Of a stretch of DNA of 64,000 bases, positions 1 to 64,000 are shown piece after piece; position 1 is the first letter of the stretch, and every line of letters starts with the position of its first letter. The stretch comes from Annona cherimola (Eukaryota; Streptophyta; Magnoliopsida; Magnoliales; Annonaceae). A program made the translations under genes and the position numbers. Below the pieces are notes generated by a model that made no database searches, was not told the DNA's origin, and worked only from the letters and a program-made list of their open reading frames with translations. The stretch covers positions 59,958,008-60,022,007 of the forward strand of contig CM059973.1 in NCBI GenBank assembly GCA_030490835.1, written 5' to 3'.

Positions 1-135
1 TGTAGAAATGATTGAAAAGTAGGGTAATTGTATAGAAAAATGTGAAGAAATGATTAAAAAATAGGATAGTTGTGGAGAGAAAAAAGTTTTAGATTGAAAA
101 TTTTAAACTTGACAACTTTTACTTATTAACAAACA
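1..135 (+). mobile_element. MITE-A copy, truncated by the window edge
   Basis: This AT-rich segment shares the words ATTAAAAAATAGGATAG, TTGTGGAGAG and AAAGTTTTAG with many other places in the window (about 9620-9875, 24471-24668, 57700-57960, 63725-63955). It ends near ACAAACACACCC, like the other copies. The family is non-coding, about 270 bp when complete, and looks like a MITE. Only the distal half is present. The family name MITE-A is mine. Confidence 0.55.
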
Positions 136-519
136 CACCCTTAGTCAATACATTTTAAAGGGGTCTGAAATGGTAATCACGTCATTTTCTGACGGGTGCA
201 AAAACACATTATTTAATGTTTTAAATAAAACTACTAATCTAATTGTATTTAATTTATAAACCAAGATTTATCGTTTTTAGAAATCCGTGTCTTCCTAATT
301 CTTTGGTGGAGCTGTGTCTCCAGATTTCTTTGAGGGAGTTATGTGTATCTCCAGATTTGCAAGAATGTCTTAGATCTTCAGTATAATATGTGTTGAGATG
401 TATGTAAATATATACCATCAAAAAAAAGAAATCTGTGTTTATTCTTGATATTTTTAAACGTTGACGTATTTTAGCCGTTATGTCAGTTGGAATAAAATAT
501 TGAGATTAGAGGAGTTGAT
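136..519. other. AT-rich intergenic DNA, nothing recognised
   Basis: No coding frame of interest, RNA gene or repeat family member was recognised. The segment includes a CTCCAGATTT word repeated twice near 318 and 350. Confidence 0.5.
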
Positions 520-830
520 CACGAGTACCCGAGTGCACCTAGCTTCGTTGTACCCCCGTTATATGGTGATTTGTAGATTTTTTTTGGATTTTTAAAAATC
601 AGTAGCATAATTACTAAAATGTCATTATTTTTAAAAATCCAAAAAAATTTAAAAATTTAAAATTTTGGTAAAAATTTATACACATATTAAATATATTTAG
701 ATTAACAGTCTTATGAAAAAGTTTCAAAAAAATTAAAAATAGGTTAAATATATCTGAGTGCACTGAAGCTAAGTACACCTGAGTGCATTTGAAAATATCA
801 AGTGAAGCTAAGTACACCTGATTGCATTTG
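520..830. mobile_element. Foldback MITE-B copy
   Basis: The ends are inverted: GAGTGCACCTAGCTTC on the left pairs with GAAGCTAAGTACACCTGAGTGC on the right. The middle (577-650) is a palindrome around GGATTTTTAAAAATC. The right end is duplicated (about 760-790 and 793-830). The same architecture occurs at 8283-8669, 10955-11205, 18657-18980, 22115-22540 and partly at 61225-61430. It is non-coding. The short frames inside are by-products of the AT-rich palindrome. Confidence 0.6.
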
Positions 831-2286
831 AAAATATCCAGAGATTAAATAGAGTGAAAATAATATTAGTAATGATAGAAAAAACAATAGTATAATTAAC
901 AATTAAAAGGGAAAAGAAAGAAAAAAAATTTACATTCGTTTATACAAGTTGGAAATTGAATGTGTGTTAATTTTGCCACTATACTTATAAAGTTTGCTTT
1001 AAATTGTAAGCTAATTTGATATCAAAAAATTGCAAGCTAATCATTAATTTTAAAATGATAAAAAAATCCTTATAAACAAAATAAAACTATAAAATGTAGA
1101 TATACCTTTAAAATATAAAAATTATTTTTTCAAAATATTTTTCACATTAAATATATGAATTTAATGTAATGAATATTTTCAAAAAATTATGTTTTAAAAT
1201 ATTTAAAATAACAAAATTCCATGTTTAAAAATACAAAATAAATATATATTTCCAAAATTGATAAAGTTTGGTTTATAGATTAAATATACGTATATTAACA
1301 GTTGTATAAAAATTTAAAAAAATAAAAAATATATTTTTGGTGTGCATAAATGATTGCTTGTTGAAGTAATTTGGGCACCTAAAAATTATAAAAACAAAAA
1401 AACAAAAATTAAACTTATGGATGAAGGCTAACAAGTTAGGTATGAAAAGAATTTAGAGGAAAATTCATGAATATGAAAGAAATTTTTGAAAATCCACGGA
1501 TATATAAGAAATTATAGTGAAATTTTATAGGTACATTTGAGAATTTTTCTTTTAAAATATATTTTAATAAAAAATATTTATTGTATTTAACACATGTTGT
1601 TTTTCATGCTATCAAAAGTAATATTCATTAGAAACTTATGTTTGGTAAAAAAACAACATTTTTAGAGTAAATATATAATTATTAAAATTTAAAAAATGTA
1701 TAGTATAATAAGTATATAAAAATTTGAAATACATATAATTTTTGAAATAAATGTAGATAAATATAACAAGTAGTTCAGATTTTTTTAAAAAATTTAAAAA
1801 TAAGAGTAAGCATACAAATTTAATACTTACAATAAGTATTGAATTATTATCTTGTATAATCATATGTAAATTATAAAAATATTTAGATTCATTTGTGTAT
1901 GTATTAAAATGTTATATAATTTATAGAATCATTCTTTTATGTGAGAATAATATAAAATACTCATTTATAAGGGGATTATGTTTTGAATAGTTTAAATGAT
2001 GAATTAAAATCTTTAAAATGATGAATTAAAATCGTTAACATTAATATATAAATCAAGAAATTCTATTATGTTGAATTTACAACTTCATTAGATAAGACAA
2101 ATGCATAAATGTGATTTGCATGAAATCGGTTTCCAAATTTAACTAATAATTTTAAACATAATTGGTGGATTAGATGTTAATTTAACTATTAAAGTGGGTA
2201 AAAATGGAATGATGCACCATTGAAGCTTTGCATGATTTAAATATAATTAATAATATATTTTATTTTTAATATGATATTAAATTATA
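831..2286. other. AT-rich intergenic DNA with one degenerate repeat end
   Basis: About 80% A+T by eye. At 1460-1550 the words GAAAATCCACGGATATAT and GGTACATTTGAGAATTTTTC resemble one end of the long-TIR elements at 5616-6280 and 57015-57503. I could not find its partner end. The remainder shows nothing I can name, and the small frames here lack any recognisable protein. Confidence 0.4.
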
Positions 2287-2457
2287 TGTATTTAGGAAGT
2301 AATAAAAATTTTAATGAAAATTTTTTTGAGTAAAAAGTTTGAAATAAGAAAAAATAATATGATATAAGAGGGATAATGATGTGGAATAAAAAAAAATAGA
2401 ATAGTTACAAAAAGTGAAAAGTTTTAATTGAAATATTTTAGGTGTAAATAAACACCT
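2287..2457 (+). mobile_element. MITE-A copy, diverged
   Basis: It runs from TTTAGGAAGTAATAAAAATT to GGTGTAAATAAACACCTCC and has the family order: AAGTAATAAAA at the start, GATATAAGAGGGATAATGAT in the middle, AAAGTGAAAAGTTTTAATTG near the end. It is non-coding and shorter than the roughly 250-270 bp of full copies. Confidence 0.5.
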
Positions 2458-3115
2458 CCGAACAAAATTTTTCTTAAACACACAGAAATGAAAAGGTCGG
2501 CGGTATTGTTATACAATATGCATGCCTTCATTCGTCGGTTGATTATTATTATTGTTCGTGTTGATTTCCCTACTGACAAAAGTTACAAGAAAGACAAAAG
2601 CAAAACTCTCCAGTAAAAACGCCGGATATTCCCCACATAAGCACTGGGAATCGTGTCTGTTGATTATTGATCTGACTTTATTAGCGCCAACATGCACTAA
2701 TGATGAGAGCGTGCAGGAGTCATCATTTTTCCCACATGAACCTCCCAACATCGTGTGAATGCTGCGATGACAACTAGAAGCCTGCTAATTAATTGATTAA
2801 TTCACTAAGAAAGAGTTGCATTTTGGTACTATCGGAGTATGAAACTGGTCCCATACTACCATCATCATGACCGTTAAAAAAATATGCTCTCTTTCTTCAA
2901 TATATTTGAAATTTTAAATTGAAAATCCTTTCCAAGAGCTAAACTAGCCGTAAAAAGTGTTGATTAACCGCAGTCGACATTCAGGTCCATTTTCCACGTA
3001 CTCTGGGGGTTATCTATTTTTTATTATTATTATTAGTATATCTATATACATCTCAGCATATATTATACTAAAAGAAAACCAAATATTATACTAAAAGAAA
3101 ACCAAACTGATCCTT
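2458..3115. other. Intergenic DNA, nothing recognised
   Basis: 2500-2760 is less AT-rich and is open on both strands for about 80 codons, but neither translation resembles a family I know. There is no start context or intron structure to support a gene. A 20-bp direct repeat (TATACTAAAAGAAAACCAAA) occurs twice at about 3064-3105. Confidence 0.4.
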
Positions 3116-3119
3116 AAAA

Positions 3120-3250
3120 ATATTTCATCGAAATCTCACAGGTATGGGTTCGAATACATCCCACTCAGCCATAGTAACTTATGGCTGCTCAGGGCAACCA
3201 ACTAAGCTGACCTCAGTTGGCTACTTTGGAGGTTATCTTAAACAAAGAAA
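3120..3250 (-). mobile_element. tRNA-derived SINE candidate
   Basis: Read on the minus strand, an A-box-like AGCTTAGTTGG is followed about 60 bp later by a B-box-like ATTCGAACCC. That spacing is typical of the internal RNA polymerase III promoter of tRNA-derived SINEs. I did not define the 3' end or a target duplication, so this is a candidate only. Confidence 0.3.
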
Positions 3251-3639
3251 CAAGGAAAACTCCGTGCATACTTTACAGTCCATTAATTTAGGCTTCCGTT
3301 GGGTTTTTGAGATATTTTTACAAATTTTCAACAACATTCTACTAAATATCTAATAATATTTCTATTTTTCTCCTTCTCTTTTTTCCTATAATATCTATCA
3401 GTAGACACTCCCATGATAGACAAGGAGACAATGTTACTACGTTGCCACCACATACCACTTATGAAATTGCCTTGGCCATGAATTAAAACATCATCGCCTA
3501 GCTCATCAGGCAGGACGATATACCATCGCACTTGGCATCTAGGAGCCTATTTTAATAACAGATATATTTTTTCTAAAAGAAAAGGGCTTTCCTCGCATAA
3601 CTTTAACTATTATGAATAGCAGACATTATTGAGTAAGAG
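3251..3639. other. Intergenic DNA, nothing recognised
   Basis: A less AT-rich patch at 3400-3545 contains a short minus-strand frame with no recognisable domain. Nothing else was seen. Confidence 0.35.
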
Positions 3640-4320
3640 GGGTGGAGTGGGAAATAAATTTTCTGCCTCTCCCGTTGTATTCTTCAAAAAATCATTTGAC
3701 ATCTTAATTACCAAATTATCCTTTTTTTGATATTTTCACATTTATATTTTGATCATTTTATTATACAACTATCTTATTTTTTCCGATTTACCCTTGTCAT
3801 ATCATATCAATTTCACATTTTTCAAAAATCTAGTTTCTCATTTACTCATTAGACACATTACCAAATGATCCTTTAAATTACATTTGGTAATGTAAAGTGA
3901 AGGAAAATAAATTTTCATGTGCACTTTGGTTATTTTAAATACTTTAAATGCTATATTTTTTTAATTTTTACTCTTATATTTCAATTATTTTCTCATATAA
4001 CTACTCTATTTATTTACACTTTATTCCTATTATATCATATTATTTTTGTACTTTTAAATTTTTTTTCTCACTTTCCCTTCCCTCTTTGTTCTCCTTACCT
4101 TACGGAATGCATATTTAATTGCTTAAGTACCATACTTTTTGTGTATTATGATCTTTAATTTAAATCATCTTTCACATCTTTTCATTCAACTATCTTATTT
4201 ATTTTATTTTTTATTATTATCTCTATCATATTACATCATCTTCTTACTTTTTAAAAAAAATTTCTGACGAAATTTTTTCTCTATTTTTTTGCCTCGTACA
4301 AAATTAACCTATGTACAAAA
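3640..4320 (-). mobile_element. Cluster of MITE-A-related copies
   Basis: At least two diverged copies lie head to tail in reverse orientation. They are marked by ACATTACCAAATGATCC and TTACATTTGGTAATG at about 3855-3895, and by repeats of TTATTATACAACTATCTTATT-like and CCTATTATATCATATTA-like words. The flanking TTTGGTAA words are typical ends of this related subfamily, also seen at 17645-17880 and 18070-18350. Non-coding. Confidence 0.45.
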
Positions 4321-4716
4321 TAAAGAGAATATACTATTATAGTTGGACCATATATAAAAAATATGTGAATATACTTCTAGGATAATGATTGTGGAATTTC
4401 TATTAGCTCAATAACATCTTTATATTTTTTAAATTTATATATTTTTATGAAAAATGACTCAAGAATATTGAATTTATATACCGAATTTTACAATTTTGAT
4501 GTTTATATATTTTTTAAAAATTTCAAAAATCAATCATTTTAAAGGTAAAAAATAATATTATTATAAGAATGTGCTGTTATAAGAAAGTGCATTATATTAC
4601 AAAGAATTTTTTTTTATAAATGTTGTCTACAATCACAAATATACTTATATACATACCGAGTGCAGCTGCGAGGTTAAGGTACAACTTTAGGAAAATTAAC
4701 TTGAATTAGACTTGGG
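4321..4716. other. AT-rich intergenic DNA, nothing recognised
   Basis: No coding or RNA feature was recognised. Confidence 0.4.
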
Positions 4717-5106
4717 AAAATTAGTTGTTTGGGTTTGGCTTTTTTCGATCGGTATATATAAACTATGACATCTAATATTACAATCATGCGCATTCAACTC
4801 TCACATAATGAATGAATTTTTTTTATAAATATATGTGAGTAAGCACATTCAACTCAAAATTAGTTGTTTGGGTTTGGCTTTTTTCAATCGGTATATATAA
4901 ACTATGACATCTGATATTACAATCACATAATGAATGAATTTTTTTTATAAATATATGTGAGTAAGCACATTCAACTCAAAATTAGTTGTTTGGGTTTGGC
5001 TTTTTTCGATCGGTATATATAAACTATGACATCTGATATTACAATCATGCACATTCAACTCTCACATAATGAATGAATTTTTTTTTATAAATATATGTGA
5101 GTAAGC
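4717..5106 (+). repeat. Three tandem copies of a 120-140 bp unit
   Basis: The unit begins AAAATTAGTTGTTTGGG and ends in AAATATATGTGAGTAAGCA. Copies start near 4717, 4856 and 4977. The second copy lacks an internal stretch of roughly 20 bp (ATGCGCATTCAACTCTC) present in the first and third. Identity between copies is very high, suggesting recent duplication. Non-coding. Confidence 0.85.
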
Positions 5107-5245
5107 AGAGGAATTTTTTAAACACCCACTAAAGGGAATTAATAAAACCCCACAACTATGGGAACTGAGTTTCGAACACCCATCCACTGCCTGCATGCAT
5201 ATTTGCACCACCCAAATGTACCACCAAGCCACTTCAGGAAAGTTA
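5107..5245 (-). mobile_element. tRNA-derived SINE candidate
   Basis: On the minus strand, AGTGGCTTGGTGGTA (A-box-like) is followed by GGTGTTCGAAACTC (B-box-like) about 45-50 bp later, then a TGGGGTTTTATTAATTCCC tail region. This fits the internal promoter of a tRNA-derived SINE. The segment directly follows the tandem repeat at 4717-5106. Target duplication not established. Confidence 0.4.
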
Positions 5246-5375
5246 ACTTGAGTCAGACTTGTGAAAATTAATTGTTTGGCTTGGCTTTTTGAGAACGTTA
5301 AAAAGAAGTTCGGCTTCGCCTACCTCATGGTGATACTGTAAGAGAATTAATATTTTGTGACATACTCTCGATTAA

Positions 5376-5475
5376 ATTATTGTAGCCAAAAATTTAAATA
5401 ATTATTGTAGCCAAAAATTTAAATAATTATTGTAACCAAAAATTTAAATAATTATTGTAGCTAAAAACTAACTTT
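5376..5475 (+). repeat. 25-bp tandem repeat, about four copies
   Basis: The unit ATTGTAGCCAAAAATTTAAA plus a short AT spacer repeats four times with single-base changes; the last copy is partial. A minisatellite with no coding meaning. Confidence 0.85.
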
Positions 5476-5615
5476 TAGTAATAATAATATAACAAATGTT
5501 GAAAAAAATAATTTTAGTAATAATAATACAACTTCAAATCCTACAGTCTATTGAATCAAAGAAAAATAAGTGTTTATGCTTGCATTAATAAAAACTTGAG
5601 AAACCTAATTTACAG

Positions 5616-6280
5616 GAATTTTCAACTATACCCATGTGTTTGACCCGAAATTCTCTTATACCTACGAATTTTTAAATATTCCCCCGTACTCACGAATTTT
5701 ACCTATTATTTCTCCCATACCCATGCAATTACTAGTCATTTGCTTCTGTTTGGTTTTTTCATTTATTTATTATTTATATTAAATAAATGTTAAAACTACC
5801 TATGCATTTGCATATACATGAACAACAAACAGATCTTATCGATAAAGGATATAGAAAAAAGACGACTAGAAAAAGCTGATGCATAACTATTGAATGATAG
5901 AAAAGAATACAGAGAGGAAACACACAAGTATCATAGCTACAACAATCATGTGCTCTACAATGATCTTTTAGGTTTTTAAAACCCTCTTTGCAATCATCTC
6001 TTTAGGCTTTTGAAACCCTACGCAAGTAGAGGATATACACAAAGATGATCAGAAAAAATTACACAGCGGTGATGCTTGTGGTTTCTGCCACACATTCTCT
6101 GTGAGATGAGTTGTCTATGCGAAAATTCATTTTCACTATGGTCATAAATGTCATTGCAACTGAGAGTAAACATCCATAACTCCTCATTTTAATGACATGA
6201 GTACAAGGGAATAATAGATTAAATTCATAATATGAGAGGAATATTTGAAAATCTACGTAGGTATATTTAAGAATTTCCCT
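5616..6280. mobile_element. Long-TIR element, Mutator-like, non-autonomous
   Basis: The left end (AATTTTCAACTATACCCATG, then CTTATACCTACGAATTTTTA) is inverted at the right end (AAAATCTACGTAGGTATA, then TTTAAGAATTTCCC). The inverted repeats are about 110 bp and contain internally repeated ATACCYAYGAATTTT words. The interior shows no transposase. The same family occurs at 57015-57503. Long subterminally repetitive TIRs suggest a Mutator-type element; I did not find a clean 9-bp target duplication. Confidence 0.5.
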
Positions 6281-8282
6281 TATAAATAAAGTTAAAATAA
6301 TAGTTCAAGTAAAACTCCTTTTTATACATAAAATTTGAATAATATTTCCTTATAATTATGTGTTTTATATAATGTTTATGTAGATGTTTGTTAAATTACG
6401 TCATTGGTGAATTAAATTGTTTTATTTACATTTATATTTATATTATTTACTTTTATGCAGGTTGGTTTTATTCCTTTATTTTTGTGAAAAAGATAAACTT
6501 TCTATTAAAAATATATTATATTATTATGTTTTACTTAAATTTAATTGGGTTATACAATATTTACATGAAATTTTAAACTTGTTACTCTTGGTTTAAATGG
6601 AAATTTATAACATGAACTTTAATTCGAATCCAATTTACCAAAATAAGGTTATATTTTAAGTTTTATAAATAGATTCGGAGCTAAAATAAGATATAAATTT
6701 TACAAATAAATTAAAATTAGGGCCAAGGTAATCCCAATTTGCACCCGCATTTTAGAGAGAAGGAGGATGCAGTATAGGAGTTTAAATCTGGTTGTGCAGA
6801 CTCAAGTTGGAGTAATTTTAACCCTAACTTTATTTATAAAATATTTATCCAATCTAGTTCAATCTTATTTTTCAAACTTCAACCAAACCCTAAACTAAAC
6901 CCATATAAATCGGCTTGGTTTGAGTTACAAATTGGGCCAATACATATACAATATTTAAATTTTTTGCTTAATTAAATTAATTTTAAATTATAAAATTTAT
7001 ATTAAAAAAAAGTTAATCCTTTTTCTGGAATTATTTTCCAATTTATGACTTATACTATAACATATTTGCTAAGTAATCATATTTCTGAGTAATGATGTCT
7101 GTTTAATGCTTATGTATCATATAATTCTATATGTCAATTTTAAAGTAATGATTAAATATAATTGATCTTCCATGACTAATTTTAAATAAGTTTATACTAA
7201 CACACAAAATGGAGTCGAGTTGTCAAATGTTCAATCCGAACCAAGCTAATTTTGAAATTAGGTCAAATTAAATCGAGCTATGTAATCTATTTTTTCTAAA
7301 TACCTAATCCAAACTTATTACAAATTGGGTTTAGATTGAGATTTGAGACCAGCCTATTGACACTTCGTAACATGTCCAATGGCTTTGTCAAAATTGTCTT
7401 ACACGTCTCAAATCATTTCCTAAACTTGACCATCTAAAATTCTTGGAACTTAATAATTTGATACTTGATGTACCATAGCTTGTTGAAAATAATACTTTCA
7501 AATATTTTTCACAAAATGAGATGTCTAATGTTGTGTGTACTATGCTCTTGTTTCCTTATCATCGATAGATAATGAATGGATGAGATGATTTACATTATTT
7601 TATTATGATGGTCTAAATTACATTTTAATATAATGCACGGTAGAATATGTAAAACACAATCAAAATATTATTTTTCGGGTGAAAACAGTCTTGAGCGAGA
7701 TATCTAACAACAGTAGTTTCCTATTGTTTGAGATAAAATTCGTTGATCGATAGAAAAAATATACTTTATGAGTTGCAAATATAATAATTAAAAATATTAT
7801 TTTTGAATTCTTTTTATTGATATTATACACACTATAAGATCTATTATTATAATCAAGCTCATTCACGACCTTCACTATGGAAGAAAATTTTATAAAATAT
7901 TCTTATACGCAAGGGACCAACTGTAAAATATCCTTAAACTGCAGATGCCATGAACTGGGCGAGCCCCGTTGCCTATTTTTTGGATTTTTAATGATTGTTC
8001 AGAATACCTTATTTTCTTTTGAGACCGTAAACTCTGCTGGCTTCGTTCTGTTATGGTGGGGCAGGGAAGAGAATCATCACATGGCTCGTGTGCGTGGAGG
8101 GACTTGCTCCTGTTGCCCTTTTTAAGGATGAGATGAGATAAAAGAGTACTAATCATTGGCGGCTGAGTCGGAAGTGGAACCGATCCGGACCGACACACAC
8201 CCGGGGACAGAGGACTCACTAGGATTCTGGTGTTGTAGGATTGGATTTGGAATGGGCTGCGCAGGGACACACCGCCCAAGTC
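6281..8282. other. Intergenic DNA; GC-richer patch at 7900-8280
   Basis: Mostly AT-rich with nothing recognised. 7900-8280 is clearly richer in G+C and has overlapping open frames on both strands (up to 140 codons on the minus strand), but none matches a family I know. It may be a decayed gene piece or element interior. It ends at the foldback MITE at 8283. Confidence 0.35.
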
Positions 8283-8669
8283 GGGGTTCCGATCATATGC
8301 TCCCGGGAGCATACACTTACTTTTTTTTTTTTTTTTTTTGAAAATTTATTTACAATAGTGTTAATCTATGTATATTTAATATGTGTATAAATTTTTACCA
8401 TTTTTGAAATATTTTAGATATTTATTTTCAATTTTTGAAAATCAGTAGCATTTTAGGTAATTTAAATTACTACACCTAAAATGCCACTGATTTTTAAAAA
8501 TCGAAAATAAATATCTAAAAATCTCCAAAAATGGTAAAAATTAATACATACGTTAAATACATTTACGTTAACAAGTCCATGAAATTTATTTTTTTTTTTA
8601 AAAAAAAATAGGTATATGCGCCCGGGAGCATTGAGCCTCAATACTCCCAGGAGCATAGGATCAGCATCC
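8283..8669. mobile_element. Foldback MITE-B copy with target duplication
   Basis: CCCAAGTC stands on both sides (8275-8282 and 8670-8677), an 8-bp target duplication. The ends carry palindromic TATGCTCCCGGGAGCATA-type words. The AT-rich core is a hairpin: about 8341-8455 pairs with about 8470-8590 around TTTAGGTAATTTAAATTACTACACC. The core word AAATTTTTACCATTTTT is shared with other MITE-B copies. The target size fits hAT or Mutator types. Non-coding. Confidence 0.75.
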
Positions 8670-8729
8670 CCCAAGTCACAACATCCGACCAAGGGGACGT
8701 TTTATGAACAATAAAAGTAGGGTGGCATG

Positions 8730-9490
8730 AGAAATCGTTGCATCCTTCCCATTTCTCTTCCAATTATTTATTTATTTGATAACTTTATTTTTCCATTTTA
8801 CTCCTACATTCAAATGATTTTTACTTACATATATCCTCTTACAGTCTTATTTATTTTAGCTAACAACGTTATTTATTTTAACTATACTCCTATCATTTCA
8901 AATCAATCATTCAAATATTAAAATATTTCATTTTTCTATTTTCCATTCCATCTCATAATCCTAAAAAAACTCGTGTTACCAGATGTCCCCCAAGGCTTAT
9001 TTAAGAATATGCAAAAATAAAAAGTGGAAATAAAAAATAAATTTTAAATGAGAGAGAACTAATGTAATATAATAGATGTAATTTAATTATGAGCACATAG
9101 AATAAAATTAAAATAAATAAGATAACTATAAAAATATGAAAAATGATTGAAATATTGATGTAATAATAAAAAATAATGTAGTTAAGTAATTAAGATATAA
9201 AATCAAATCAAAATGTGTATAAGAATGAGTGGTTTTTTTTGCCTTTTACTTATTCCAAAACGTATCCTTAGCTATAATGAATTTTGGAAAGTAAAAAATG
9301 ATATAATATGATAAGAGCAAAGTCAGGATAGATAAGATGATTAATGATATAAAAATATAAAAATACTTGAAATATAAATATAAAAAATAAAAAAGTAAGG
9401 TATAATTTCAAATCACGAAGGGAGTAAGAATAAGAGATAAATGTGTATTTCCATTCCTAAGTCCCAACCTTCCCTTAATACTCTCTATTT
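8730..9490. mobile_element. MITE-A-related copies, inverted and direct
   Basis: 8730-9000 reads in reverse orientation (TTTACTCCTACATTCAAATG, TACTCCTATCATTTCAAATC). 9000-9260 reads forward (GAATAAAATTAAAATAAATA, AATCAAATCAAAATGTGTAT), and a third piece at 9290-9430 is also forward. All end around ATTCCAAAACG- or TAATCC-like sequence. They belong to the same low-complexity MITE superfamily as the intron copies at 17645-17880 and 18070-18350. Confidence 0.4.
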
Positions 9491-9619
9491 AAACTCCCTT
9501 TTCGTAGTTAGTTTTCTAGTATATATTTTCACTTTGAAAAAGGTTATGATCAATATGTAACTTGTTGCATGGAGAAAGTGACTCTATACCAAGGTTAATT
9601 TTATCATACTAATTATTTT

Positions 9620-9875
9620 TTGATTGTATTTGGAAAGCAATAAAACTTTTGATAAAAGCTTTCGGTGTAAAAGTTTTTAAAATATTAAAATTATGTGATA
9701 GAATAAGGGTAATGATGAGAAGTAAAGAAAATAAAAATAAAATAAATAGATTAGATGCATAGATAGTTATATAGAAAAAATTAAAAAGTACAGTAGTTGT
9801 ATAAAAAGAAGTGAAAAATAATTAAAAATAGGATAATTGTGGAGAGTGAAAAGTTTTTGATGTAAACAAACAATA
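9620..9875 (+). mobile_element. MITE-A, near full-length copy
   Basis: This is the clearest forward copy. It starts TGTATTTGGAAAGCAATAAA, passes GATAGAATAAGGGTAATGAT and AAAATAGGATAATTGTGG, and ends AAAAGTTTTTGATGTAAAC with AAACAA following. It is about 255 bp, non-coding, and a good reference for finding the other copies. Confidence 0.65.
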
Positions 9876-9982
9876 TTTTTATTGAATTTGTGCAACCCAT
9901 AACACTAAAATTTCTTTAGAGATCATTATTTATGCTTGATCAAAATTATTTTTATGCACATAGTTAAGTATATAAAACCAAT

Positions 9983-10436
9983 GACTTTTGCCAAATATAT
10001 CAATTATATTTGGCTTTAATTCCAAATATGCCTACAATATTTTTAAAATTTCAAATATACTCATCATGTTTGCATTTAATCTTAAAAATGCCTATTCCTT
10101 AAAAAACCATCAGTTAATTTTTCAAAATACCCAAAATACCTCTGCTGTAAACTGATAAATGATGAAATAAAATAGAAATAAAATGAAATTAGGTCTATTT
10201 AAATTTAAAATTCATGTGTAATTAGGGCATTAGTAAGTCACGACAATCAAATTTTTCAATTTCTAAATTTAAAGGGTATATTAGTAATTTTACATATTTA
10301 TTAACAGCGTTAATTTACGAAATGAGCGTTCTTGTGATTAAATGCAAGCGTAGTAGTAGGTATATTTGAAATATTGAAAAATATGGTGGATATATTTGGA
10401 ATTAAGATCAAATATAAGTATGTTTGAGAAAAGCCC
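9983..10436. mobile_element. Long-TIR Mutator-like MITE
   Basis: About 120 bp at the left (GACTTTTGCCAAATATATC, TTTAATTCCAAATATGCC, TTTGCATTTAATC) recurs inverted at the right (GATTAAATGCAAGC, GATATATTTGGAATTAA, GAGAAAAGCC). The flanks TAAAACCAAT (9973-9982) and TAAAAATAAT (10437-10446) could be a decayed 9-10 bp target duplication. No coding capacity. Its TIR words recur in the intron element at 17394-18515. Confidence 0.65.
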
Positions 10437-10446
10437 TAAAAATAAT

Positions 10447-10954
10447 TAAATAGAAAAAGAATATAAAAACGAAATAAATAATATGTTTGATCTGATCATA
10501 TCATAATAATTTTGACGCACATGGTTAAACCTACAAAGGTAAATTACACAGAATTGGATGCAAATATTTTTTTCAAATATATTTCACCCACAACGTTACC
10601 ACTGTCAAACTAACAAATTCTTTGGTCACGTTTCGTGCGTTCGGCTTGAGGGGTGGGCCGGAGAAGTACTTATACGTTCGAGATTTGCTATGCTCTTGGC
10701 CGGAAGATTGCATGGAACACGAGAAGAATTTTTTTTTTTTTAAATTTTTTACACGAGAAATTGGGATGGTTTAAACGAAATGAAATGGAATTTATATTCT
10801 GTTAACATTTAGAAATTTAAAAATATTATGCCGTAAGGTAGGCTGCAGTGATGAAAAATTAATACACATTGGAAATATTTATTTCAAAATTGGAAATATA
10901 GCCGGGTTTTGTATTTTGAAAAATTATTTTTTATTTATATAAGGAGCATGATTC
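10447..10954. other. Intergenic DNA, nothing recognised
   Basis: A short GC-richer patch at 10615-10725 has no recognisable protein, and a poly-T run sits at 10729-10740. No feature supported. Confidence 0.4.
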
Positions 10955-11205
10955 TGTGCACTTAGCTTCAATGCACACGGGTGCAAATATTTTTTTTTAA
11001 AATTTTAAATTTTTTTATACAACTGCTAATTTAAGTATATTTAACATTTATATTAATTTTTATTATTTTTAGAAACTTATAGATGTTTTTTTGAATTTTT
11101 TAAATTCAATAATATTTAGTGATTTTAGATAAAAAACTTTTAGAAAATAAAAAATAAATTAAATGTACGGAGTCTAAGGACACCCGGGTCCTGCGCTTAG
11201 GCAAA
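10955..11205. mobile_element. Foldback MITE-B copy
   Basis: The left end TGTGCACTTAGCTTC-ATGCACACGGGTGCA carries the CACGGGTGCA word of the family. The interior has AACTGCTAATTTAAGTATAT and TTAACATTTATATTAATTTT as in the copies at 22115 and 61225. The right end ACACCCGGGTCCTGCGCTT is the diverged inverse. Non-coding. Confidence 0.55.
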
Positions 11206-11412
11206 ACCCTTTATCCAATCAACAACTATATATTTGATGCCTTAGATCAAATCATCCGCACCAATAAAACAGCCTCCTACACATTTTACTTCGCAGTGAG
11301 CCGTACTGTCATCTCTACGCCGAAGGGTTTTCAAAAGGATCGGACAAAAACCGATTTAAGAAATGGCGGACGGATGAGATATTCGATTGTGAACTTGTGA
11401 AGTGGGAGGAAC

Positions 11413-13066
11413 TAGGGGTGGGAATCGGGGCGGGTCGGGACTAGGGGTGTAAATCGGGTCGGGTTGACTCGGGTTGGCACAAATACAACCCTAACCCACC
11501 TTGTAAAATCACAACCCAACCCTATTTTCAATCCTACTTTTCACATCTTAACCCAACCCTATTTCAACCCACCTCAAATCGGTTCGGTTCGGGTTAGAAA
11601 TCGGGCTAATAGATTACACATGTTATCAATGCTAGTTAAAGTTTTGTTCACCTGAATTTCTAAAATAATAAAAATAATGATAATTATAAAAACAATAAGT
11701 AACAATAAAAGTTCTACATAGCTCAAAAGTGGAGGATAAGTTTAGTAATTGATTCGTTTTTTTGTTTTTGTATTTTTGAGCAATCGATGTCTTCTGCAAG
11801 TCAAAAAGTGAAAGCCAAGTAAAATTATTACAGTAAATTATGCAAAATAGAAAAATGAATATTATAGTCTTACTTACCTTCTTAGTTGGCTTCCAATCAA
11901 AGCTACAAACATCTTAAGTTCTCAGTTGACCTGTTATGTTATTCTAAATCACCAATGCGAGCAAATATCTAAACAACTTATTTACGATGCAATATAAACA
12001 AATAATCCAAACACAATTTCACAACTAATTAACCAAATATATTTCCAAACCAAATAAATTCAAACAACATTTGACAACCAAATAGTCAAACAAATTTCCA
12101 AACTCAACACAATTTTATTTAAATATCTAAGCAATATGAATGAAATACACACTCATAAATATATGTAAATACATATCTTATGAAATCGGGTCGGGTCGGG
12201 TTGACCGACCCCTAACCCAACCCAACCCATTTTTAAAATCGGGTCGGGTTGAACCCATTTTTTAAAAACCAAATTTCCAAAACCTCAACCCAACCATGGT
12301 ATAAATCGGTTCGGGTTGATGCGGGCTCGGGTTGAACCCAACCCTATTTACACCCCTAGTCGGGACGGGTCAGGGTTTGTCCATACATTTCAAAAATCTT
12401 GTTTGACCCTTATTTTTATACCGGGTCGGGACAAGGTCGATTTGACCCTTACTTTTTTCTACTAGGTCTCGGGATAAAATTCGGGTCGGTATCAGACCGG
12501 TTTCGAGATAGCGGGTCGGGTCAAAAATATGAGTCAAATAAGATAATTTTCAGAATTTATATACCTATCAAACATTAGTATACATCTATACTAAATTTAA
12601 ATATTATATGTTTCAATATTTAACTAATTATTAAAAAACACATAATTAAGAAAACAAAATATTTGAAAATATAGTATACATTTATTAAAATAGGTTAATA
12701 TACAATTACACATAAGGGTTATATATGTATAAATTTTTTTTATTGATTTTTATATTGCTTTTTGAATAAATTAATTTTTTTATTGTTGATAGAGTTGATT
12801 ATAAAAAAGTGAGAAATTTGAAAGAAAATAATAATAATATTTAAATATAGGTTTATAATTTTTAATAAATTAGTATATGCGGGGCGGGTCGGACTCTTCG
12901 GGTCGGTATATGGTCGACCCACCCCGACTCTATTTTTGAATTCGGGTCAAAATGTCTGACCCATCCCTATACTGGGTCAAAAATATGTTGGTTTTACCTG
13001 GCCAAAAACGAATCGGATTAAAGCCGGGTCACGGGTCGACCCGCCCCAATTACCACACCTAACCTA
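11413..13066. mobile_element. Outer hAT-like non-autonomous element
   Basis: The left terminus TAGGGGTGGGAATCGGGG pairs with the right terminus CCCCAATTACCACACCTA (followed by ACCTA). The 8-bp duplication GGAGGAAC stands at 11405-11412 and 13067-13074. TAGGGGTG-type ends and 8-bp duplications are hallmarks of hAT elements. GC-rich CGGGTCGGGT blocks lie inside both ends, around an AT-rich centre with no transposase. It is interrupted by a second element at 11442-12358. Its right edge lies about 0.6 kb upstream of the Tubby-like gene leader. Confidence 0.8.
11442..12358. mobile_element. Inner hAT-like element nested in the outer one
   Basis: It begins TAGGGGTGTAAAT and ends ATTTACACCCCTA. GTCGGGAC stands at 11434-11441 and again at 12359-12366, a perfect 8-bp target duplication. 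Subterminal regions are rich in CGGGTCGGGTT and its inverse. The interior is AT-rich with no transposase frame, so it is non-autonomous. The outer element must be older. Confidence 0.85.
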
Positions 13067-13074
13067 GGAGGAAC

Positions 13075-13640
13075 GTGTATCCGGGGTTACAGACAATCCG
13101 GCGGGGGTGCACGTGAGAGGTTGCGTACAGCAGATGTACGCAGCTTATCATTGGACAAGGAACAGCCGAACAGCAGCAGATGATGATCTCATCCCACCGC
13201 AGCTTTTGCTTCTTCAACGCCCGAGCAGCGCACAGCGCGTCAAGACCGTCAAAAAGGCAACTTCGCCGCTTCGCGCAACACATTCTTTGCCAAAACCTCG
13301 CGATTTGCTGCCTGGCTTCCTGCGTTCCCTCTTCCAGTCCCACTCTTTCCTCCAAGCACAAAAGAAAAAGGAGTAAAAAAAGGAGCTTTTTTGCTTTGGC
13401 TGCTTTTCCACACCAAAATAATATATTTTTAATTTTAAAAAAAAGAAAAAAAGTCCGTTTCGTTTTCACGGAAGCTTCCTTGGCACGCCTTCTCCACCTC
13501 CGCCTTTACGTCGTCAAAGTCAAAACGCCGAGCTGCTGGGCAGCTTTCGAGGCGGCCATTTTCTTTTATTATCTTGCTTTCGCTCGCTGGTTCCTCCGTC
13601 AAGTAACGGAACGGAAAAGCTGGGAAGGGCTTTTCTTTTA
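13075..13640 (+). promoter_or_regulatory. Upstream region of the Tubby-like gene
   Basis: A GC-richer, CpG-containing stretch between the hAT insertion and the transcribed leader. A G-box CACGTG lies at 13110-13115 and an inverted CCAAT box (ATTGG) at 13150-13154. No convincing TATA box was found close to the leader; an AT-rich run at 13420-13450 is the only candidate. Overlapping open frames on both strands here reflect base composition, not genes. The transcription start cannot be placed from sequence alone. Confidence 0.45.
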
Positions 13641-14042
13641 TGTGTTTTTTCCAGGGTTTTCCCACAAGTAGATTGGAGTGAAGCTTGGAATCCGGGCTTC
13701 GTGCGAGAAAAGGAAGAGAGAGAGAGAGAGAGAGGAGGAAAGCGGGGGTTCGAAGAGAAGGATCGGAATCTGACGAAATTCGAGGGTTTTTTGGGCTGCT
13801 GGAATTACAGATCTGTGAAGTAATTCGAGGTATTCTTTCGGAGTTCCTTGATACCGGTTTGTCTTTGGTCGGAAGCTCACCTCTGCAAGATCTCAGCTGC
13901 TCTGCAGATATTTTGAGGGAAAGTTGCTGCTTTGGCTCGAGATCTTGCGGCTGCGTCGATGTCTCGGGTCTAGACTCGGGAATTCTTCGGAGGGGACTGT
14001 TGGAACTTGGATCTTTCTATATCCTTCTACGTTGGTATTCAG
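13641..14042 (+). other. Probable 5' UTR exon of the Tubby-like gene
   Basis: Its position and composition fit a plant leader: a (GA)n run at about 13713-13733, CpG-rich sequence, and an end at TATTCAG/GTTGG (14042) that could serve as a donor. A second leader exon would start after TTTTTGCAG at 14741 and run to the ATG at 14837. The leader contains an upstream ATG at 13685 with a long open frame. Exact borders are inferred from splice-like sequences only. Confidence 0.4.
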
Positions 14043-14740
14043 GTTGGTGTTTTAATTTTACCCGATCTAGCGAGCATTTGCAGTCCTGGACGTAGCGCAT
14101 GCTGGATATGATTCTTGCAATTATGATTGTAATTAGTAAGCCTTATTGTTTCCTTCTTTTTCGGTTTTGGTTTACTTTTTCTTCAATTATTCGTGTTCAC
14201 GTGAATGCAACTTGGGGTGTCTGCGGCTAATTTTTTGGTCGGTGGTTCGGAAATTTGATAATTTGGAGTTGATTTGTGGCCTGGCTATGAACTATATTTT
14301 AGCTGTAAAATCTAAACATTTGGTGTCAGAATTCCTCACCTGGATGATGCCACGTGGTATTGATTGCATGAAGTTTTTGTCTTTCATCTTCATTTGTTGT
14401 CAATTGATTCAATGATATCGTCCATGCATGAGTGTCTATTTAAATCTCCTAGTCGGCACTTCCTTGTAGATGCAGTTGGAAGAGTAGGAAAACCGTGTGG
14501 TATGGGTATTCAAGCTTAATTCGTGAACGTTCTGCAGCACAGGAATTGAATGCTTAAAAATATCTGAGCAATTCATTAGTTGTTTACTGAATCTGATTGG
14601 AAGTATAGTTTTTCCTTTTTTTTTTTTTTTTTTTTCTCTCCTTCCATAGATAGAACAGAAGAAAATATTTATTGTTGTTTCCTTAGATGGGGGTGCTCAT
14701 CGGAAATATTTCTTTGTATCCTGCATTTTACTTTTTGCAG
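14043..14740 (+). other. Probable intron in the 5' leader
   Basis: It starts GTTGGTG and ends with a pyrimidine-rich tract and TTTTTGCAG. It is T-rich, with a run of about 20 T at 14615-14637. No repeats or genes were recognised. A leader intron is inferred from the splice sites and from the AT-rich character against the GC-rich exon before it. Confidence 0.4.
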
Positions 14741-14836
14741 CTGACGAATTTCGACGTGGATGATTAAGTGGTTCGTGTGCTTGTAGCAGTTGCAAACCAA
14801 GTGATCTGTGAATCTTCTTCTCTCTTTGTGGGTTTG

Positions 14837-17800
14837 ATGTCGTTCCGTAGCATAGTCCGTGATGTGAGGGATGGGTTTGGGAGCTTGTCAAGGCGGGGTT
14901 TTGAAGTGAGGTTGTCAGGACATCACAGGGGAAAATCTCAAGGAGCAGCATGTGAGCTTGATGATGGGCCGTTACTTATTCAACAGAGCTGTTGGGCAAA
15001 CCTCCCACCAGAATTACTCCGTGATGTGATTAAGAGGCTGGAGGCAAATGAAAATTGCTGGCCTGCCCGGAAACATGTGGTGGCCTGTGCGGCTGTATGC
15101 AGATCATGGAGGGAGATGTGTAAGGAGATTGTTAAGAGCCCAGAAGCTTGTGGAAAGCTTACCTTTCCGGTCTCCTTGAAGCAGGTGGTTGTTTTATCCT
15201 CTTACAACTATTCCTTTTATCTGATTTAGGGTTGATGAAATATTTGCCATCTCTGAGTGCTATGTTTCATTGTTGTCTATGTATATCTCCTTTCCTTTAT
15301 GGAAATAAGCTTCTATATCTATTCTTTGTGGTAAAAAGCAAAGCTCCATTGATATAGGCCTGCCTACATAGCAACTGCTCGTATTTCCTTTTCTAGTTTT
15401 CCAACTTTGTGATTCTGTTGATATTTCCCACTTGCTTACTTCTATTACATGATTTTGTTGATTAGATGAATTACAAATTTTAATCGTTTAGGCATTAGAT
15501 CCATTGATAATGCAGGCAGACTGGATCATGCAAAGAAATAAGGAAAGCGAATGGATGAAAATTCTTAGTTTTACGTATGGAGAGGAAAGGTGTCTTTTGG
15601 ATTGATCCTATGTTTGCATGTTGTCTATGTTCTCACGGGAATTGACCAATGACAACTGTTTGAGTATAGAGATGCAAGTGTGGTTCTGCTACATATAGAC
15701 ACAGGATCATAGTTCAGTTTCCCCTTTATATTTTCATGCCTGTTTTGCATGCAACTACCATTCGTCCTTTTGTTTTAATAAAAAAAAAGAGAAGGAAAAC
15801 GGAAGTAAGGGAGAGAAAAATGAACTGTAATATAGAAACTTTTATCTGGGTTAAATTTTTTATATTTAGAAAGGAGATGTTATTTGATGACATCATTTTT
15901 TTGACTTTTATAGCCAGGGCCTCGGGATGGCACCATTCAATGCTTCATCAAGAGGGACAAAGCAAATGTAACCTATCGCCTGTACTTGTGCCTTGGCTCC
16001 AGTAAGCTTTCTTACGTAACTTTGTTGTTGTAATTCCATTATGATGATCTTGGTGCCAACTAGGTGTGTTTTGAACAAGCTGAACCTATCATGCAACTGA
16101 TTCATCTATTGACGCCACCCATTTGATGTCAAGGCCAGTGGTTTTATTATCGATATTATACGCAAATTATGAGAATAATTTCTTTTCCAGCAGTCACCAA
16201 TTCGATAAATTGTTGGAAAATGATAAGCTGGTAGTTCTCAGCAATTTATAGATAGTATTCATGAAGTTATTCATACTGTCATTGATATTTGAAAAAATTC
16301 TCAATACCGTCTTTGATATTTGAATTGATTGGAAGAGATTTTCAATGTTATTGTTTAGCCCTAAATGGTAGTATTGGTTCGGTGGTCACAACACTCATTT
16401 TAGACATTGTTTGTCATCCAGAGCTTTGGAAACACATTTTTTATTCTTTGAAACTACCATTCTTTCACAGAGAAAGTCAACCCAAAATTTTTATTTATGA
16501 TTTTGAGGGGGGAAGTTTTCTTTTTTCAAGATCACATTCAAAATTTTCCTCTTTTTATTTTTTTACCGGTAAAGTTCCTGATAAAATGATATTATCTTCA
16601 ATAAAATATGATCATTACTTTCCCCTATGGCTATGTAGGTTTTCATTGATATCAAGAAGCACTGGTCAGGATTGATTAGGAGATGTTGCAATGGCAGCAT
16701 GCTAATCGCTAATTTCATGTTTATTTTAGCTATCTTTTTTTTCTATAAATACATATTAGTCTGTCGATGGTGTCAGATTAGGGCATCTCAGTGAATATTT
16801 GTTGGCTGTTAAAATTGCACTGATTGTTATGTCATCAGCATGGATTACCAAGTAGTTTTCCCAGTTTCTGTAGGTTGTTGCTTTGATTCTAAGAGTTCTT
16901 CCATAAATCGGTGGTTGGCAAAATTTAATGTTAGGTATACCATCCTCATTATTGTAATCTGTTCTCCCAACTAAATGGGCAACTGTATGGAATTATGGAT
17001 CATATTGTGCCACTTCTGTTCATCTTGGGTTGTCCTTGGTTAGCACTAGTGGTTGAATGTCTTTTCTGAGGACTTTTAGCCATGTCCTTCTTGGTTTACA
17101 CCCAATTCTTTGTCTTGCATTTGGATAAATTTATTTCCTTCTAACCTTTGCAGTCTACGTCTCCTCTTCTTCTTATAAAGAAAACTACCTGTGTCCAGTT
17201 TTCCTCTTTTCTCTTTTAAGTTTTGAGGTGAACTCTGGATGCACGTTCCACTTTTGGCTGTATCCCGAATATGCCTACAAAATTTTCAAAATTCCAAATG
17301 TATGTTGAACAGATACACAGACAGAGTTGGATCTGTCAGTTACCAACATTTCATTTGTTATAAAATTTGAAAATGTGAAAACTGACCATTTGACAAATTC
17401 CAAATATATGCACAAATTTCTTGCTTTTTGATATACACATAACTTTTGGACTTAATTCCAAATACATACGAATTTTGGCACTTTAAAAAGTTTCAATTTT
17501 TTTACAAAACAAACTTAGTGATTAAAATAGAAACTATGAGCACACAAAATTGCATTTTAACACATGTTTTAGAATTTTGCAAAATAGACCCTATAATGTT
17601 TAATTTGTGCAAAATGAGCCCTTCATATTTGTGATTTTCAACGAAGGGTCTGTTTGGTATGAGGTAAAAAAAATAAGGGAAAATCTTCTGCAAAAATAAT
17701 AATTAGAAGTAAAAAAATAAAGATTACATAGATAGGATAATTGTATGAAAAGATGTCAAAAAAGATTAAAATATAGAGATAGTAATAGAAAAAGTAGAGC

Positions 17801-20800
17801 ATTTAGTTAAAATGTCAAATCATATCAAAAGGTGTGTAGGAAGGAGGGATTATATATTTTTTTTACATGTTACCAAGTGGACCCTAAGTGGGGAAGAAGA
17901 AACAGCTATACAAGCTGTCTTAACGTTACTTTCAACATTTTAAAAGGCCCCATAAGTTTCAATTTTTTGCAAAACTGACCCCGCAGTTGACCTACTTTTA
18001 CTAGCGTATTACCAAATTTTTTAAGATGTTAAAAGTATGCCAAGACAACGTATAAAAGCATTCTTCTTGCCCATTTAGGTCTGTTTGGTAAGATGTGAAA
18101 AAAAAAAGAAAGAAAAATCCTTCTCCTACGTACATACCTTTTGATATAATTTGATACTTAATTACCTAACTACTTTACTTTTCTATTATTATTACCTCTA
18201 CATTCCAATCACTTTTTCGCATCTTTCTATACAATTATTTTATCTATTCTTTCCTTCTTTTTATTCCTAATCATTACCTCTATTAAACCACTCAATTTTT
18301 ATTTTTTATTTTTAAATTTTCCTTTCCCACATTTTTAAACCTCTTCCCATGCAGACCCTTGGTTGACAAATCTCAAGAATGAAGGGCTTATTTTGTAAAT
18401 ATTCAAATTAATTGCAAAGTTTCTTTTGCAAAAGTTTAAATGTATTTTGTAGAATGCCAAGATTTATCCGTATATTTGGAATAAGGTACAAAAGTCGTGT
18501 GTATATTTTGAATAAGGCTGGAAATTCAAATTTACAATTGGAGCTAATCTAGTGGGTTGTTTTGCGATATTAAAATTTTATAATGGATGAGAAAACAGCC
18601 AGTTTTAGTTGACTGAATTGGATGGTGTTTGTATGTGTATCATTATGTTCAAACATAGTTTGTAAGACACCGGTCATTTACAACCAGTCCAAATATCCAT
18701 TAATTTTTTTAAAAGTATTTTAAAATAAAACCGTTAATCTAGATATACATAATCTATACACCAATTTTTATCAATTTTGGATGTGTACACATCATTTTTT
18801 GAATTTTAAACACGGGTATTGTGGTCATTTTCGCATGTTGAAAATGACCACAATAACACTATGTTTAAAATTCAAAAAAAAAAAAATATATACACACCTT
18901 TAAAAGGGTAAATCTTGGTTCATATATAATATACATCTGGATTATTAATTCAAAAAAAAATTGCTTAGGACACCTAGAAGTTATTTCCTATCGATTATTA
19001 AAGCCTGTACAATTTTGGCAAGAATAGCAACTGTTAATTTCATTGGACCTTTGTAAACGGCTGGTCTTCATCAAGTTTCAGAATTTGTGAATCTTTTAAC
19101 TAAAACAAGTATGTACAAATTTTGCATGGAAAACCATATCATATGTAATTTGATTTTTCCTGGGCCATTTTTCCTTTTTTATTTTTTAATTGTCTGTTCG
19201 GTTGGATGGGAATGACATTTGAGATTAGAAAATTAGGGTTGTGGTGGGTATCTGTCACATTGTATATTGGGACATGACAAGTATCGGTGATAATGAAGAA
19301 AAATAAGGTTGTCATGTAGTGGGAGATGGGAAGTAAGGTGGTTATATATCGGGAGAGGATAAGATTCAGAATATTCCAAATCTTGAGTAGCGAAACAACC
19401 CGGCAGAGATGAATATTCTGTTATTGTTGGTTGACTTGATATGCATGCATGCAAACAGGCATGTGCAGGCTTTCTAATTAAAAATTTAAACTTTTATAGC
19501 TCTGCTGGGTGAAAATGGCAAGTTCCTTCTCTCTGCAAAAAGAAACCGGAGGACTACTTGCACTGAGTACTTAATCTCTATGGATCCTGACAGCATATCA
19601 AGATCAAGCAGCACCTACATTGGGAAATTAAGGTAATAGAACTCTTTCTGCAAGCTTCTATCATTTGATGACTGCATGACTGCGGTATTTAAATAAAAGT
19701 AATGCGGGACGTGAAGATATTTTCATAAATTTGGGTTTAGATTGTTTTAAGATGTTTATTTCTATTTTGGAAGATCTTCTAGATATATTTAGAAGATCTC
19801 CTAGAACATTTTAGAATCTGTTTAAAATAAGTATATATATTTTAAGTTTACTTCCTTAAGAAGTTTACTTAAAATATACAATTTCCTTTTGTAGAAAGAT
19901 TTTCTTAGGATATTTTATAATCTGTTTAAAATAAGCATATATCTATTTTATGTTTACTTCCTTAAGAAGTTTACTTAAAATATACAATTTCTTTTTCTAG
20001 AAGGATTTCATTTGTTATGATTAGGTGGTATGTTTACCTATAAATACAACCCTTGTAAGCTCTAAAGGGGCATCAGTTTTGAGAATTATAAAGAAGTGTC
20101 TCTTGGTTTTTTTCCCTTCTACTCCTCTTTTCTTTATCTTTCCCCTTATTCTTCTACTCCTTCTACCTTCCTTCTTCTATTCTCGTCTCTTTAGAGGTCC
20201 CTTCCTCCTCCTTCTACCTTCCTTCTTCTATTCTCATCTCTTTAGAGGTCCCTTCCTCTTTCTTCTATTTTCTTCTCTACCCATCCTACATCAAAAAGGT
20301 GGAAGTACAATTACAGCGTATGTGGGTAAAGACATCAACTTTCAAAACAGCGAGGTCTTTGTTCTGCAAGCTGATAAAACCAGATCAAACTGGTATTTTG
20401 AGCTACCTTAGCCGCTAAATCTTTCATGACCAAGTTGAAGTCACTTCAGAAAGTGGTTTTGTTGAGTCTCACACATGACCAAGAAGTATCATTTTAGCTA
20501 GCTAATTGATGTTTTCAATTGATCTTATAAATTGGCCATTGCATTGTCTTTAAACAGGTCAAATTTCCTGGGTACCAAGTTCATTATCTATGACACACAG
20601 CCTCCCCACAACGGAGCACGTGTACCCCTGCCAGGTCGGACAAGTCGTAGATTTTATTCAAAGAAGGTCTCTCCAAAAGTCCCTAGTGGAAGCTATAACA
20701 TTGCTCAGGTAGCATATGAACTCAATGTGCTGGGGACTCGTGGCCCACGCCGGATGCATTGCACCATGCACTCCATTCCTGCCTCCTCTCTTGATGCTGG

Positions 20801-21266
20801 TGGGACAGTTCCTGGGCAGCCAGAGCTCCTTCCCCGCTCCCTTGAAGACTCATTTGGGAGCATTTCCTTCTCAAAATCCATGGACCACTCAGTTGAGTTT
20901 AGCAGCTCAAGGTTCTCAGACATAACTGGCATTGGTGATGATGGTGAAGATATCAAAGAGAGGCCACTGGTCCTCCGAAACAAGGCCCCAAGGTGGCATG
21001 AACAGCTGCAGTGCTGGTGCCTGAACTTCAGGGGACGGGTAACAGTTGCTTCTGTAAAGAACTTCCAGCTCATTGCTGCCACACAGCCAGCTGCGGGAGC
21101 ACCAACACCTGCACAGCCGGCTCCACCGGAGCATGATAAAATCATTCTGCAATTCGGCAAGGTTGCAAAAGATATGTTTACCATGGATTACCGGTATCCA
21201 CTTTCCGCGTTTCAAGCATTCGCAATCTGCTTGAGTAGCTTCGACACCAAATTGGCCTGTGAATAG
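14837..21266 (+). CDS. Tubby-like F-box protein (TLP), four coding exons
   Basis: Exons 14837-15184, 15914-16001, 19500-19632 and 20558-21266 have GT/AG borders and join to 425 codons, a usual TLP length. An F-box lies at residues about 50-105 ([20 protein letters not shown]). The tubby barrel runs from about 117 to the end. Both tubby signatures are present: [14 protein letters not shown] at 347-360 and [16 protein letters not shown] at the C terminus. Lys188 and Arg190 (GKLRSN) match the phosphoinositide-binding pair known in tubby and in AtTLP3. Known role of the family: an SCF ubiquitin-ligase adaptor tethered to the plasma membrane by PIP2 and released upon stress or hormone signals. A Pro/Ala-rich loop (366-382) sits inside the barrel. 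The [13 protein letters not shown] start is typical of the family. It appears intact; the family member number cannot be told. Confidence 0.97.
16002..17393 (+). other. First part of the long third intron, nothing recognised
   Basis: Intron sequence between coding exons 2 and 3 (16002-19499 in total). No gene or clear repeat was seen in this part. A 128-codon open frame at 16289-16675 has no recognisable domain. Confidence 0.5.
17394..18515. mobile_element. Long-TIR element inside the TLP intron
   Basis: The left end (ATTCCAAATATATGCAC, ACTTTTGGACTTAATTCC) is inverted at the right end (GTATATTTGGAATAAGG, TACAAAAGTCGTGTGTATA). The ends resemble those of the element at 9983-10436. The interior holds two MITE-A-like copies in opposite orientation (17645-17880, 18070-18350), each flanked by CTGTTTGGTA-type words. 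The TIRs suggest a Mutator-like element; no target duplication was resolved. Confidence 0.5.
18657..18980. mobile_element. Foldback MITE-B copy in the TLP intron
   Basis: A hairpin is centred at about 18840: GTGGTCATTTTCGCATG pairs with TTGAAAATGACCACAAT. Outer arms carry GTAAGACACCGGTC (left) and GGACACC (right), plus ACCGTTAATCTAGATATA against TATACATCTGGATTATTAA. It lies about 0.5 kb before the acceptor of coding exon 3, without apparent damage to the splice site. Confidence 0.6.
19700..20293 (+). mobile_element. Probable solo LTR in the last TLP intron
   Basis: AAAAG stands on both sides (19695-19699, 20294-20298). A TATA-like CCTATAAATACAACCC lies at about 20037, followed by a pyrimidine-rich leader, as in a plant LTR. 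The first base pair TA would be a mutated TG; the end is CA. Inside are two tandem duplications: a roughly 105-bp unit (about 19810-19895 and 19915-20000; AATCTGTTTAAAATAAG) and a roughly 50-bp unit (CTCTTTAGAGGTCCCTTCCT, twice, about 20190-20255). A 128-codon frame here is non-genic. Confidence 0.5.
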
Positions 21267-21830
21267 AGAGGGAGAGAATAATGTATGGTTGGATGGAAAT
21301 AGGCTGCAGTATTGATCATAAGTTCATGTTATTGTCTTACTAATTGCTCGGGCATTCAGACATTTGCCTACATGTTGTGTTTTCCATTTGATCCCGTGCA
21401 TTTACTGAGCTTCACTTGCATAAGGCTTCTGGATGGATGGGCTTCATGCATTTCCGGGGCTTCTCTTGTTTAAGGCGCCTGGCAGGTCGACGTCTGCCAG
21501 CTTGTATGTGGAGAAGAATGCAAGTGAAATTGAAGGTGATCCTTTTTCTATTTTCCCCTTCTTTCCTTTTATTGTTGTTCACTTGTGCTTGCTACCCCAA
21601 CTTATCATCTGACTTGTTGGGGACTCATAAAGGAGTTCTCCTTTTCATGGTTGTCACAACCAAAATGCGAGAATTGGTTGTGACCGGTAGAGGTGCACAT
21701 GAGCTTAGTTAGTGATATTGGAGTCTGAGTCGATCAATCACTCGTTAGCGTAGGAGATGTAACTTTAAACTACTGTGCAGGAACACTACATTCGTTTTAG
21801 TGCTGTACTTTGATGCTTCTCATTTTTTCT
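21267..21830 (+). other. Probable 3' UTR of the Tubby-like gene
   Basis: Sequence after the stop keeps moderate GC content until about 21.8 kb, where low-complexity T runs begin. A near-upstream AATAAT lies at about 21278; no canonical AATAAA was seen. A 98-codon open frame at 21416-21712 has no recognisable domain and most likely lies in the UTR. Confidence 0.35.
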
Positions 21831-22114
21831 ATTGTGTGACTTTGAATCAGCATTATGTTGGTTTTGAACGGTGGAAAGCTTTCTTAGAATCTTCCCTTTT
21901 TTTTTTTTTTCCTTTTTTGGGAAAATAGACGATATTGTTTTTTATAACAAAGAATTGCAGTTTTTTACGGCGAATGATATTATGTAAGATTGTCGCGCAG
22001 ACACTTGTACTACTGCTAGGTGCTATTCCACCATGTTGTCTAGTCCAATGAAAGGATAATGATATAATGCATGTTCACGATTCCAATGAAAGGATGATTA
22101 TGTGAGGTATTTGA

Positions 22115-22540
22115 TTAAATGCACCCGGGTGCACCTAGATCTGGTGCACGGGTGCAAAAACCTATTTTTTATTTTTTAATAAAATTGCTAATTTTTTTTT
22201 TTTTTTGATGGAAATAAAATTGCTAATTTAAGTGTGTTTAATATATAAAATAATTTTTACCATGTTTAGGACTTGTTTATATATTTTTTGATTTTTCAAA
22301 AATAGTGATATTTTAGTCATTTTTAAATGGCGAAAATGCTCCTGTTTTTAAAAATTTGAAAAAAGTATTTATAAATATTAAAAAATGGTAAAACTTTATT
22401 TATATGTTAAATATATTTAGATCAATAGTTGCATAATTTTTTTTTTTTAAAATACAAAAATTGTGTTTTTGTATTTTTTTTTTGATGAAGTGTTTTTGTA
22501 TTTGGGTATATTGAAATTAAGTGCATTCGGGTGCATAGTT
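22115..22540. mobile_element. Foldback MITE-B copy with GCACCCGGGTGCA end
   Basis: The left end has ATGCACCCGGGTGCACCTAG and GGTGCACGGGTGCAAAAAC; the right end has AAGTGCATTCGGGTGCATAG. The interior repeats AAAATTGCTAATTT twice around a T-run, followed by the core word AATTTTTACCATGTTTAGG and its inverse near 22385-22400. It is the longest and most typical copy of the family in the window. Confidence 0.65.
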
Positions 22541-22678
22541 TTGCGGTCAATATATACATATTAAAGTAAATAATTCTAATTAGAATGAATAAGATAGATG
22601 TTAACTTTATAATCGCATAGGGTCCATTTGCAATAGTCTGTATTATAATTATAGTGCAGTTTAAATGCATTTGAATAA

Positions 22679-22742
<64 letters not shown>

Positions 22743-23056
22743 GAAATGATCCAGTGCATGCGACTGCACCGTGTAGTCCATTTCTCATAAATCCACCCCA
22801 CTCATTGTATTTAGAATTATTCACTTTATTACCATACCAATTTTCATCCAAATCCAACATGTGTGTAGTCTCCATCTTAAAATGGTACAAAATCAACGTA
22901 ATAAAATAGTTTAATGTAAATATCAAGTTTAAAGTGGTTTTTTCAACATCTAAACCGTCTAAAGTATGATTTATATATGGATAAATGAGTGTATAAAGTT
23001 TCATTACAATCTAATGTGTGGGGTTCATTTTACAGCCGACTGCACACGATCATATC

Positions 23057-23097
<41 letters not shown>

Positions 23098-23160
23098 CAA
23101 TAGTCTGCACGGTGCAGTCGCATGCACTGAATTATTTCCCTATATATATATATATATGCA
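22679..23160. mobile_element. MITE-C flanked by (TA)n microsatellites
   Basis: A (TA)n run at about 22681-22740 and another at 23059-23093 flank a roughly 318-bp unit that starts GGGAAATGATCCAGTGCATG and ends ACTGCACACGATCATATCCC. A further partial end (CGGTGCAGTCGCATGCACTG) lies at about 23109-23128, followed by (TA)n to 23158. The same unit occurs three times at 59.4-60.5 kb. The short frames of Ile-Tyr repeats are microsatellite translations. Confidence 0.7.
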
Positions 23161-23639
23161 TTTTTACGGTTTTAAAATAGACACGTGCTGAGGAACTCAT
23201 CGGCAAGGTTTTCACAGCACGAATATTGTTGGATATTGTCTGGGTTGGGTATGATTTCAAGATTCCATAATGAAATTATTTAATGATGCTAGTCATTGAC
23301 CTTTTTTTTTTTTTTGCCCCCTCCTGATGAAAAGTTTTAGATCCTTGTAATACCAATGTGCGAACATAGGTGTTGTTTTTCGATAAGTGATTTGGAGGGT
23401 CATATTTTCTGTCTTTGCGGGTAATTAGCAAAGATTCCGTACATGACTCCGTGATAAAAACAAGTACATCATGATCTATTTGTTTAATATAAAATCTGCC
23501 ATGGACCTCATGGAAAGTCGAACCGATGCATCTGATTTGCACACGTGAAATGTTATTTACTATTTTCAACTTTCAAGCGCGAAATGTTTTTCGTCATGTT
23601 TACGCTCACGCTTGCATTATCTTTTATCCATTTCTTTGT
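23161..23639. other. Intergenic DNA, nothing recognised
   Basis: A 97-codon minus-strand frame at 23276-23569 has no recognisable domain. No other feature was supported. Confidence 0.45.
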
Positions 23640-24470
23640 AAGGACATGTTTGGCTAAAATAAAAACGTTTTAATCTGTAACTCTTCAATCTCCATAATTA
23701 ATTTATTTTTTAATCATTTATTCATATCTATTTATACAATTATCATACTTCTAACTCATTTCTACATAATTATTCATACAATTAACTTATTTATTAATTT
23801 TATTCTTTTTACTCCTTATTACAACCCTTTAATATTATATCATTTTCTATTAATTTTTACACCAAAAATTTTTTATTCAAAAATTTTATTACTTTCTAAT
23901 ACACCATTAAAAATTTGTCATAGACATGCGAGCCAAGTAAGATGTTATTTACATGTAAAAATTTGCGTGTTAAAAATGTATATATTTGAATTTCAAAATG
24001 AAAAATTAATTAGTTTTATATCAAATTTCATATGGAAAAAGATTTTGGGGGGTGCTTGCCTACAATTAAAACTTTTCAACAAAAAAATTTCAATATAAAA
24101 ATTTTCATTCTTTAATAATTACTTTATTTTAAAATTATTTTAACATAACTATTCATACAATTAACCTCTTTATTTTAATTTTATTTTTTTTACTCTTCGT
24201 TATTATACATATTATATCATATAATTTCTTCTAATTCAAAAACTTTTACACTAAGGGCGTGTTTATTTTTAAATTAAACTTTTCATCTACAATTTTTAAT
24301 ATAAAACATTTCATTTTCTATAACTATCTAAAATTTTAATTATTTATATATAATTATTCATGTAAATAATCTATGTAGTTTAACTTTATTATCTTTATTT
24401 ATCATCATTATTCTTGTCATATAACATTATTTTTTTATTTTAGCAACTTTTATATAAAAACTTTTCAGGT
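23640..24470 (-). mobile_element. Three MITE-A copies in a row, reverse orientation
   Basis: Units at about 23640-23925, 24040-24250 and 24255-24470 each pass from AACTTTTC/ATCTCCATAATTA words through TATTCATACAATTAA, TTTATTCTTTTTACTC and ATTATATCAT to AAATTTTATTACTTTC or ACTTTTATATAAAAAC. They stand head to tail just before the forward copy at 24471. Confidence 0.55.
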
Positions 24471-24668
24471 GTGTTTGGGAAGTGATAAAACTTTTAGATA
24501 AAAAATTTTAGGTATAAAAGTTTTTGAAATGAGAGAAAATGACGTGATAGGATAAGAGTAATAATGATAAATAAAGAGAACAAAATTAAAATAGATAGAT
24601 TAATTATGTCGAAATGATAAAAAAGTATGATACTTTATATAGGAAAATGTGAAGAAATAATTAAAAAA
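24471..24668 (+). mobile_element. MITE-A copy, left half, split by the element at 24669
   Basis: It begins GTGTGTTTGGGAAGTGATAA and follows the family order to GTGAAGAAATAATTAAAAAA. The missing remainder (AGGTAATTATGGAGAGTGG) resumes at 32324 on the far side of a 7.65-kb insertion. The two halves together match the intact copy at 9620-9875, so this copy gives an independent record of the empty site. Confidence 0.75.
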
Positions 24669-25213
24669 AGATAATTTGATAGAAATTGCAGATATACCCA
24701 CGTAATTTCACGAATTGCATATTACCCCCATATAGTTTTATCGAAATTGCATATAATCCTGTGTTAACAGTTGTCATCAAATAGAAAACAGTGGGACGTT
24801 GGTAAATTATTTAATTTCCTAAAATACCCTTGAAAACCACTGCTGCATGTTGTCGTATTTTCCGAATCGGCGAGAAATCCAAGGAACTAAAGAACATAAA
24901 ACTGAAGAACACACCCAATTGAAACCGTTCAAAAAAAATCTGGCAATGCTTAGGCCCTTCTGCCAACTCCTGAAACGAATGCTGCAGAACTCTTCTTAGT
25001 CTTAGTCCTCTCCTTTCTCCCAATCAGCTCTACCTAATTTCATACCACCCAACTTCCTGCTACCTCGAGAATTCAAATAGCCTATTTTAGAATCTGCTGC
25101 TCTAGCTTCATCTTGCTAACCTCCCGAACTTGGCTTTTACAACCGCTGCAATCCACGACCATACTAGTGTGCACTTCCCCAAGCCTGCTCCTAGATGTAG
25201 ATTCAATATTCTT

Positions 25214-25673
25214 CTAATTCTTAAAGAAATCCCACTTGAATTTTTGGAGGCCTCTTATTGGTTTCATTAACTGAACGTTTGTAAGATTTCCCCAGATGGT
25301 ATTGCGAACTCTATTATGCAGAGTTCGAAGGCAAATCGCCACTTTGCTCATCGATGGCCATCTCTCTACCTCTGACCGGACGCAATGTGATGCCAAGATC
25401 GCAAGCTGCCGTTGCACAAAATGATCTTTGGGTAGTCCGATCCTCGTGTCATAGAGTGAATCCAACTTGCTTTGTTTTACAACTAGCATTGCCCAATCTA
25501 CTACGGAAGGCGGCTCTGTTTCACATCGATGGCAATCCACCCGCTCAGAATTTCCAGCAATAGAATTCCAAAGCTAAAGACGTTGCTCTTCGTGTTGAGA
25601 TTCTCTGGTGTGATGTAGTCAGGATCAAGGTAGCCCACCATCCCTACTGGCAATGTGGAAAGAATCCGAATGT
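25214..25673 (-). pseudogene. Receptor-like kinase fragment, C-terminal part
   Basis: The minus strand reads kinase subdomains VIII to XI: GYLDPDYITPENL, VFSFGILLLEILSG, then PPSVVDWAM and YDTRIGLPKDHFVQRQLAILA ending near RWPSM. The wording fits the plant serine/threonine kinase-like group of At3g51990/At5g23170 (CRINKLY4-related). A one-base shift separates the AIDVK frame from the PPSVVDWA frame. The N-terminal part continues at 31448-31710 across the Copia insertion. It lies inside the Mutator-like element and is a captured, dead piece. Confidence 0.8.
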
Positions 25674-25875
25674 TGTAGACAAAATAAAGATATATCTTGC
25701 AAAATTGAGCAAGTTGGTGCATTATGTAATTTATATAGAGTTTGTAAACAATTATAAATAGTGAAACTAAGTAACCCTAAATGCGATTGAATAGGGTTTA
25801 TCTCGGTGGAGTAGGTTAAAACCGAACCATGTAAATTTGTATCTTTTTTACTTGTGAATGTTATTTTTCTCAAGA
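25674..25875 (+). repeat. 5' LTR of the Copia element
   Basis: 202 bp. It starts TGTAGACAAAATAAAG and ends TTTTTCTCAAGA. The primer-binding-site remnant TGGTATT follows directly at 25876. Divergence from the 3' LTR is spread evenly. Confidence 0.88.
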
Positions 25876-25882
25876 TGGTATT

Positions 25883-26322
25883 TGTGGAATCCCACATCGG
25901 TTAGGATGAGGGGGGGAGCCTGGGGCTATAAGTGGAGGCCGCCAGGTACCTCAGTGAGGCGCCTTTTGGGGAAGGACGGGATGCGCGTGAACCCAGAGGG
26001 GCAAAACCGTGCGGGCCAAGGCCCAAAGCGGACAATACCTTACTGTTAGGCCTGGGGCGTTACAAATGGTATCAGAGCCGACTCCTGACCTCCGGCCGGT
26101 GGTGTCCAGCGGGGACGCTGGAGCCCCAAGGGGGGGTGGATGTGGAATCCCACATCGGTTAGGATGAGGGGGGGAGCCTGGGGCTATAAGTGGAGGCCGC
26201 CAGGTACCTCAGTGAGGCGCCTTTTGGGGAAGGACGGGATGCGCGTGAACCCAGAGGGGCAAAACCGTGCGGGCCAAGGCCCAAAGCGGACAATACCTTA
26301 CTGTTAGGCCTGGGGCGTTACA
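25883..26322 (+). mobile_element. TRIM retrotransposon with identical LTRs
   Basis: LTRs at 25883-26064 and 26141-26322 (182 bp each) start TGTGGAATCCCACATCGG, end GGGGCGTTACA, and look identical base for base. A primer-binding site complementary to initiator Met-tRNA, TGGTATCAGAGC, lies at 26067-26078. A purine tract (AAGGGGGGGTGGA) precedes LTR 2. GTATT on both sides (25878-25882, 26323-26327) is a perfect 5-bp target duplication. It has no coding capacity, as expected of a TRIM, and needs enzymes from another element. Much richer in GC than its host DNA. Confidence 0.95.
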
Positions 26323-26327
26323 GTATT

Positions 26328-27031
26328 AGAGCAGACTTAATGAAATTCTTCTCAATATGGACATTAAGCTTCTTCAATTGGCCGCTGCAAAATCCTTGCG
26401 CATAAGATTTTAAGCCGCCATCACATTGTTTCAGATTTTCCGCATGCGCTGCTTCAGATTTTAGTTTGTTTGTTGCGCGTCAGATCTTTGGTGAACCTCG
26501 GCTTCGGATTTTTTGCCATCCTTTGACCGAATAACATCATCCTTCGAGCAAGGAGAATTTTTTTTCCTTTCGCGTTAAGCCATACCAAGCTGCCTTCAAT
26601 GCTTCCATAACCGTCTCCATCTCTTGGTATCTGCGCCAAATTTCAGCACATCAATTTGTGTCAAACAGGCGCACCACCAGGTCCACCACACATAATTTTG
26701 CCGCAGCAACGCACACACGAATTTGCCTTCAACGCACAAATTCATGGGGGCCTCCTGTGGACGTCTTCAACAGATCTTGCTCACACACGGATTTTGTCTC
26801 AATTTTGTCTTCAACAGCAATTTGATACCGAGATACATCTGCAGCTTGAATTCTACACACCTGCCCCGCACGAATTCTTGGCATCACAGATCTTGTTCTA
26901 TGAAACTTGACGCCACAATCGCCCGTTGTTTTCGCCACTAATCAAATCAGGGAATCTGCTAGTCTTCTGTTGAAAGATAAGTATCCAGGTATTTCTGTTT
27001 CATACTAGTACTATTTCTTTAACTCGATTAC
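26328..27031 (+). other. Copia untranslated leader
   Basis: It starts with AGAGC, the rest of the split primer-binding site. Short frames on both strands have no recognisable domain. It runs to the gag start codon at 27032. Confidence 0.5.
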
Positions 27032-27922
27032 ATGACTACTACTATGGGCAACAATGACACTAATATGAAGTTAATTACCACACTGTTGAATGGAAAAAAT
27101 TACCTACCAACAGCTCTTGCCCTTAGTGGAAAATCAAAGCTTGGGCATATGACTGGTAAAATTAAGGTTTCCAAACCAGAAGATTCTAATTTTGAAGAAT
27201 GGTTAGCTATGAATAATCTATTAATGACTTGGTTATTGAATTCAATGGAACCACAAATATATGAGATTTTTGCTTACTTCAGAAATGCTAAGAACTTGTG
27301 GGATTCTCTTAAAGAGGTGTATGGTCAAGAAAATAATGCCTCTAGAATCTTTGAACGTCAATAAAAAATTGCTTGCGTAGAGCAACAGTCTGAATAATCT
27401 TTTGTTGAATATTTGAGATTTATGAAGAAACGTTGGGATGAACTTAGACAATACTATCCCCCTGACGGAAATGGTAGAAAACTATTTACGCAAAGAAGAA
27501 CAAGACTACTTTTCAGTAATTAGTTAGATTAAAATCTGAATATGAAGATCTTAAGAGAAATATTAATGAGCCTATCACTTCCCTCATTCTCAAATGTTTG
27601 TGCAATCATTCAAAGGGAACAAACAAGAAGATGAGTAATGAAATAAGAAAATAGGACAGAAATTGAAAGTCATGCGTTGGCAATTAAATCTAACTTTAAA
27701 GGACCTACCCACTACGGCGGAAGAGGATCAAGTTCTCTGCGAGGAAGAGGATGGAGCAGAGAAAATTGTTCATACTGTGATCATTGTAATAAACTAGGGT
27801 ATGTTAAAGACTGTTGTTGGGTTTTATATCCTCATCTAAGGTCCTCCCAAGCTTATAATAAAATAGCAGCGCAAGTCAGCATTCCTCCTTCTCTAAGTGT
27901 GATTGAAAGTCTAGTAAAATAG
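27032..27922 (+). pseudogene. Copia gag remnant
   Basis: The ATG at 27032 opens a 110-codon frame with gag features of the UBN2 type: LLNGKNYLPTALALSG, then EEWLAMNNLLMTWLLNSM and KNLWDSLKEVYG. A stop at 27362 breaks it. A zinc knuckle follows near 27767-27820 (CDHCNKLGYVKDCC), in which the usual His is Tyr, then WVLYPHLR. Several frame breaks separate the pieces. Known role of the family: nucleocapsid. This copy is not functional. Confidence 0.85.
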
Positions 27923-28004
27923 CTCTAGCTTCTTATGCAATAGACCGCTATGACTGATGCTCCTAATTCTACTTAGGACTCTTCCATATCCTGGTACGAC
28001 TCTA

Positions 28005-31000
28005 TCACTTTTTTCTCACAGTGATGGTTTGGTGATAGATTATGGTGCTATTGATCACATAAGTGGGAACATTATTTTCCTAACTAAAGTCTACTCAAAA
28101 CCTACAACGTCTCCAATCACCGTTGCAAATGGACAAAAGATTCCTATTAAAGGAATTTAGAAACTCAACTACTCTCATACATTTCTGATGTTTTATTTGT
28201 TCCATCATTGACTTTCAACTTATTATCCGCTAGAAAAATTACTAATGAGTTGAATTGCAATATTGTTTTCTCTCTCAACTCCATGATTTTTCAAGACAAG
28301 GCCATGGGGACGAAGATTGGTGAAGGAAAACTTAGTCAAGGCATTTATATCTTGGATGATTTACAAAAGACTTTTCTTGGAAAGAAAAATGCAGATCTCT
28401 CATTACTATGACATACAAGATTGGGATACTCATCTAATCAAATATTGCATACTTTTGATTTGTCAATTTTAGTCAACAAATGTGAAGTTTGTCATTTCTC
28501 CAAACAACATAGACTACCATTCCCAAAACGTTCTAGTTTTTTTAATGAATTTTTTGAGTTAGTTCATTCAGATGTTTGGGAACCTGCTCCAATTGACTCT
28601 TTGAGAGGGTTATAAATATTTTGTAACACTTATTGAAGACAAGTCTTGCTCCATGTTGATATATTTGTTGAAATCCAGAACCGATGTTTTGCATGCTTTT
28701 CAGGACTTTCATAAAATGGTTTTAACAAAATTTGGTTTTCCACTAAAGGTACTGAGAACTGATAATGACAGTAAATATGTCAATTACTCCTTTTCTTCTT
28801 ATCTTCAATCCATGGAATTATTCATCAAACCTCCTATCTCGGCACACCCCAACAAAATGGGATCGTTGAAAGGAAAAATAGACATATACTGGAAGTAACT
28901 AGAGCCTTGTTGTTTCAAATGCATGTTCCCAAACATTATTGGTCTGATGCTATTCTCACTAGCTGCTACCTTATTAATCGATTGCCGCGTCGTATATTGA
29001 AATTCCAGTCCCCTCTAGAAATGTTACAAGGAAGAAAACCTGACATTTTTCACCTTTGTGCTTTTGGTTGTTTTTGTTATGTTTTCATTCAAAGTAGTGG
29101 CAAACTTGATTCTCATGGAAAAAATTGTATCTTTCTTAGTTATTCTTCTACTAAAAAAAGATACAAATGTTATGCCCTAGATATAAAAAAGGTTTTCTGT
29201 CTCTAGGGATGTTTCATTTGTTGAGAATCAACCTTTCTTCCAACCACAGGATTAAATTTAGGGGGAGAATATTAAGAGGGAATTTGTCCCCACACCATTT
29301 CCATTAATAGTTAATGAAGAGCCATCAGAACCAACTGTGAGAGAAGAAGATCTCCTGAAGATCCCGTGGCTCTTCCTCGCATTTCTTTACAAATTTCAAG
29401 ACCACCTGCAAGACTGCAAGATTTTTATGCTTATCATGCTATTGTGTTTCTTATTTAAGATTATATATGCTATGATAATATTTCGATCACTCACTCTGCT
29501 TTCTTAACTAACATTGATTCTTACAAGTTTTCGAGAAGTTATTACTATGTCAAAATGGAAAATTGCTACGAAAGAAGAACTTAAAGCTTTTGATAAAAAT
29601 CGTGCATGAGATATTGTGGAACTGCCAAAAGAAAAAAGACTAGTGGGTTATGCAAATGGGTATAGAGAATTAAATATAACAAAGATGGACCTATAGAAAG
29701 ATACAAAGCCAAACGTATAGCTAAAGAATTTACTCAAACATATAACATTGACTATAAAGATACTTTTGCATCAGTTGTTAAGATGAATACCGTCAAAATT
29801 TTAATATTTGTAGCTATAAATTGTTGATGGTTTCAAACATATAACATTAACTATAAAGATATAAAACTAAATATAAAGAAGATGGATCTATAGAAAGATA
29901 CAAAGCCAGACTTATAGCTAAAGGATTTACACAAATATATGAGATTAACTATAAAGATACTTTTGCACCAGTTGTTAAGATGAATACCGTCAGAATTCTA
30001 ATATCTATAGCTATAAATTGTTGATGGTCTCTATTTCAGATGGACATAAAAAATGCCTTTTTGTAGGGAGATCTAGAAGAAGAAGTGTATATGAAGCTTC
30101 CTCTTGGACACCAGCTAGAAGAAAAAAATCATTTAGTATGCAAACTAAATAAAGCGCTATATGATTTGAAGTAGTTTCCCAAAGCATGGTACAATAAACT
30201 TAGTACTGCACTTATTGAGTTTGGTTTTGTCAATGCACTTTAGATTTTTCAATATTTGTGAAAAGATTTATCTTAATTTATGTTGATGACATAATTATTA
30301 TTGGGAATGACAATGCTGAAATTTCATATCTCAAAAGATATTTCAGCAAGAAATTTGAAATGAAGGATCTAGGTAAGCTTATATATTTTCTAGGAATTGA
30401 AATTATTTACTCTAAGAAAGGTCTATTCTAATGTCAAAGAAAATACACTCTAGATCTTTTGAAGGAGACTGAAAAACATGGGGCAAAACCAATTGATACT
30501 TCAATGGATTATACTACTAAATTTATTAAAGCAAGTGAACTTTTAGAAAATCCTGGAAGATTTCAGAGACTTGTGGGAAAACTAATATATCTTAGTGTCA
30601 TTAGACCAATTATTTCATATGTAGTGAGTTTTGTTAGTCGTTCTCCTACTACCGAACACATGAGGATGGCGGATCACATTCTTTATTATTTGAAATCCTG
30701 TCCAGGTAAAGGAATATGGATAAAATCACATGGTCATACTAATATTGCTCTTCGTATGGAAATTCTTGGATATACAGATGCAGATTGGGTAGATCTGGAT
30801 GATAAAAAATCAACCATAGGATACTACACCTTTGTTGGTGGAAATCTTGTAACGTGGAGAAGTAAAAAAACAAAGTGTTGTGGCAAGATCAATGATTGAA
30901 GTAGAGCATAGGGCCATGACTTCTACAACAAGTGAACTAATTTAGTTGAAATCTATTTTACAAGAACTGAGCTTAAACACACAAAAGCTAATGAAATTAT

Positions 31001-31239
31001 TTTGTGACAATCAAGCAGCAATACATATACCATCAAATCTAGTTTTTCATGAAAGAACTAAACTTATAGAAGTTGATTGTCATTATGTTCGAGACAAAGT
31101 TCAAGCAAAGATTGTTGAAACTCCATATATAAGAAGCATTGATCAACTTGCTAACATCTTCACAAAAGCATTACTAAGAAGAAACTTTGAATATATATTA
31201 GAGAAAATTGGTTTCATAGATATTTATTCACTAACTTGA
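28005..31239 (+). pseudogene. Copia pol remnant (protease, integrase, RT, RNase H)
   Basis: Order of domains: protease near 28030 (IDYGAIDHISG, with Tyr for the Ser of the DSG site); GAG-pre-integrase at 28200-28600 (CEVCHFSKQHRLPFPKR); integrase at 28620-29200 ([21 protein letters not shown]) with a frameshift at the third catalytic region; RT from about 29640 with the YVDDIIIIG catalytic motif at 30279-30305; RNase H from 30760 (YTDADWVD) to 31239 (FCDNQAAIHI). In-frame stops and shifts are frequent. A 160-bp segment of the RT is duplicated in tandem (29664-29830 and 29865-30027). Confidence 0.9.
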
Positions 31240-31246
31240 GGGAGAG

Positions 31247-31447
31247 TGTTGACAAAATAAAGGCATATCTTACAAAATTAAGTAAGTTGGTGCATTGTGT
31301 AATTTATATAAAGTTTAAAACAATTATAAATAGTGGAACCAGGTAACCCTAAATGAGATTGAATAAGTTTTACCTTCATGGAATAGGTTAAAACTGAACC
31401 ACATAAATTTCTGTCTTCTTTACTTGTAAATGTTATTTTTCTCAACA
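31247..31447 (+). repeat. 3' LTR of the Copia element
   Basis: 201 bp. It starts TGTTGACAAAATAAAG and ends TTTTTCTCAACA. The last base touches the kinase coding fragment. Confidence 0.9.
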
Positions 31448-31710
31448 GATGTGCCCTCGTAGGGCCAATCCAAAATCCCCCAGTCGAGTGTTCCAATTCT
31501 CATTGATCAGCACATTCAACAACTTTATTTCTCTATGGATTACGGGCGGTTCCAAAAGATGTAGTGCTTCGACAGCCTTGGCAATCTGCAATGCAAAGTG
31601 GACTCGCTGGGTCCACCTAGGGCAGGCTTCTTTTGTCACGCAAGTGCTTGTCCATAGACCTTTTCTCCATGAATTCGGCGATGACAAGCCTCTATTAGCT
31701 AGCGTTGATA
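31448..31710 (-). pseudogene. Receptor-like kinase fragment, N-terminal part
   Basis: The minus strand reads kinase subdomains V to VII: LQIAKAVEALHLLEPPVIHR, then VLINENWNTRLGDFGLALRG. The catalytic-loop HRD is HRE here (Asp to Glu) and the DFG Asp is kept. The frame runs straight into the C-terminal part at 25673 once the Copia and one copy of its target duplication are set aside. Upstream (31710-31760) similarity fades. Captured fragment, no complete kinase. Confidence 0.8.
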
Positions 31711-32112
31711 CTTTACCTGATGAGATGATAAAACCTAGGTTTTAGATTCTTGAGAGGATTTTGATCCCATTGTCGTTGGGCTGTTGGGGTTATTACTACC
31801 ACAGAAGTTGTCGTCGCTACCATTATAGTTTTCTATTGTCATCGACTTCTTAACAGCTTGAAAATAGGCAAGAGCAAGTAAATAGAGTTGGGCAAGAGCT
31901 TGCTTACCTGAATTTTACCAACTTTTTATTTGATTCAGAAAAGATGGTAGCAGGTAGTAGGTTTCGGGGTTCATGATGGTTGTGGGTTCTGCCACCAGTG
32001 TTGTAGAGGAGTGGTTGTTGTAATGTTGAATTTGTGGCCACAATGGTAGTTTTGATCAGCCTCGCAAGAAAGCAATTGACTGATGGGTTATGACCAATCA
32101 TAATGAAGAAGA
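31711..32112. other. Interior of the Mutator-like element, nothing recognised
   Basis: Between the kinase piece and the right TIR, with no recognisable coding sequence. It could include diverged captured sequence such as the kinase N-terminus or another gene. Confidence 0.4.
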
Positions 32113-32323
32113 ACTGTATCAGCGTGTAACAATGGGTTTCAAGGGTGTTTTAGGAAATGAAATAATTCATTGACGTCTTACTATTTTCCATTTGATGACA
32201 ACTATTAACGTGAGGTTATATGTAATTTTGGTAAAATTATATGGGGTAATATGCAATTTGTGAAACTATGTGGGTATATATGCGATTTTGGTCAAACTAT
32301 GTGGATATATATGCAAATTACCC

Positions 32324-32480
32324 ATTAAAAATGAGGTAATTATGGAGAGTGGAAAATTTTAAATTGAAAATTTTTATAATTTTATAAAAAATAAATAAAC
32401 ACTTTCATTAAAAACTTTTATTACTTTCCAAACAACCTAAATTTAAAATTTTTATGACTTTCCAAACGCACCCTTGGTTT
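32324..32480 (+). mobile_element. MITE-A copy, right half, plus a diverged fragment
   Basis: ATTAAAAATGAGGTAATTATGGAGAGTGG continues the copy broken at 24668 and runs to about 32395. A reverse-orientation piece (AAAAACTTTTATTACTTTCC) follows to 32480. Confidence 0.65.
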
Positions 32481-33395
32481 TGGGCCCATATATTCATGTA
32501 GAAAGAAAATTTTAAAGATTAGTTAGCATGCAAGCATTAGATTATGACTAGAAAAATTTTGGCATGGCTATTTATCATAATTAAATAGTTTAGAAGAATG
32601 ATGCAACCTTTATGTCATTACCTAATTTGTTAAAATTTTTCATTTAAAATTAATTCTCATAATGGTTACCAATGCAAATTCATAAATTAAAATTAGTTAT
32701 ATAATTAAATAATAATGTAGTAAATCATTTTAAACACTATTAATTTTAATGAATCCAACTTGTTTTTTGGACTGTTATTTATTAGATTTTGACGTATAGA
32801 TTAATTGCGACCATTACTTTCTAATTCCAACCACGCAAGGTTTCTGAATATTATGAGGAAGCTACCTCAATATAAACCATCAAAATTGGATTTTTTAAAA
32901 GATGTAGAATATTGATAATAATGTAGAACCAAAATATTTTCTTGAAGTTAATGGGTGGAATCAAAGAACTTGAATCATCCCCAAAGGACTTCCACTCACA
33001 ACATATCTCTAGTGTCCAGTCTCCACTGTCGCTATAACCCTCTTATCCGCCGTTCATTATTGCCGGCTTGATTTCAGTCATTGGATGAAATAAGATGGAG
33101 TGCACATTGGGGGAATGAGCATTCGACCCTACGCATAAAATTCAGAATCTTGCACCTACGTATGGAACTCTCCTCCCTTACTTCCCTCTTCTACACCCTC
33201 TCTTTCATCTCCCTATTTCTCCATTTTCGCCCTCATGTCAGAGTGACAATTAGAATACAAAAGGAAATTAGGCAAAACGTAAGCATACTTCTCTTTTAGG
33301 CATGTTATAAAGTTACTTAAGCCAACATTTGTACTCTTACAACTGTTTTACAGTCATAGTAATTTGCCTTTTCTAGGTGTTGAACACTTAGAATT
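32481..33395. other. AT-rich intergenic DNA, nothing recognised
   Basis: No gene, RNA or repeat recognised. A 72-codon frame at 33081-33299 has no domain. Confidence 0.45.
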
Positions 33396-33399
33396 CAAG

Positions 33400-33645
33400 A
33401 CATTATGGTAGATTTGTGCCTTTGGGGGCTAACAAAATCTCACAACTTTCTCTTCCCAAAACATTCATATGAAAGTTGCATCAGCTCTGATGGATACTCG
33501 TGCACCTCTTTATAAATAAGAGAATCGTGCAAAGTCATGCAAGCCTTAGATGATTTGTGGGTGGCAGAAAATCAAACCCAAGTCATGTGAGAAGAGCACA
33601 ATAAAGGCCACCAACTGAGCTACAATATTTGATGGCAAAGTGTTG
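33400..33645 (-). mobile_element. tRNA-derived SINE candidate
   Basis: On the minus strand, TGTAGCTCAGTTGGTGG (A box) at about 33630-33614 and TGGGTTTGATTTTC (B box) about 35 bp later are close to tRNA promoter words. A non-tRNA body follows (CTTGCATGACTTTGC, GAGCTGATGCAACTTTC). No target duplication was found. Confidence 0.4.
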
Positions 33646-33851
33646 AATTTTAATTCTTTTATTTTAATATTAGAAAATTCCAATATTTTCCCATAATTTT
33701 TAAAATTGAAATAATTCCATTTAAACTAAGAAAATCTCATAAAAACTCATACATAATTAAAGGTGTCGATAGACTTGGAAAATACATTAAAATCTACAAT
33801 GGTACATAGTAGCCAAGCTTTGGACTACTGTCCCATTTAATAAATCGAATA

Positions 33852-35300
33852 TGTTAGTCCTGAATTTATGACAAAATTCAAAAGAGAAAGGGTGAATTAG
33901 GTGCTTAAACTTTTCTTTAGTATTTTAACACTTAATCCTTTGTGAGTTCAATCCTCTTGAATGACAGGTAAAGGGCGAGAGAGAACAACAAATAGATGAT
34001 AACAGTAAACACAAGAGACACAACCCTATATAGTGGTTCAGACAACCTTTCCTACTCCATTCTTCTAAGCACATACTCCTTTGTGTCTTGGGTTCCACTA
34101 TCTCAATAAGAGTATAACTAGAGCCTTTGTTCTTTTTTAGATTATAACTCTAAGAGGCCTTTACAACAAATGCATAAGTAGACAATGAGTTTCACTTCAA
34201 CTATACATTACTTATCTTAACTCGCCCTTGGTCTCTAACACTAAGCCAAGTATCACAACACAATGAATTAAACAAAAAAAATTGTATGTTACAAATTTGT
34301 GTAGAACAGTTAAAGCAATTGAAAAACTCTTAATAAGCTTGAGAAGGTAAAACTTGCAGCTCTTCGCGGTAGAAGTGAAAGTCTCCATTGTAGAGCAATC
34401 AATGCACACTTAGTAGCTTGAAGATAGGCAGTTAAAGGCTCAATTAATGTTTTAACTAACCCTCATAACTTTTCTCAACATGTCTGAAATAGTCGTGAGA
34501 ATTATTTTAACGTTAGAGGGTTAGCGGCGTACATTAAATGCGCTAACGTTTGAATTTTTTTGACTGTTATGACTCAAGTCGCTGTTGGATTCAACTTCAG
34601 ACACGAGTTTGACCAAGTCGTAAATTGGAGTCGACTTAGGGTGCGATTTTGGTTGTTCTCTTCCTTGTTCTGGGCTATCCTTCTTGTCGTGTGCTTTTAA
34701 AGTTCCTTCTTGGGCCAACTTGGTTTTTGGACTTAACTCAAGTCGCAAGTAAAGTTGACTTGAGTAAGCAACTTCACTGATTATTGTAAGCTTTGAACTT
34801 TAAACTTTAGCTCTTGTGTTTCTTCAATCTTAAGTCTTGAACTTGAGCTAACTTGGTCTCAGACTTGACCCAAGTCGTAAAATGGAGTCGACTTTGTGCA
34901 CGACTTTGCGTGCCAAATTAGTTAGCGGAAATATGCAACCTTAATTCTTTGCTGAAGTTGACTTGGTTTGTGACTTTACCCAAATTTTAATTTAGAGTCG
35001 ACTTGAGGTGCGACTTCACCTGCAGCAGAACAAGTCAGCGGAAAAATGCAATCTCTGAGGTCAACTTGGTCATCAACTTCACCCAAGTCACAGTCTAAGT
35101 TGACCCGGGCTGCGATTTAACTTGTCTGTTCCTGGAATCTTTATCTATTTCATTCCAAGTTTTTCTTTGAGGTCAACTTCAACATAGACTTGACCCAAGT
35201 TGATTGTTAGGTCGACTTGACTATGCGATTTGATCTCAATTTCATAAGCATCTTAGAGTGAACTCGCATACTCTAGAAATAGAAGCAATCTTACTTCTAA
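33852..35300. repeat. Long repeat copy 1 (LTR-like), GTCGACTT-rich
   Basis: It starts TGTTAGTCCTGAATTTATG and is matched by the copy at 36265 (TGTTGGTCCCGAGTTTATGG) over at least the first 350 bp: TTCAAKAGRGRARRGRGAATT, TATAGTGGTTC, CTCCTTACTCCACTCCTCC-like. The second half of each copy is filled with AGTCGACTTGG/GCGACTT words. The length and TG start suggest LTRs, but both copies stand in the same direction inside decayed Copia pol, so solo-LTR insertions are possible. The right border is approximate. Confidence 0.5.
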
Positions 35301-35499
35301 TACTCATATAAGTGGATCTGTTTAGAACACCTAACTAAATACCATAATATAAGGATTTTAGATCCATTAGGAGTATAATACCTCAATATATAATAGGAAC
35401 CAAGCACTGGTTACAGGATTTAAAAATAAATAAACATAACTAGTGCTCACATGGAAAAAAATAACCTATTATGTATGTTTATTAAACTCTAGACCTGAG

Positions 35500-36264
35500 T
35501 TATAAGCTTAGAGTTGAATTTCATTCATTACAACTTATTGCATGTGGACTTTAGTCTCACCACTTTTGTTGTTTTTTAAATCACTTTTCTACTAGTAAGT
35601 GGGTTTGTTAAGTTTTCACTTGATTTTATAAAGTCAATATTAACCAATCTATCTTGAAGTAATTGCCTTATATAGTTGTATTTCAATGTAATATATCTTG
35701 ACGTACCATTCTAAGTCTTGTCATATGCCTTTGAATAAATGAAGATTTTAAGTAATAAATTCCTAAGTCATTCTGCCTCTTTCCTCAGCCAAAGTAAGAA
35801 ACTTTGATTATAATGTCAAATATGTAATACAAGTTTTCTTTGTGTAATCTAAGAAATGGGGACTTTCCTAATAGTAAAATTCAACTCTAGTAGTCACGAA
35901 TTCCTCGGTGCTAGAAATTCAACTTGCGTTACTATACCCTTTTAATACTGCGGGTTCACCACTAAAATTGAATCCATAACTAATGACTTTTGTAAATATT
36001 TCAATATCTTAAAAATTGTATTATAATGAGTATATCCTGTATTACTGGTAAACTTGCTAATTGTACTCATAACAATATATAGTCAAGTGTAATACATTAC
36101 ATACATTAAACTTCTAATCACTTTGGTTTACTCAAGCTGATATCCAAATCTATAATCATTTTTACATAACTTATGCTAGAGTTAAAAGGAGTTGTAGGCA
36201 CACCAATATCAAAATAATTAAACTACTTGAGTATCTTCTCAATGTAATGCATTGATAAAGAGAA
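35500..36264 (-). pseudogene. Copia pol remnant: end of RT and RNase H
   Basis: On the minus strand the frame fragments read IEKILKYFNYFD, then FGYQLEQTKVIRSLMYVM, TSNTGYTHYNTILKILKYLQ, LRKEAEWLRNLLL-like and YIRQLL. This is the standard order of the RT end and RNase H of a plant Copia element. Stops and shifts are frequent. It ends at the long repeat copy at 36265 and resumes at 37800. Confidence 0.65.
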
Positions 36265-37790
36265 TGTTGGTCCCGAGTTTATGGCAAAATTCAAGAGGGG
36301 AGGGGAGAATTGAGTTCTTAAAAATTATTTCAGTGTATTAGTTGTAACCCCTTTGTAAACTAAGTCTGTTTGAATGAAAAACGTAGATAATAAGATAGCA
36401 AGTAGAGCAAGCAAAAATAAATACAAAAGATTATAGTGGTTCGGGACAACCCTCCTTACTCCACTCCTCCAAGAACACACCATTGTCTTTTTAGGTTCTA
36501 CTATACCAATGAAAATATAATTAGAACACTTGCTCTCTTCTAGATTGCAGCTCTAAGGGACCTTAACAACTTTTGCACAAGTAGATAACAAGTCACGCTC
36601 CAACCACACGCTACTTGGCCTTTACTTGGTCTTAATCTCCAATATCAAATAAAATGGAATCACAGATAAAAGAATGAAAACAGTATTCTACACATTACAG
36701 TTGTGTATGCCGATTTTCAATTCATGGAAGAACTTGTAAAATGATTGAATGGATGTACACTTTAGCACTTGAAGTCAAAAAGTAAAGTTCACCTTGTAGG
36801 TCTCCTTAATGAGCACTTGAATGCTGGAAAGTTGAAAGGTGAAGCTTACTTAATTGCTCTTTCTAGACTTTTCCTTTCCATTGACATGCATTAAATAGGA
36901 GATGAGTAAATTTGAACGTTTAGTGGTAGATAACATGTGTTTAATGCGCCACGTTCAAAATTTTTTGACCATTACGACTCAATTCGCACTTGGAGTCGAC
37001 ATCGAGTACGACTTCGATCTTCAGCTTTTCAGTCAGGTTCCGTTTCAGGTCAACTTGATCTTAGACTTGGCCCAAGTCGCAGATGAAGTTGACTTGGATT
37101 GCGACTTCACTATCTACTTGGTTCATTGGAACCTTGACACAGTGCGATCTTGATCAATGTGTATAATTTTTCTTGTTTCTTCATGATTCATCTTCATAAG
37201 TTTTCACTTGTATATGTGGATGTATATGTGGGCTTTTAAAACTTCTTGAATATTAAATTTGGTCAAGATCTTTTGAGCATTTTTGAATGATCTTGTTTTG
37301 GATCTTAAGTTATGATAGTACAATGTTTCTTTAGTTAAACTTATCATCCTTGAGCTTGAAATTTCATGATTTGAGCTTCATCTTCCAAGTTGAATGCTGG
37401 GGTCGACTTGGTTTGTAACTCCACTCAAGTCTCATGTCTGAGTCGATTTCATGTGGAACTTTATCTAAGTCATATGTCGGAGTCGACTTCGGTTGCGACT
37501 TGACTCTGTCAAGTTTAGCTTCGGACACCTGAAGATACCTCAAGTCACTGACGAAGTTGACTTGGGTTGCGACTTCATCTAAGTCGCATGTGAAGTCGAT
37601 TTTGGTTGCGACTTCTCTTGTTTATGAGTCCGCATTGTTAGCGCTGTCGAAAAATGCTCCTTTGAAGTTGATGCTAGAGTTGACTTTAGTATCGACTTGA
37701 CTTAAGTCGATGCCTGAGTTGACTTGGCGTGCGACTTGATCTGCCAAAATTTGAATCTTAAAGTATCTAATTCTTAATACATCTCAACAC
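36265..37790. repeat. Long repeat copy 2 (LTR-like), splits Copia pol
   Basis: It starts TGTTGGTCCCGAG and ends near ATACATCTCAACA. It separates the YIEKIL part of a minus-strand Copia pol (36264 leftward) from the YVDDML-like RT part (37800-38060). Direct repeat of 33852-35300. It contains many AGTCGACTT / TTGCGACTT words spaced irregularly at 20-60 bp. No target duplication could be confirmed. A solo LTR is the simplest reading. Confidence 0.45.
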
Positions 37791-37799
37791 ACATGTTAG

Positions 37800-38200
37800 T
37801 GCCTTAAAATTTCTCAAATTAAGTTGTTAATCATCAAAATATAAATTGTACTTGATTTGCCATTCATTTACAACAGAGAATATATTATCATTTTTTATAA
37901 TCTTGATGCCAATAATAGCATTCGTATTGCTTATATCTTTCATGTCTAAATTAACTAGTAAGAAAATTTTAATTTCTTTAATGATATCAATATTAGTAGA
38001 AAAATGAGCATATTATCTACATAAAAATATTAGTAACACATCTATTAGCATTAAATTCATTATAAATTAATGTTCCTATTGTTAATAAAAACTTATTTAT
38101 TGGTGATTCGAAAAAAGATATTATCTTTTTCTCTGAAAATTTTATTATAAAATAAAAAATTTTAAAATAAGAAAAATAAGAATTTTTATTATACTTTTCT
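37800..38200 (-). pseudogene. Copia pol remnant: RT core
   Basis: The minus strand reads, with shifts, YVDNMLIF, NIDIIKEIKIFL, DMKDISNTNAIIGIKII. These correspond to the YVDDML, MKDLG and LGI(K/E)I motifs of Copia RT. The second catalytic Asp is Asn. It continues downstream at 36264 beyond the long repeat. Confidence 0.55.
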
Positions 38201-39530
38201 AACTAATTAAAATAAATATAAACACATATTTAGTAAAGTCCACATTGGCCACACATATTTGTAAAATGAAAACTCAACTTTAGAATATCAAAACAAGTAA
38301 AATAAGGGATATCATTGCATATAGCGAACATAAAAAATTTCATGGATTGAGATATAAGGAAAAATGCATCCTAAAGTTAAAAAAAAGCAAGTAAAAATAA
38401 ATGGTATATGTCTTCAAAACATAATAATAAATAAATGATACATAAACAAGTATTTTCTTAGATAATGGACTAATTAAAATTGATATTGCTCCTAGACTAT
38501 CATGAAAGGCTAACACTTAGTAGCCCCACCGACTATATTATTAACATGGTAAGATATATATAAGATTAATCAAAGTTGATATTTTTATTAGACCATCGTA
38601 AAAGACATGCATTGAGAACTGCTTAACCTGATATTTTTATTAGACCATCATAAAAGATATGCGCTGAGAACTGCTTAACCTACCTCATCTCATGCATTCT
38701 AAATCAGAGATTTAGAATTAAATTTTTCAAAAATGGATATTGTAGAAAAGAATTGTTTCAGGTTCCCATCTTGTGCATGCCTAGGACAATTAAAAAATAA
38801 AAATTAAGCAGCAATATATAACATGGCAAGGACATGGTAGGATCTTAGATTTTCTCGTAATGCTCCATATAGATGTGTTGAATCAATTAGCAGCTTATGG
38901 AAGGCAAAATCAAACAGTGAAATGATCTTGATTTTAACCAAATGAGTTAGGGTTTTTCCTAAAATTTCTATTCCTCTTAAGTATTTATAAAAAATTTAAA
39001 CTAATAAGTTAAATACATCCAATAATACAATGCAATATCTTACGTACAAAGAGGAGATGCTTGTGGAGGGGCAAAACCTATCTTCAACTCTTGATTGCAA
39101 AGAACTGGGACTAAAGACTCTTGGAAAGTGAAAAAGAAAGGAAAAGATTGATTTTCAGCATGAGCTTAATCAAGAAAGTGGTAGCCTATTGTTCCGGCCT
39201 CGTGAGAAATCATTAATTTATCCATTCGGTTTTTGGTTAAATGTAAAATTGTTTTCCCTGCGGCTTTGAGAATAAATGCTTAATTAATTTTCTAGCAAAA
39301 TTTAAAGCATCCAATTCTTTAACCGAGTCCGAAAAGTACATCACAGAAATATTTTGCATTGTGTTCCACATTCTGATTTTACATCTCTAACGAGAAAACC
39401 CTTGATTAAAAGAGCTGAATACAATGGTCCATAAAAAAATGCTTAACAATAATGAAGTGCGTAGAAGATCCTTCTACGTCTTTACAAGTGCACGAAAAAT
39501 CGTGTCTAACAAAAATATAAAGATAAATGA
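38201..39530. other. Intergenic DNA with one 51-bp direct duplication
   Basis: At 38578-38680 a 51-bp unit (TATTTTTATTAGACCATC to GAACTGCTTAACC) occurs twice in tandem with a few differences. Nothing else was recognised in this AT-rich region. Confidence 0.5.
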
Positions 39531-39534
39531 GTAC

Positions 39535-39680
39535 ACTTCGCCCCGCGCCGTGACTCGAATGTGAGGTATATGACGCCACGCGCCATATCTTTAATATGAA
39601 GTACATGACGCCGCGCGCCATGACTTAAATATGAGGTACATGACGCCGCGCGCCATGTCTTAAATGTGAGTTTACGCTTA
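39535..39680. repeat. 35-bp tandem repeat, about four copies
   Basis: Units beginning TGACGCCRCGCGCCAT start at 39571, 39606 and 39641, with a more diverged one before. GC-rich CGCGCGCC alternates with TTAAATATGAGGTACA. First of a series of adjacent tandem arrays. Confidence 0.85.
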
Positions 39681-39754
39681 GCCCGTCGACCAGCGATGAC
39701 TCGGTTTTGGGAACTAGTGAGGGGCCTGTCGGCTACACTAGTGACCTTACACAG

Positions 39755-39875
39755 CAAACTAAGTGCGCTCTTAGCTTCTGGATTTACACAGCAGACCAGC
39801 GTGTCCCGCTTTCAGCTTCTGTATTTGTACAAGAAACCAGCGTCTCCCGCTTTCAGCCTCTGGATTGAACAATTG
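39755..39875. repeat. About 41-bp tandem repeat, three copies
   Basis: The unit (CTTCTGGATTTACACAGC, ACCAGCGTSTCCCGCTTTCAG) repeats about 2.5 times with substitutions. Second array of the series. Confidence 0.75.
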
Positions 39876-39949
39876 GGTGGTTTTACCAAGAAATGGATTC
39901 AACCGGATTTTAAAAGTATGTTTGGGTCATTTTTGACCAATTAAAAAGG

Positions 39950-40455
39950 TTTGGGCCCAACTGGGCTTGTTGACAAGAGTTTGGGCCATCTTTGGCTTTT
40001 TGGAGAGTTTTTGGGCCATCATGGGCTTTTTGAAAAGTTTTGAGCCATCTTGGGCTTTTTGGAGAGTTTTGAGCCATCTTGGGCTTTGTGGAGATTTTTG
40101 AGCCATCATGGGCTTTTTGGAGAGTTTTGAGCCATCTTGGGCTTTTTGGAGATTTTTGAGCCGTCTTGAGCTTTTTGGAGGGTTTTTGGGCCATCATGGG
40201 CTTTTTGAAAAGTTTTGAACCATCTTGGGCTTTTTGGAGATTTTTGGGCCATCTTGGGCTTTTTGGAAAGTTTTGAGCCATCTTGGCCTTTTTGGAGATT
40301 TTTGGGCTACCTTGGGCTTTTTGGAGAGTTTTGAGCCATCTTGGGCTTTTTGGAGAGTTTTGGGCCATCATGGGCTTTTTGGAGATTTTTGGGCCATCAT
40401 GGGCTTTTTGGAAAGTTTTGAGCCATCTTGGGCTTTTTGGAGATTTTTGGATGCC
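39950..40455. repeat. 29-bp tandem repeat, about 17 copies
   Basis: Unit GAGCCATCTTGGGCTTTTTG plus GAGAGTTTT, with 17 occurrences of the GGGCTTTTTGG core at a spacing close to 29 bp. Because 29 is not a multiple of 3, each reading frame passes through all three phases. Both strands stay open across most of the array (197 codons on the minus strand from 40503), since no phase of the unit makes a stop. The translations are low-complexity and I do not regard them as genes. Confidence 0.9.
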
Positions 40456-40521
40456 TTTGAATATATATGTGTATTTTGATATATTTTTATAGAAAATACA
40501 CATACATTTATTTTTATTTTT

Positions 40522-41330
40522 AAAGGAGGAAATATACTTAACCCGTGTGTCAATTCAACCCGCCAGTCGGGGAGTATCCATGTTGGGAAAAGTGATTTTC
40601 GAAAATAATATATATGTATATATTTATTTATATATATATATAATATACACATATATATATTTAAAGGAGAAAATATACTTAACCCGTGTGTCAATTCAAC
40701 CCGCCAGTCGGGGAGTATCCACGTTGGGAAAAGTGGTTTTCGAAAATAATATATATGTATATATTTATTTATATATATATAATATACACATATATATATT
40801 TAAAGGAGAAAATATACTTAACCCGTGTGTCAATTCAACCCGCCAGTCGGGGAGTATCCACGTTGGGAAAAGTGGTTTTCGAAAATAATATATATGTATA
40901 TATTTATTTATATATATATAATATACACATATATATATTTAAAGGAGAAAATATACTTAACCCGTGTGTCAATTCAACCCGCCAGTCGGGGAGTATCCAT
41001 GTTGGGAAAAGTGGTTTTCGAAAATAATATATATGTATATATTTGTTTATATATATATAATATACACCTATATATATTTAAAGGAGAAAATATACCTAAC
41101 CCGTGTGTCAATTCAACCCGCCAGTCGGGGAGTATCCACGTTGGGAAAAGTGGTTTTCGAAAATAATATATATGTATATATTTATTTATATATATATAAT
41201 ATACACCTATATATATTTAAAGGAGAAAATATACTTAACCCGTGTGTCAATTCAACCCGCCAGTCGGGGAGTATCCACGTTGGGAAAAGTGGTTTTCGAA
41301 AATAATATATATATATTTATATATATATAT
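40522..41330. repeat. 139-bp tandem repeat, six copies
   Basis: Units start AAAGGAGAAAATATACTT at 40663, 40802, 40941, 41080 and 41219, exactly 139 bp apart, with a first unit of 141 bp at 40522. Each has a GC-richer half (CCCGTGTGTCAATTCAACCC, GTCGGGGAGTATCC) and a TA-rich half. Copies differ at only a few positions (TCCATG/TCCACG, CACATA/CACCTA), so expansion was recent. The 113-codon frames repeated every 139 bp are by-products of the array. Confidence 0.95.
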
Positions 41331-41339
41331 AAGAAAGAA

Positions 41340-41530
41340 ACTCTCTTTTTTTTTTTAACTAAAAAATATATCTAGAGAGCTCACGTTCTCTCTTTTCTTG
41401 AGCGCGGGAGAGCTCCACCCGGTTGAGTCCTCTGCTCAAGTTCTCTCTTGTTCTCCTCTCTGTCCTTTGTTGCCTTTGCCGGATGCGGCTATTTATAGGC
41501 TTTTTGCCGGGTCCGGGATGGGTTCCGCGG
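41340..41530 (-). promoter_or_regulatory. Promoter- or LTR-like sequence on the minus strand
   Basis: On the minus strand a TATA box CCTATAAATAGC (about 41486-41497) is preceded by the GCGGAAC-rich array and followed by AG-rich leader-like sequence (GACAGAGAGGAGAACAAG). That is the layout of a plant LTR U3-R region. No second copy is present, so whether this is an LTR or a captured promoter is open. Confidence 0.35.
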
Positions 41531-41700
41531 CTGTGATGCAAGCTCACGCGGAACCGTCTTCCCGCGGAACTGCCTTCCCCGCGGAACTGCTTTCCCCGCG
41601 GAACTTCGTTTGCTTGGGCGCCAAGCTGCACTTGCGCGGAACCGCTTTTCCCGCGGAACTGCTTTCGCGTAGATCCAATTTCTGTAGACTCGCGGAACCA
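41525..41700. repeat. Short GC-rich array of GCGGAAC words
   Basis: At least seven copies of GCGGAAC(T/C), often as TTCCCGCGGAACTGC, spaced about 16-20 bp in the best part (41565-41610) and more loosely to 41700. Two open frames cover it but carry only the repeat (GKAVPR, SSAGKAV). Confidence 0.75.
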
Positions 41701-42058
41701 CGACGGCAATAGTAGCCACCGCGCTTTCGTCCTCCCCAAGAATCCATCCGGCAGGACCTGGTCCAGGTCCGCATCGACAAGACCCACGAACAGCTCCTTC
41801 ATTCGCCGTTGCATCCTTTGCTGCTGCTCCGGCTTCTTTCTTTTGCACTTTTTCTCTCCGTAGGCAAAGAATCTCTCTCCGTGGCTTGCATGCACCACTG
41901 GGTTCGTTTTTCTCTGCCTCGGAATCTCATCCCTTCTCGATCTGAAACACCATCGCAAGCTCGGAGATTCTCCACCGATGGAGCAGGCACGGGCGCTGGA
42001 TCCGGCTTCTCGTTCTTCGCAGCGAGCTTCTTCTGCTCAGCGGCGATCCATCCCCGCA
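41700..42058 (-). pseudogene. GC-rich captured fragment, source not recognised
   Basis: Minus-strand frames contain IAAEQKKLAAKNEKPDPAP and FVGLVDADLDQVLPDGFLG, which look like real plant protein wording rather than random sequence. I cannot name the source. It directly joins the RETICULATA-RELATED fragment at 42060. Confidence 0.45.
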
Positions 42059-42059
42059 T

Positions 42060-42478
42060 AGGATATTATTCAAGCACTTCAAGGCCACCACTGACGCCTT
42101 GAAAACCACCTCCGGCAGCGTCTTTGCCAGCAGGAATTCCAACCCGTTCAGCGTCTAATACCTCAAGCTGCTGCTAAGCCCATATGCGCAGCCCACGTCG
42201 CTGCATTCATCAGCGTCGGCGGAGGCTTGTTGGGCGACTCGAACATGCGGCTCGTCGGCGAACTGGCAAAGATCCCAGGGACGGACGGTGGCGACGCCCC
42301 GGCCGTGGGCGCGAGGAGGTACATCAGCACGAAGTTGAGGATCGAGCCGACGACGAGCGTCGAGAAGACAAAATCCAGTTCGTTGAGGCCGAAGTTCGGC
42401 CGGGAGGCCATGTCAAGCCGAGACGCCGATGAGCTCCTCCATCGGGACCCTGAAAGGGAACTGCGGGTCAGCGGGACC
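42060..42478 (-). pseudogene. RETICULATA-RELATED (DUF3411) gene fragment
   Basis: The minus strand reads MASRPNFGLNELDFVFSTLV, then GSILNFVLMYLLAPTAG and PGIFASSPTSRMFE. It jumps to SPNKPPPTLMNAATWAAHMG and, after a frame break, to LEFLLAKTLPEVVFKASVVA. These are conserved blocks of the chloroplast-envelope RETICULATA-RELATED family in the right order, with the transmembrane middle missing between MFE and SPNK. This exon-skipping pattern and the stop/shift mark a captured fragment. Confidence 0.9.
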
Positions 42479-42631
42479 GCCATCCGTTAATGAAGGCTCC
42501 GATCGGGCCGAAACTTGCCGGCTGAGACCGACTCCCATCTGCTTTCAACCGGTAAGCGGTAGCTGCCGCAGCTCGTCTTCTCTCTCTGTACAGCATTCAA
42601 ACCCAGCAGCAAAACTCAGAGGTTGTAAAAG

Positions 42632-42790
42632 ATGACGAAAGAAGTGCTTGCAGATGCGGAGCAGCCGCATGGCAAGGACTACAGCGACCCTCCTCCGGTC
42701 CCGCTCTTCGACCTCACCGAGCTCAAGCTCTAGTCCTTACGCAGCGCGAGGACCTCGTGCGGGAGCAGCGCACCTGCCGCGATCCTCGCC
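42632..42790 (+). pseudogene. PIP2 aquaporin N-terminal fragment with 5' UTR
   Basis: The ATG at 42632 opens MTKEVLADAE, then KDYSDPPPVPLFDLTELKL, the cytosolic N-terminus typical of PIP2 plasma-membrane aquaporins (the family has KDYxDPPPAPL.D). The Trp codon expected next is TAG at 42731, a nonsense change; TCCTTACGC after it still resembles WSFYR coding. The leader before the ATG (about 42545-42631) looks like a captured 5' UTR. Only the first tens of codons are present, before any membrane segment. Confidence 0.85.
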
Positions 42791-42811
42791 TTCCCCTGAC
42801 GAACGTTGTTT

Positions 42812-42950
42812 CAGGTACGCGGCGAAAAGCTCTGCGTCGTGCTTTTGGAACAGCTTCTTGTAGTTCTTCATCTCAACGGACGCGACGCGACTGTACGGCA
42901 GCCTCGCCCAGCGATTTGCGCTCATGTATACCTCTGGCAGTTGGAGAATC
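42812..42950 (-). pseudogene. DUF2828 protein fragment
   Basis: The minus strand reads LPEVYMSANRWARLPYSRVA, then SVEMKNYKKLFQKHDAELF. This matches the conserved VYMSANxWxxLPYNRVASVAMKNYK block of plant DUF2828 (TROVE/vWA-like) proteins. Only about 45 codons are present. It is placed head to head with the subtilase fragment and tail to tail with the PIP2 piece. Confidence 0.8.
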
Positions 42951-42975
42951 CGGTGCAGGGGAACTGACACATCCT

Positions 42976-43657
42976 TCCGCTGTTGACCGGGTCGTGGCTG
43001 ATGGGGTGGACGTGCTTTCCATCTCGCTGGGCGGTGAGGTTGCCTCCTACTACCGTGACAGCTTGTCGGTAGCAGCGTTTGGCGCCATGGAGAAGGGGGT
43101 GTTCGTCTCTTGCTCCGCAGGAAATGGGGCGCCGGAGCCCGTCAGCCTTACCAACGTTTCGCCGTGGCTCACCACCGTGGGCGCAAGCACCATGATCAGA
43201 GATTTCCCGTCGGCGGTGAAGCTAGGCAGCGGCCAGGTCCTAGGCGGCGTCTCGCTCTACAGAGGCAGGTGTAGGCTGGTTGCTGGGGAGCAGTACTCCC
43301 TGGTCTACCTGGGCGGGAACTCCAGCAGCCCCGACCCAAGGGCGCTGTGCTTGGAGGGAAAGGTGGATCCGCACGTTGTCCGGGGGGAAGATCGTGATAT
43401 GCGATGGGGGAATCCGCCCGAGAGTGCAGAAGGGCCAGGTGGTGAAGGACGCAGGGGGTATCGGCATGGTGTTGGTCAACACCGCAGCGAACGGCGAGGA
43501 GCTGGTCGCGGACAGCCATCTCCTCCCAGCGGTTGCAGTGGTGAGACGGCTGGGAAATTCATCAAGCGCTACGTCCTCGCCACCCCGAGTCCGACCGCGA
43601 CCCTTACGTTCGCCGGCACCAAGCTGGGAGTCCAGCCGTCCCCCGTGATAGCTGCTG
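42976..43657 (+). pseudogene. Subtilase (SBT1-type) fragment with two frameshifts
   Basis: The + strand reads ADGVDVLSISLGG, SVAAFGAMEKGVFVSCSAGN, NVSPWLTTVGAS (the Asn-region and oxyanion part of plant subtilases), then [20 protein letters not shown]. The frame then shifts to KIVICDGGI and [20 protein letters not shown] (PA domain), and back to [20 protein letters not shown] and [10 protein letters not shown]. The Asp, His and Ser catalytic regions are absent. The high residual identity to the family suggests a fairly recent capture. Confidence 0.9.
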
Positions 43658-43689
43658 ATCAACTGCTTTGGGTGAGAAGACGTAGATAG

Positions 43690-44050
43690 CATGCTCTGTG
43701 CTGCTGGAACAGACGCGGAATTCAAGCGAGCCGCCTGTGGAGAGAAGCACGGTTGATCATTCAGAAGTTGCTGGGCATCAAAATCAGGCGACATGGAGAA
43801 ATCGTCAGCAGGTATGTCCCTTGCGCTGAGAGAGGATCTCAGCCAGCTGGATTGCATATTGCTCCCAGGAAGATGGAGAGTTGGAACACTCGGCTGCGGC
43901 CAAGCCATGGCCGAATGGGACATCCCGTTCGCAAAAGGCGACATAGGAGTGAATGGGGTAGGAGACATGACGGACACGGACGAGGGTGAGCCAGGAAGAG
44001 CGACCATGGTGAGATCAGGCACGCCATGTTTCCTCACCACGAGGGTGAGA
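43690..44050 (-). pseudogene. CCCH zinc-finger protein fragment (C-terminal part)
   Basis: The minus strand reads SPTPFTPMSPFANG, then WPQPSVPTLHLPGSNMQSSW, LRSSLSARDIPADDF and ARLNSASV. The VPTLHLPGSNLQSSRLRSSLSARDIP block is characteristic of ankyrin-CCCH zinc-finger proteins of the AtC3H30/56 type. The zinc fingers and ankyrin repeats are not included. It stands opposite to the subtilase and RPS15 pieces. Confidence 0.85.
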
Positions 44051-44105
44051 GGCTTGTTAGAGATGCCGTTCCCGTAGGCGTTGGGCTTCAAATCATCGCC
44101 TGGTC

Positions 44106-44381
44106 ATGACGGATGTGGATGTGGATGTTGCGCCGGGGCAACCAAAGAAAAGGACGTTCAAAAAGTTCGGCTTCAGAGGCGTGGATTTGGATGTGCTGAA
44201 GCGTTGCGGGATCATGAGTCGAGCCAACGGAGCTCTGAACGTGTGCTTCGAGGGAGCGGAGAACTTGCCCGGGCGGCGGCGGGTCCAAGTACGGCACGAG
44301 CATCGAGAAGGAGTGGGCCAAGGATCCGGCGCGCGATATCATCTTGGCGTACATGCAAAACGAGGAACCTCTAACGCCTGA
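44106..44381 (+). pseudogene. RPS15 / nitrate reductase fusion ORF
   Basis: The ATG at 44106 opens 91 codons. The first 29 (MTDVDVDVAPGQPKKRTFKK, FGFRGVDLD) are the start of cytosolic ribosomal protein S15. The next codon enters nitrate reductase sequence in frame ([27 protein letters not shown]) before a one-base shift changes frame at about 44270. The junction at 44192/44193 is exact and in frame. Whether the ORF is transcribed is unknown; I class it as a chimeric pseudogene. Confidence 0.85.
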
Positions 44382-44472
44382 CCATGGGTTTCCCATCCGT
44401 GTTATCATCCCCGGATTCATTGGCGGGCGGATGGTGAAGTGGCTGAAAAGGTTTATCGTCACGACGGTGTAG
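44193..44472 (+). pseudogene. Nitrate reductase Mo-domain fragment
   Basis: After VLKRCGIMSR and [10 protein letters not shown] in the first frame, the reading continues in another frame as [54 protein letters not shown] and LKRFIVT, with a stop at 44470-44472. This is the molybdopterin-binding domain of plant nitrate reductase. About 90 codons are present, with one frame break. It is the last recognisable capture, and AT-rich DNA with (TTA)n follows. Confidence 0.9.
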
Positions 44473-44599
44473 TCGTCTCTTTTTTTTTATTATTATTATT
44501 ATCATATAAATATATCTCATCACCTATGAACAAATATCTTTTGATAGTGTGAGAACTAATTTAAGGGAGGGTGGGAATTGTGGGGGAAAAAGGCAAAGT
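44473..44599. other. AT-rich edge of the captured mosaic
   Basis: T-run and TTATTA repeats at 44480-44502. No inverted partner of this edge was found near 41.34 kb, so the class of the carrier element is unknown. Confidence 0.4.
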
Positions 44600-45500
44600 G
44601 TTGGTGAGTACTAGGAAACTAAAGTTGCTATGTTCAAGGTAAAGCTAAGAGCTTGAACAAAATGGCTTTCATTGCAAGAAATTGTCATTGGCTTAAGAAT
44701 CTGTGGTCAATTCAAAATCTCTTAGACTCGGTTAGAAAATAAACTCTCACAATATTGTTTGCATGTAAAACAAAGAGGACAACTCAAGAAACGGAGAGGG
44801 TGAGAAGACAATCAAGGTTTGATAGCGGCTTCTTGATTGCTCGCAATGACAGAGGGGAAGGGCTAACTCTCTTTTGGAATTTTGAGATGGATGTCACTAT
44901 TAGAAGTTTCTCTCAAAACCACATCAAAGCATAGTTTAATTGCCTAGGCAGAATTTATCTTTGGTAGTTCATGAGTTTCTATGACAATTACAAAGTGGTT
45001 AGGAAAAGAGAATCACAAAATATTATCAAATAGCTCAAGCACCAACATACAACTCTATGGCTAATTACGAGAGATTTTAATGAAGTATTAGGTATGCTTA
45101 AATTTAAAATATATAAACTATGGCTAGAATGTCAAATGGATATTTTCAAAGAGGCTTTGGACTTTTATAACCAATTGAATCTTGATTTTTTCAATCCTCC
45201 CATAATATGGAGGAATAATAGGAGAGGGTTTGCTAGGGTTGAGGACAAATTTAACAGAGGAGTAGCATCACCTGATTGGCTCAATTCTTTCCCCTTTCGC
45301 TAAGCTAATATATCTTTCTATTGCTTCCTCAAATCATTATCCCATACTGCTCACTTTGAACTTAAAAATGAATAGAAGGAAACCATTAATAGAGTTCAAG
45401 TATGAGTTATTTTAGGCAAGAGATAAGGAGACTCAACATTATTTATCAGACTTGAGCTAAGGAAAATGTGGGACATGCTTTGGTTTGTGCAAATTTGAGA
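44600..45500 (+). pseudogene. LINE (L1-type) endonuclease domain remnant
   Basis: In the + direction, with shifts and stops: FDSGFLIARNDRGEGLTLFW, then ITRDFNEVLG, DFFNPPIIWRNNRRGFARVE and DKFNRGVASPDWLNSFPF. These are the WN, GDFNEI-like, TW-NNR and ERLDRG motifs of plant LINE apurinic endonuclease in order. The catalytic Gly of GDFN is Arg. The RT domain does not follow; other elements occupy 45.5-51.1 kb and a matching LINE C-terminal region lies at 51.13 kb. Confidence 0.7.
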
Positions 45501-47503
45501 TGGAAATTAAAACTGTGCAGCATCCAACTTTTAAGATGGAATAAAAGTAAAAAAGTGAATATTGCAAAAGTGACAATTGGATATTTTATACCCTTATGGC
45601 CATGAAAATTTTTATTCAATAAGAGATTTTTGGTTTAAATCATTGATATAATTTAGATCCTTTGTTTTGGGGGAGTTTTGGGACTGTATTATAAAAATTT
45701 TGTACTTTAAAATCTATTGCATACGTATGGACTAGTATAGTCTGTTGAACTATAAAAAATTATCACTATCTTTTATCAAAAGTTCCAGCTATGGCAGGAA
45801 AGATTTCTCCTCCTTACTCGTCTTTACTTCCGTCTTAGATTCGGCACTAACAAGAGACTCCAAATAAAGCTCAGCCATCCAAATTAATGATAGTGAAAAA
45901 CCTTGAGGTCCGACTGTAGTCTCTTCCTCAGATCCACGCAATTAACCAATCAATCTGAGCAAGATCTGCGAATCTGATATGGATGACAATACGTTGAGGG
46001 TCGCTCATGAAGAGCAGTGTCGGTCTGAGCATTCGTAGCGTTAGACTTCAGGTTCCAGCATCACGTGTGCTTAGACCACGTGATTAGATTGCTAAGTTGT
46101 ATTTTAGCTATATAAATAGTTGTTAGTCAGTCATTTGGTTTTGTCGTGAATTGTTTTATGTTTCTTGAATTTTCAAGAACTTGTTGGAGATGTTCCCTCC
46201 AAAAGCGTTACCCCATTTGATTGGCAATTTATTAGGCGGAATATAAAGAGTTTGAATCTATCCATGACAGGTTCATATCAAAGGTAATCAGAAGGGGAGA
46301 CTCGTTCCATCCGCCAATACTGGAGAAGGTTGAAAAGAAGTAGGAGAGAGAAAGATCGTGAGAGGGAGGATGAGGCTGCAAGCAGCAAACCTGACAGTTG
46401 CTCCTACCCAGATTCAGCACTTCAAGCAGGTAGATGCAATTGACTGTAGGCAAAATCCCATTTTTCTCCAGCAGCATCATCTTCTCAGGTTGCGACTCCA
46501 TCACATTCACCAGATCACGGCTGCCAATGGTCCAGTTAAGACGTCTAGATTTGTGTAGTGCGCCTTCCACCACCCTTGCTTTCTCTAACCGATGCGCCTT
46601 TGCTTAGATCCACTGTGAAGTCCACCTCCAACAGCGTGCAAAATCTCACTAAGAAAATCACTAACTAGCTTGCGCGCAATCCAACCAGCATGTGCATATT
46701 GCACACAATGCAAATTAACCCAAGTTGTCCAAAATACACAGCAAGGTTGCGCAGCCCAATTTATTCAGATTGTAGTCCGTTTTCTCTCCCCCACTTGCAT
46801 ATCACGATTCAATAAAAGGAGACTGCCCTCAAAACTTAGATAGATCTAATTTTCACTTCCAACTTTAGTTTTCAAGCTCATGGGTCTTGAGAAACTTTGG
46901 GAGAGAGAAGATCTTCTTCACGTCAGTCATCTAGATTTATTTTCTTTTGCTTCATTAATTTTAGATTTTTAATTTTTTGGTTTTAGTTGGATTTTATTTA
47001 TAGTAATTTTTATTGCACTTTAATTCTTTGTTGTAATTTTGTTTGGATATTTAGTTTAATAATTTTTTTCTAAATAATTCAAACATTATAGCCTCTATGT
47101 GAATTTGACCCATCTTGCCATTATTCTTCGCTATAATTAGTTGTTAGTTTTAAGTGATTTAGTATAAATTGAGAATAGATTGATGACCTTGGGTTCCCAA
47201 CGACAAACCCTAGGTTGTACACCAATTTTTGACTCCATTACAGGGGAGACGCATAAAAGTTTTGATTTTTTTCTCTTTTAGCATATTTTAGATTTTTCAT
47301 TTTTTTAATCCTTGTTGATAGTTTATTTCTTTTCTCTACTCATTCTATTTTCTTCTATTCTCTTATTGTTTTTAATTTTCATCTTTTACACTCTTTATCA
47401 TTAGTGTGTGCACGATAGAAAATCTCTCAATCTACAATTAGTTGAACCAAACCCTTAGATTAAAAGACTTTTTAGTTAAGCAAAAAGAACACAAAAAACA
47501 CTC
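45501..47503. other. Retroelement leader/LTR-like DNA, not resolved
   Basis: A plus-strand TATA-like GCTATATAAATAG at about 46108 and a following CTTGAATTTTCAAGAACTTG suggest an LTR U3-R region. The region before the Athila-like gag would then be its LTR and leader. Neither LTR ends nor a primer-binding site could be fixed. A 113-codon minus-strand frame at 46232-46573 has no recognisable domain. Confidence 0.35.
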
Positions 47504-49085
47504 ATGGCTAAAAACCCAAATCCCACTACTAGAAAGATGAAGGAATTTTCATTCCTACTAAATGTAACCCTTCATCTTGCATTTAGCAACCAGAAAGAGA
47601 CATTTCGCTATGAGATCAAATTTAGTAGTATTCAAACGCTCCCATTTTTCTATTGTAAAACCAATGAAGATACATATAAGCATATTGATGATTTTTTTTT
47701 AAATTCGCTCAATAGTGAAGATTCAACACCTCACTGATGATGCCCTAAAATTGAAATTATTCCCTTTTTCATTGAAAGACAAAGCTAAATATTAGTTAGG
47801 TACTTTAGGAGACTCCATCACCATATGGGTAGAGATGCAACACGAATTTTTAAAGAAGTTCAACCTTATCGGCCAGACTAATACAATGCAAAAGACAATT
47901 ACAAACTTCACATAAACTTCAAGAGAAAAAATTTATAAAGCCTGAGAGCGAATGAAGGAATTGCTGAGGAAATGCTCACGTCAACATGAATTTTTAAAGA
48001 AGTCCTACCTAATCGGCCAGACTAATACAATGCAAAAAGTGATTGCAAACTTCACATAAACTTTAGGAGATCAAATTCATGAAGCTTGAGAGTGAATGAA
48101 GGAACTGCTGAGGAAATGCATACATCATGAATTATCTAAATGATAGATTATTAGGCTTTTTATGAAGGCTTGATAAATCAATATCAAAACATAGTGGATG
48201 CGGCTTGCAGAGGCTAATTTTTAAGCAGAAGTGAGAATGAGAACTATGAACTATTTGAGAAGCTCAACCAGAACTCAATCAATTGTGAACTCAACTATGA
48301 ACATATAAGAAGGCAGGCCTTTATGAAGTAAGTAACTACACAGAACCCAGTTCCAGCACAAACATGTAATTCATCGTGCAACAACTCGAGAAGGTGAACC
48401 GGTTATCCCACAAACTTGATCAGGTACTAACCATCCAACCCTCAAATTCTTACCTCACTTCATCCCAGCCTCCTTAAGAGGTCTTTTCTCTGTGTGCTAG
48501 CCCTTCCCACCTCTTCAATGAATGTCCCATTGCAATCCAACTCCTAGAACAAGTTCAAACTACACAATGGATGCCCAACACAAAAAATAACACATACTTG
48601 AATACATACTACCCTAGTTGGTAGAATCATTCTAATTTTTCTTGAAAAAACTAGTAAACTCAACCTCAAATAGCCAACACATCAACCCCGGTAACTCCTA
48701 AGTTGTTACCTTACAACCAAACTTTCAAGGAACTGCTTATCCTTCTTGAGGGCCACAAAGCTACTCTCAACCTAATTACTCACTACCTCAACCACAGTAC
48801 CCACTAAATTTGATAAAAAAATTTGCACAACTGCAACAATTGATCCTTATTGAACAACAATCCATTTTCAAGTTAGAAAGTAAAATTGGTCAACTAGCAG
48901 AAGCCATTATGAGAAGAGAAATAAGGCACCTTCCCAGCAAACCAATTGCCAACCTAAGAAACCAACTTGTAGGCTTTCAGTCTCAACCAAGCTTGCCACC
49001 ACCAAAATGTCCGCAATTTGAGAATGCTAAAGCCATTTCAACATTATAAAGTGGTAAAATCTTGGAAGATCTCAACAATTCTAAG
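47504..49085 (+). pseudogene. Athila-like Ty3/gypsy gag remnant
   Basis: From the ATG at 47504 the order of gag motifs is seen across shifts: HIDDFF, ALKLKLFPFSLKDKAK-like, WVEMQHEFLKKF, IGQTNTMQK, ERMKELLRKC, FYEGLINQYQNIVDAACRG and SENENYELFEKL. Near the end come SKIGQLAEAIMRRE and AISTL-SGK, a gag C-terminus typical of Athila-group elements. About 146 bp are duplicated in tandem (about 47838-47980 and 47984-48126). No protease or pol follows. Confidence 0.75.
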
Positions 49086-51125
49086 GGTAGGGTAGACTCC
49101 GAATCGATCTGACTTAAAATAGGGTAAGGTAAAGATTTTTTGAAAATGGGTTAGGTAAATTTCACCCTTACCTGGACCAAGTTACACCCTTATTTGCAAT
49201 GAGGCAAAAAGTATGTTTACCAAGTTTTGGTGAGTAGAAGTAGAAGGAAGGAGGAAAATGTGAGGAGTGGTATTTTTATTTTATTTATTATTATTATAAC
49301 ACTTTCCCAACCATAAGGTAAATTACGAATTGCTATTAGAAATTAATGATGTTAGCGTGGTACATAACATATATAAATATGGCATCTAGGGGATGTTTTG
49401 TGTGTGCATGTGTGTATTATGATCTTGGAATATTGGATTATATGAGACACCATTTACGAGCGTGTTAGACATGAGTATGAGTTTGTGCATTGAATTTTTG
49501 TAGCTACACCACCAGGTTATAATGTGATTAATTGAGTGTTGATTTAGAGGTGTATGATTGACGTACCGTTTGGGGCACTACGACTATTTTTTACTTTGTA
49601 GAGGTCTCAAGGGTTAAGGGGGCAGCGCCCCCAGAGAAATTTTTAATTTACTAAGTTGTGTTAGTAAGAAAGCTAGTTGCAAACTGTGTTTAGGCTCGAA
49701 CTGAACTCGGGCCCGACCCATTTCGATGAAAGCACTCTTAAGGAGGGCAAAGCACGACCTATCTTATTTCTTCCTCTTCCTCTCGTCCCCTACATTCTCT
49801 ACTTCCTTTTTTCCTCTTTCTTTTCAACTTCAATCTAGCCCTAAACCTCCCCAAAATCTCTCTAAACTATTTTGAAGATTGTTGATTCACCTCAAGGAAG
49901 CTCGAAATTTTGGAGATTTGAATCTAAGGTTTCTATCTTTGAGGGAAGTCACAACCGAGGTAAGTAGATGTTGCCTCTTCTTGGATTAGTAATGAAATCT
50001 TACCTTAAACGTAGCATAGGGTTGATGGGAAGAGGGTAGTGTTCAACGGCTTCGTAATTTAGGGCATTAGGGTTCGTGTTAGCTTAGTATTAATAAGGTT
50101 TATGCGGAACTAGATGTTACAATGTGATTTTTATGAAATAGATGATTCGTTAGTAGTTTTTACATCATTAGAAGTGACCTTCCTCTTTGGCACCTATCGT
50201 ATGTTCAGTAAAATGTTTGTTTGATAGTTCGTATGTTGAATCTAAAGTAAACTTTGTTAATTCTACTAATGGTGTGTGCGTGGTATATGATATTGATTCT
50301 TGTGTTATGAATGATGTATTAGTTAAGATGGGTAAATGTAAAGAATTATTCATGGCCCTTGATTGATATGAGAAGAGAATTGTTCACGGCCCTCAATTGG
50401 CATGAGGAATGAATTGTTTGTGATCTTTTTGTTTACATACGTTGATATGCATATGTTCTTGGGTGTGGGTGTGGGTGTTGACCTATATGTCTTGTTTGAT
50501 CGTTTAAGAATGATCCTTCTGTAACATTGTCATGGCATGTGCGCCCGCAGTCTTATATATTTTCACTATGTGTTAACTGTTATTTACTTACTGAGTCTAT
50601 TTAGATTCATTTAGTTCGTTATTTTACCCTAGATCACAAGCCAGGTGAGGAGTCTCAAAATGGGACGGGAGGAGGACCAAATCGTGGAGATCATTTGATT
50701 AATATTGGTGTTCCCAGTTATTTTAGAAATTATGCTTCTTTTTATACTAATGCATGTAGGCCTTTACTTAGTTAGATTCAATTGTGATAAACATATTGTA
50801 TTTGAGTATTTTTGAACTTGATTACAATTTATACGGACACATATATATATGATCTTTTGGTTTGCTTGTTGTGAAATAATAAAATTCGGTGATTTTCTTA
50901 TTATGTGGATGTCTTTATAGTATGCAAATATATAAATATAGAGCTCAATGCCACATTTTGGAATAAAATTGAAATGTCAATGAATAACAGCTCTTGTATT
51001 CCATACCATCCTCTTATATATTGTGGGGAGATGCTGTCGAATTTTTCATAGGTCATATGACACTCGTTGACTAGTCATTGAGAATGTCTAGGCAACGGGT
51101 TGTTACAGCAAATGAGTTGAATTTC
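49086..51125. other. Unassigned retroelement-like region
   Basis: No coding domain was recognised. A polypyrimidine stretch (49765-49865) and the end word CAACGGGTTGTTACA at 51091-51105 resemble an LTR; the matching LTR start and target duplication were not found. At 49085-49180 there is a block of GGGTAAGG words like hAT-type repeats. Confidence 0.3.
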
Positions 51126-52620
51126 GTGTAATGGCATGTGCATTTAAAAGTTGCTGGTGGTCTAGGATTTAGAGATATTCTATCATTTAATATGCTCTTT
51201 TGGCCAAACAAGTGTGATGCCTTCTTGATAATGCTGACCCTCTTTGCTATAAAACTTTGATATCCAAGTATTTTTCAAATGAGAACCTTTCAGAAGTGTA
51301 ATAAGAAACCCATAAACTCATTTACCTAGAATTATATTTTGAAAAACTAGAACCATTATGCTAGAAGGATGCCATTGGAAGATATGAGATGGCAAACAAA
51401 TGAGCTTCTTTAAGGATAAGTAGATGGAAATACAAATATCTAAAGTTGGGCGCTACTGCTTTTAATTTCTATAGATACAAAGGTAAGTCATTTTATTGAT
51501 TATTACTTAAAAACATAGAAGAAAGACCTTATTCTTACGATTACAGGGGAAGCTAGTTAGAACATAATCAACCTGATCAACTGCTAGCCAAATGAGGTGA
51601 AAATAGATGGTATTGGGCTCTTAAACCAATGGGATTTACAGTGTTCTACATATAAAATCATCAAATCGCTGAACCCCCAAGTGAGTATGGGGAGGGGGGT
51701 AGCTAAGATCACGACAAGTTTGTGTAAGTTAAAGTTTCCTAATAAAATTCTGATTTTCTGGTGGAAATTATTTTTCATTGAGATTCTCACTAGACCAAAT
51801 CTAAATAGAAGAGGTATTATTGTGGAGTTTATGTGTTTTTTCTGTAAGGAATTGAGGAGAATTTTAAGCATCTATTTATTCACTATGACAAGGCGTTCGA
51901 GGTAAGGAAAAAGTTTGTTACAAATAAAAGTAATTTCCACTCAAGGGTGACAATCAATTGAATCATTCGACAAATAATTGTAGCAAAAAGAATCGATGAG
52001 TTAGAGATATATTATTTGATGTGCTGGAGGCTCTAATTTTTGAGAAATTAGCTTAGAGGGGAAGAAACTCACTTCTCCAATCTGATGGACTAGTGCGGGA
52101 ATTTTTATGACCAATGCAAGAACGTCAACTTGTTGGTGAGGTCTTTCATTATCGATAATGAATTGATGGCTAGATGGAGAAAACCTAGAGGTGAAAGTGC
52201 TAAAAAAACTATTAATGGTCTTGCAATGCTGCCAGGAATTGCATGGGCTTTGAGGTAATGATGCATGACAGGGAATTTAATTGAAATAAAATGTTGGAAT
52301 TGGGATGAGATAACTAATTTTTTTATAGATGGAAGCACTTTTTGTGTGCTTGAGACTTCAATCAAGAGATCAAAAGGACTCGACAGAGATGAAGATTAAT
52401 TCCCTCGTCTAAATAAATTTTCTAAAAATTGATAGACTATTTCAACCTTGGTGGAAAGTCTTGTTCGGAAAATTTAGTCATGGGAGTCTATAGTAGAAAA
52501 AATCTTCTTTCTTCTTATGCTTTAAGGAGGAAACCAAGTGGCTCGCAGCTTAGTTGATTTTGCATTGACTAATAGTGGTTTTGATATGATGTGGCGGTGT
52601 GTTCTACTGAATCTCATTAT
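51126..52620 (+). pseudogene. LINE zf-RVT and RNase H region remnant
   Basis: In the + direction the fragments AGGLGFRDILSFNMLFW, then KFPNKILIFWWKLFFIEIL, TRPNLNRRGI and MCFFC are the end of LINE RT and its zinc-binding (zf-RVT) domain (W-LKVPNKIKIFLWR, NLxxRGI, CxxC). 52020-52600 fits a very decayed RNase H-like region. It is probably the C-terminal end of the same LINE whose endonuclease lies at 44.6-45.5 kb. Confidence 0.65.
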
Positions 52621-52674
52621 GGATATTTTAGTTGTGTTTACTAATCATGGGAACTTGTCAACGTAAATTCTCTA

Positions 52675-53190
52675 AGGTGTATTTGTTTACACCTAAAAGT
52701 TTTTGAATTAAAACTTTTTACTCTCCATAACTATATTTCTAAATTTATTTTTTGTATCTTCTTATACAACTATTCTATTTTTTAATTATTTCTAAACAAC
52801 TATTTATGCAATTAACATATCTATTTCAACTTTATTCTCATTACTCTTCATCAATACTCCTATCATATTACATCATTTTCTCTCATTTTAAAAACTTTTA
52901 CATTAAAAACTTTTTATCCAAAAATTTTATTACTTTTCAAACACATAATCTAAAACTTTTTATTCTTCATAGTTACCCTATTTTTATTATTTTTTACATA
53001 TTCTATTATAACTATTTTATTTTTTGATTATTTCTCTACAACACATATGCAGTTACCTTATTTATTTTATCTTTATTCTCTTTAAGTTTTATCATTACCC
53101 TTATTATATTGTATTACTTCTCACATTTTAAAAAAAAATTATCAAAAGTTTTTCTTCCAAAAGTTGTATCAAATGTCAAACGCACCTTTT
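52675..53190 (-). mobile_element. Two MITE-A copies in a row, reverse orientation
   Basis: Copy one (52675-52950) starts TGTATTTGTTTACACC and contains CTCTCCATAACTATATTTC and ACTCCTATCATATTACATC. Copy two (52950-53190) repeats the order from AAACTTTTTATTCTTCATAG to AAAAGTTGTATC. Both lie just beyond the LINE end. Confidence 0.6.
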
Positions 53191-53859
53191 ATGTACAGAT
53201 AACTCTGTTTTTTAAACACAATACTTCTTTTCATTAAAAAATATGAGAATACTATATTTTTGAAATACATTAGTTAAATGTATTATATGATTGATAAATT
53301 AAATAAGTTTCTATATTTATAAAAGATATATTTCATATCTTTAAATATATTATATCATAAATTGCATAAGGATATAAGATCAATTCCTCGTAGCAAGACC
53401 TTGAAACCTACTCTATCATAGTTAAATTGAAATTTTTTTAATTTGAAACTTATGCTAGAGTAAGAAAATAAAAACTCTCTTAACTAAAACCTTTGACTAA
53501 TCCATGCCACAAAATGCTTGAAGTACTTGTTCTCTCAGCAAAGCTTTCATTAGATGTTGATTATCAGCTAGCATCCCAAAGCTTTTATCTACCATTATTT
53601 TTAAAAAATATTTTTTAAATTTTATTTTTCAGTTAACTCAGCTAGGAAGCGGCGCTTTGCCAAAAAGTGAAGAAGGTTGAGCTTGTATGATCTCAATTAG
53701 CTAACACTTCTATTTTTCAAACTTTATTTTTTATTTTTCATAAAAGTATTACTATAATTTTCAAGTATATATAAAGATTTTTTATTGAATTTCAAAAGTC
53801 AACCAATTAGGGGTAAACTGACTTAAATACCCTCTAAAGCTATTGATTTCTAAGGGGAC
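53191..53859. other. AT-rich intergenic DNA, nothing recognised
   Basis: No gene, RNA or clear repeat. Confidence 0.45.
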
Positions 53860-54125
53860 ATTTGTTTTCTTGCAAGTGTGGGAAACCATGGCAATGACAT
53901 GAGATGGAACACATTCCACGAGACAATCCTTCACTCCATCAATAATCATATTTTTTTTTGCATTTATCAGCACATTCTAATCATTTTTTTACTATCTCCA
54001 TCAAACTTATTCATTCCACCTTTACCCCTTTTATTTTCTATCAATTATATAATTTTTAAAATATTCCATTTCTCACTCCCCACCCCATCCTACAATCTCA
54101 CAAAAAGTATTAATTATTAAACAAG
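53860..54125 (-). mobile_element. MITE-A-related copy
   Basis: It begins in a GGGACATTTG-type end and passes GTGTGGGAAACCATGG, TTCCACCTTTACCCC and CACCCCATCCTACAATC to ATTAAACAAGCCC. It has the same plan as the 18070-18350 intron copy and is longer in GC blocks. Confidence 0.35.
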
Positions 54126-57014
54126 CCCTAAAATTATACATGTACCCAAAAATTCTAATTTAATATATAAAATCAAATACGTGTAGGACAAAATGTTCAT
54201 GAAAAAATTTTAAAAACTGCAAAAAATTTAAGTTAGCCCGTGATAACTCTCCTGTTTGCCTGAGCCCCCAAAAGTAAAATGGTGGATTTCGTCAGTTTTT
54301 CTTTGAAAATTTTTTTATTGATAAGATTTCTTCAAGTTTTCAACTGGCGGTGGGCCGGACCAAAAGCATGCACGTGAGTAGCATGGCTGATCTCTTGCTG
54401 CTGACTCCATCATAAGCATCAAACATCCAGCAGACATGCCCTACAATTTCAGGCAGACTCGGAATTCCCTTTCCCAATATTCAAATATTTATCAAATGAA
54501 AAATATATAAGTAAATAAATTAATGACTAATCCGTTTCTGCACGCATGCGTGCTTCCAATAATGCGTGTACCTGAAATACATATATTTTTTTCGTAAGAG
54601 AAAAGAAATCCTATATACACGTAAGTGTCCTGCCATAGCCATTCTTTTTTGGAGAGAGCGGTCGGTTACACTAGGAGAAAGGCCAGGGGCGCTCACCGAC
54701 TTCTACTGTCTGATCAGCCAGTCACTTTTTATGGAAAGGGTCATTTTGACTCTTCTATACTACCTGTTTTCTTGCCTTAATTTTCCTTAAAAATTAAAAA
54801 ACCATGTTTTTAGCCATTAGTTAACGAGAAATTTTATAAGTTTGTAATTTTGAATAATTTTATATTAATTTTTATGAAAGTCTATTGCAGTTCATTAGTT
54901 CAATCTTTATTAGAATAATTTCTTGCCAAAATCCATCATATCAGTTAATTAATTATTACATCCTAAAGGTTCAGCTTCTAACCCCATTCATTTTGGCCTG
55001 CATTGATAAGGTGTGAAATTCATTTCATAGAATAAGGTAGGTAGGTTTTTATTTTATACTCAAAAGATATAGAGTAGGTTTCAAGTAAAAAAAATACATG
55101 ATTTAATTAGAATATCCAGAACCGACCCGAATTACCAATATATGTTTAATATATATTTATAAAATATCTTTTATAGTAAAAAGATCAATGTATTCTTTAC
55201 ATATATAGAAAATTATTTAATTTATCTATTATTTAGTAAATTTAATAAATATATTTCAAAATTATATTATTATCAGCTTGATTATAGATTTTTAAATAAA
55301 ACTTGTAATAAAATTATAGTTTTCAAATATAATATAAAAATTATTTTAAAGAACCGATTCGAAGACGAAATGGAATTAACTTGACCTTTAAAAATAAGGC
55401 AAAGTAGGCTAAGAATTAAATTGACTTAAAATAAAGTGGAGAAGGAGTTTTAAAAATAGGATAAGGATAAAGTTATTCCCGAATTAGACCTACTTGACCT
55501 AAGTTGCATTATTATAATTTATTTACCAATTTCAAAGTTGTTATTTGAACATCTAATAAACTATTTGAAGCATTCTTTTTATATAGATTTATAATTTGAT
55601 AAGTCATTATAATAATCCAGTGCAACAATAAATGAATCTAAGTATTTTCATAATTTGCACATGATTATACACAAGTAGTTAAAACCTAAATAAAACTCTA
55701 ATGTACATAATTTATGTTACTATAACAAATTAAATGTTATTACACAATATGATCGATTGAATTTTCATTTTATCATCAATATGGAGTCTAAGATGGAGAG
55801 GCTCTATTAGAACTAGTTCGAGATTAGAACTCATTAACTAATTATTTTAGGGGTTCTACTTCTGTATAACATGGTTATATAAAAGTGAAAGCATATAATC
55901 ACCTTAATTTTTAAAATTTTGATTATTAATGGAAAATTCAATTTATTCATTACATTTAACATCATTTGTTTTCTAGAAAACCAAGTTTTATCTCAATCTA
56001 GTATATTTATCAGCCACATTTGTTGAAAAATATATATTCATATGTAAATTATAAAAAGTGCTTAGATCTATTTACATGTCTATTAGAATGTAATAATACT
56101 TTATAAAATCATATATCCACACAGAAATAATATTTTAGACAGTTTAAATGTCGAAAATACAACTTTAAAATTGATATTAGCATTAAATCATTTTATTACG
56201 TTGATTTTTAATGGGGTTACGCACAATGATATTAGACAAACAAGAGAGTTTCCAAAATACTATAAATGAAGCTAAATAAGATGGATGAAGTGTATTTTCA
56301 ATCAACCATCAAGATTTTAAATATGAAGAGGGTTAAATAAAAAAAGGATTTCATAGAAACGAGATTGTTATTTTAGTTCAATAAAACATAGAATTTGAAG
56401 CTTAACAATACAAACTATAAATTTTACGAACTTGAAATTTAAGTTAGCTTTTAAGTAAAGGTGTAACTTGTGCTGGATTGAATCCAAAGCTGGCTCATTG
56501 AATCTAATTTTTACAACTTGAGTCCAAAGAATATAAACATGAGGAACTCAATTTATAAATATAATAGGGTTATGAATCAAGTGAATCGAAACTCGTTAAA
56601 CCCAAGTTTGATTTTTCATTTTTATATCTAGTACAATATACTATATACACAATATCTAAACAATATTTTTTCATATTTGTGTATTTTATATTATTTATGT
56701 TTAAATACATATTTTCATATTACAATTATTTTGTAGATGATAGTTGGCAATTAATAAAATATTTTGTGCGTATTTTGAATCAATTTGGTGGGTAATTATT
56801 GTAAAATATTGCTTTGAAAGATGTTTTAGTAGCATTTGGGTATTAAATGTTAATTTCAAGTTATTTGAATAATTTTTATGATAATATCTGGTGTAGTAAA
56901 ATTGAGTGGGCATGAGACTTATTTAAAAATATTTATTGGCCAATGAACCGTTCACTTGCGAAAAAATAGACAATAGTAGATAGATTATATTATTTTCATT
57001 TTCATTTATCTTTA
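54126..57014. other. AT-rich intergenic DNA, little recognised
   Basis: A GC-richer patch at 54340-54480 has no recognisable protein. At about 55110-55510 words such as ACCGACCCGAATTACC and AATTAGACCTACTTGACC recall the terminal words of hAT-type repeats, but no ends could be paired. Nothing else was supported. Confidence 0.4.
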
Positions 57015-57503
57015 TATTTTAGTCTGAATTCCTCATATACCTACGAATTTTACTTATAATTCTACTTATACCTACGAACTTTTAAAAATATCTCCTATAC
57101 ACATGAATTTTCATCATAATTTTATATATACTCATACCGTTAGGGATCCATTAAAAGGTCGTTAACGTCCATTGAAATGATGAATATGCTCATCCCGATT
57201 ATGATTTTATAGCAAAAAAACATATTATAATGAATCTTTAATAATTATATAATTATAAAATAATATATTACTTGAATATAAATCTTTAATTTTGAGCAAA
57301 ACAACTTCAAATTATATGAAGGTTTGGCATATTTGTCATTTTACTCGAGGGTTAACGGTTCATTTAACAAATTTCTAACAACATGAGTATATGGTGAATT
57401 AAGATAAAAAATTTATGGGTATGAGAGATATTTTTAAAAGTTCGTGGGTCAGGTGGAATTATGGGCAAAATTCATGGGTATATGTGAAATTTTTCTAGAT
57501 TTT
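57015..57503. mobile_element. Long-TIR element, same family as 5616-6280
   Basis: Left: TCATATACCTACGAATTTTA, CTTATACCTACGAACTTTT. Right, inverted: AAAAGTTCGTGGGTCAGGTG, AAAATTCATGGGTATATG. The TIR is about 150 bp with internal repeats of the CCYACGAA/TTCRTGGG word. Interior AT-rich and non-coding. Mutator-like by TIR length; target duplication not resolved. Confidence 0.6.
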
Positions 57504-57699
57504 ATTATTTACTTTTATATTAATTAATTTTTTTATCCTATCATCAATGTTAAATTTTTTTAGAAATATATTATATATTACTATATTATTTTTAAAAATG
57601 TTGTTTGGCTGTGTATTATAATTTTTATTTTCGTGATTTGTTATTATTGTATTTTAGATGTGTCGCTTTTAAGTATAACGCAAATTTAACTATCAAGAA

Positions 57700-57960
57700 A
57701 AATATATAATGTGTGCTTATTTCAAGATAAAACTTTTTACTGTCTATAAATATCTTATTGTTTAATTATTTTTTCATATCTTTCTATACAAACCGTCTTA
57801 CTTTTTAATTATTTTTACGCAACTATCTATACAATTAATCTATCTATTTTAACTTTATTCACTTTATTTATCATCATTATCCTGATTATATTATACTATT
57901 TTCTCCCATTTCAAAAAATTTTCATCTAAAAATTTTATTATTTCCCAAATATATCATAAA
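57700..57960 (-). mobile_element. MITE-A copy
   Basis: It starts near TGTGCTTATTTCAAG, contains ACTTTTTACTGTCTATAAA, GCAACTATCTATACAATTAA and CTTTATTTATCATCATTATC, and ends AAATTTTATTATTTCCCAAA. Reverse orientation, about 260 bp, non-coding. Confidence 0.6.
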
Positions 57961-59404
57961 ATAAATTTGTCACTCCAACCTGAATTTCAAAAATATGATT
58001 AAGATTTAGATTTTACAAATAGGATTAGTGTTAAAGTTTATATATTATAAATAAAGTTAAGGGTTAGAGTGGAGGCGAACTTGAATTTCATAAGCCCCAT
58101 TTACACACCTAATTTTAAGCTTAAACTTAATAAGCAACTAAGATAATTAAAAGAGAACACCTGGACAAGCTTCAGTAAGAATTAATTAAAGCTTGACTAC
58201 GCTCACTTTACTTCTCAGATATAAGACTTGAAAATTACGTTAATTAATCCATTAGATGGGGATGAATATTGAATAAATGTACACTTTTGTCGCAAAGCGC
58301 CCAAATCAGCAGTCTAATTCAACATGCCCAACGTATATAACAAAGGCACGACCAACTCAAAATTAGGTCAAACAGATAGGGGCATGCAACAACAACAACA
58401 TTAATAAAATTTCTAACATATATAGTCAGATAATTGAAGTCTTAACTCTAATGCGTTTGGCTCATTTGCTTGATTTGTTGAATGAATGAATGAATCCGCA
58501 CTCTAGCTTCTTATCATGATTCTTGAAACTGTTGACAAAAATTTTAATTAGGATCGGCAAATTAATGCACTAATCCAAATTCAATTGAGGGCTTTAAATA
58601 TCCAGTGGACAACTAATCAAGCTCCAATCAAAATGAATTTGAGATGGTTGGTTCATGTTAATAAGTTATTAATATTCCACCCTCGTTCCATGTATATATT
58701 ATTTTGGAAACATTTGAGTATTGGGAAGCTAATCCATATATATATGTTTGTGCGTGTATCGTTGCGATTTTCAGTTTTTGTTTGGACTTACTCGGGCGAT
58801 AAATTCTTGGATGGCGATGGCAGTCCAACCTTCGTTCCTTCCTCGTGAGCTGGAGCAACCGTGTGGGGGAGAAAGCCGGGTCAGCTCCGACAGTACCGGA
58901 TGGTCCGCATATTCGGACCCGCACACCACGTAAAAAGCGAATGGGATATAATTAATAAATAAAAAGCGACGATAAAACCAATAACAGGGCTACATAATAT
59001 ATCGGTGCGTATGTTGCTCTGTAGTTAAGGTGCATCATGATGGAGTAAGGTTGATCTTCATTATAGAATTGAAATTCAGTGTACCCTTTACATTTTGGAA
59101 TCATTTATTTGATCAGGATATCAAGTTTTGTCAAAACCAGAGATGTGAATAGTCCCCGGATAAAAAAGGTGTAAAACAAACGTGATGTAGTTGTTTAATT
59201 TATATATTGATCTTAAAGTGTTTAATTCAATATTAAATTATCAAAAAGATTATTATTATATAAATAGATGATTATATAAAATATTATATAGCTCTGACTT
59301 GTGTTTAAGTGGCCAGAGCTTCAACCCTACTAGGAGTATTATGTCCTCTATTCGATGAGAGTTAGTCTTATTATCTATTGATATATATATCAGAACTGAA
59401 CAGA
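57961..59404. other. Intergenic DNA; short GC-richer patch at 58780-58930
   Basis: The patch (TGGCGATGGCAGTCC, GGGTCAGCTCCGACAG) is open on both strands but has no recognisable protein. A weak tRNA-promoter-like arrangement lies at 59010-59075 (GTAGTTAAGGTGC, AAGGTTGATCTTC). No gene supported. Confidence 0.4.
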
Positions 59405-59785
59405 GGTGCGGTGGCCCAAAAATGGGCCCCACATGATCATGAAATTATGATCTACTCCACCCATTGTATTTAGAATAATGTATTCTATTACCATACCAAT
59501 TTTCATCCCAATCAAAATGGTACAAATCCAATGCAATAAAATAGTTTGATGTAAATAACAACTTTAAAGTATCTGGTACAAAACCAACGCAATAAAATAG
59601 TTTGATGTAAATAACAACTTTAAAGTATCTGATTGGGATGAAAATTGGTATGGTAATAGAATACATTATTCTAAATACAATGAGTGGAGTAGATCATGAT
59701 TTCATAATCATGTGGGGCCCATTTTTGGGACGCTGCACCACTGTTCCGGTGCAGTGACGCTGCACCGAAACAGCTCTCTCTCTCA
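59405..59785. mobile_element. Foldback MITE-C with duplicated loop
   Basis: Near-perfect arms of roughly 100 bp: 59425-59520 (GGGCCCCACATGATCATGA, TACTCCACCCATTG, AATTTTCATCCCAATC) against 59632-59725 in inverted order. The loop carries a roughly 56-bp direct duplication (TTTGATGTAAATAACAAC, twice). Same family as 22741-23059. Confidence 0.75.
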
Positions 59786-59794
59786 ATATATATA

Positions 59795-60135
59795 TATAAG
59801 AGCACCGCACCGGAACAGTGTTACAGTTGCCCCAAAAATGGGTCTAACACGTATTATAATGCAATGAAACTTTATACGATCATTTATCCATATAAATAAC
59901 ATACTTTTGATGGTTTAGATATTGAAAAAACTACTTTAAAGTTGTTATTTACATTAAACTATTTTATTACATTGAATTTGTACCATTTTCAGATAGGGTT
60001 CATACACATATCTGATTGGGATGAAAATTGATACGATAGTAGAATACATTATTTTAAATACAATGAGTGGAGTTGATTTTAATTTGATTATCATGTGGGT
60101 CCATTTTAGCGCACTGCACTTGATAATTCCTCTAT
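59795..60135. mobile_element. MITE-C copy
   Basis: GCACCGCACCGGAACAGTG at the left. The interior has GAAACTTTATACGATCATTT, GGTTTAGATATTGAAAAAAC and TTAAACTATTTTATTACATT. The right end has TGTGGGTCCATTTTAGCGCA. It is bracketed by TATATATA runs and stands in tandem with the copies on either side. Confidence 0.65.
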
Positions 60136-60147
60136 ATATATGGGATC

Positions 60148-60500
60148 CATTCCTGTGTTACAGTGTAGTCCGCTGTAAAATGGGACCCTAACATATTAGA
60201 TTGGAATAAAATTTTATATAATCATTTATCCATATAAAAATCATATTTTAGACCGTTTAGATGTTGAAAATACTACTTTAAACTTGATATTTATATTTAA
60301 CTATTTTATTATGTTGATTTTGCACTATTTTAAAACGGAGATCACACACAAGTTGAATTTAGATGAAAATTGGTATGTTAATAAAGTGGACAATTCTAAA
60401 TATAATGGATTGCGTGAATTTCTCATTCATGATCATGTAGGGCCCACAACGCATGAACTGCATAGTGCAGTCGTATGCACTGAATCATATTCCTATATAT
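60148..60500. mobile_element. MITE-C copy
   Basis: It starts GGGATCCATTCCTGTGTTAC, contains ACCGTTTAGATGTTGAAAAT and AATTGGTATGTTAATAAAG, and ends GTCGTATGCACTGAATC before (TA)n. Read in reverse it matches the 22741-23059 unit closely. An 85-codon frame here is not a gene. Confidence 0.7.
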
Positions 60501-61224
60501 ATATTATACTGTTGGTATCTATCAGTAAAATAAATATGTAAAATGAAAATTGTAAGAATTGGGCTTCAATAAGAACAAAATAGGAGTGATATTATGAAAA
60601 GAAATTTTCAAAAAGCTTATATAAGATAAGATTTAAATATTTTTTTATTTGTAGAAAAATATTTTTATAATTTGCACATGCTACGTGTCTTTTAAGCTAG
60701 TGGAACTGGCCTACAACTCAAATTGAGATAATTTTAAGTATCATTATAAAATAAATATTGTTAGCATTACCTAGACCTTTGATTAGGGGATTTTTAATTA
60801 TGAAATTTTAATATTAAACAATATGCGTGGAGTGAATTTTGAGTTCATCATAAAGATGAGCATTGTGTTATAAATATTTCAATTCAACTAGGGTGTAATA
60901 ATACACCTTCATATATCTCATAATAATAGATAATTTTTTAGGTATAATTAGAAATTATTCCTCAGGCCAAGATTTGAAATTAGAACCTTATTTATCCATA
61001 CACAAATGTTAAACCATTTGACTATGATTTAGGAGACATAATGATAAATAATTAATGATAAGCATATTCATAAAATAAAATAAAAAATGGATAAACACCA
61101 AAATATTGATGAGAACACCGATGAGAACACCATGTATCTTTTCATTGACAGTATGAAATACGATCCACTAATTGCATTTAGAGCAAAAATATACATAATG
61201 CTCATTTAGTAAATGGCCGATGAT
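60501..61224. other. AT-rich DNA with a weak SINE-like segment
   Basis: On the minus strand at about 60870-61035, AGTCAAATGGTTTAAC then AGGTTCTAATTTC is a weak A-box/B-box arrangement, as in tRNA-derived SINEs. Nothing else was recognised. Confidence 0.3.
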
Positions 61225-61430
61225 GGTCACTTGTAATTAGGCACACAAGGTATTTTTATAAAATTGTTAATTTAAATGTATTTAATATATTAACTTTTAT
61301 TATTTTTAGAGATGTGCATATATTTTTTTGAAATTTTTAATTACAAAAGCGTTTTAGCATATCAACAGTTCTAATGAGGCACCTATTTATTATAAAACAG
61401 TTGTATAAAAAATAAAGAATATCATTTGTG
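61225..61430. mobile_element. Foldback MITE-B copy, diverged
   Basis: TAATTAGGCACACAAGG, AAAATTGTTAATTTAAATGT and ATTTAATATATTAAC follow the core of the family. The right half is decayed, with only ATTACAAAAGCGTTTTAGC matching. Confidence 0.4.
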
Positions 61431-62505
61431 CACCCTCAGATCAGCCTCCATTATATATTCATATATACTTGAACAAAGATGATCTACCTAAGATAGAAAT
61501 CATTTTTGTCAAATGATAAAATAAATGATAATAAACAATGTGAAAAGCTAGATTATAATTGTATCATCAAGGTGGACCCATCGGAGAAGTCCCTGACAAT
61601 TTGGTGGCAACCTAGCTTTCACCAAACCGTAGCAAATAATAATTAAGGAATCTGAAGCAACGAACCCGTCCAAGTTGGCTTTATGGCCTATCAGTCCCTC
61701 CATCCCACAAAGTCTGGTTAGCGGAATTAGCAAAACGACACGCTGCGCTCGGAGCGCGACCGGGTCTTACACCTCTGCGCGGGCGTTCGGAACTCGGGAC
61801 CGCGTCCATCTCGCGTCCCTCTCCTCCGTGTCCCAGCAGAGACCCGTTCCGTCCTTCCCCTACGCACTATCTCCAACCGTGCAACACAGAGCTTGCTCCC
61901 AAATATTAGACTTCCAACAACATCCACTCCATTCATATATTTTATAATTTATTTTATAATAAATCGTATGAATTATGAAATTTTTATTCATATATTTTTA
62001 TTTCGATGACATAAGGAAAAATCCAGGGTCTGGGAATGGGAGTTGTTTTGCGGAGGAAAATGCACCTGACCAAAAGAAAAATGCCAGCAGAGCTCTCCGA
62101 ATTGGGTCTTGGATTGCAACGTGGCGGGCATTTGAATCGTCACTGGTGATTTTGTCCAGCTGTCGAGAGAAGAATTGGCCCCGGACAGACAAGCAGGGGT
62201 CGTGGGCTTCGTGCGCAGGTCAATACACACCACAAGGTCCACATCACACCATTTTTCGATTGTTGAGCTTCGAGACAAATGTGGTAAAATAAATAAATGG
62301 TGCTCTGCTTGAGCACGAGTGCTGATGTGGATGCACTCTGGAAAATATTGATTCTCCGCGTAAGTCTCATTCGATTGTCGCTTTATGATCGGAGGGATAG
62401 ATGAAGCTGCGAACAGACAAACAGTCCATTTTGGGGAGTTGCTTTGATGTATGGTTAGAAAATTAAAATGCGTTTTTTCATAGGATAATGAAAACGGATT
62501 AAGAC
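61431..62505. other. GC-richer island, no gene recognised
   Basis: 61560-62460 has overlapping open frames of 60-173 codons on both strands. None matches a family I know, and the reading frames contradict each other. It may be the promoter region of a gene outside the window or another captured fragment. Confidence 0.35.
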
Positions 62506-62700
62506 TCAACTATTCTATTTTTTCTTATAAAAAATTATTCTACTTTTTTTTTACATTTTTATTTATATATTATAATACTTTTATATTTTTCAACCATTTT
62601 CTTATATTTTCTATATATTATCTTGTCTATTTTTTATTTTCATTTTATCCTTGTCATATCTATTCTTTATCCGTTCTCCATTTTACTCTAAAAAACACCC
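62506..62700 (-). mobile_element. MITE-A-related copy
   Basis: It follows TATTCTACTTTTTTTTTACA, then TTCTATATATTATCTTGTC, TTATCCTTGTCATATC and CCATTTTACTC, ending AAAAAACACCCAATAAAA. Reverse orientation, diverged and shorter than average. Confidence 0.35.
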
Positions 62701-63724
62701 AATAAAAAATCATTAATGTACGTTTTATATAAATTTAAGAGAATATGCTTTATGTAAATTTGAATTAAGATAAATGTCTAGAAGAAAAGATTTTGGCCCG
62801 CTGAGAAATGGAAAATGAAATGAGACTGCGAAATGACATGAAAAATATGTCCTCCGGTGCTTAGAATGAGAAAATACATTGGAATGAAGGAAATAGAAAA
62901 ATAAATTATTATTTTTTTAAAGTAAAAAGTATTTTCAAAATATTTTCTTTCATCTTCATCCAAAAGGGATAAAATGAGATTATGATGAAAAAGAGATGCG
63001 ATCCTAGTGATGAGATGAGATCAGAATGACATATGAAAATTCTATTCTCATTTTTAATATTAATTTTTTCATTTTTACTATAATCTACATCTTATACACA
63101 ACAACACTTAATAGTTTAAGTATATTACGTACTAATTTCTTTTGAATGCTTTGTACAAGGGATGATGGGATTAGTATGGATTTTTATATATTATGTTCTA
63201 ATTTTTTTTGAATGCCTTATATACTGGGGATGATGGGATTAATATAGATTTTTTAAGTTAAAAATATATAGATACAAAATAAGAAAAGTTAAAATTATTG
63301 AGATTATTAGAAATAAGGAGAAGCTTAAAGTATTTATACTAATTTCAAAAACATTAAAAGGAATAGTGATGCACTTTCTTTTTTGTACACACTATTACAA
63401 TCATTTCAATTTTTATTATATTTTAAGCCTTGTGATATTCTTTCCATTTTAGGAGAGATAACAATAAGCTCCAATTTATTTTTTGAGGGGATACATTGCT
63501 CACATCTATTCATGGAGAGACACACTGCTCTCATCAATTTTAAACGCACATTGGTTACACTTGTGGTAGTAGGTGTTATCGCCTCGATGACACTGAATGA
63601 TGCTAATTCAAGTGAATGATGCTAATTCAAGTAATGCAATTTACATGTACTTAGATTAAAAATGGTGAACAATTGTCCTTTGATATCACATTGAAGGTGT
63701 GTGTGAGGTCTTGGCCTCAAGTTT
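62701..63724. other. Intergenic DNA with a local direct duplication
   Basis: At 63121-63250 a unit of about 72 bp (TTTTGAATGC, GGGATGATGGGATTA, ATAGATTTTT-like) occurs twice in tandem with changes. A 78-codon frame at 63383-63619 has no recognisable domain. Confidence 0.45.
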
Positions 63725-63955
63725 AAGGAGTATATGGTTTCATGTAATGTAAAGTTTTTAAAATATTGATATTGATGAGAAATAAAAAGAATAAGTTAAA
63801 ATAGATTAGTTAGTTGTATGGATAGTTATGTAAAAATTATTAAAAGGTAAGGTAATTATATATAAATGTGTGAAAATAATTAAAAGTAGGGTAGTTGTGA
63901 AGATGAAAAATTTTAATTTGAAAAGTTTTTGGATGAAAGAAACATGCCAGTAATA
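63725..63955 (+). mobile_element. MITE-A copy
   Basis: It contains ATTGATGAGAAATAAAAAGA, AAAATAGATTAGTTAG, TAAAAGTAGGGTAGTTGTG and TTTTAATTTGAAAAGTTTTT in the family order and ends at GAAACATGCC. Forward orientation. Confidence 0.6.
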
Positions 63956-64000
63956 AAAAAATAAAAAATTGCAAAAAATCGCAAGAGTATAAGTGCATAA

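Follow-up and report, generated by a model that had tools for sequence, protein, structure and literature searches.

Introduction

Accounts of gene capture by plant transposons usually center on DNA transposons and, for LTR elements, on single transductions; the transduced host segments of Bs1-type elements sit between the LTRs. Maize Bs1 is described as an LTR element with partial host genes from three sources, and transducing plant LTR retrotransposons are described as carrying their host segments inside the element (PMC13317346). The passages of the same article on BARE-2 and Veju report that these elements were altered by abnormal template switching. Del LTRs have been described with plastic 5' CpG islands that are GC-rich and variable in length and sequence (PMC4029996); in the main text of that article, the terms gene fragment, captured and host gene are all absent. 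Retand and other Tat elements are characterized as non-chromovirus Ty3/gypsy elements that contain large non-coding regions as well as tandem arrays (PMC11963269). Multi-gene patchworks are reported from helA Helitrons of maize, with 0-12 gene pieces each (PMC3288121), and from soybean Tgm-Express1, with five (PMC1947982).

Here we describe a window of 64,000 nucleotides from Annona cherimola (contig CM059973.1) with a solo LTR that belongs to a giant retrotransposon and holds a patchwork of gene pieces in the promoter-side half of the repeat. As far as the cited accounts go, Bs1-type elements and the window family are both LTR elements with partial host genes from several sources, but in the window family at least nine pieces lie within U3, in both orientations and with content varying between members. 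The likeness to BARE-2 and Veju, on the likely origin discussed below, is that template switching introduced foreign sequence into an element or its LTR and that this change was then propagated; the foreign piece described for BARE-2 comes from another retrotransposon, whereas those of the window family come from many host mRNAs. Del belongs to another Ty3/gypsy lineage; its LTRs are described with a variable, GC-rich 5' block located upstream of the TATA box, as in the window family, which is a resemblance only. Retand/Tat elements, as characterized in the source cited, share with the window family the non-chromovirus Ty3/gypsy type, tandem arrays and extensive non-coding sequence; their arrays and extra ORFs, however, lie between pol and the 3' LTR, while in the window family the arrays occupy R-U5 and the host pieces U3. 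The Helitrons of maize are similar in their many unrelated gene pieces, gained stepwise and common to relatives (PMC3288121); there the carrier is a Helitron and not an LTR, and the testable pieces of the window family are spliced mRNA copies. Our searches of open-access literature for host pieces in LTR elements listed no paper on such a patchwork of host mRNAs in U3, which does not prove its absence from print.

Host-gene pieces in the window

The mosaic packs at least nine pieces of host genes into 2.8 kb; they are oriented - - + - + - - + + from left to right and contain stops and frameshifts. It begins with a UDP-glycosyltransferase (UGT) piece (about 41692-41800, minus strand), which is weak alone (E 0.001) and has a longer copy in sister LTR L027 (E 2.9e-8). 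A module at 41811-42052, common to LTRs of other U3 types (L017, L018, L019), is followed by a RETICULATA-RELATED 3 (RER3) piece (42053-42540, minus strand; Pfam RETICULATA-like, 5.6e-18; donor at C2:6.565 Mb) with a 150-bp internal deletion and an identity to its donor of 89-90% with gaps counted. Next comes a short module at about 42541-42578; the surrounding stretch (query 6-64 or shorter parts) matches some 18 other loci. The 5'UTR, start codon and N-terminus of a PIP2 aquaporin (42579-42735, plus strand) are 95% identical to the donor at C2:114650655-114650814 and match a plant aquaporin N-terminus at 3e-7 in a PDB phmmer search. A DUF2828 piece (42733-42980, minus strand; Pfam 1.7e-21; donor at C3:90.977 Mb, 93.5%) adjoins an SBT1-type subtilase (SBT) piece with S8 and PA domains (42969-43655, plus strand; donor at C4:30.967 Mb, 95.2%), which is recognized by Pfam (Peptidase_S8 1.3e-6, PA domain 1.2e-9) and by PDB phmmer (subtilase, 3e-29). 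The CCCH zinc-finger protein piece (43646-44000, minus strand; donor at C5:45.165 Mb, 97.6%) has an internal deletion; it has no Pfam match and is 90-92% identical to a CCCH protein of Asimina triloba. A piece of dynamin-related protein 4C (DRP4C; 43990-44073, minus strand; donor at C2:6359176, 95.2%) precedes the 5'UTR and ATG of RPS15, joined to exon 2 (44071-44198, plus strand; donor at C4:16489976) and matching uS19/RPS15 from the start Met at 1.7e-8 (PDB phmmer). The last piece, from exon 1 of nitrate reductase (NIA; 44189-44475, plus strand), is 94-95% identical to its donor at C1:99961589 and gives matches to Pfam Oxidored_molyb (2.5e-20) and, by PDB phmmer, to nitrate reductase (5e-19).

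An NCBIfam search of four pieces gave no matches. When the composite was searched against proteins, the best 120 matches were mostly RETICULATA-RELATED proteins, plus two CCCH proteins. The internal deletions of the RER3 and CCCH pieces could alternatively reflect later end-joining.

Pfam and PDB phmmer matches and, for CCCH, the Asimina triloba protein bear out the seven pieces named in the original prediction, on the strands given there; the patchwork is even denser than proposed, DRP4C and UGT having been missed. The pieces are partial as described, some starting in the 5'UTR or at the start codon (PIP2, RPS15), and GC content is high compared with the surroundings (54-63% within the mosaic versus 30-37% on the adjoining flanks). 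Alternation of orientation, said to prevail, is partial. The expectation of donor loci in the same genome was borne out for each of the eight pieces whose donor was sought, RER3 to NIA, at 92-98% identity over aligned parts, and these donors are spread over five large contigs, C1 to C5.

Ends and layout of the LTR

The mosaic is carried by a solo LTR of 5,333 bp (39190-44522, minus strand; TGTTCC...CATCA), the ends of which are common to paired copies with 5-bp duplications of their own. The insertion ends and target duplication, which the original prediction had left to be found, could thus be located: CCTAT stands at 39185-39189 and, as a perfect match, at 44523-44527, on both sides of 39190-44522. 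The left and right flanks of the mosaic looked unrelated at first sight, a reading abandoned when a search of the own genome revealed them as the two ends of one LTR. The putative R-U5 half, downstream of the TATA box (39190-41488, minus strand), contains, at 39539-41331, arrays of tandemly repeated units of 35, 41, 29 and 139 bp; a scan of viral contigs with part of the 139-bp unit gave no match. The TATA box (CTATAAATA) of the presumed LTR promoter (41489-41498, minus strand) is present in all 20 LTR stretches holding that region, the window counted. Directly upstream of it, at 41522-41698, lie eight copies of CGCGGAAC, compared with 0.14 expected in the entire window, and sister stretches holding the region have 4-11 copies. 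The outer 47 bp of U3 (44476-44522, minus strand), with an A-run in element sense, are common to LTRs of the C1, C2, C5 and C6 elements. Because the reading direction of the element is that of the window's minus strand, the mosaic is located in U3, where it fills the space from the TATA box to the outermost 47 bp.

The retrotransposon family

Paired LTRs were found on C5, C2, C6 and C1, with a spacing of mostly 16-17 kb, and perfect 5-bp duplications with TG...CA ends occur in all eight insertions whose outer flanks were both compared (the window, the C5, C2, C6 and C1 elements, L016, L027 and L028). The right end of L017, sought by its duplication, was not found in this way; a PPT-side motif follows instead. 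Seven LTRs carry the mosaic of the window, namely the C5, C2 and C6 pairs and the window itself, and six of them, the interrupted C6 copy left out, diverge by 0.6-2.3% over U3.

Domains were seen in different elements, each read in part, and always in the sense of the window's minus strand: Retrotrans_gag lies inside the LTRs of the C6 element (L014), and RVT_3, Integrase_H2C2 and rve lie inside those of the C5 and C1 elements (L010, L019). Of two gag-side elements scanned with Pfam, L014 gave a gag match and L012 did not. On the element strand, aaTGGTGAACCCGACGT follows the LTR and CCTGAGGGGGCATT precedes it, at the candidate positions of primer binding site (PBS) and polypurine tract. The carrier is the LTR of a Ty3/gypsy retrotransposon. 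In L010 and L019, H2C2 and rve are immediately preceded by PF13456, and such an extra RNase H domain ahead of integrase is what we take to be the mark of the Tat (Ogre/Retand) lineage; the carrier is probably Tat-like.

Spliced-mRNA origin of the pieces

Positions of donor introns were found within three pieces, and all five GT-AG introns concerned are precisely missing: one of 84 bp in the RPS15 piece of the window, two of 97 and 78 bp in a PP2C piece of L019, and two of about 1.1 and 1.4 kb in a V-ATPase-a piece of L034. These intron-spanning pieces therefore derive from spliced mRNA and not from genomic DNA. The RPS15 and PP2C pieces are antisense to the element and the V-ATPase piece is sense. 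For seven of the eight donor-matched window pieces the donor stretch is intron-free, so that those seven are uninformative on splicing.

Junctions and variation of U3

Neighboring donors have bases in common at the joins: three at PIP2/DUF2828, five at DUF2828/SBT, ten at SBT/CCCH, five at CCCH/DRP4C, three at DRP4C/RPS15 and four at RPS15/NIA. At least three shared bases are found in 6% of random joins; the junction script scored the longest shared run per interval and is biased to long values, and two of the overlaps come from separate comparisons. Modules recur among sisters, as the NIA module with an identical right breakpoint is also present in L024 and the CCCH module with an identical breakpoint in L026, and syntaxin and V-ATPase modules occur both separately and joined.

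Other LTRs of the family have different GC-rich content in U3 (PP2C, ethylene receptor, EXO70, syntaxin, V-ATPase). Of six LTRs chosen by U5-side similarity alone, all have GC-rich sequence ahead of the TATA box, and a host piece was identified in five of the six. The sampled U3 of L033 gave no recognizable host gene. In six sister stretches (L026, L032, L033, L034, L036, L037) the outer end of the LTR could not be placed, and the U3 limit was there set by GC content. The host pieces found sit in the U3 of the LTRs, the internal region having been read in part.

Origin of the mosaic

We consider it highly probable that U3 is a changeable host-mRNA mosaic upstream of the TATA box, arising most likely by template switching of reverse transcriptase; the switching step is inferred from its products. 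While copying U3 in the virus-like particle, the element's enzyme would change template at homologies of 3-10 bp and continue on packaged host mRNAs. If this happened on the minus strand, a sense piece would result; on the plus strand, whose synthesis would begin just 47 nt away at the polypurine tract, the piece would be antisense. The next round would copy the new U3 into both LTRs, and modules would recombine among co-packaged element RNAs. U3 may tolerate replacement by foreign pieces because just its outer end and the promoter must stay. About half of the pieces are antisense, unlike what plain minus-strand switching would give, and a two-strand or a DNA end-joining step is therefore needed.

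A rival reading, with the same carrier and the same mRNA origin, is entry at the DNA level, which we regard as possible but rather unlikely. Double-strand breaks in integrated LTRs or free ends of element DNA would be patched by end-joining with loose cDNA fragments that the element's reverse transcriptase had produced, and retrotransposition would then spread the patched LTR. Both orientations would be expected naturally, the 3-10-bp junction homology and the internal deletions match microhomology end-joining, and the absent introns are compatible as well. Breaks should, however, occur anywhere in the LTR or internal region, whereas GC-rich blocks are seen upstream of the TATA box (with the internal region partly read), and copy-choice is the simpler route to module recombination between elements.

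That a Pack-MULE, Pack-CACTA or Helitron with captured genomic DNA inserted into the LTR is very improbable. Multi-gene mosaics are indeed reported from Helitrons and Tgm-Express1 (PMC3288121, PMC1947982), but introns are precisely missing in all three testable pieces, which refutes genomic capture for these pieces, barring a retrocopy source, and LTR sequence bounds the mosaic on both sides. The original prediction was right in assuming a mobile carrier and in seeing no TIR pair; it had brought up Pack-MULEs and Helitrons, leaving the class open, and LTR ends with 5-bp duplications speak against both. In a comparison of 37500-41705 with 44440-48500, no convincing TIR pair with a duplication of 2, 3, 5 or 8-11 bp emerged, the matches being mostly AT-rich. 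A scan for Helitron 3' ends gave two matches, neither at the mosaic boundary; CACTA motifs are present but unpaired, with none at the boundary, and common PBS motifs had no match there. A reading of the CGCGGAAC repeats as CACTA subterminal repeats was dropped, the flanks being two ends of one LTR. Read-through transduction of a neighboring gene, described as a recognized capture route in plant LTR elements (PMC13317346), would give a single neighboring sense segment, whereas the donors lie on five contigs, C1-C5, and two spliced pieces are antisense to the element; it is hardly credible here. Practically negligible is the chance that the assembly is at fault or that the pieces form a conserved fusion gene of the host, both refuted by the existence of independent copies: seven LTRs carry the mosaic, the six compared differ from one another, the window and each of the three pairs have duplications of their own, and stops and frameshifts interrupt the pieces.

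Implications

The new aspect of the window family is the presence of many host-mRNA pieces per LTR, in both orientations and in different sets in sister copies. The family constitutes a natural record of apparent template switching by reverse transcriptase, in which the donors are known to the base. Its host-gene pieces, in sense and antisense, could also enter small-RNA pathways and lead gene annotation astray. Tentatively, and with considerable doubt, one may propose that the family as a whole keeps renewing the upstream half of its LTR with host-mRNA sequence through template switching because a gene-like, GC-rich cover helps, possibly by providing a fresh promoter context, a poor silencing target or small RNAs that hit essential host genes. 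The mosaic may explain where the variable, GC-rich sequence ahead of the TATA box of giant LTRs comes from; if the proposal is true, such blocks in other giant LTRs, for example those of Del, would share the same origin.

Carrier of the mosaic

The window carries a solo LTR of 5,333 bp on the minus strand (39190-44522), as the TG...CA ends and the perfect 5-bp duplications at this copy (CCTAT) and at sister insertions establish. Full-length copies of 41300-44500 at 97-99% identity are present in the same genome, as is a partial one on C7 (C1 to C7 being contigs), all among the 40 scored of 831 candidates. The copies on C5 and on C2 are same-orientation pairs with a spacing of 16-17 kb, and those on C6 form a pair about 22 kb apart, the second copy being interrupted. 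By searches with two inner stretches, seven LTRs bear the mosaic: the window copy and a pair on each of C5, C2 and C6. The common block is limited by 39190 and, in copies sharing the outer end, by 44522. Perfect duplications flank the paired elements on C5 (ATGCA), C2 (CACCC), C6 (CTAAT) and, with a different U3 type, C1 (GTGCC). They also follow ...ATCA immediately in the single sister LTRs L016 (ATGTC), L027 (CTGCT) and L028 (ATATA), where the LTR end was located by means of the duplication itself.

Pfam searches between the LTRs revealed gag (PF03732) in the C6 element and an extra RNase H-like domain (PF13456), an integrase zinc domain and an integrase core in the C5 and C1 elements; another gag-side stretch, L012, gave no Pfam match. 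An extra RNase H preceding the integrase, which we take to be a mark of the Tat lineage, points to that affiliation. All domains found read along the window minus strand, gag adjoining the 39190 side and integrase the 44522 side, and a minus-strand TATA box (41489-41498) is present in all 20 LTR stretches holding the region, the window counted. By domain direction and TATA box position, U3 spans the sequence between 44522 and a point immediately left of the TATA box; it contains the entire mosaic, the tandem arrays falling in R-U5.

Elsewhere in the window, a probable Tubby-like F-box gene is located at 14768-21263 on the plus strand (F-box-like domain, 1.1e-7; Tub domain, 7.8e-77). Copia-type remains occupy 25674-31445, with a 200-bp direct repeat (25674-25873 and 31247-31445, 86%), a PBS-like TGGTATCAGAG at 26067, an SH3_retrovirus domain (5.9e-16) and a weak copia gag match under Pfam's cut-off (5.5e-5). 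A LINE-like zf-RVT domain lies at 51588-51902 on the plus strand, slightly under Pfam's cut-off, and what appears by eye to be decayed LINE coding sequence is situated right of the LTR.

Host-gene pieces and their donors

The original prediction named seven host-gene fragments at 41700-44472. Pfam and PDB sequence searches bear out RETICULATA-RELATED, DUF2828, subtilase (SBT; S8 and PA domains), nitrate reductase (NIA), the PIP aquaporin N-terminus and RPS15, and the CCCH piece is 92% identical to an Asimina triloba protein. Protein searches name the RETICULATA piece as RETICULATA-RELATED 3 (RER3); Asimina is the source of the top CCCH and DRP4C (dynamin-related protein 4C) matches and of the second RETICULATA match. 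The DRP4C piece is additional to the seven, as is a UDP-glycosyltransferase (UGT) piece that matches weakly alone and clearly in a longer copy within a sister LTR. At least nine host genes are thus represented within 2.8 kb, the nine-piece assignment covering the mosaic except 41811-42052 and about 42541-42578. The module at 41811-42052, which on the minus strand codes for a lysine- and proline-rich stretch, is common to the sister LTR L017 and the C1 pair L018/L019.

Donor loci, which it had been proposed to seek in the same genome, were found for eight of the nine pieces and are spread over contigs C1 to C5. Donor identity is 97.6% for CCCH, 95.2% for both SBT and DRP4C, 95.0% for NIA, 95% for PIP2, 93-96% for RER3, 93.5% for DUF2828 and 92.1% (spliced) for RPS15. 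Six close matches, the DRP4C donor among them, form a local gene cluster of about 60 kb (C2:6340633-6402093 of the same genome, G000). The mosaic-bearing insertions look younger than the captures, since their U3 copies differ by just 0.6-1.2% (C5 pair 1.2%, C2 pair 1.0%, window and one C5 copy 0.6%).

U3 content across the family

The U5-side LTR end yielded 1513 first-look candidates, which suggests that the family is probably high-copy; the 40 scored, window included, are 94-100% identical. Sister LTRs chosen by likeness to the window mosaic, and hence a biased set, hold in U3 an ethylene receptor N-terminus (L017, 1.6e-32), PP2C (L019, 2.5e-42), EXO70 (L016, 8e-10), a 634-bp NIA piece (L024), a CCCH piece (L026) and UGT (L027, with L028 of the same type at 96%). 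Six others, L032 to L037, were chosen from 40 listed LTRs by U5-side similarity alone. A GC-rich block lies upstream of the TATA box in all six, and five contain recognisable host pieces: syntaxin (5.6e-40) and V-ATPase (9.8e-10) in L034, part of the same block in L032, Ras (5.5e-6) in L037, whose type is shared by L036 (96%), along with a P-type ATPase match under Pfam's cut-off, and an RER3 piece 90% identical to its donor in L035. In the GC-rich U3 of L033 (C1:93705100-93710700) no host gene was recognised. For L026, L032, L033, L034, L036 and L037 the U3 limit was set by GC content, the outer LTR end not being located.

In the window and in L024, where it is longer, the NIA piece stops at one and the same donor base; the CCCH piece has an identical starting base in the donor for the window and for L026. 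L016 shares U3 with the window between the TATA box and 42585 and diverges beyond; syntaxin and V-ATPase modules stand apart at several loci and joined at others; the PIP2 module recurs at further loci, at least two of them within family LTRs by position. Because breakpoints are common to several LTRs and modules are reused in different combinations, the pieces seem to have been captured once and later recombined between elements.

Origin of the pieces

In the RPS15 donor, exon 1 with 5'UTR and ATG precedes an 84-bp GT...AG intron and exon 2; in the window the two exons, each about 93% identical to the donor, are joined exactly. The PP2C piece of the C1 pair joins three exons and lacks GT-AG introns of 97 and 78 bp, and the V-ATPase-a piece of L034 likewise joins three, lacking GT-AG introns of about 1.1 and 1.4 kb. 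All five donor introns are therefore missing from the three pieces found to span any; for the remaining seven window pieces whose donors are known, the donor span is intron-free and uninformative on splicing. Relative to the element, RPS15 and PP2C are antisense and V-ATPase is sense. The missing introns exclude direct genomic capture from these three genes, and read-through transduction fits poorly with spliced pieces of which two are antisense. We regard two points as settled on sequence grounds: the mosaic is LTR U3, and those of its pieces that can be tested came from mRNA.

At all six joins with both donors known, identical bases are common to both donors: 3 at PIP2/DUF2828, 5 at DUF2828/SBT, 10 at SBT/CCCH, 5 at CCCH/DRP4C, 3 at DRP4C/RPS15 and 4 at RPS15/NIA, the script scoring the longest common run per interval and so favouring long values, and SBT/CCCH and DRP4C/RPS15, which it did not anchor, being read separately. 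Random joins of the same donors (n=20,000) share 0.70 bases on average and three or more in 6%.

The simplest account of capture, in which we place moderate confidence, is that the element's reverse transcriptase switches templates while copying U3; its main rival is that LTR breaks were patched with cDNA. Under template switching, a jump onto host mRNA in minus-strand synthesis would give sense pieces, one in plus-strand synthesis, begun at a putative polypurine tract that lies 47 nt away from the mosaic, would give antisense pieces, and copy-choice among co-packaged element RNAs would follow. A run of A residues in element sense (window 44480-44489), differing in length among LTRs, separates the mosaic from the outer end of U3; it occupies the same place in most sister LTRs whose end was read and the border of GC-rich and AT-rich sequence in several others. 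It is a possible landing site for template switching.

Section 4 of a 2026 review presents Bs1, which carries three host segments, together with a TRIM and Rider, and BARE-2/Veju as template-switching cases (PMC13317346); unlike the window family, none is described in that section as a U3 mosaic of host mRNA. A GC-rich variable block is shared with Del elements, whose LTR has such an island in its 5' part, with its function left open in the account concerned (PMC4029996). Whether the Del island and the U3 of the window family have a common origin is the most interesting question raised by our findings.
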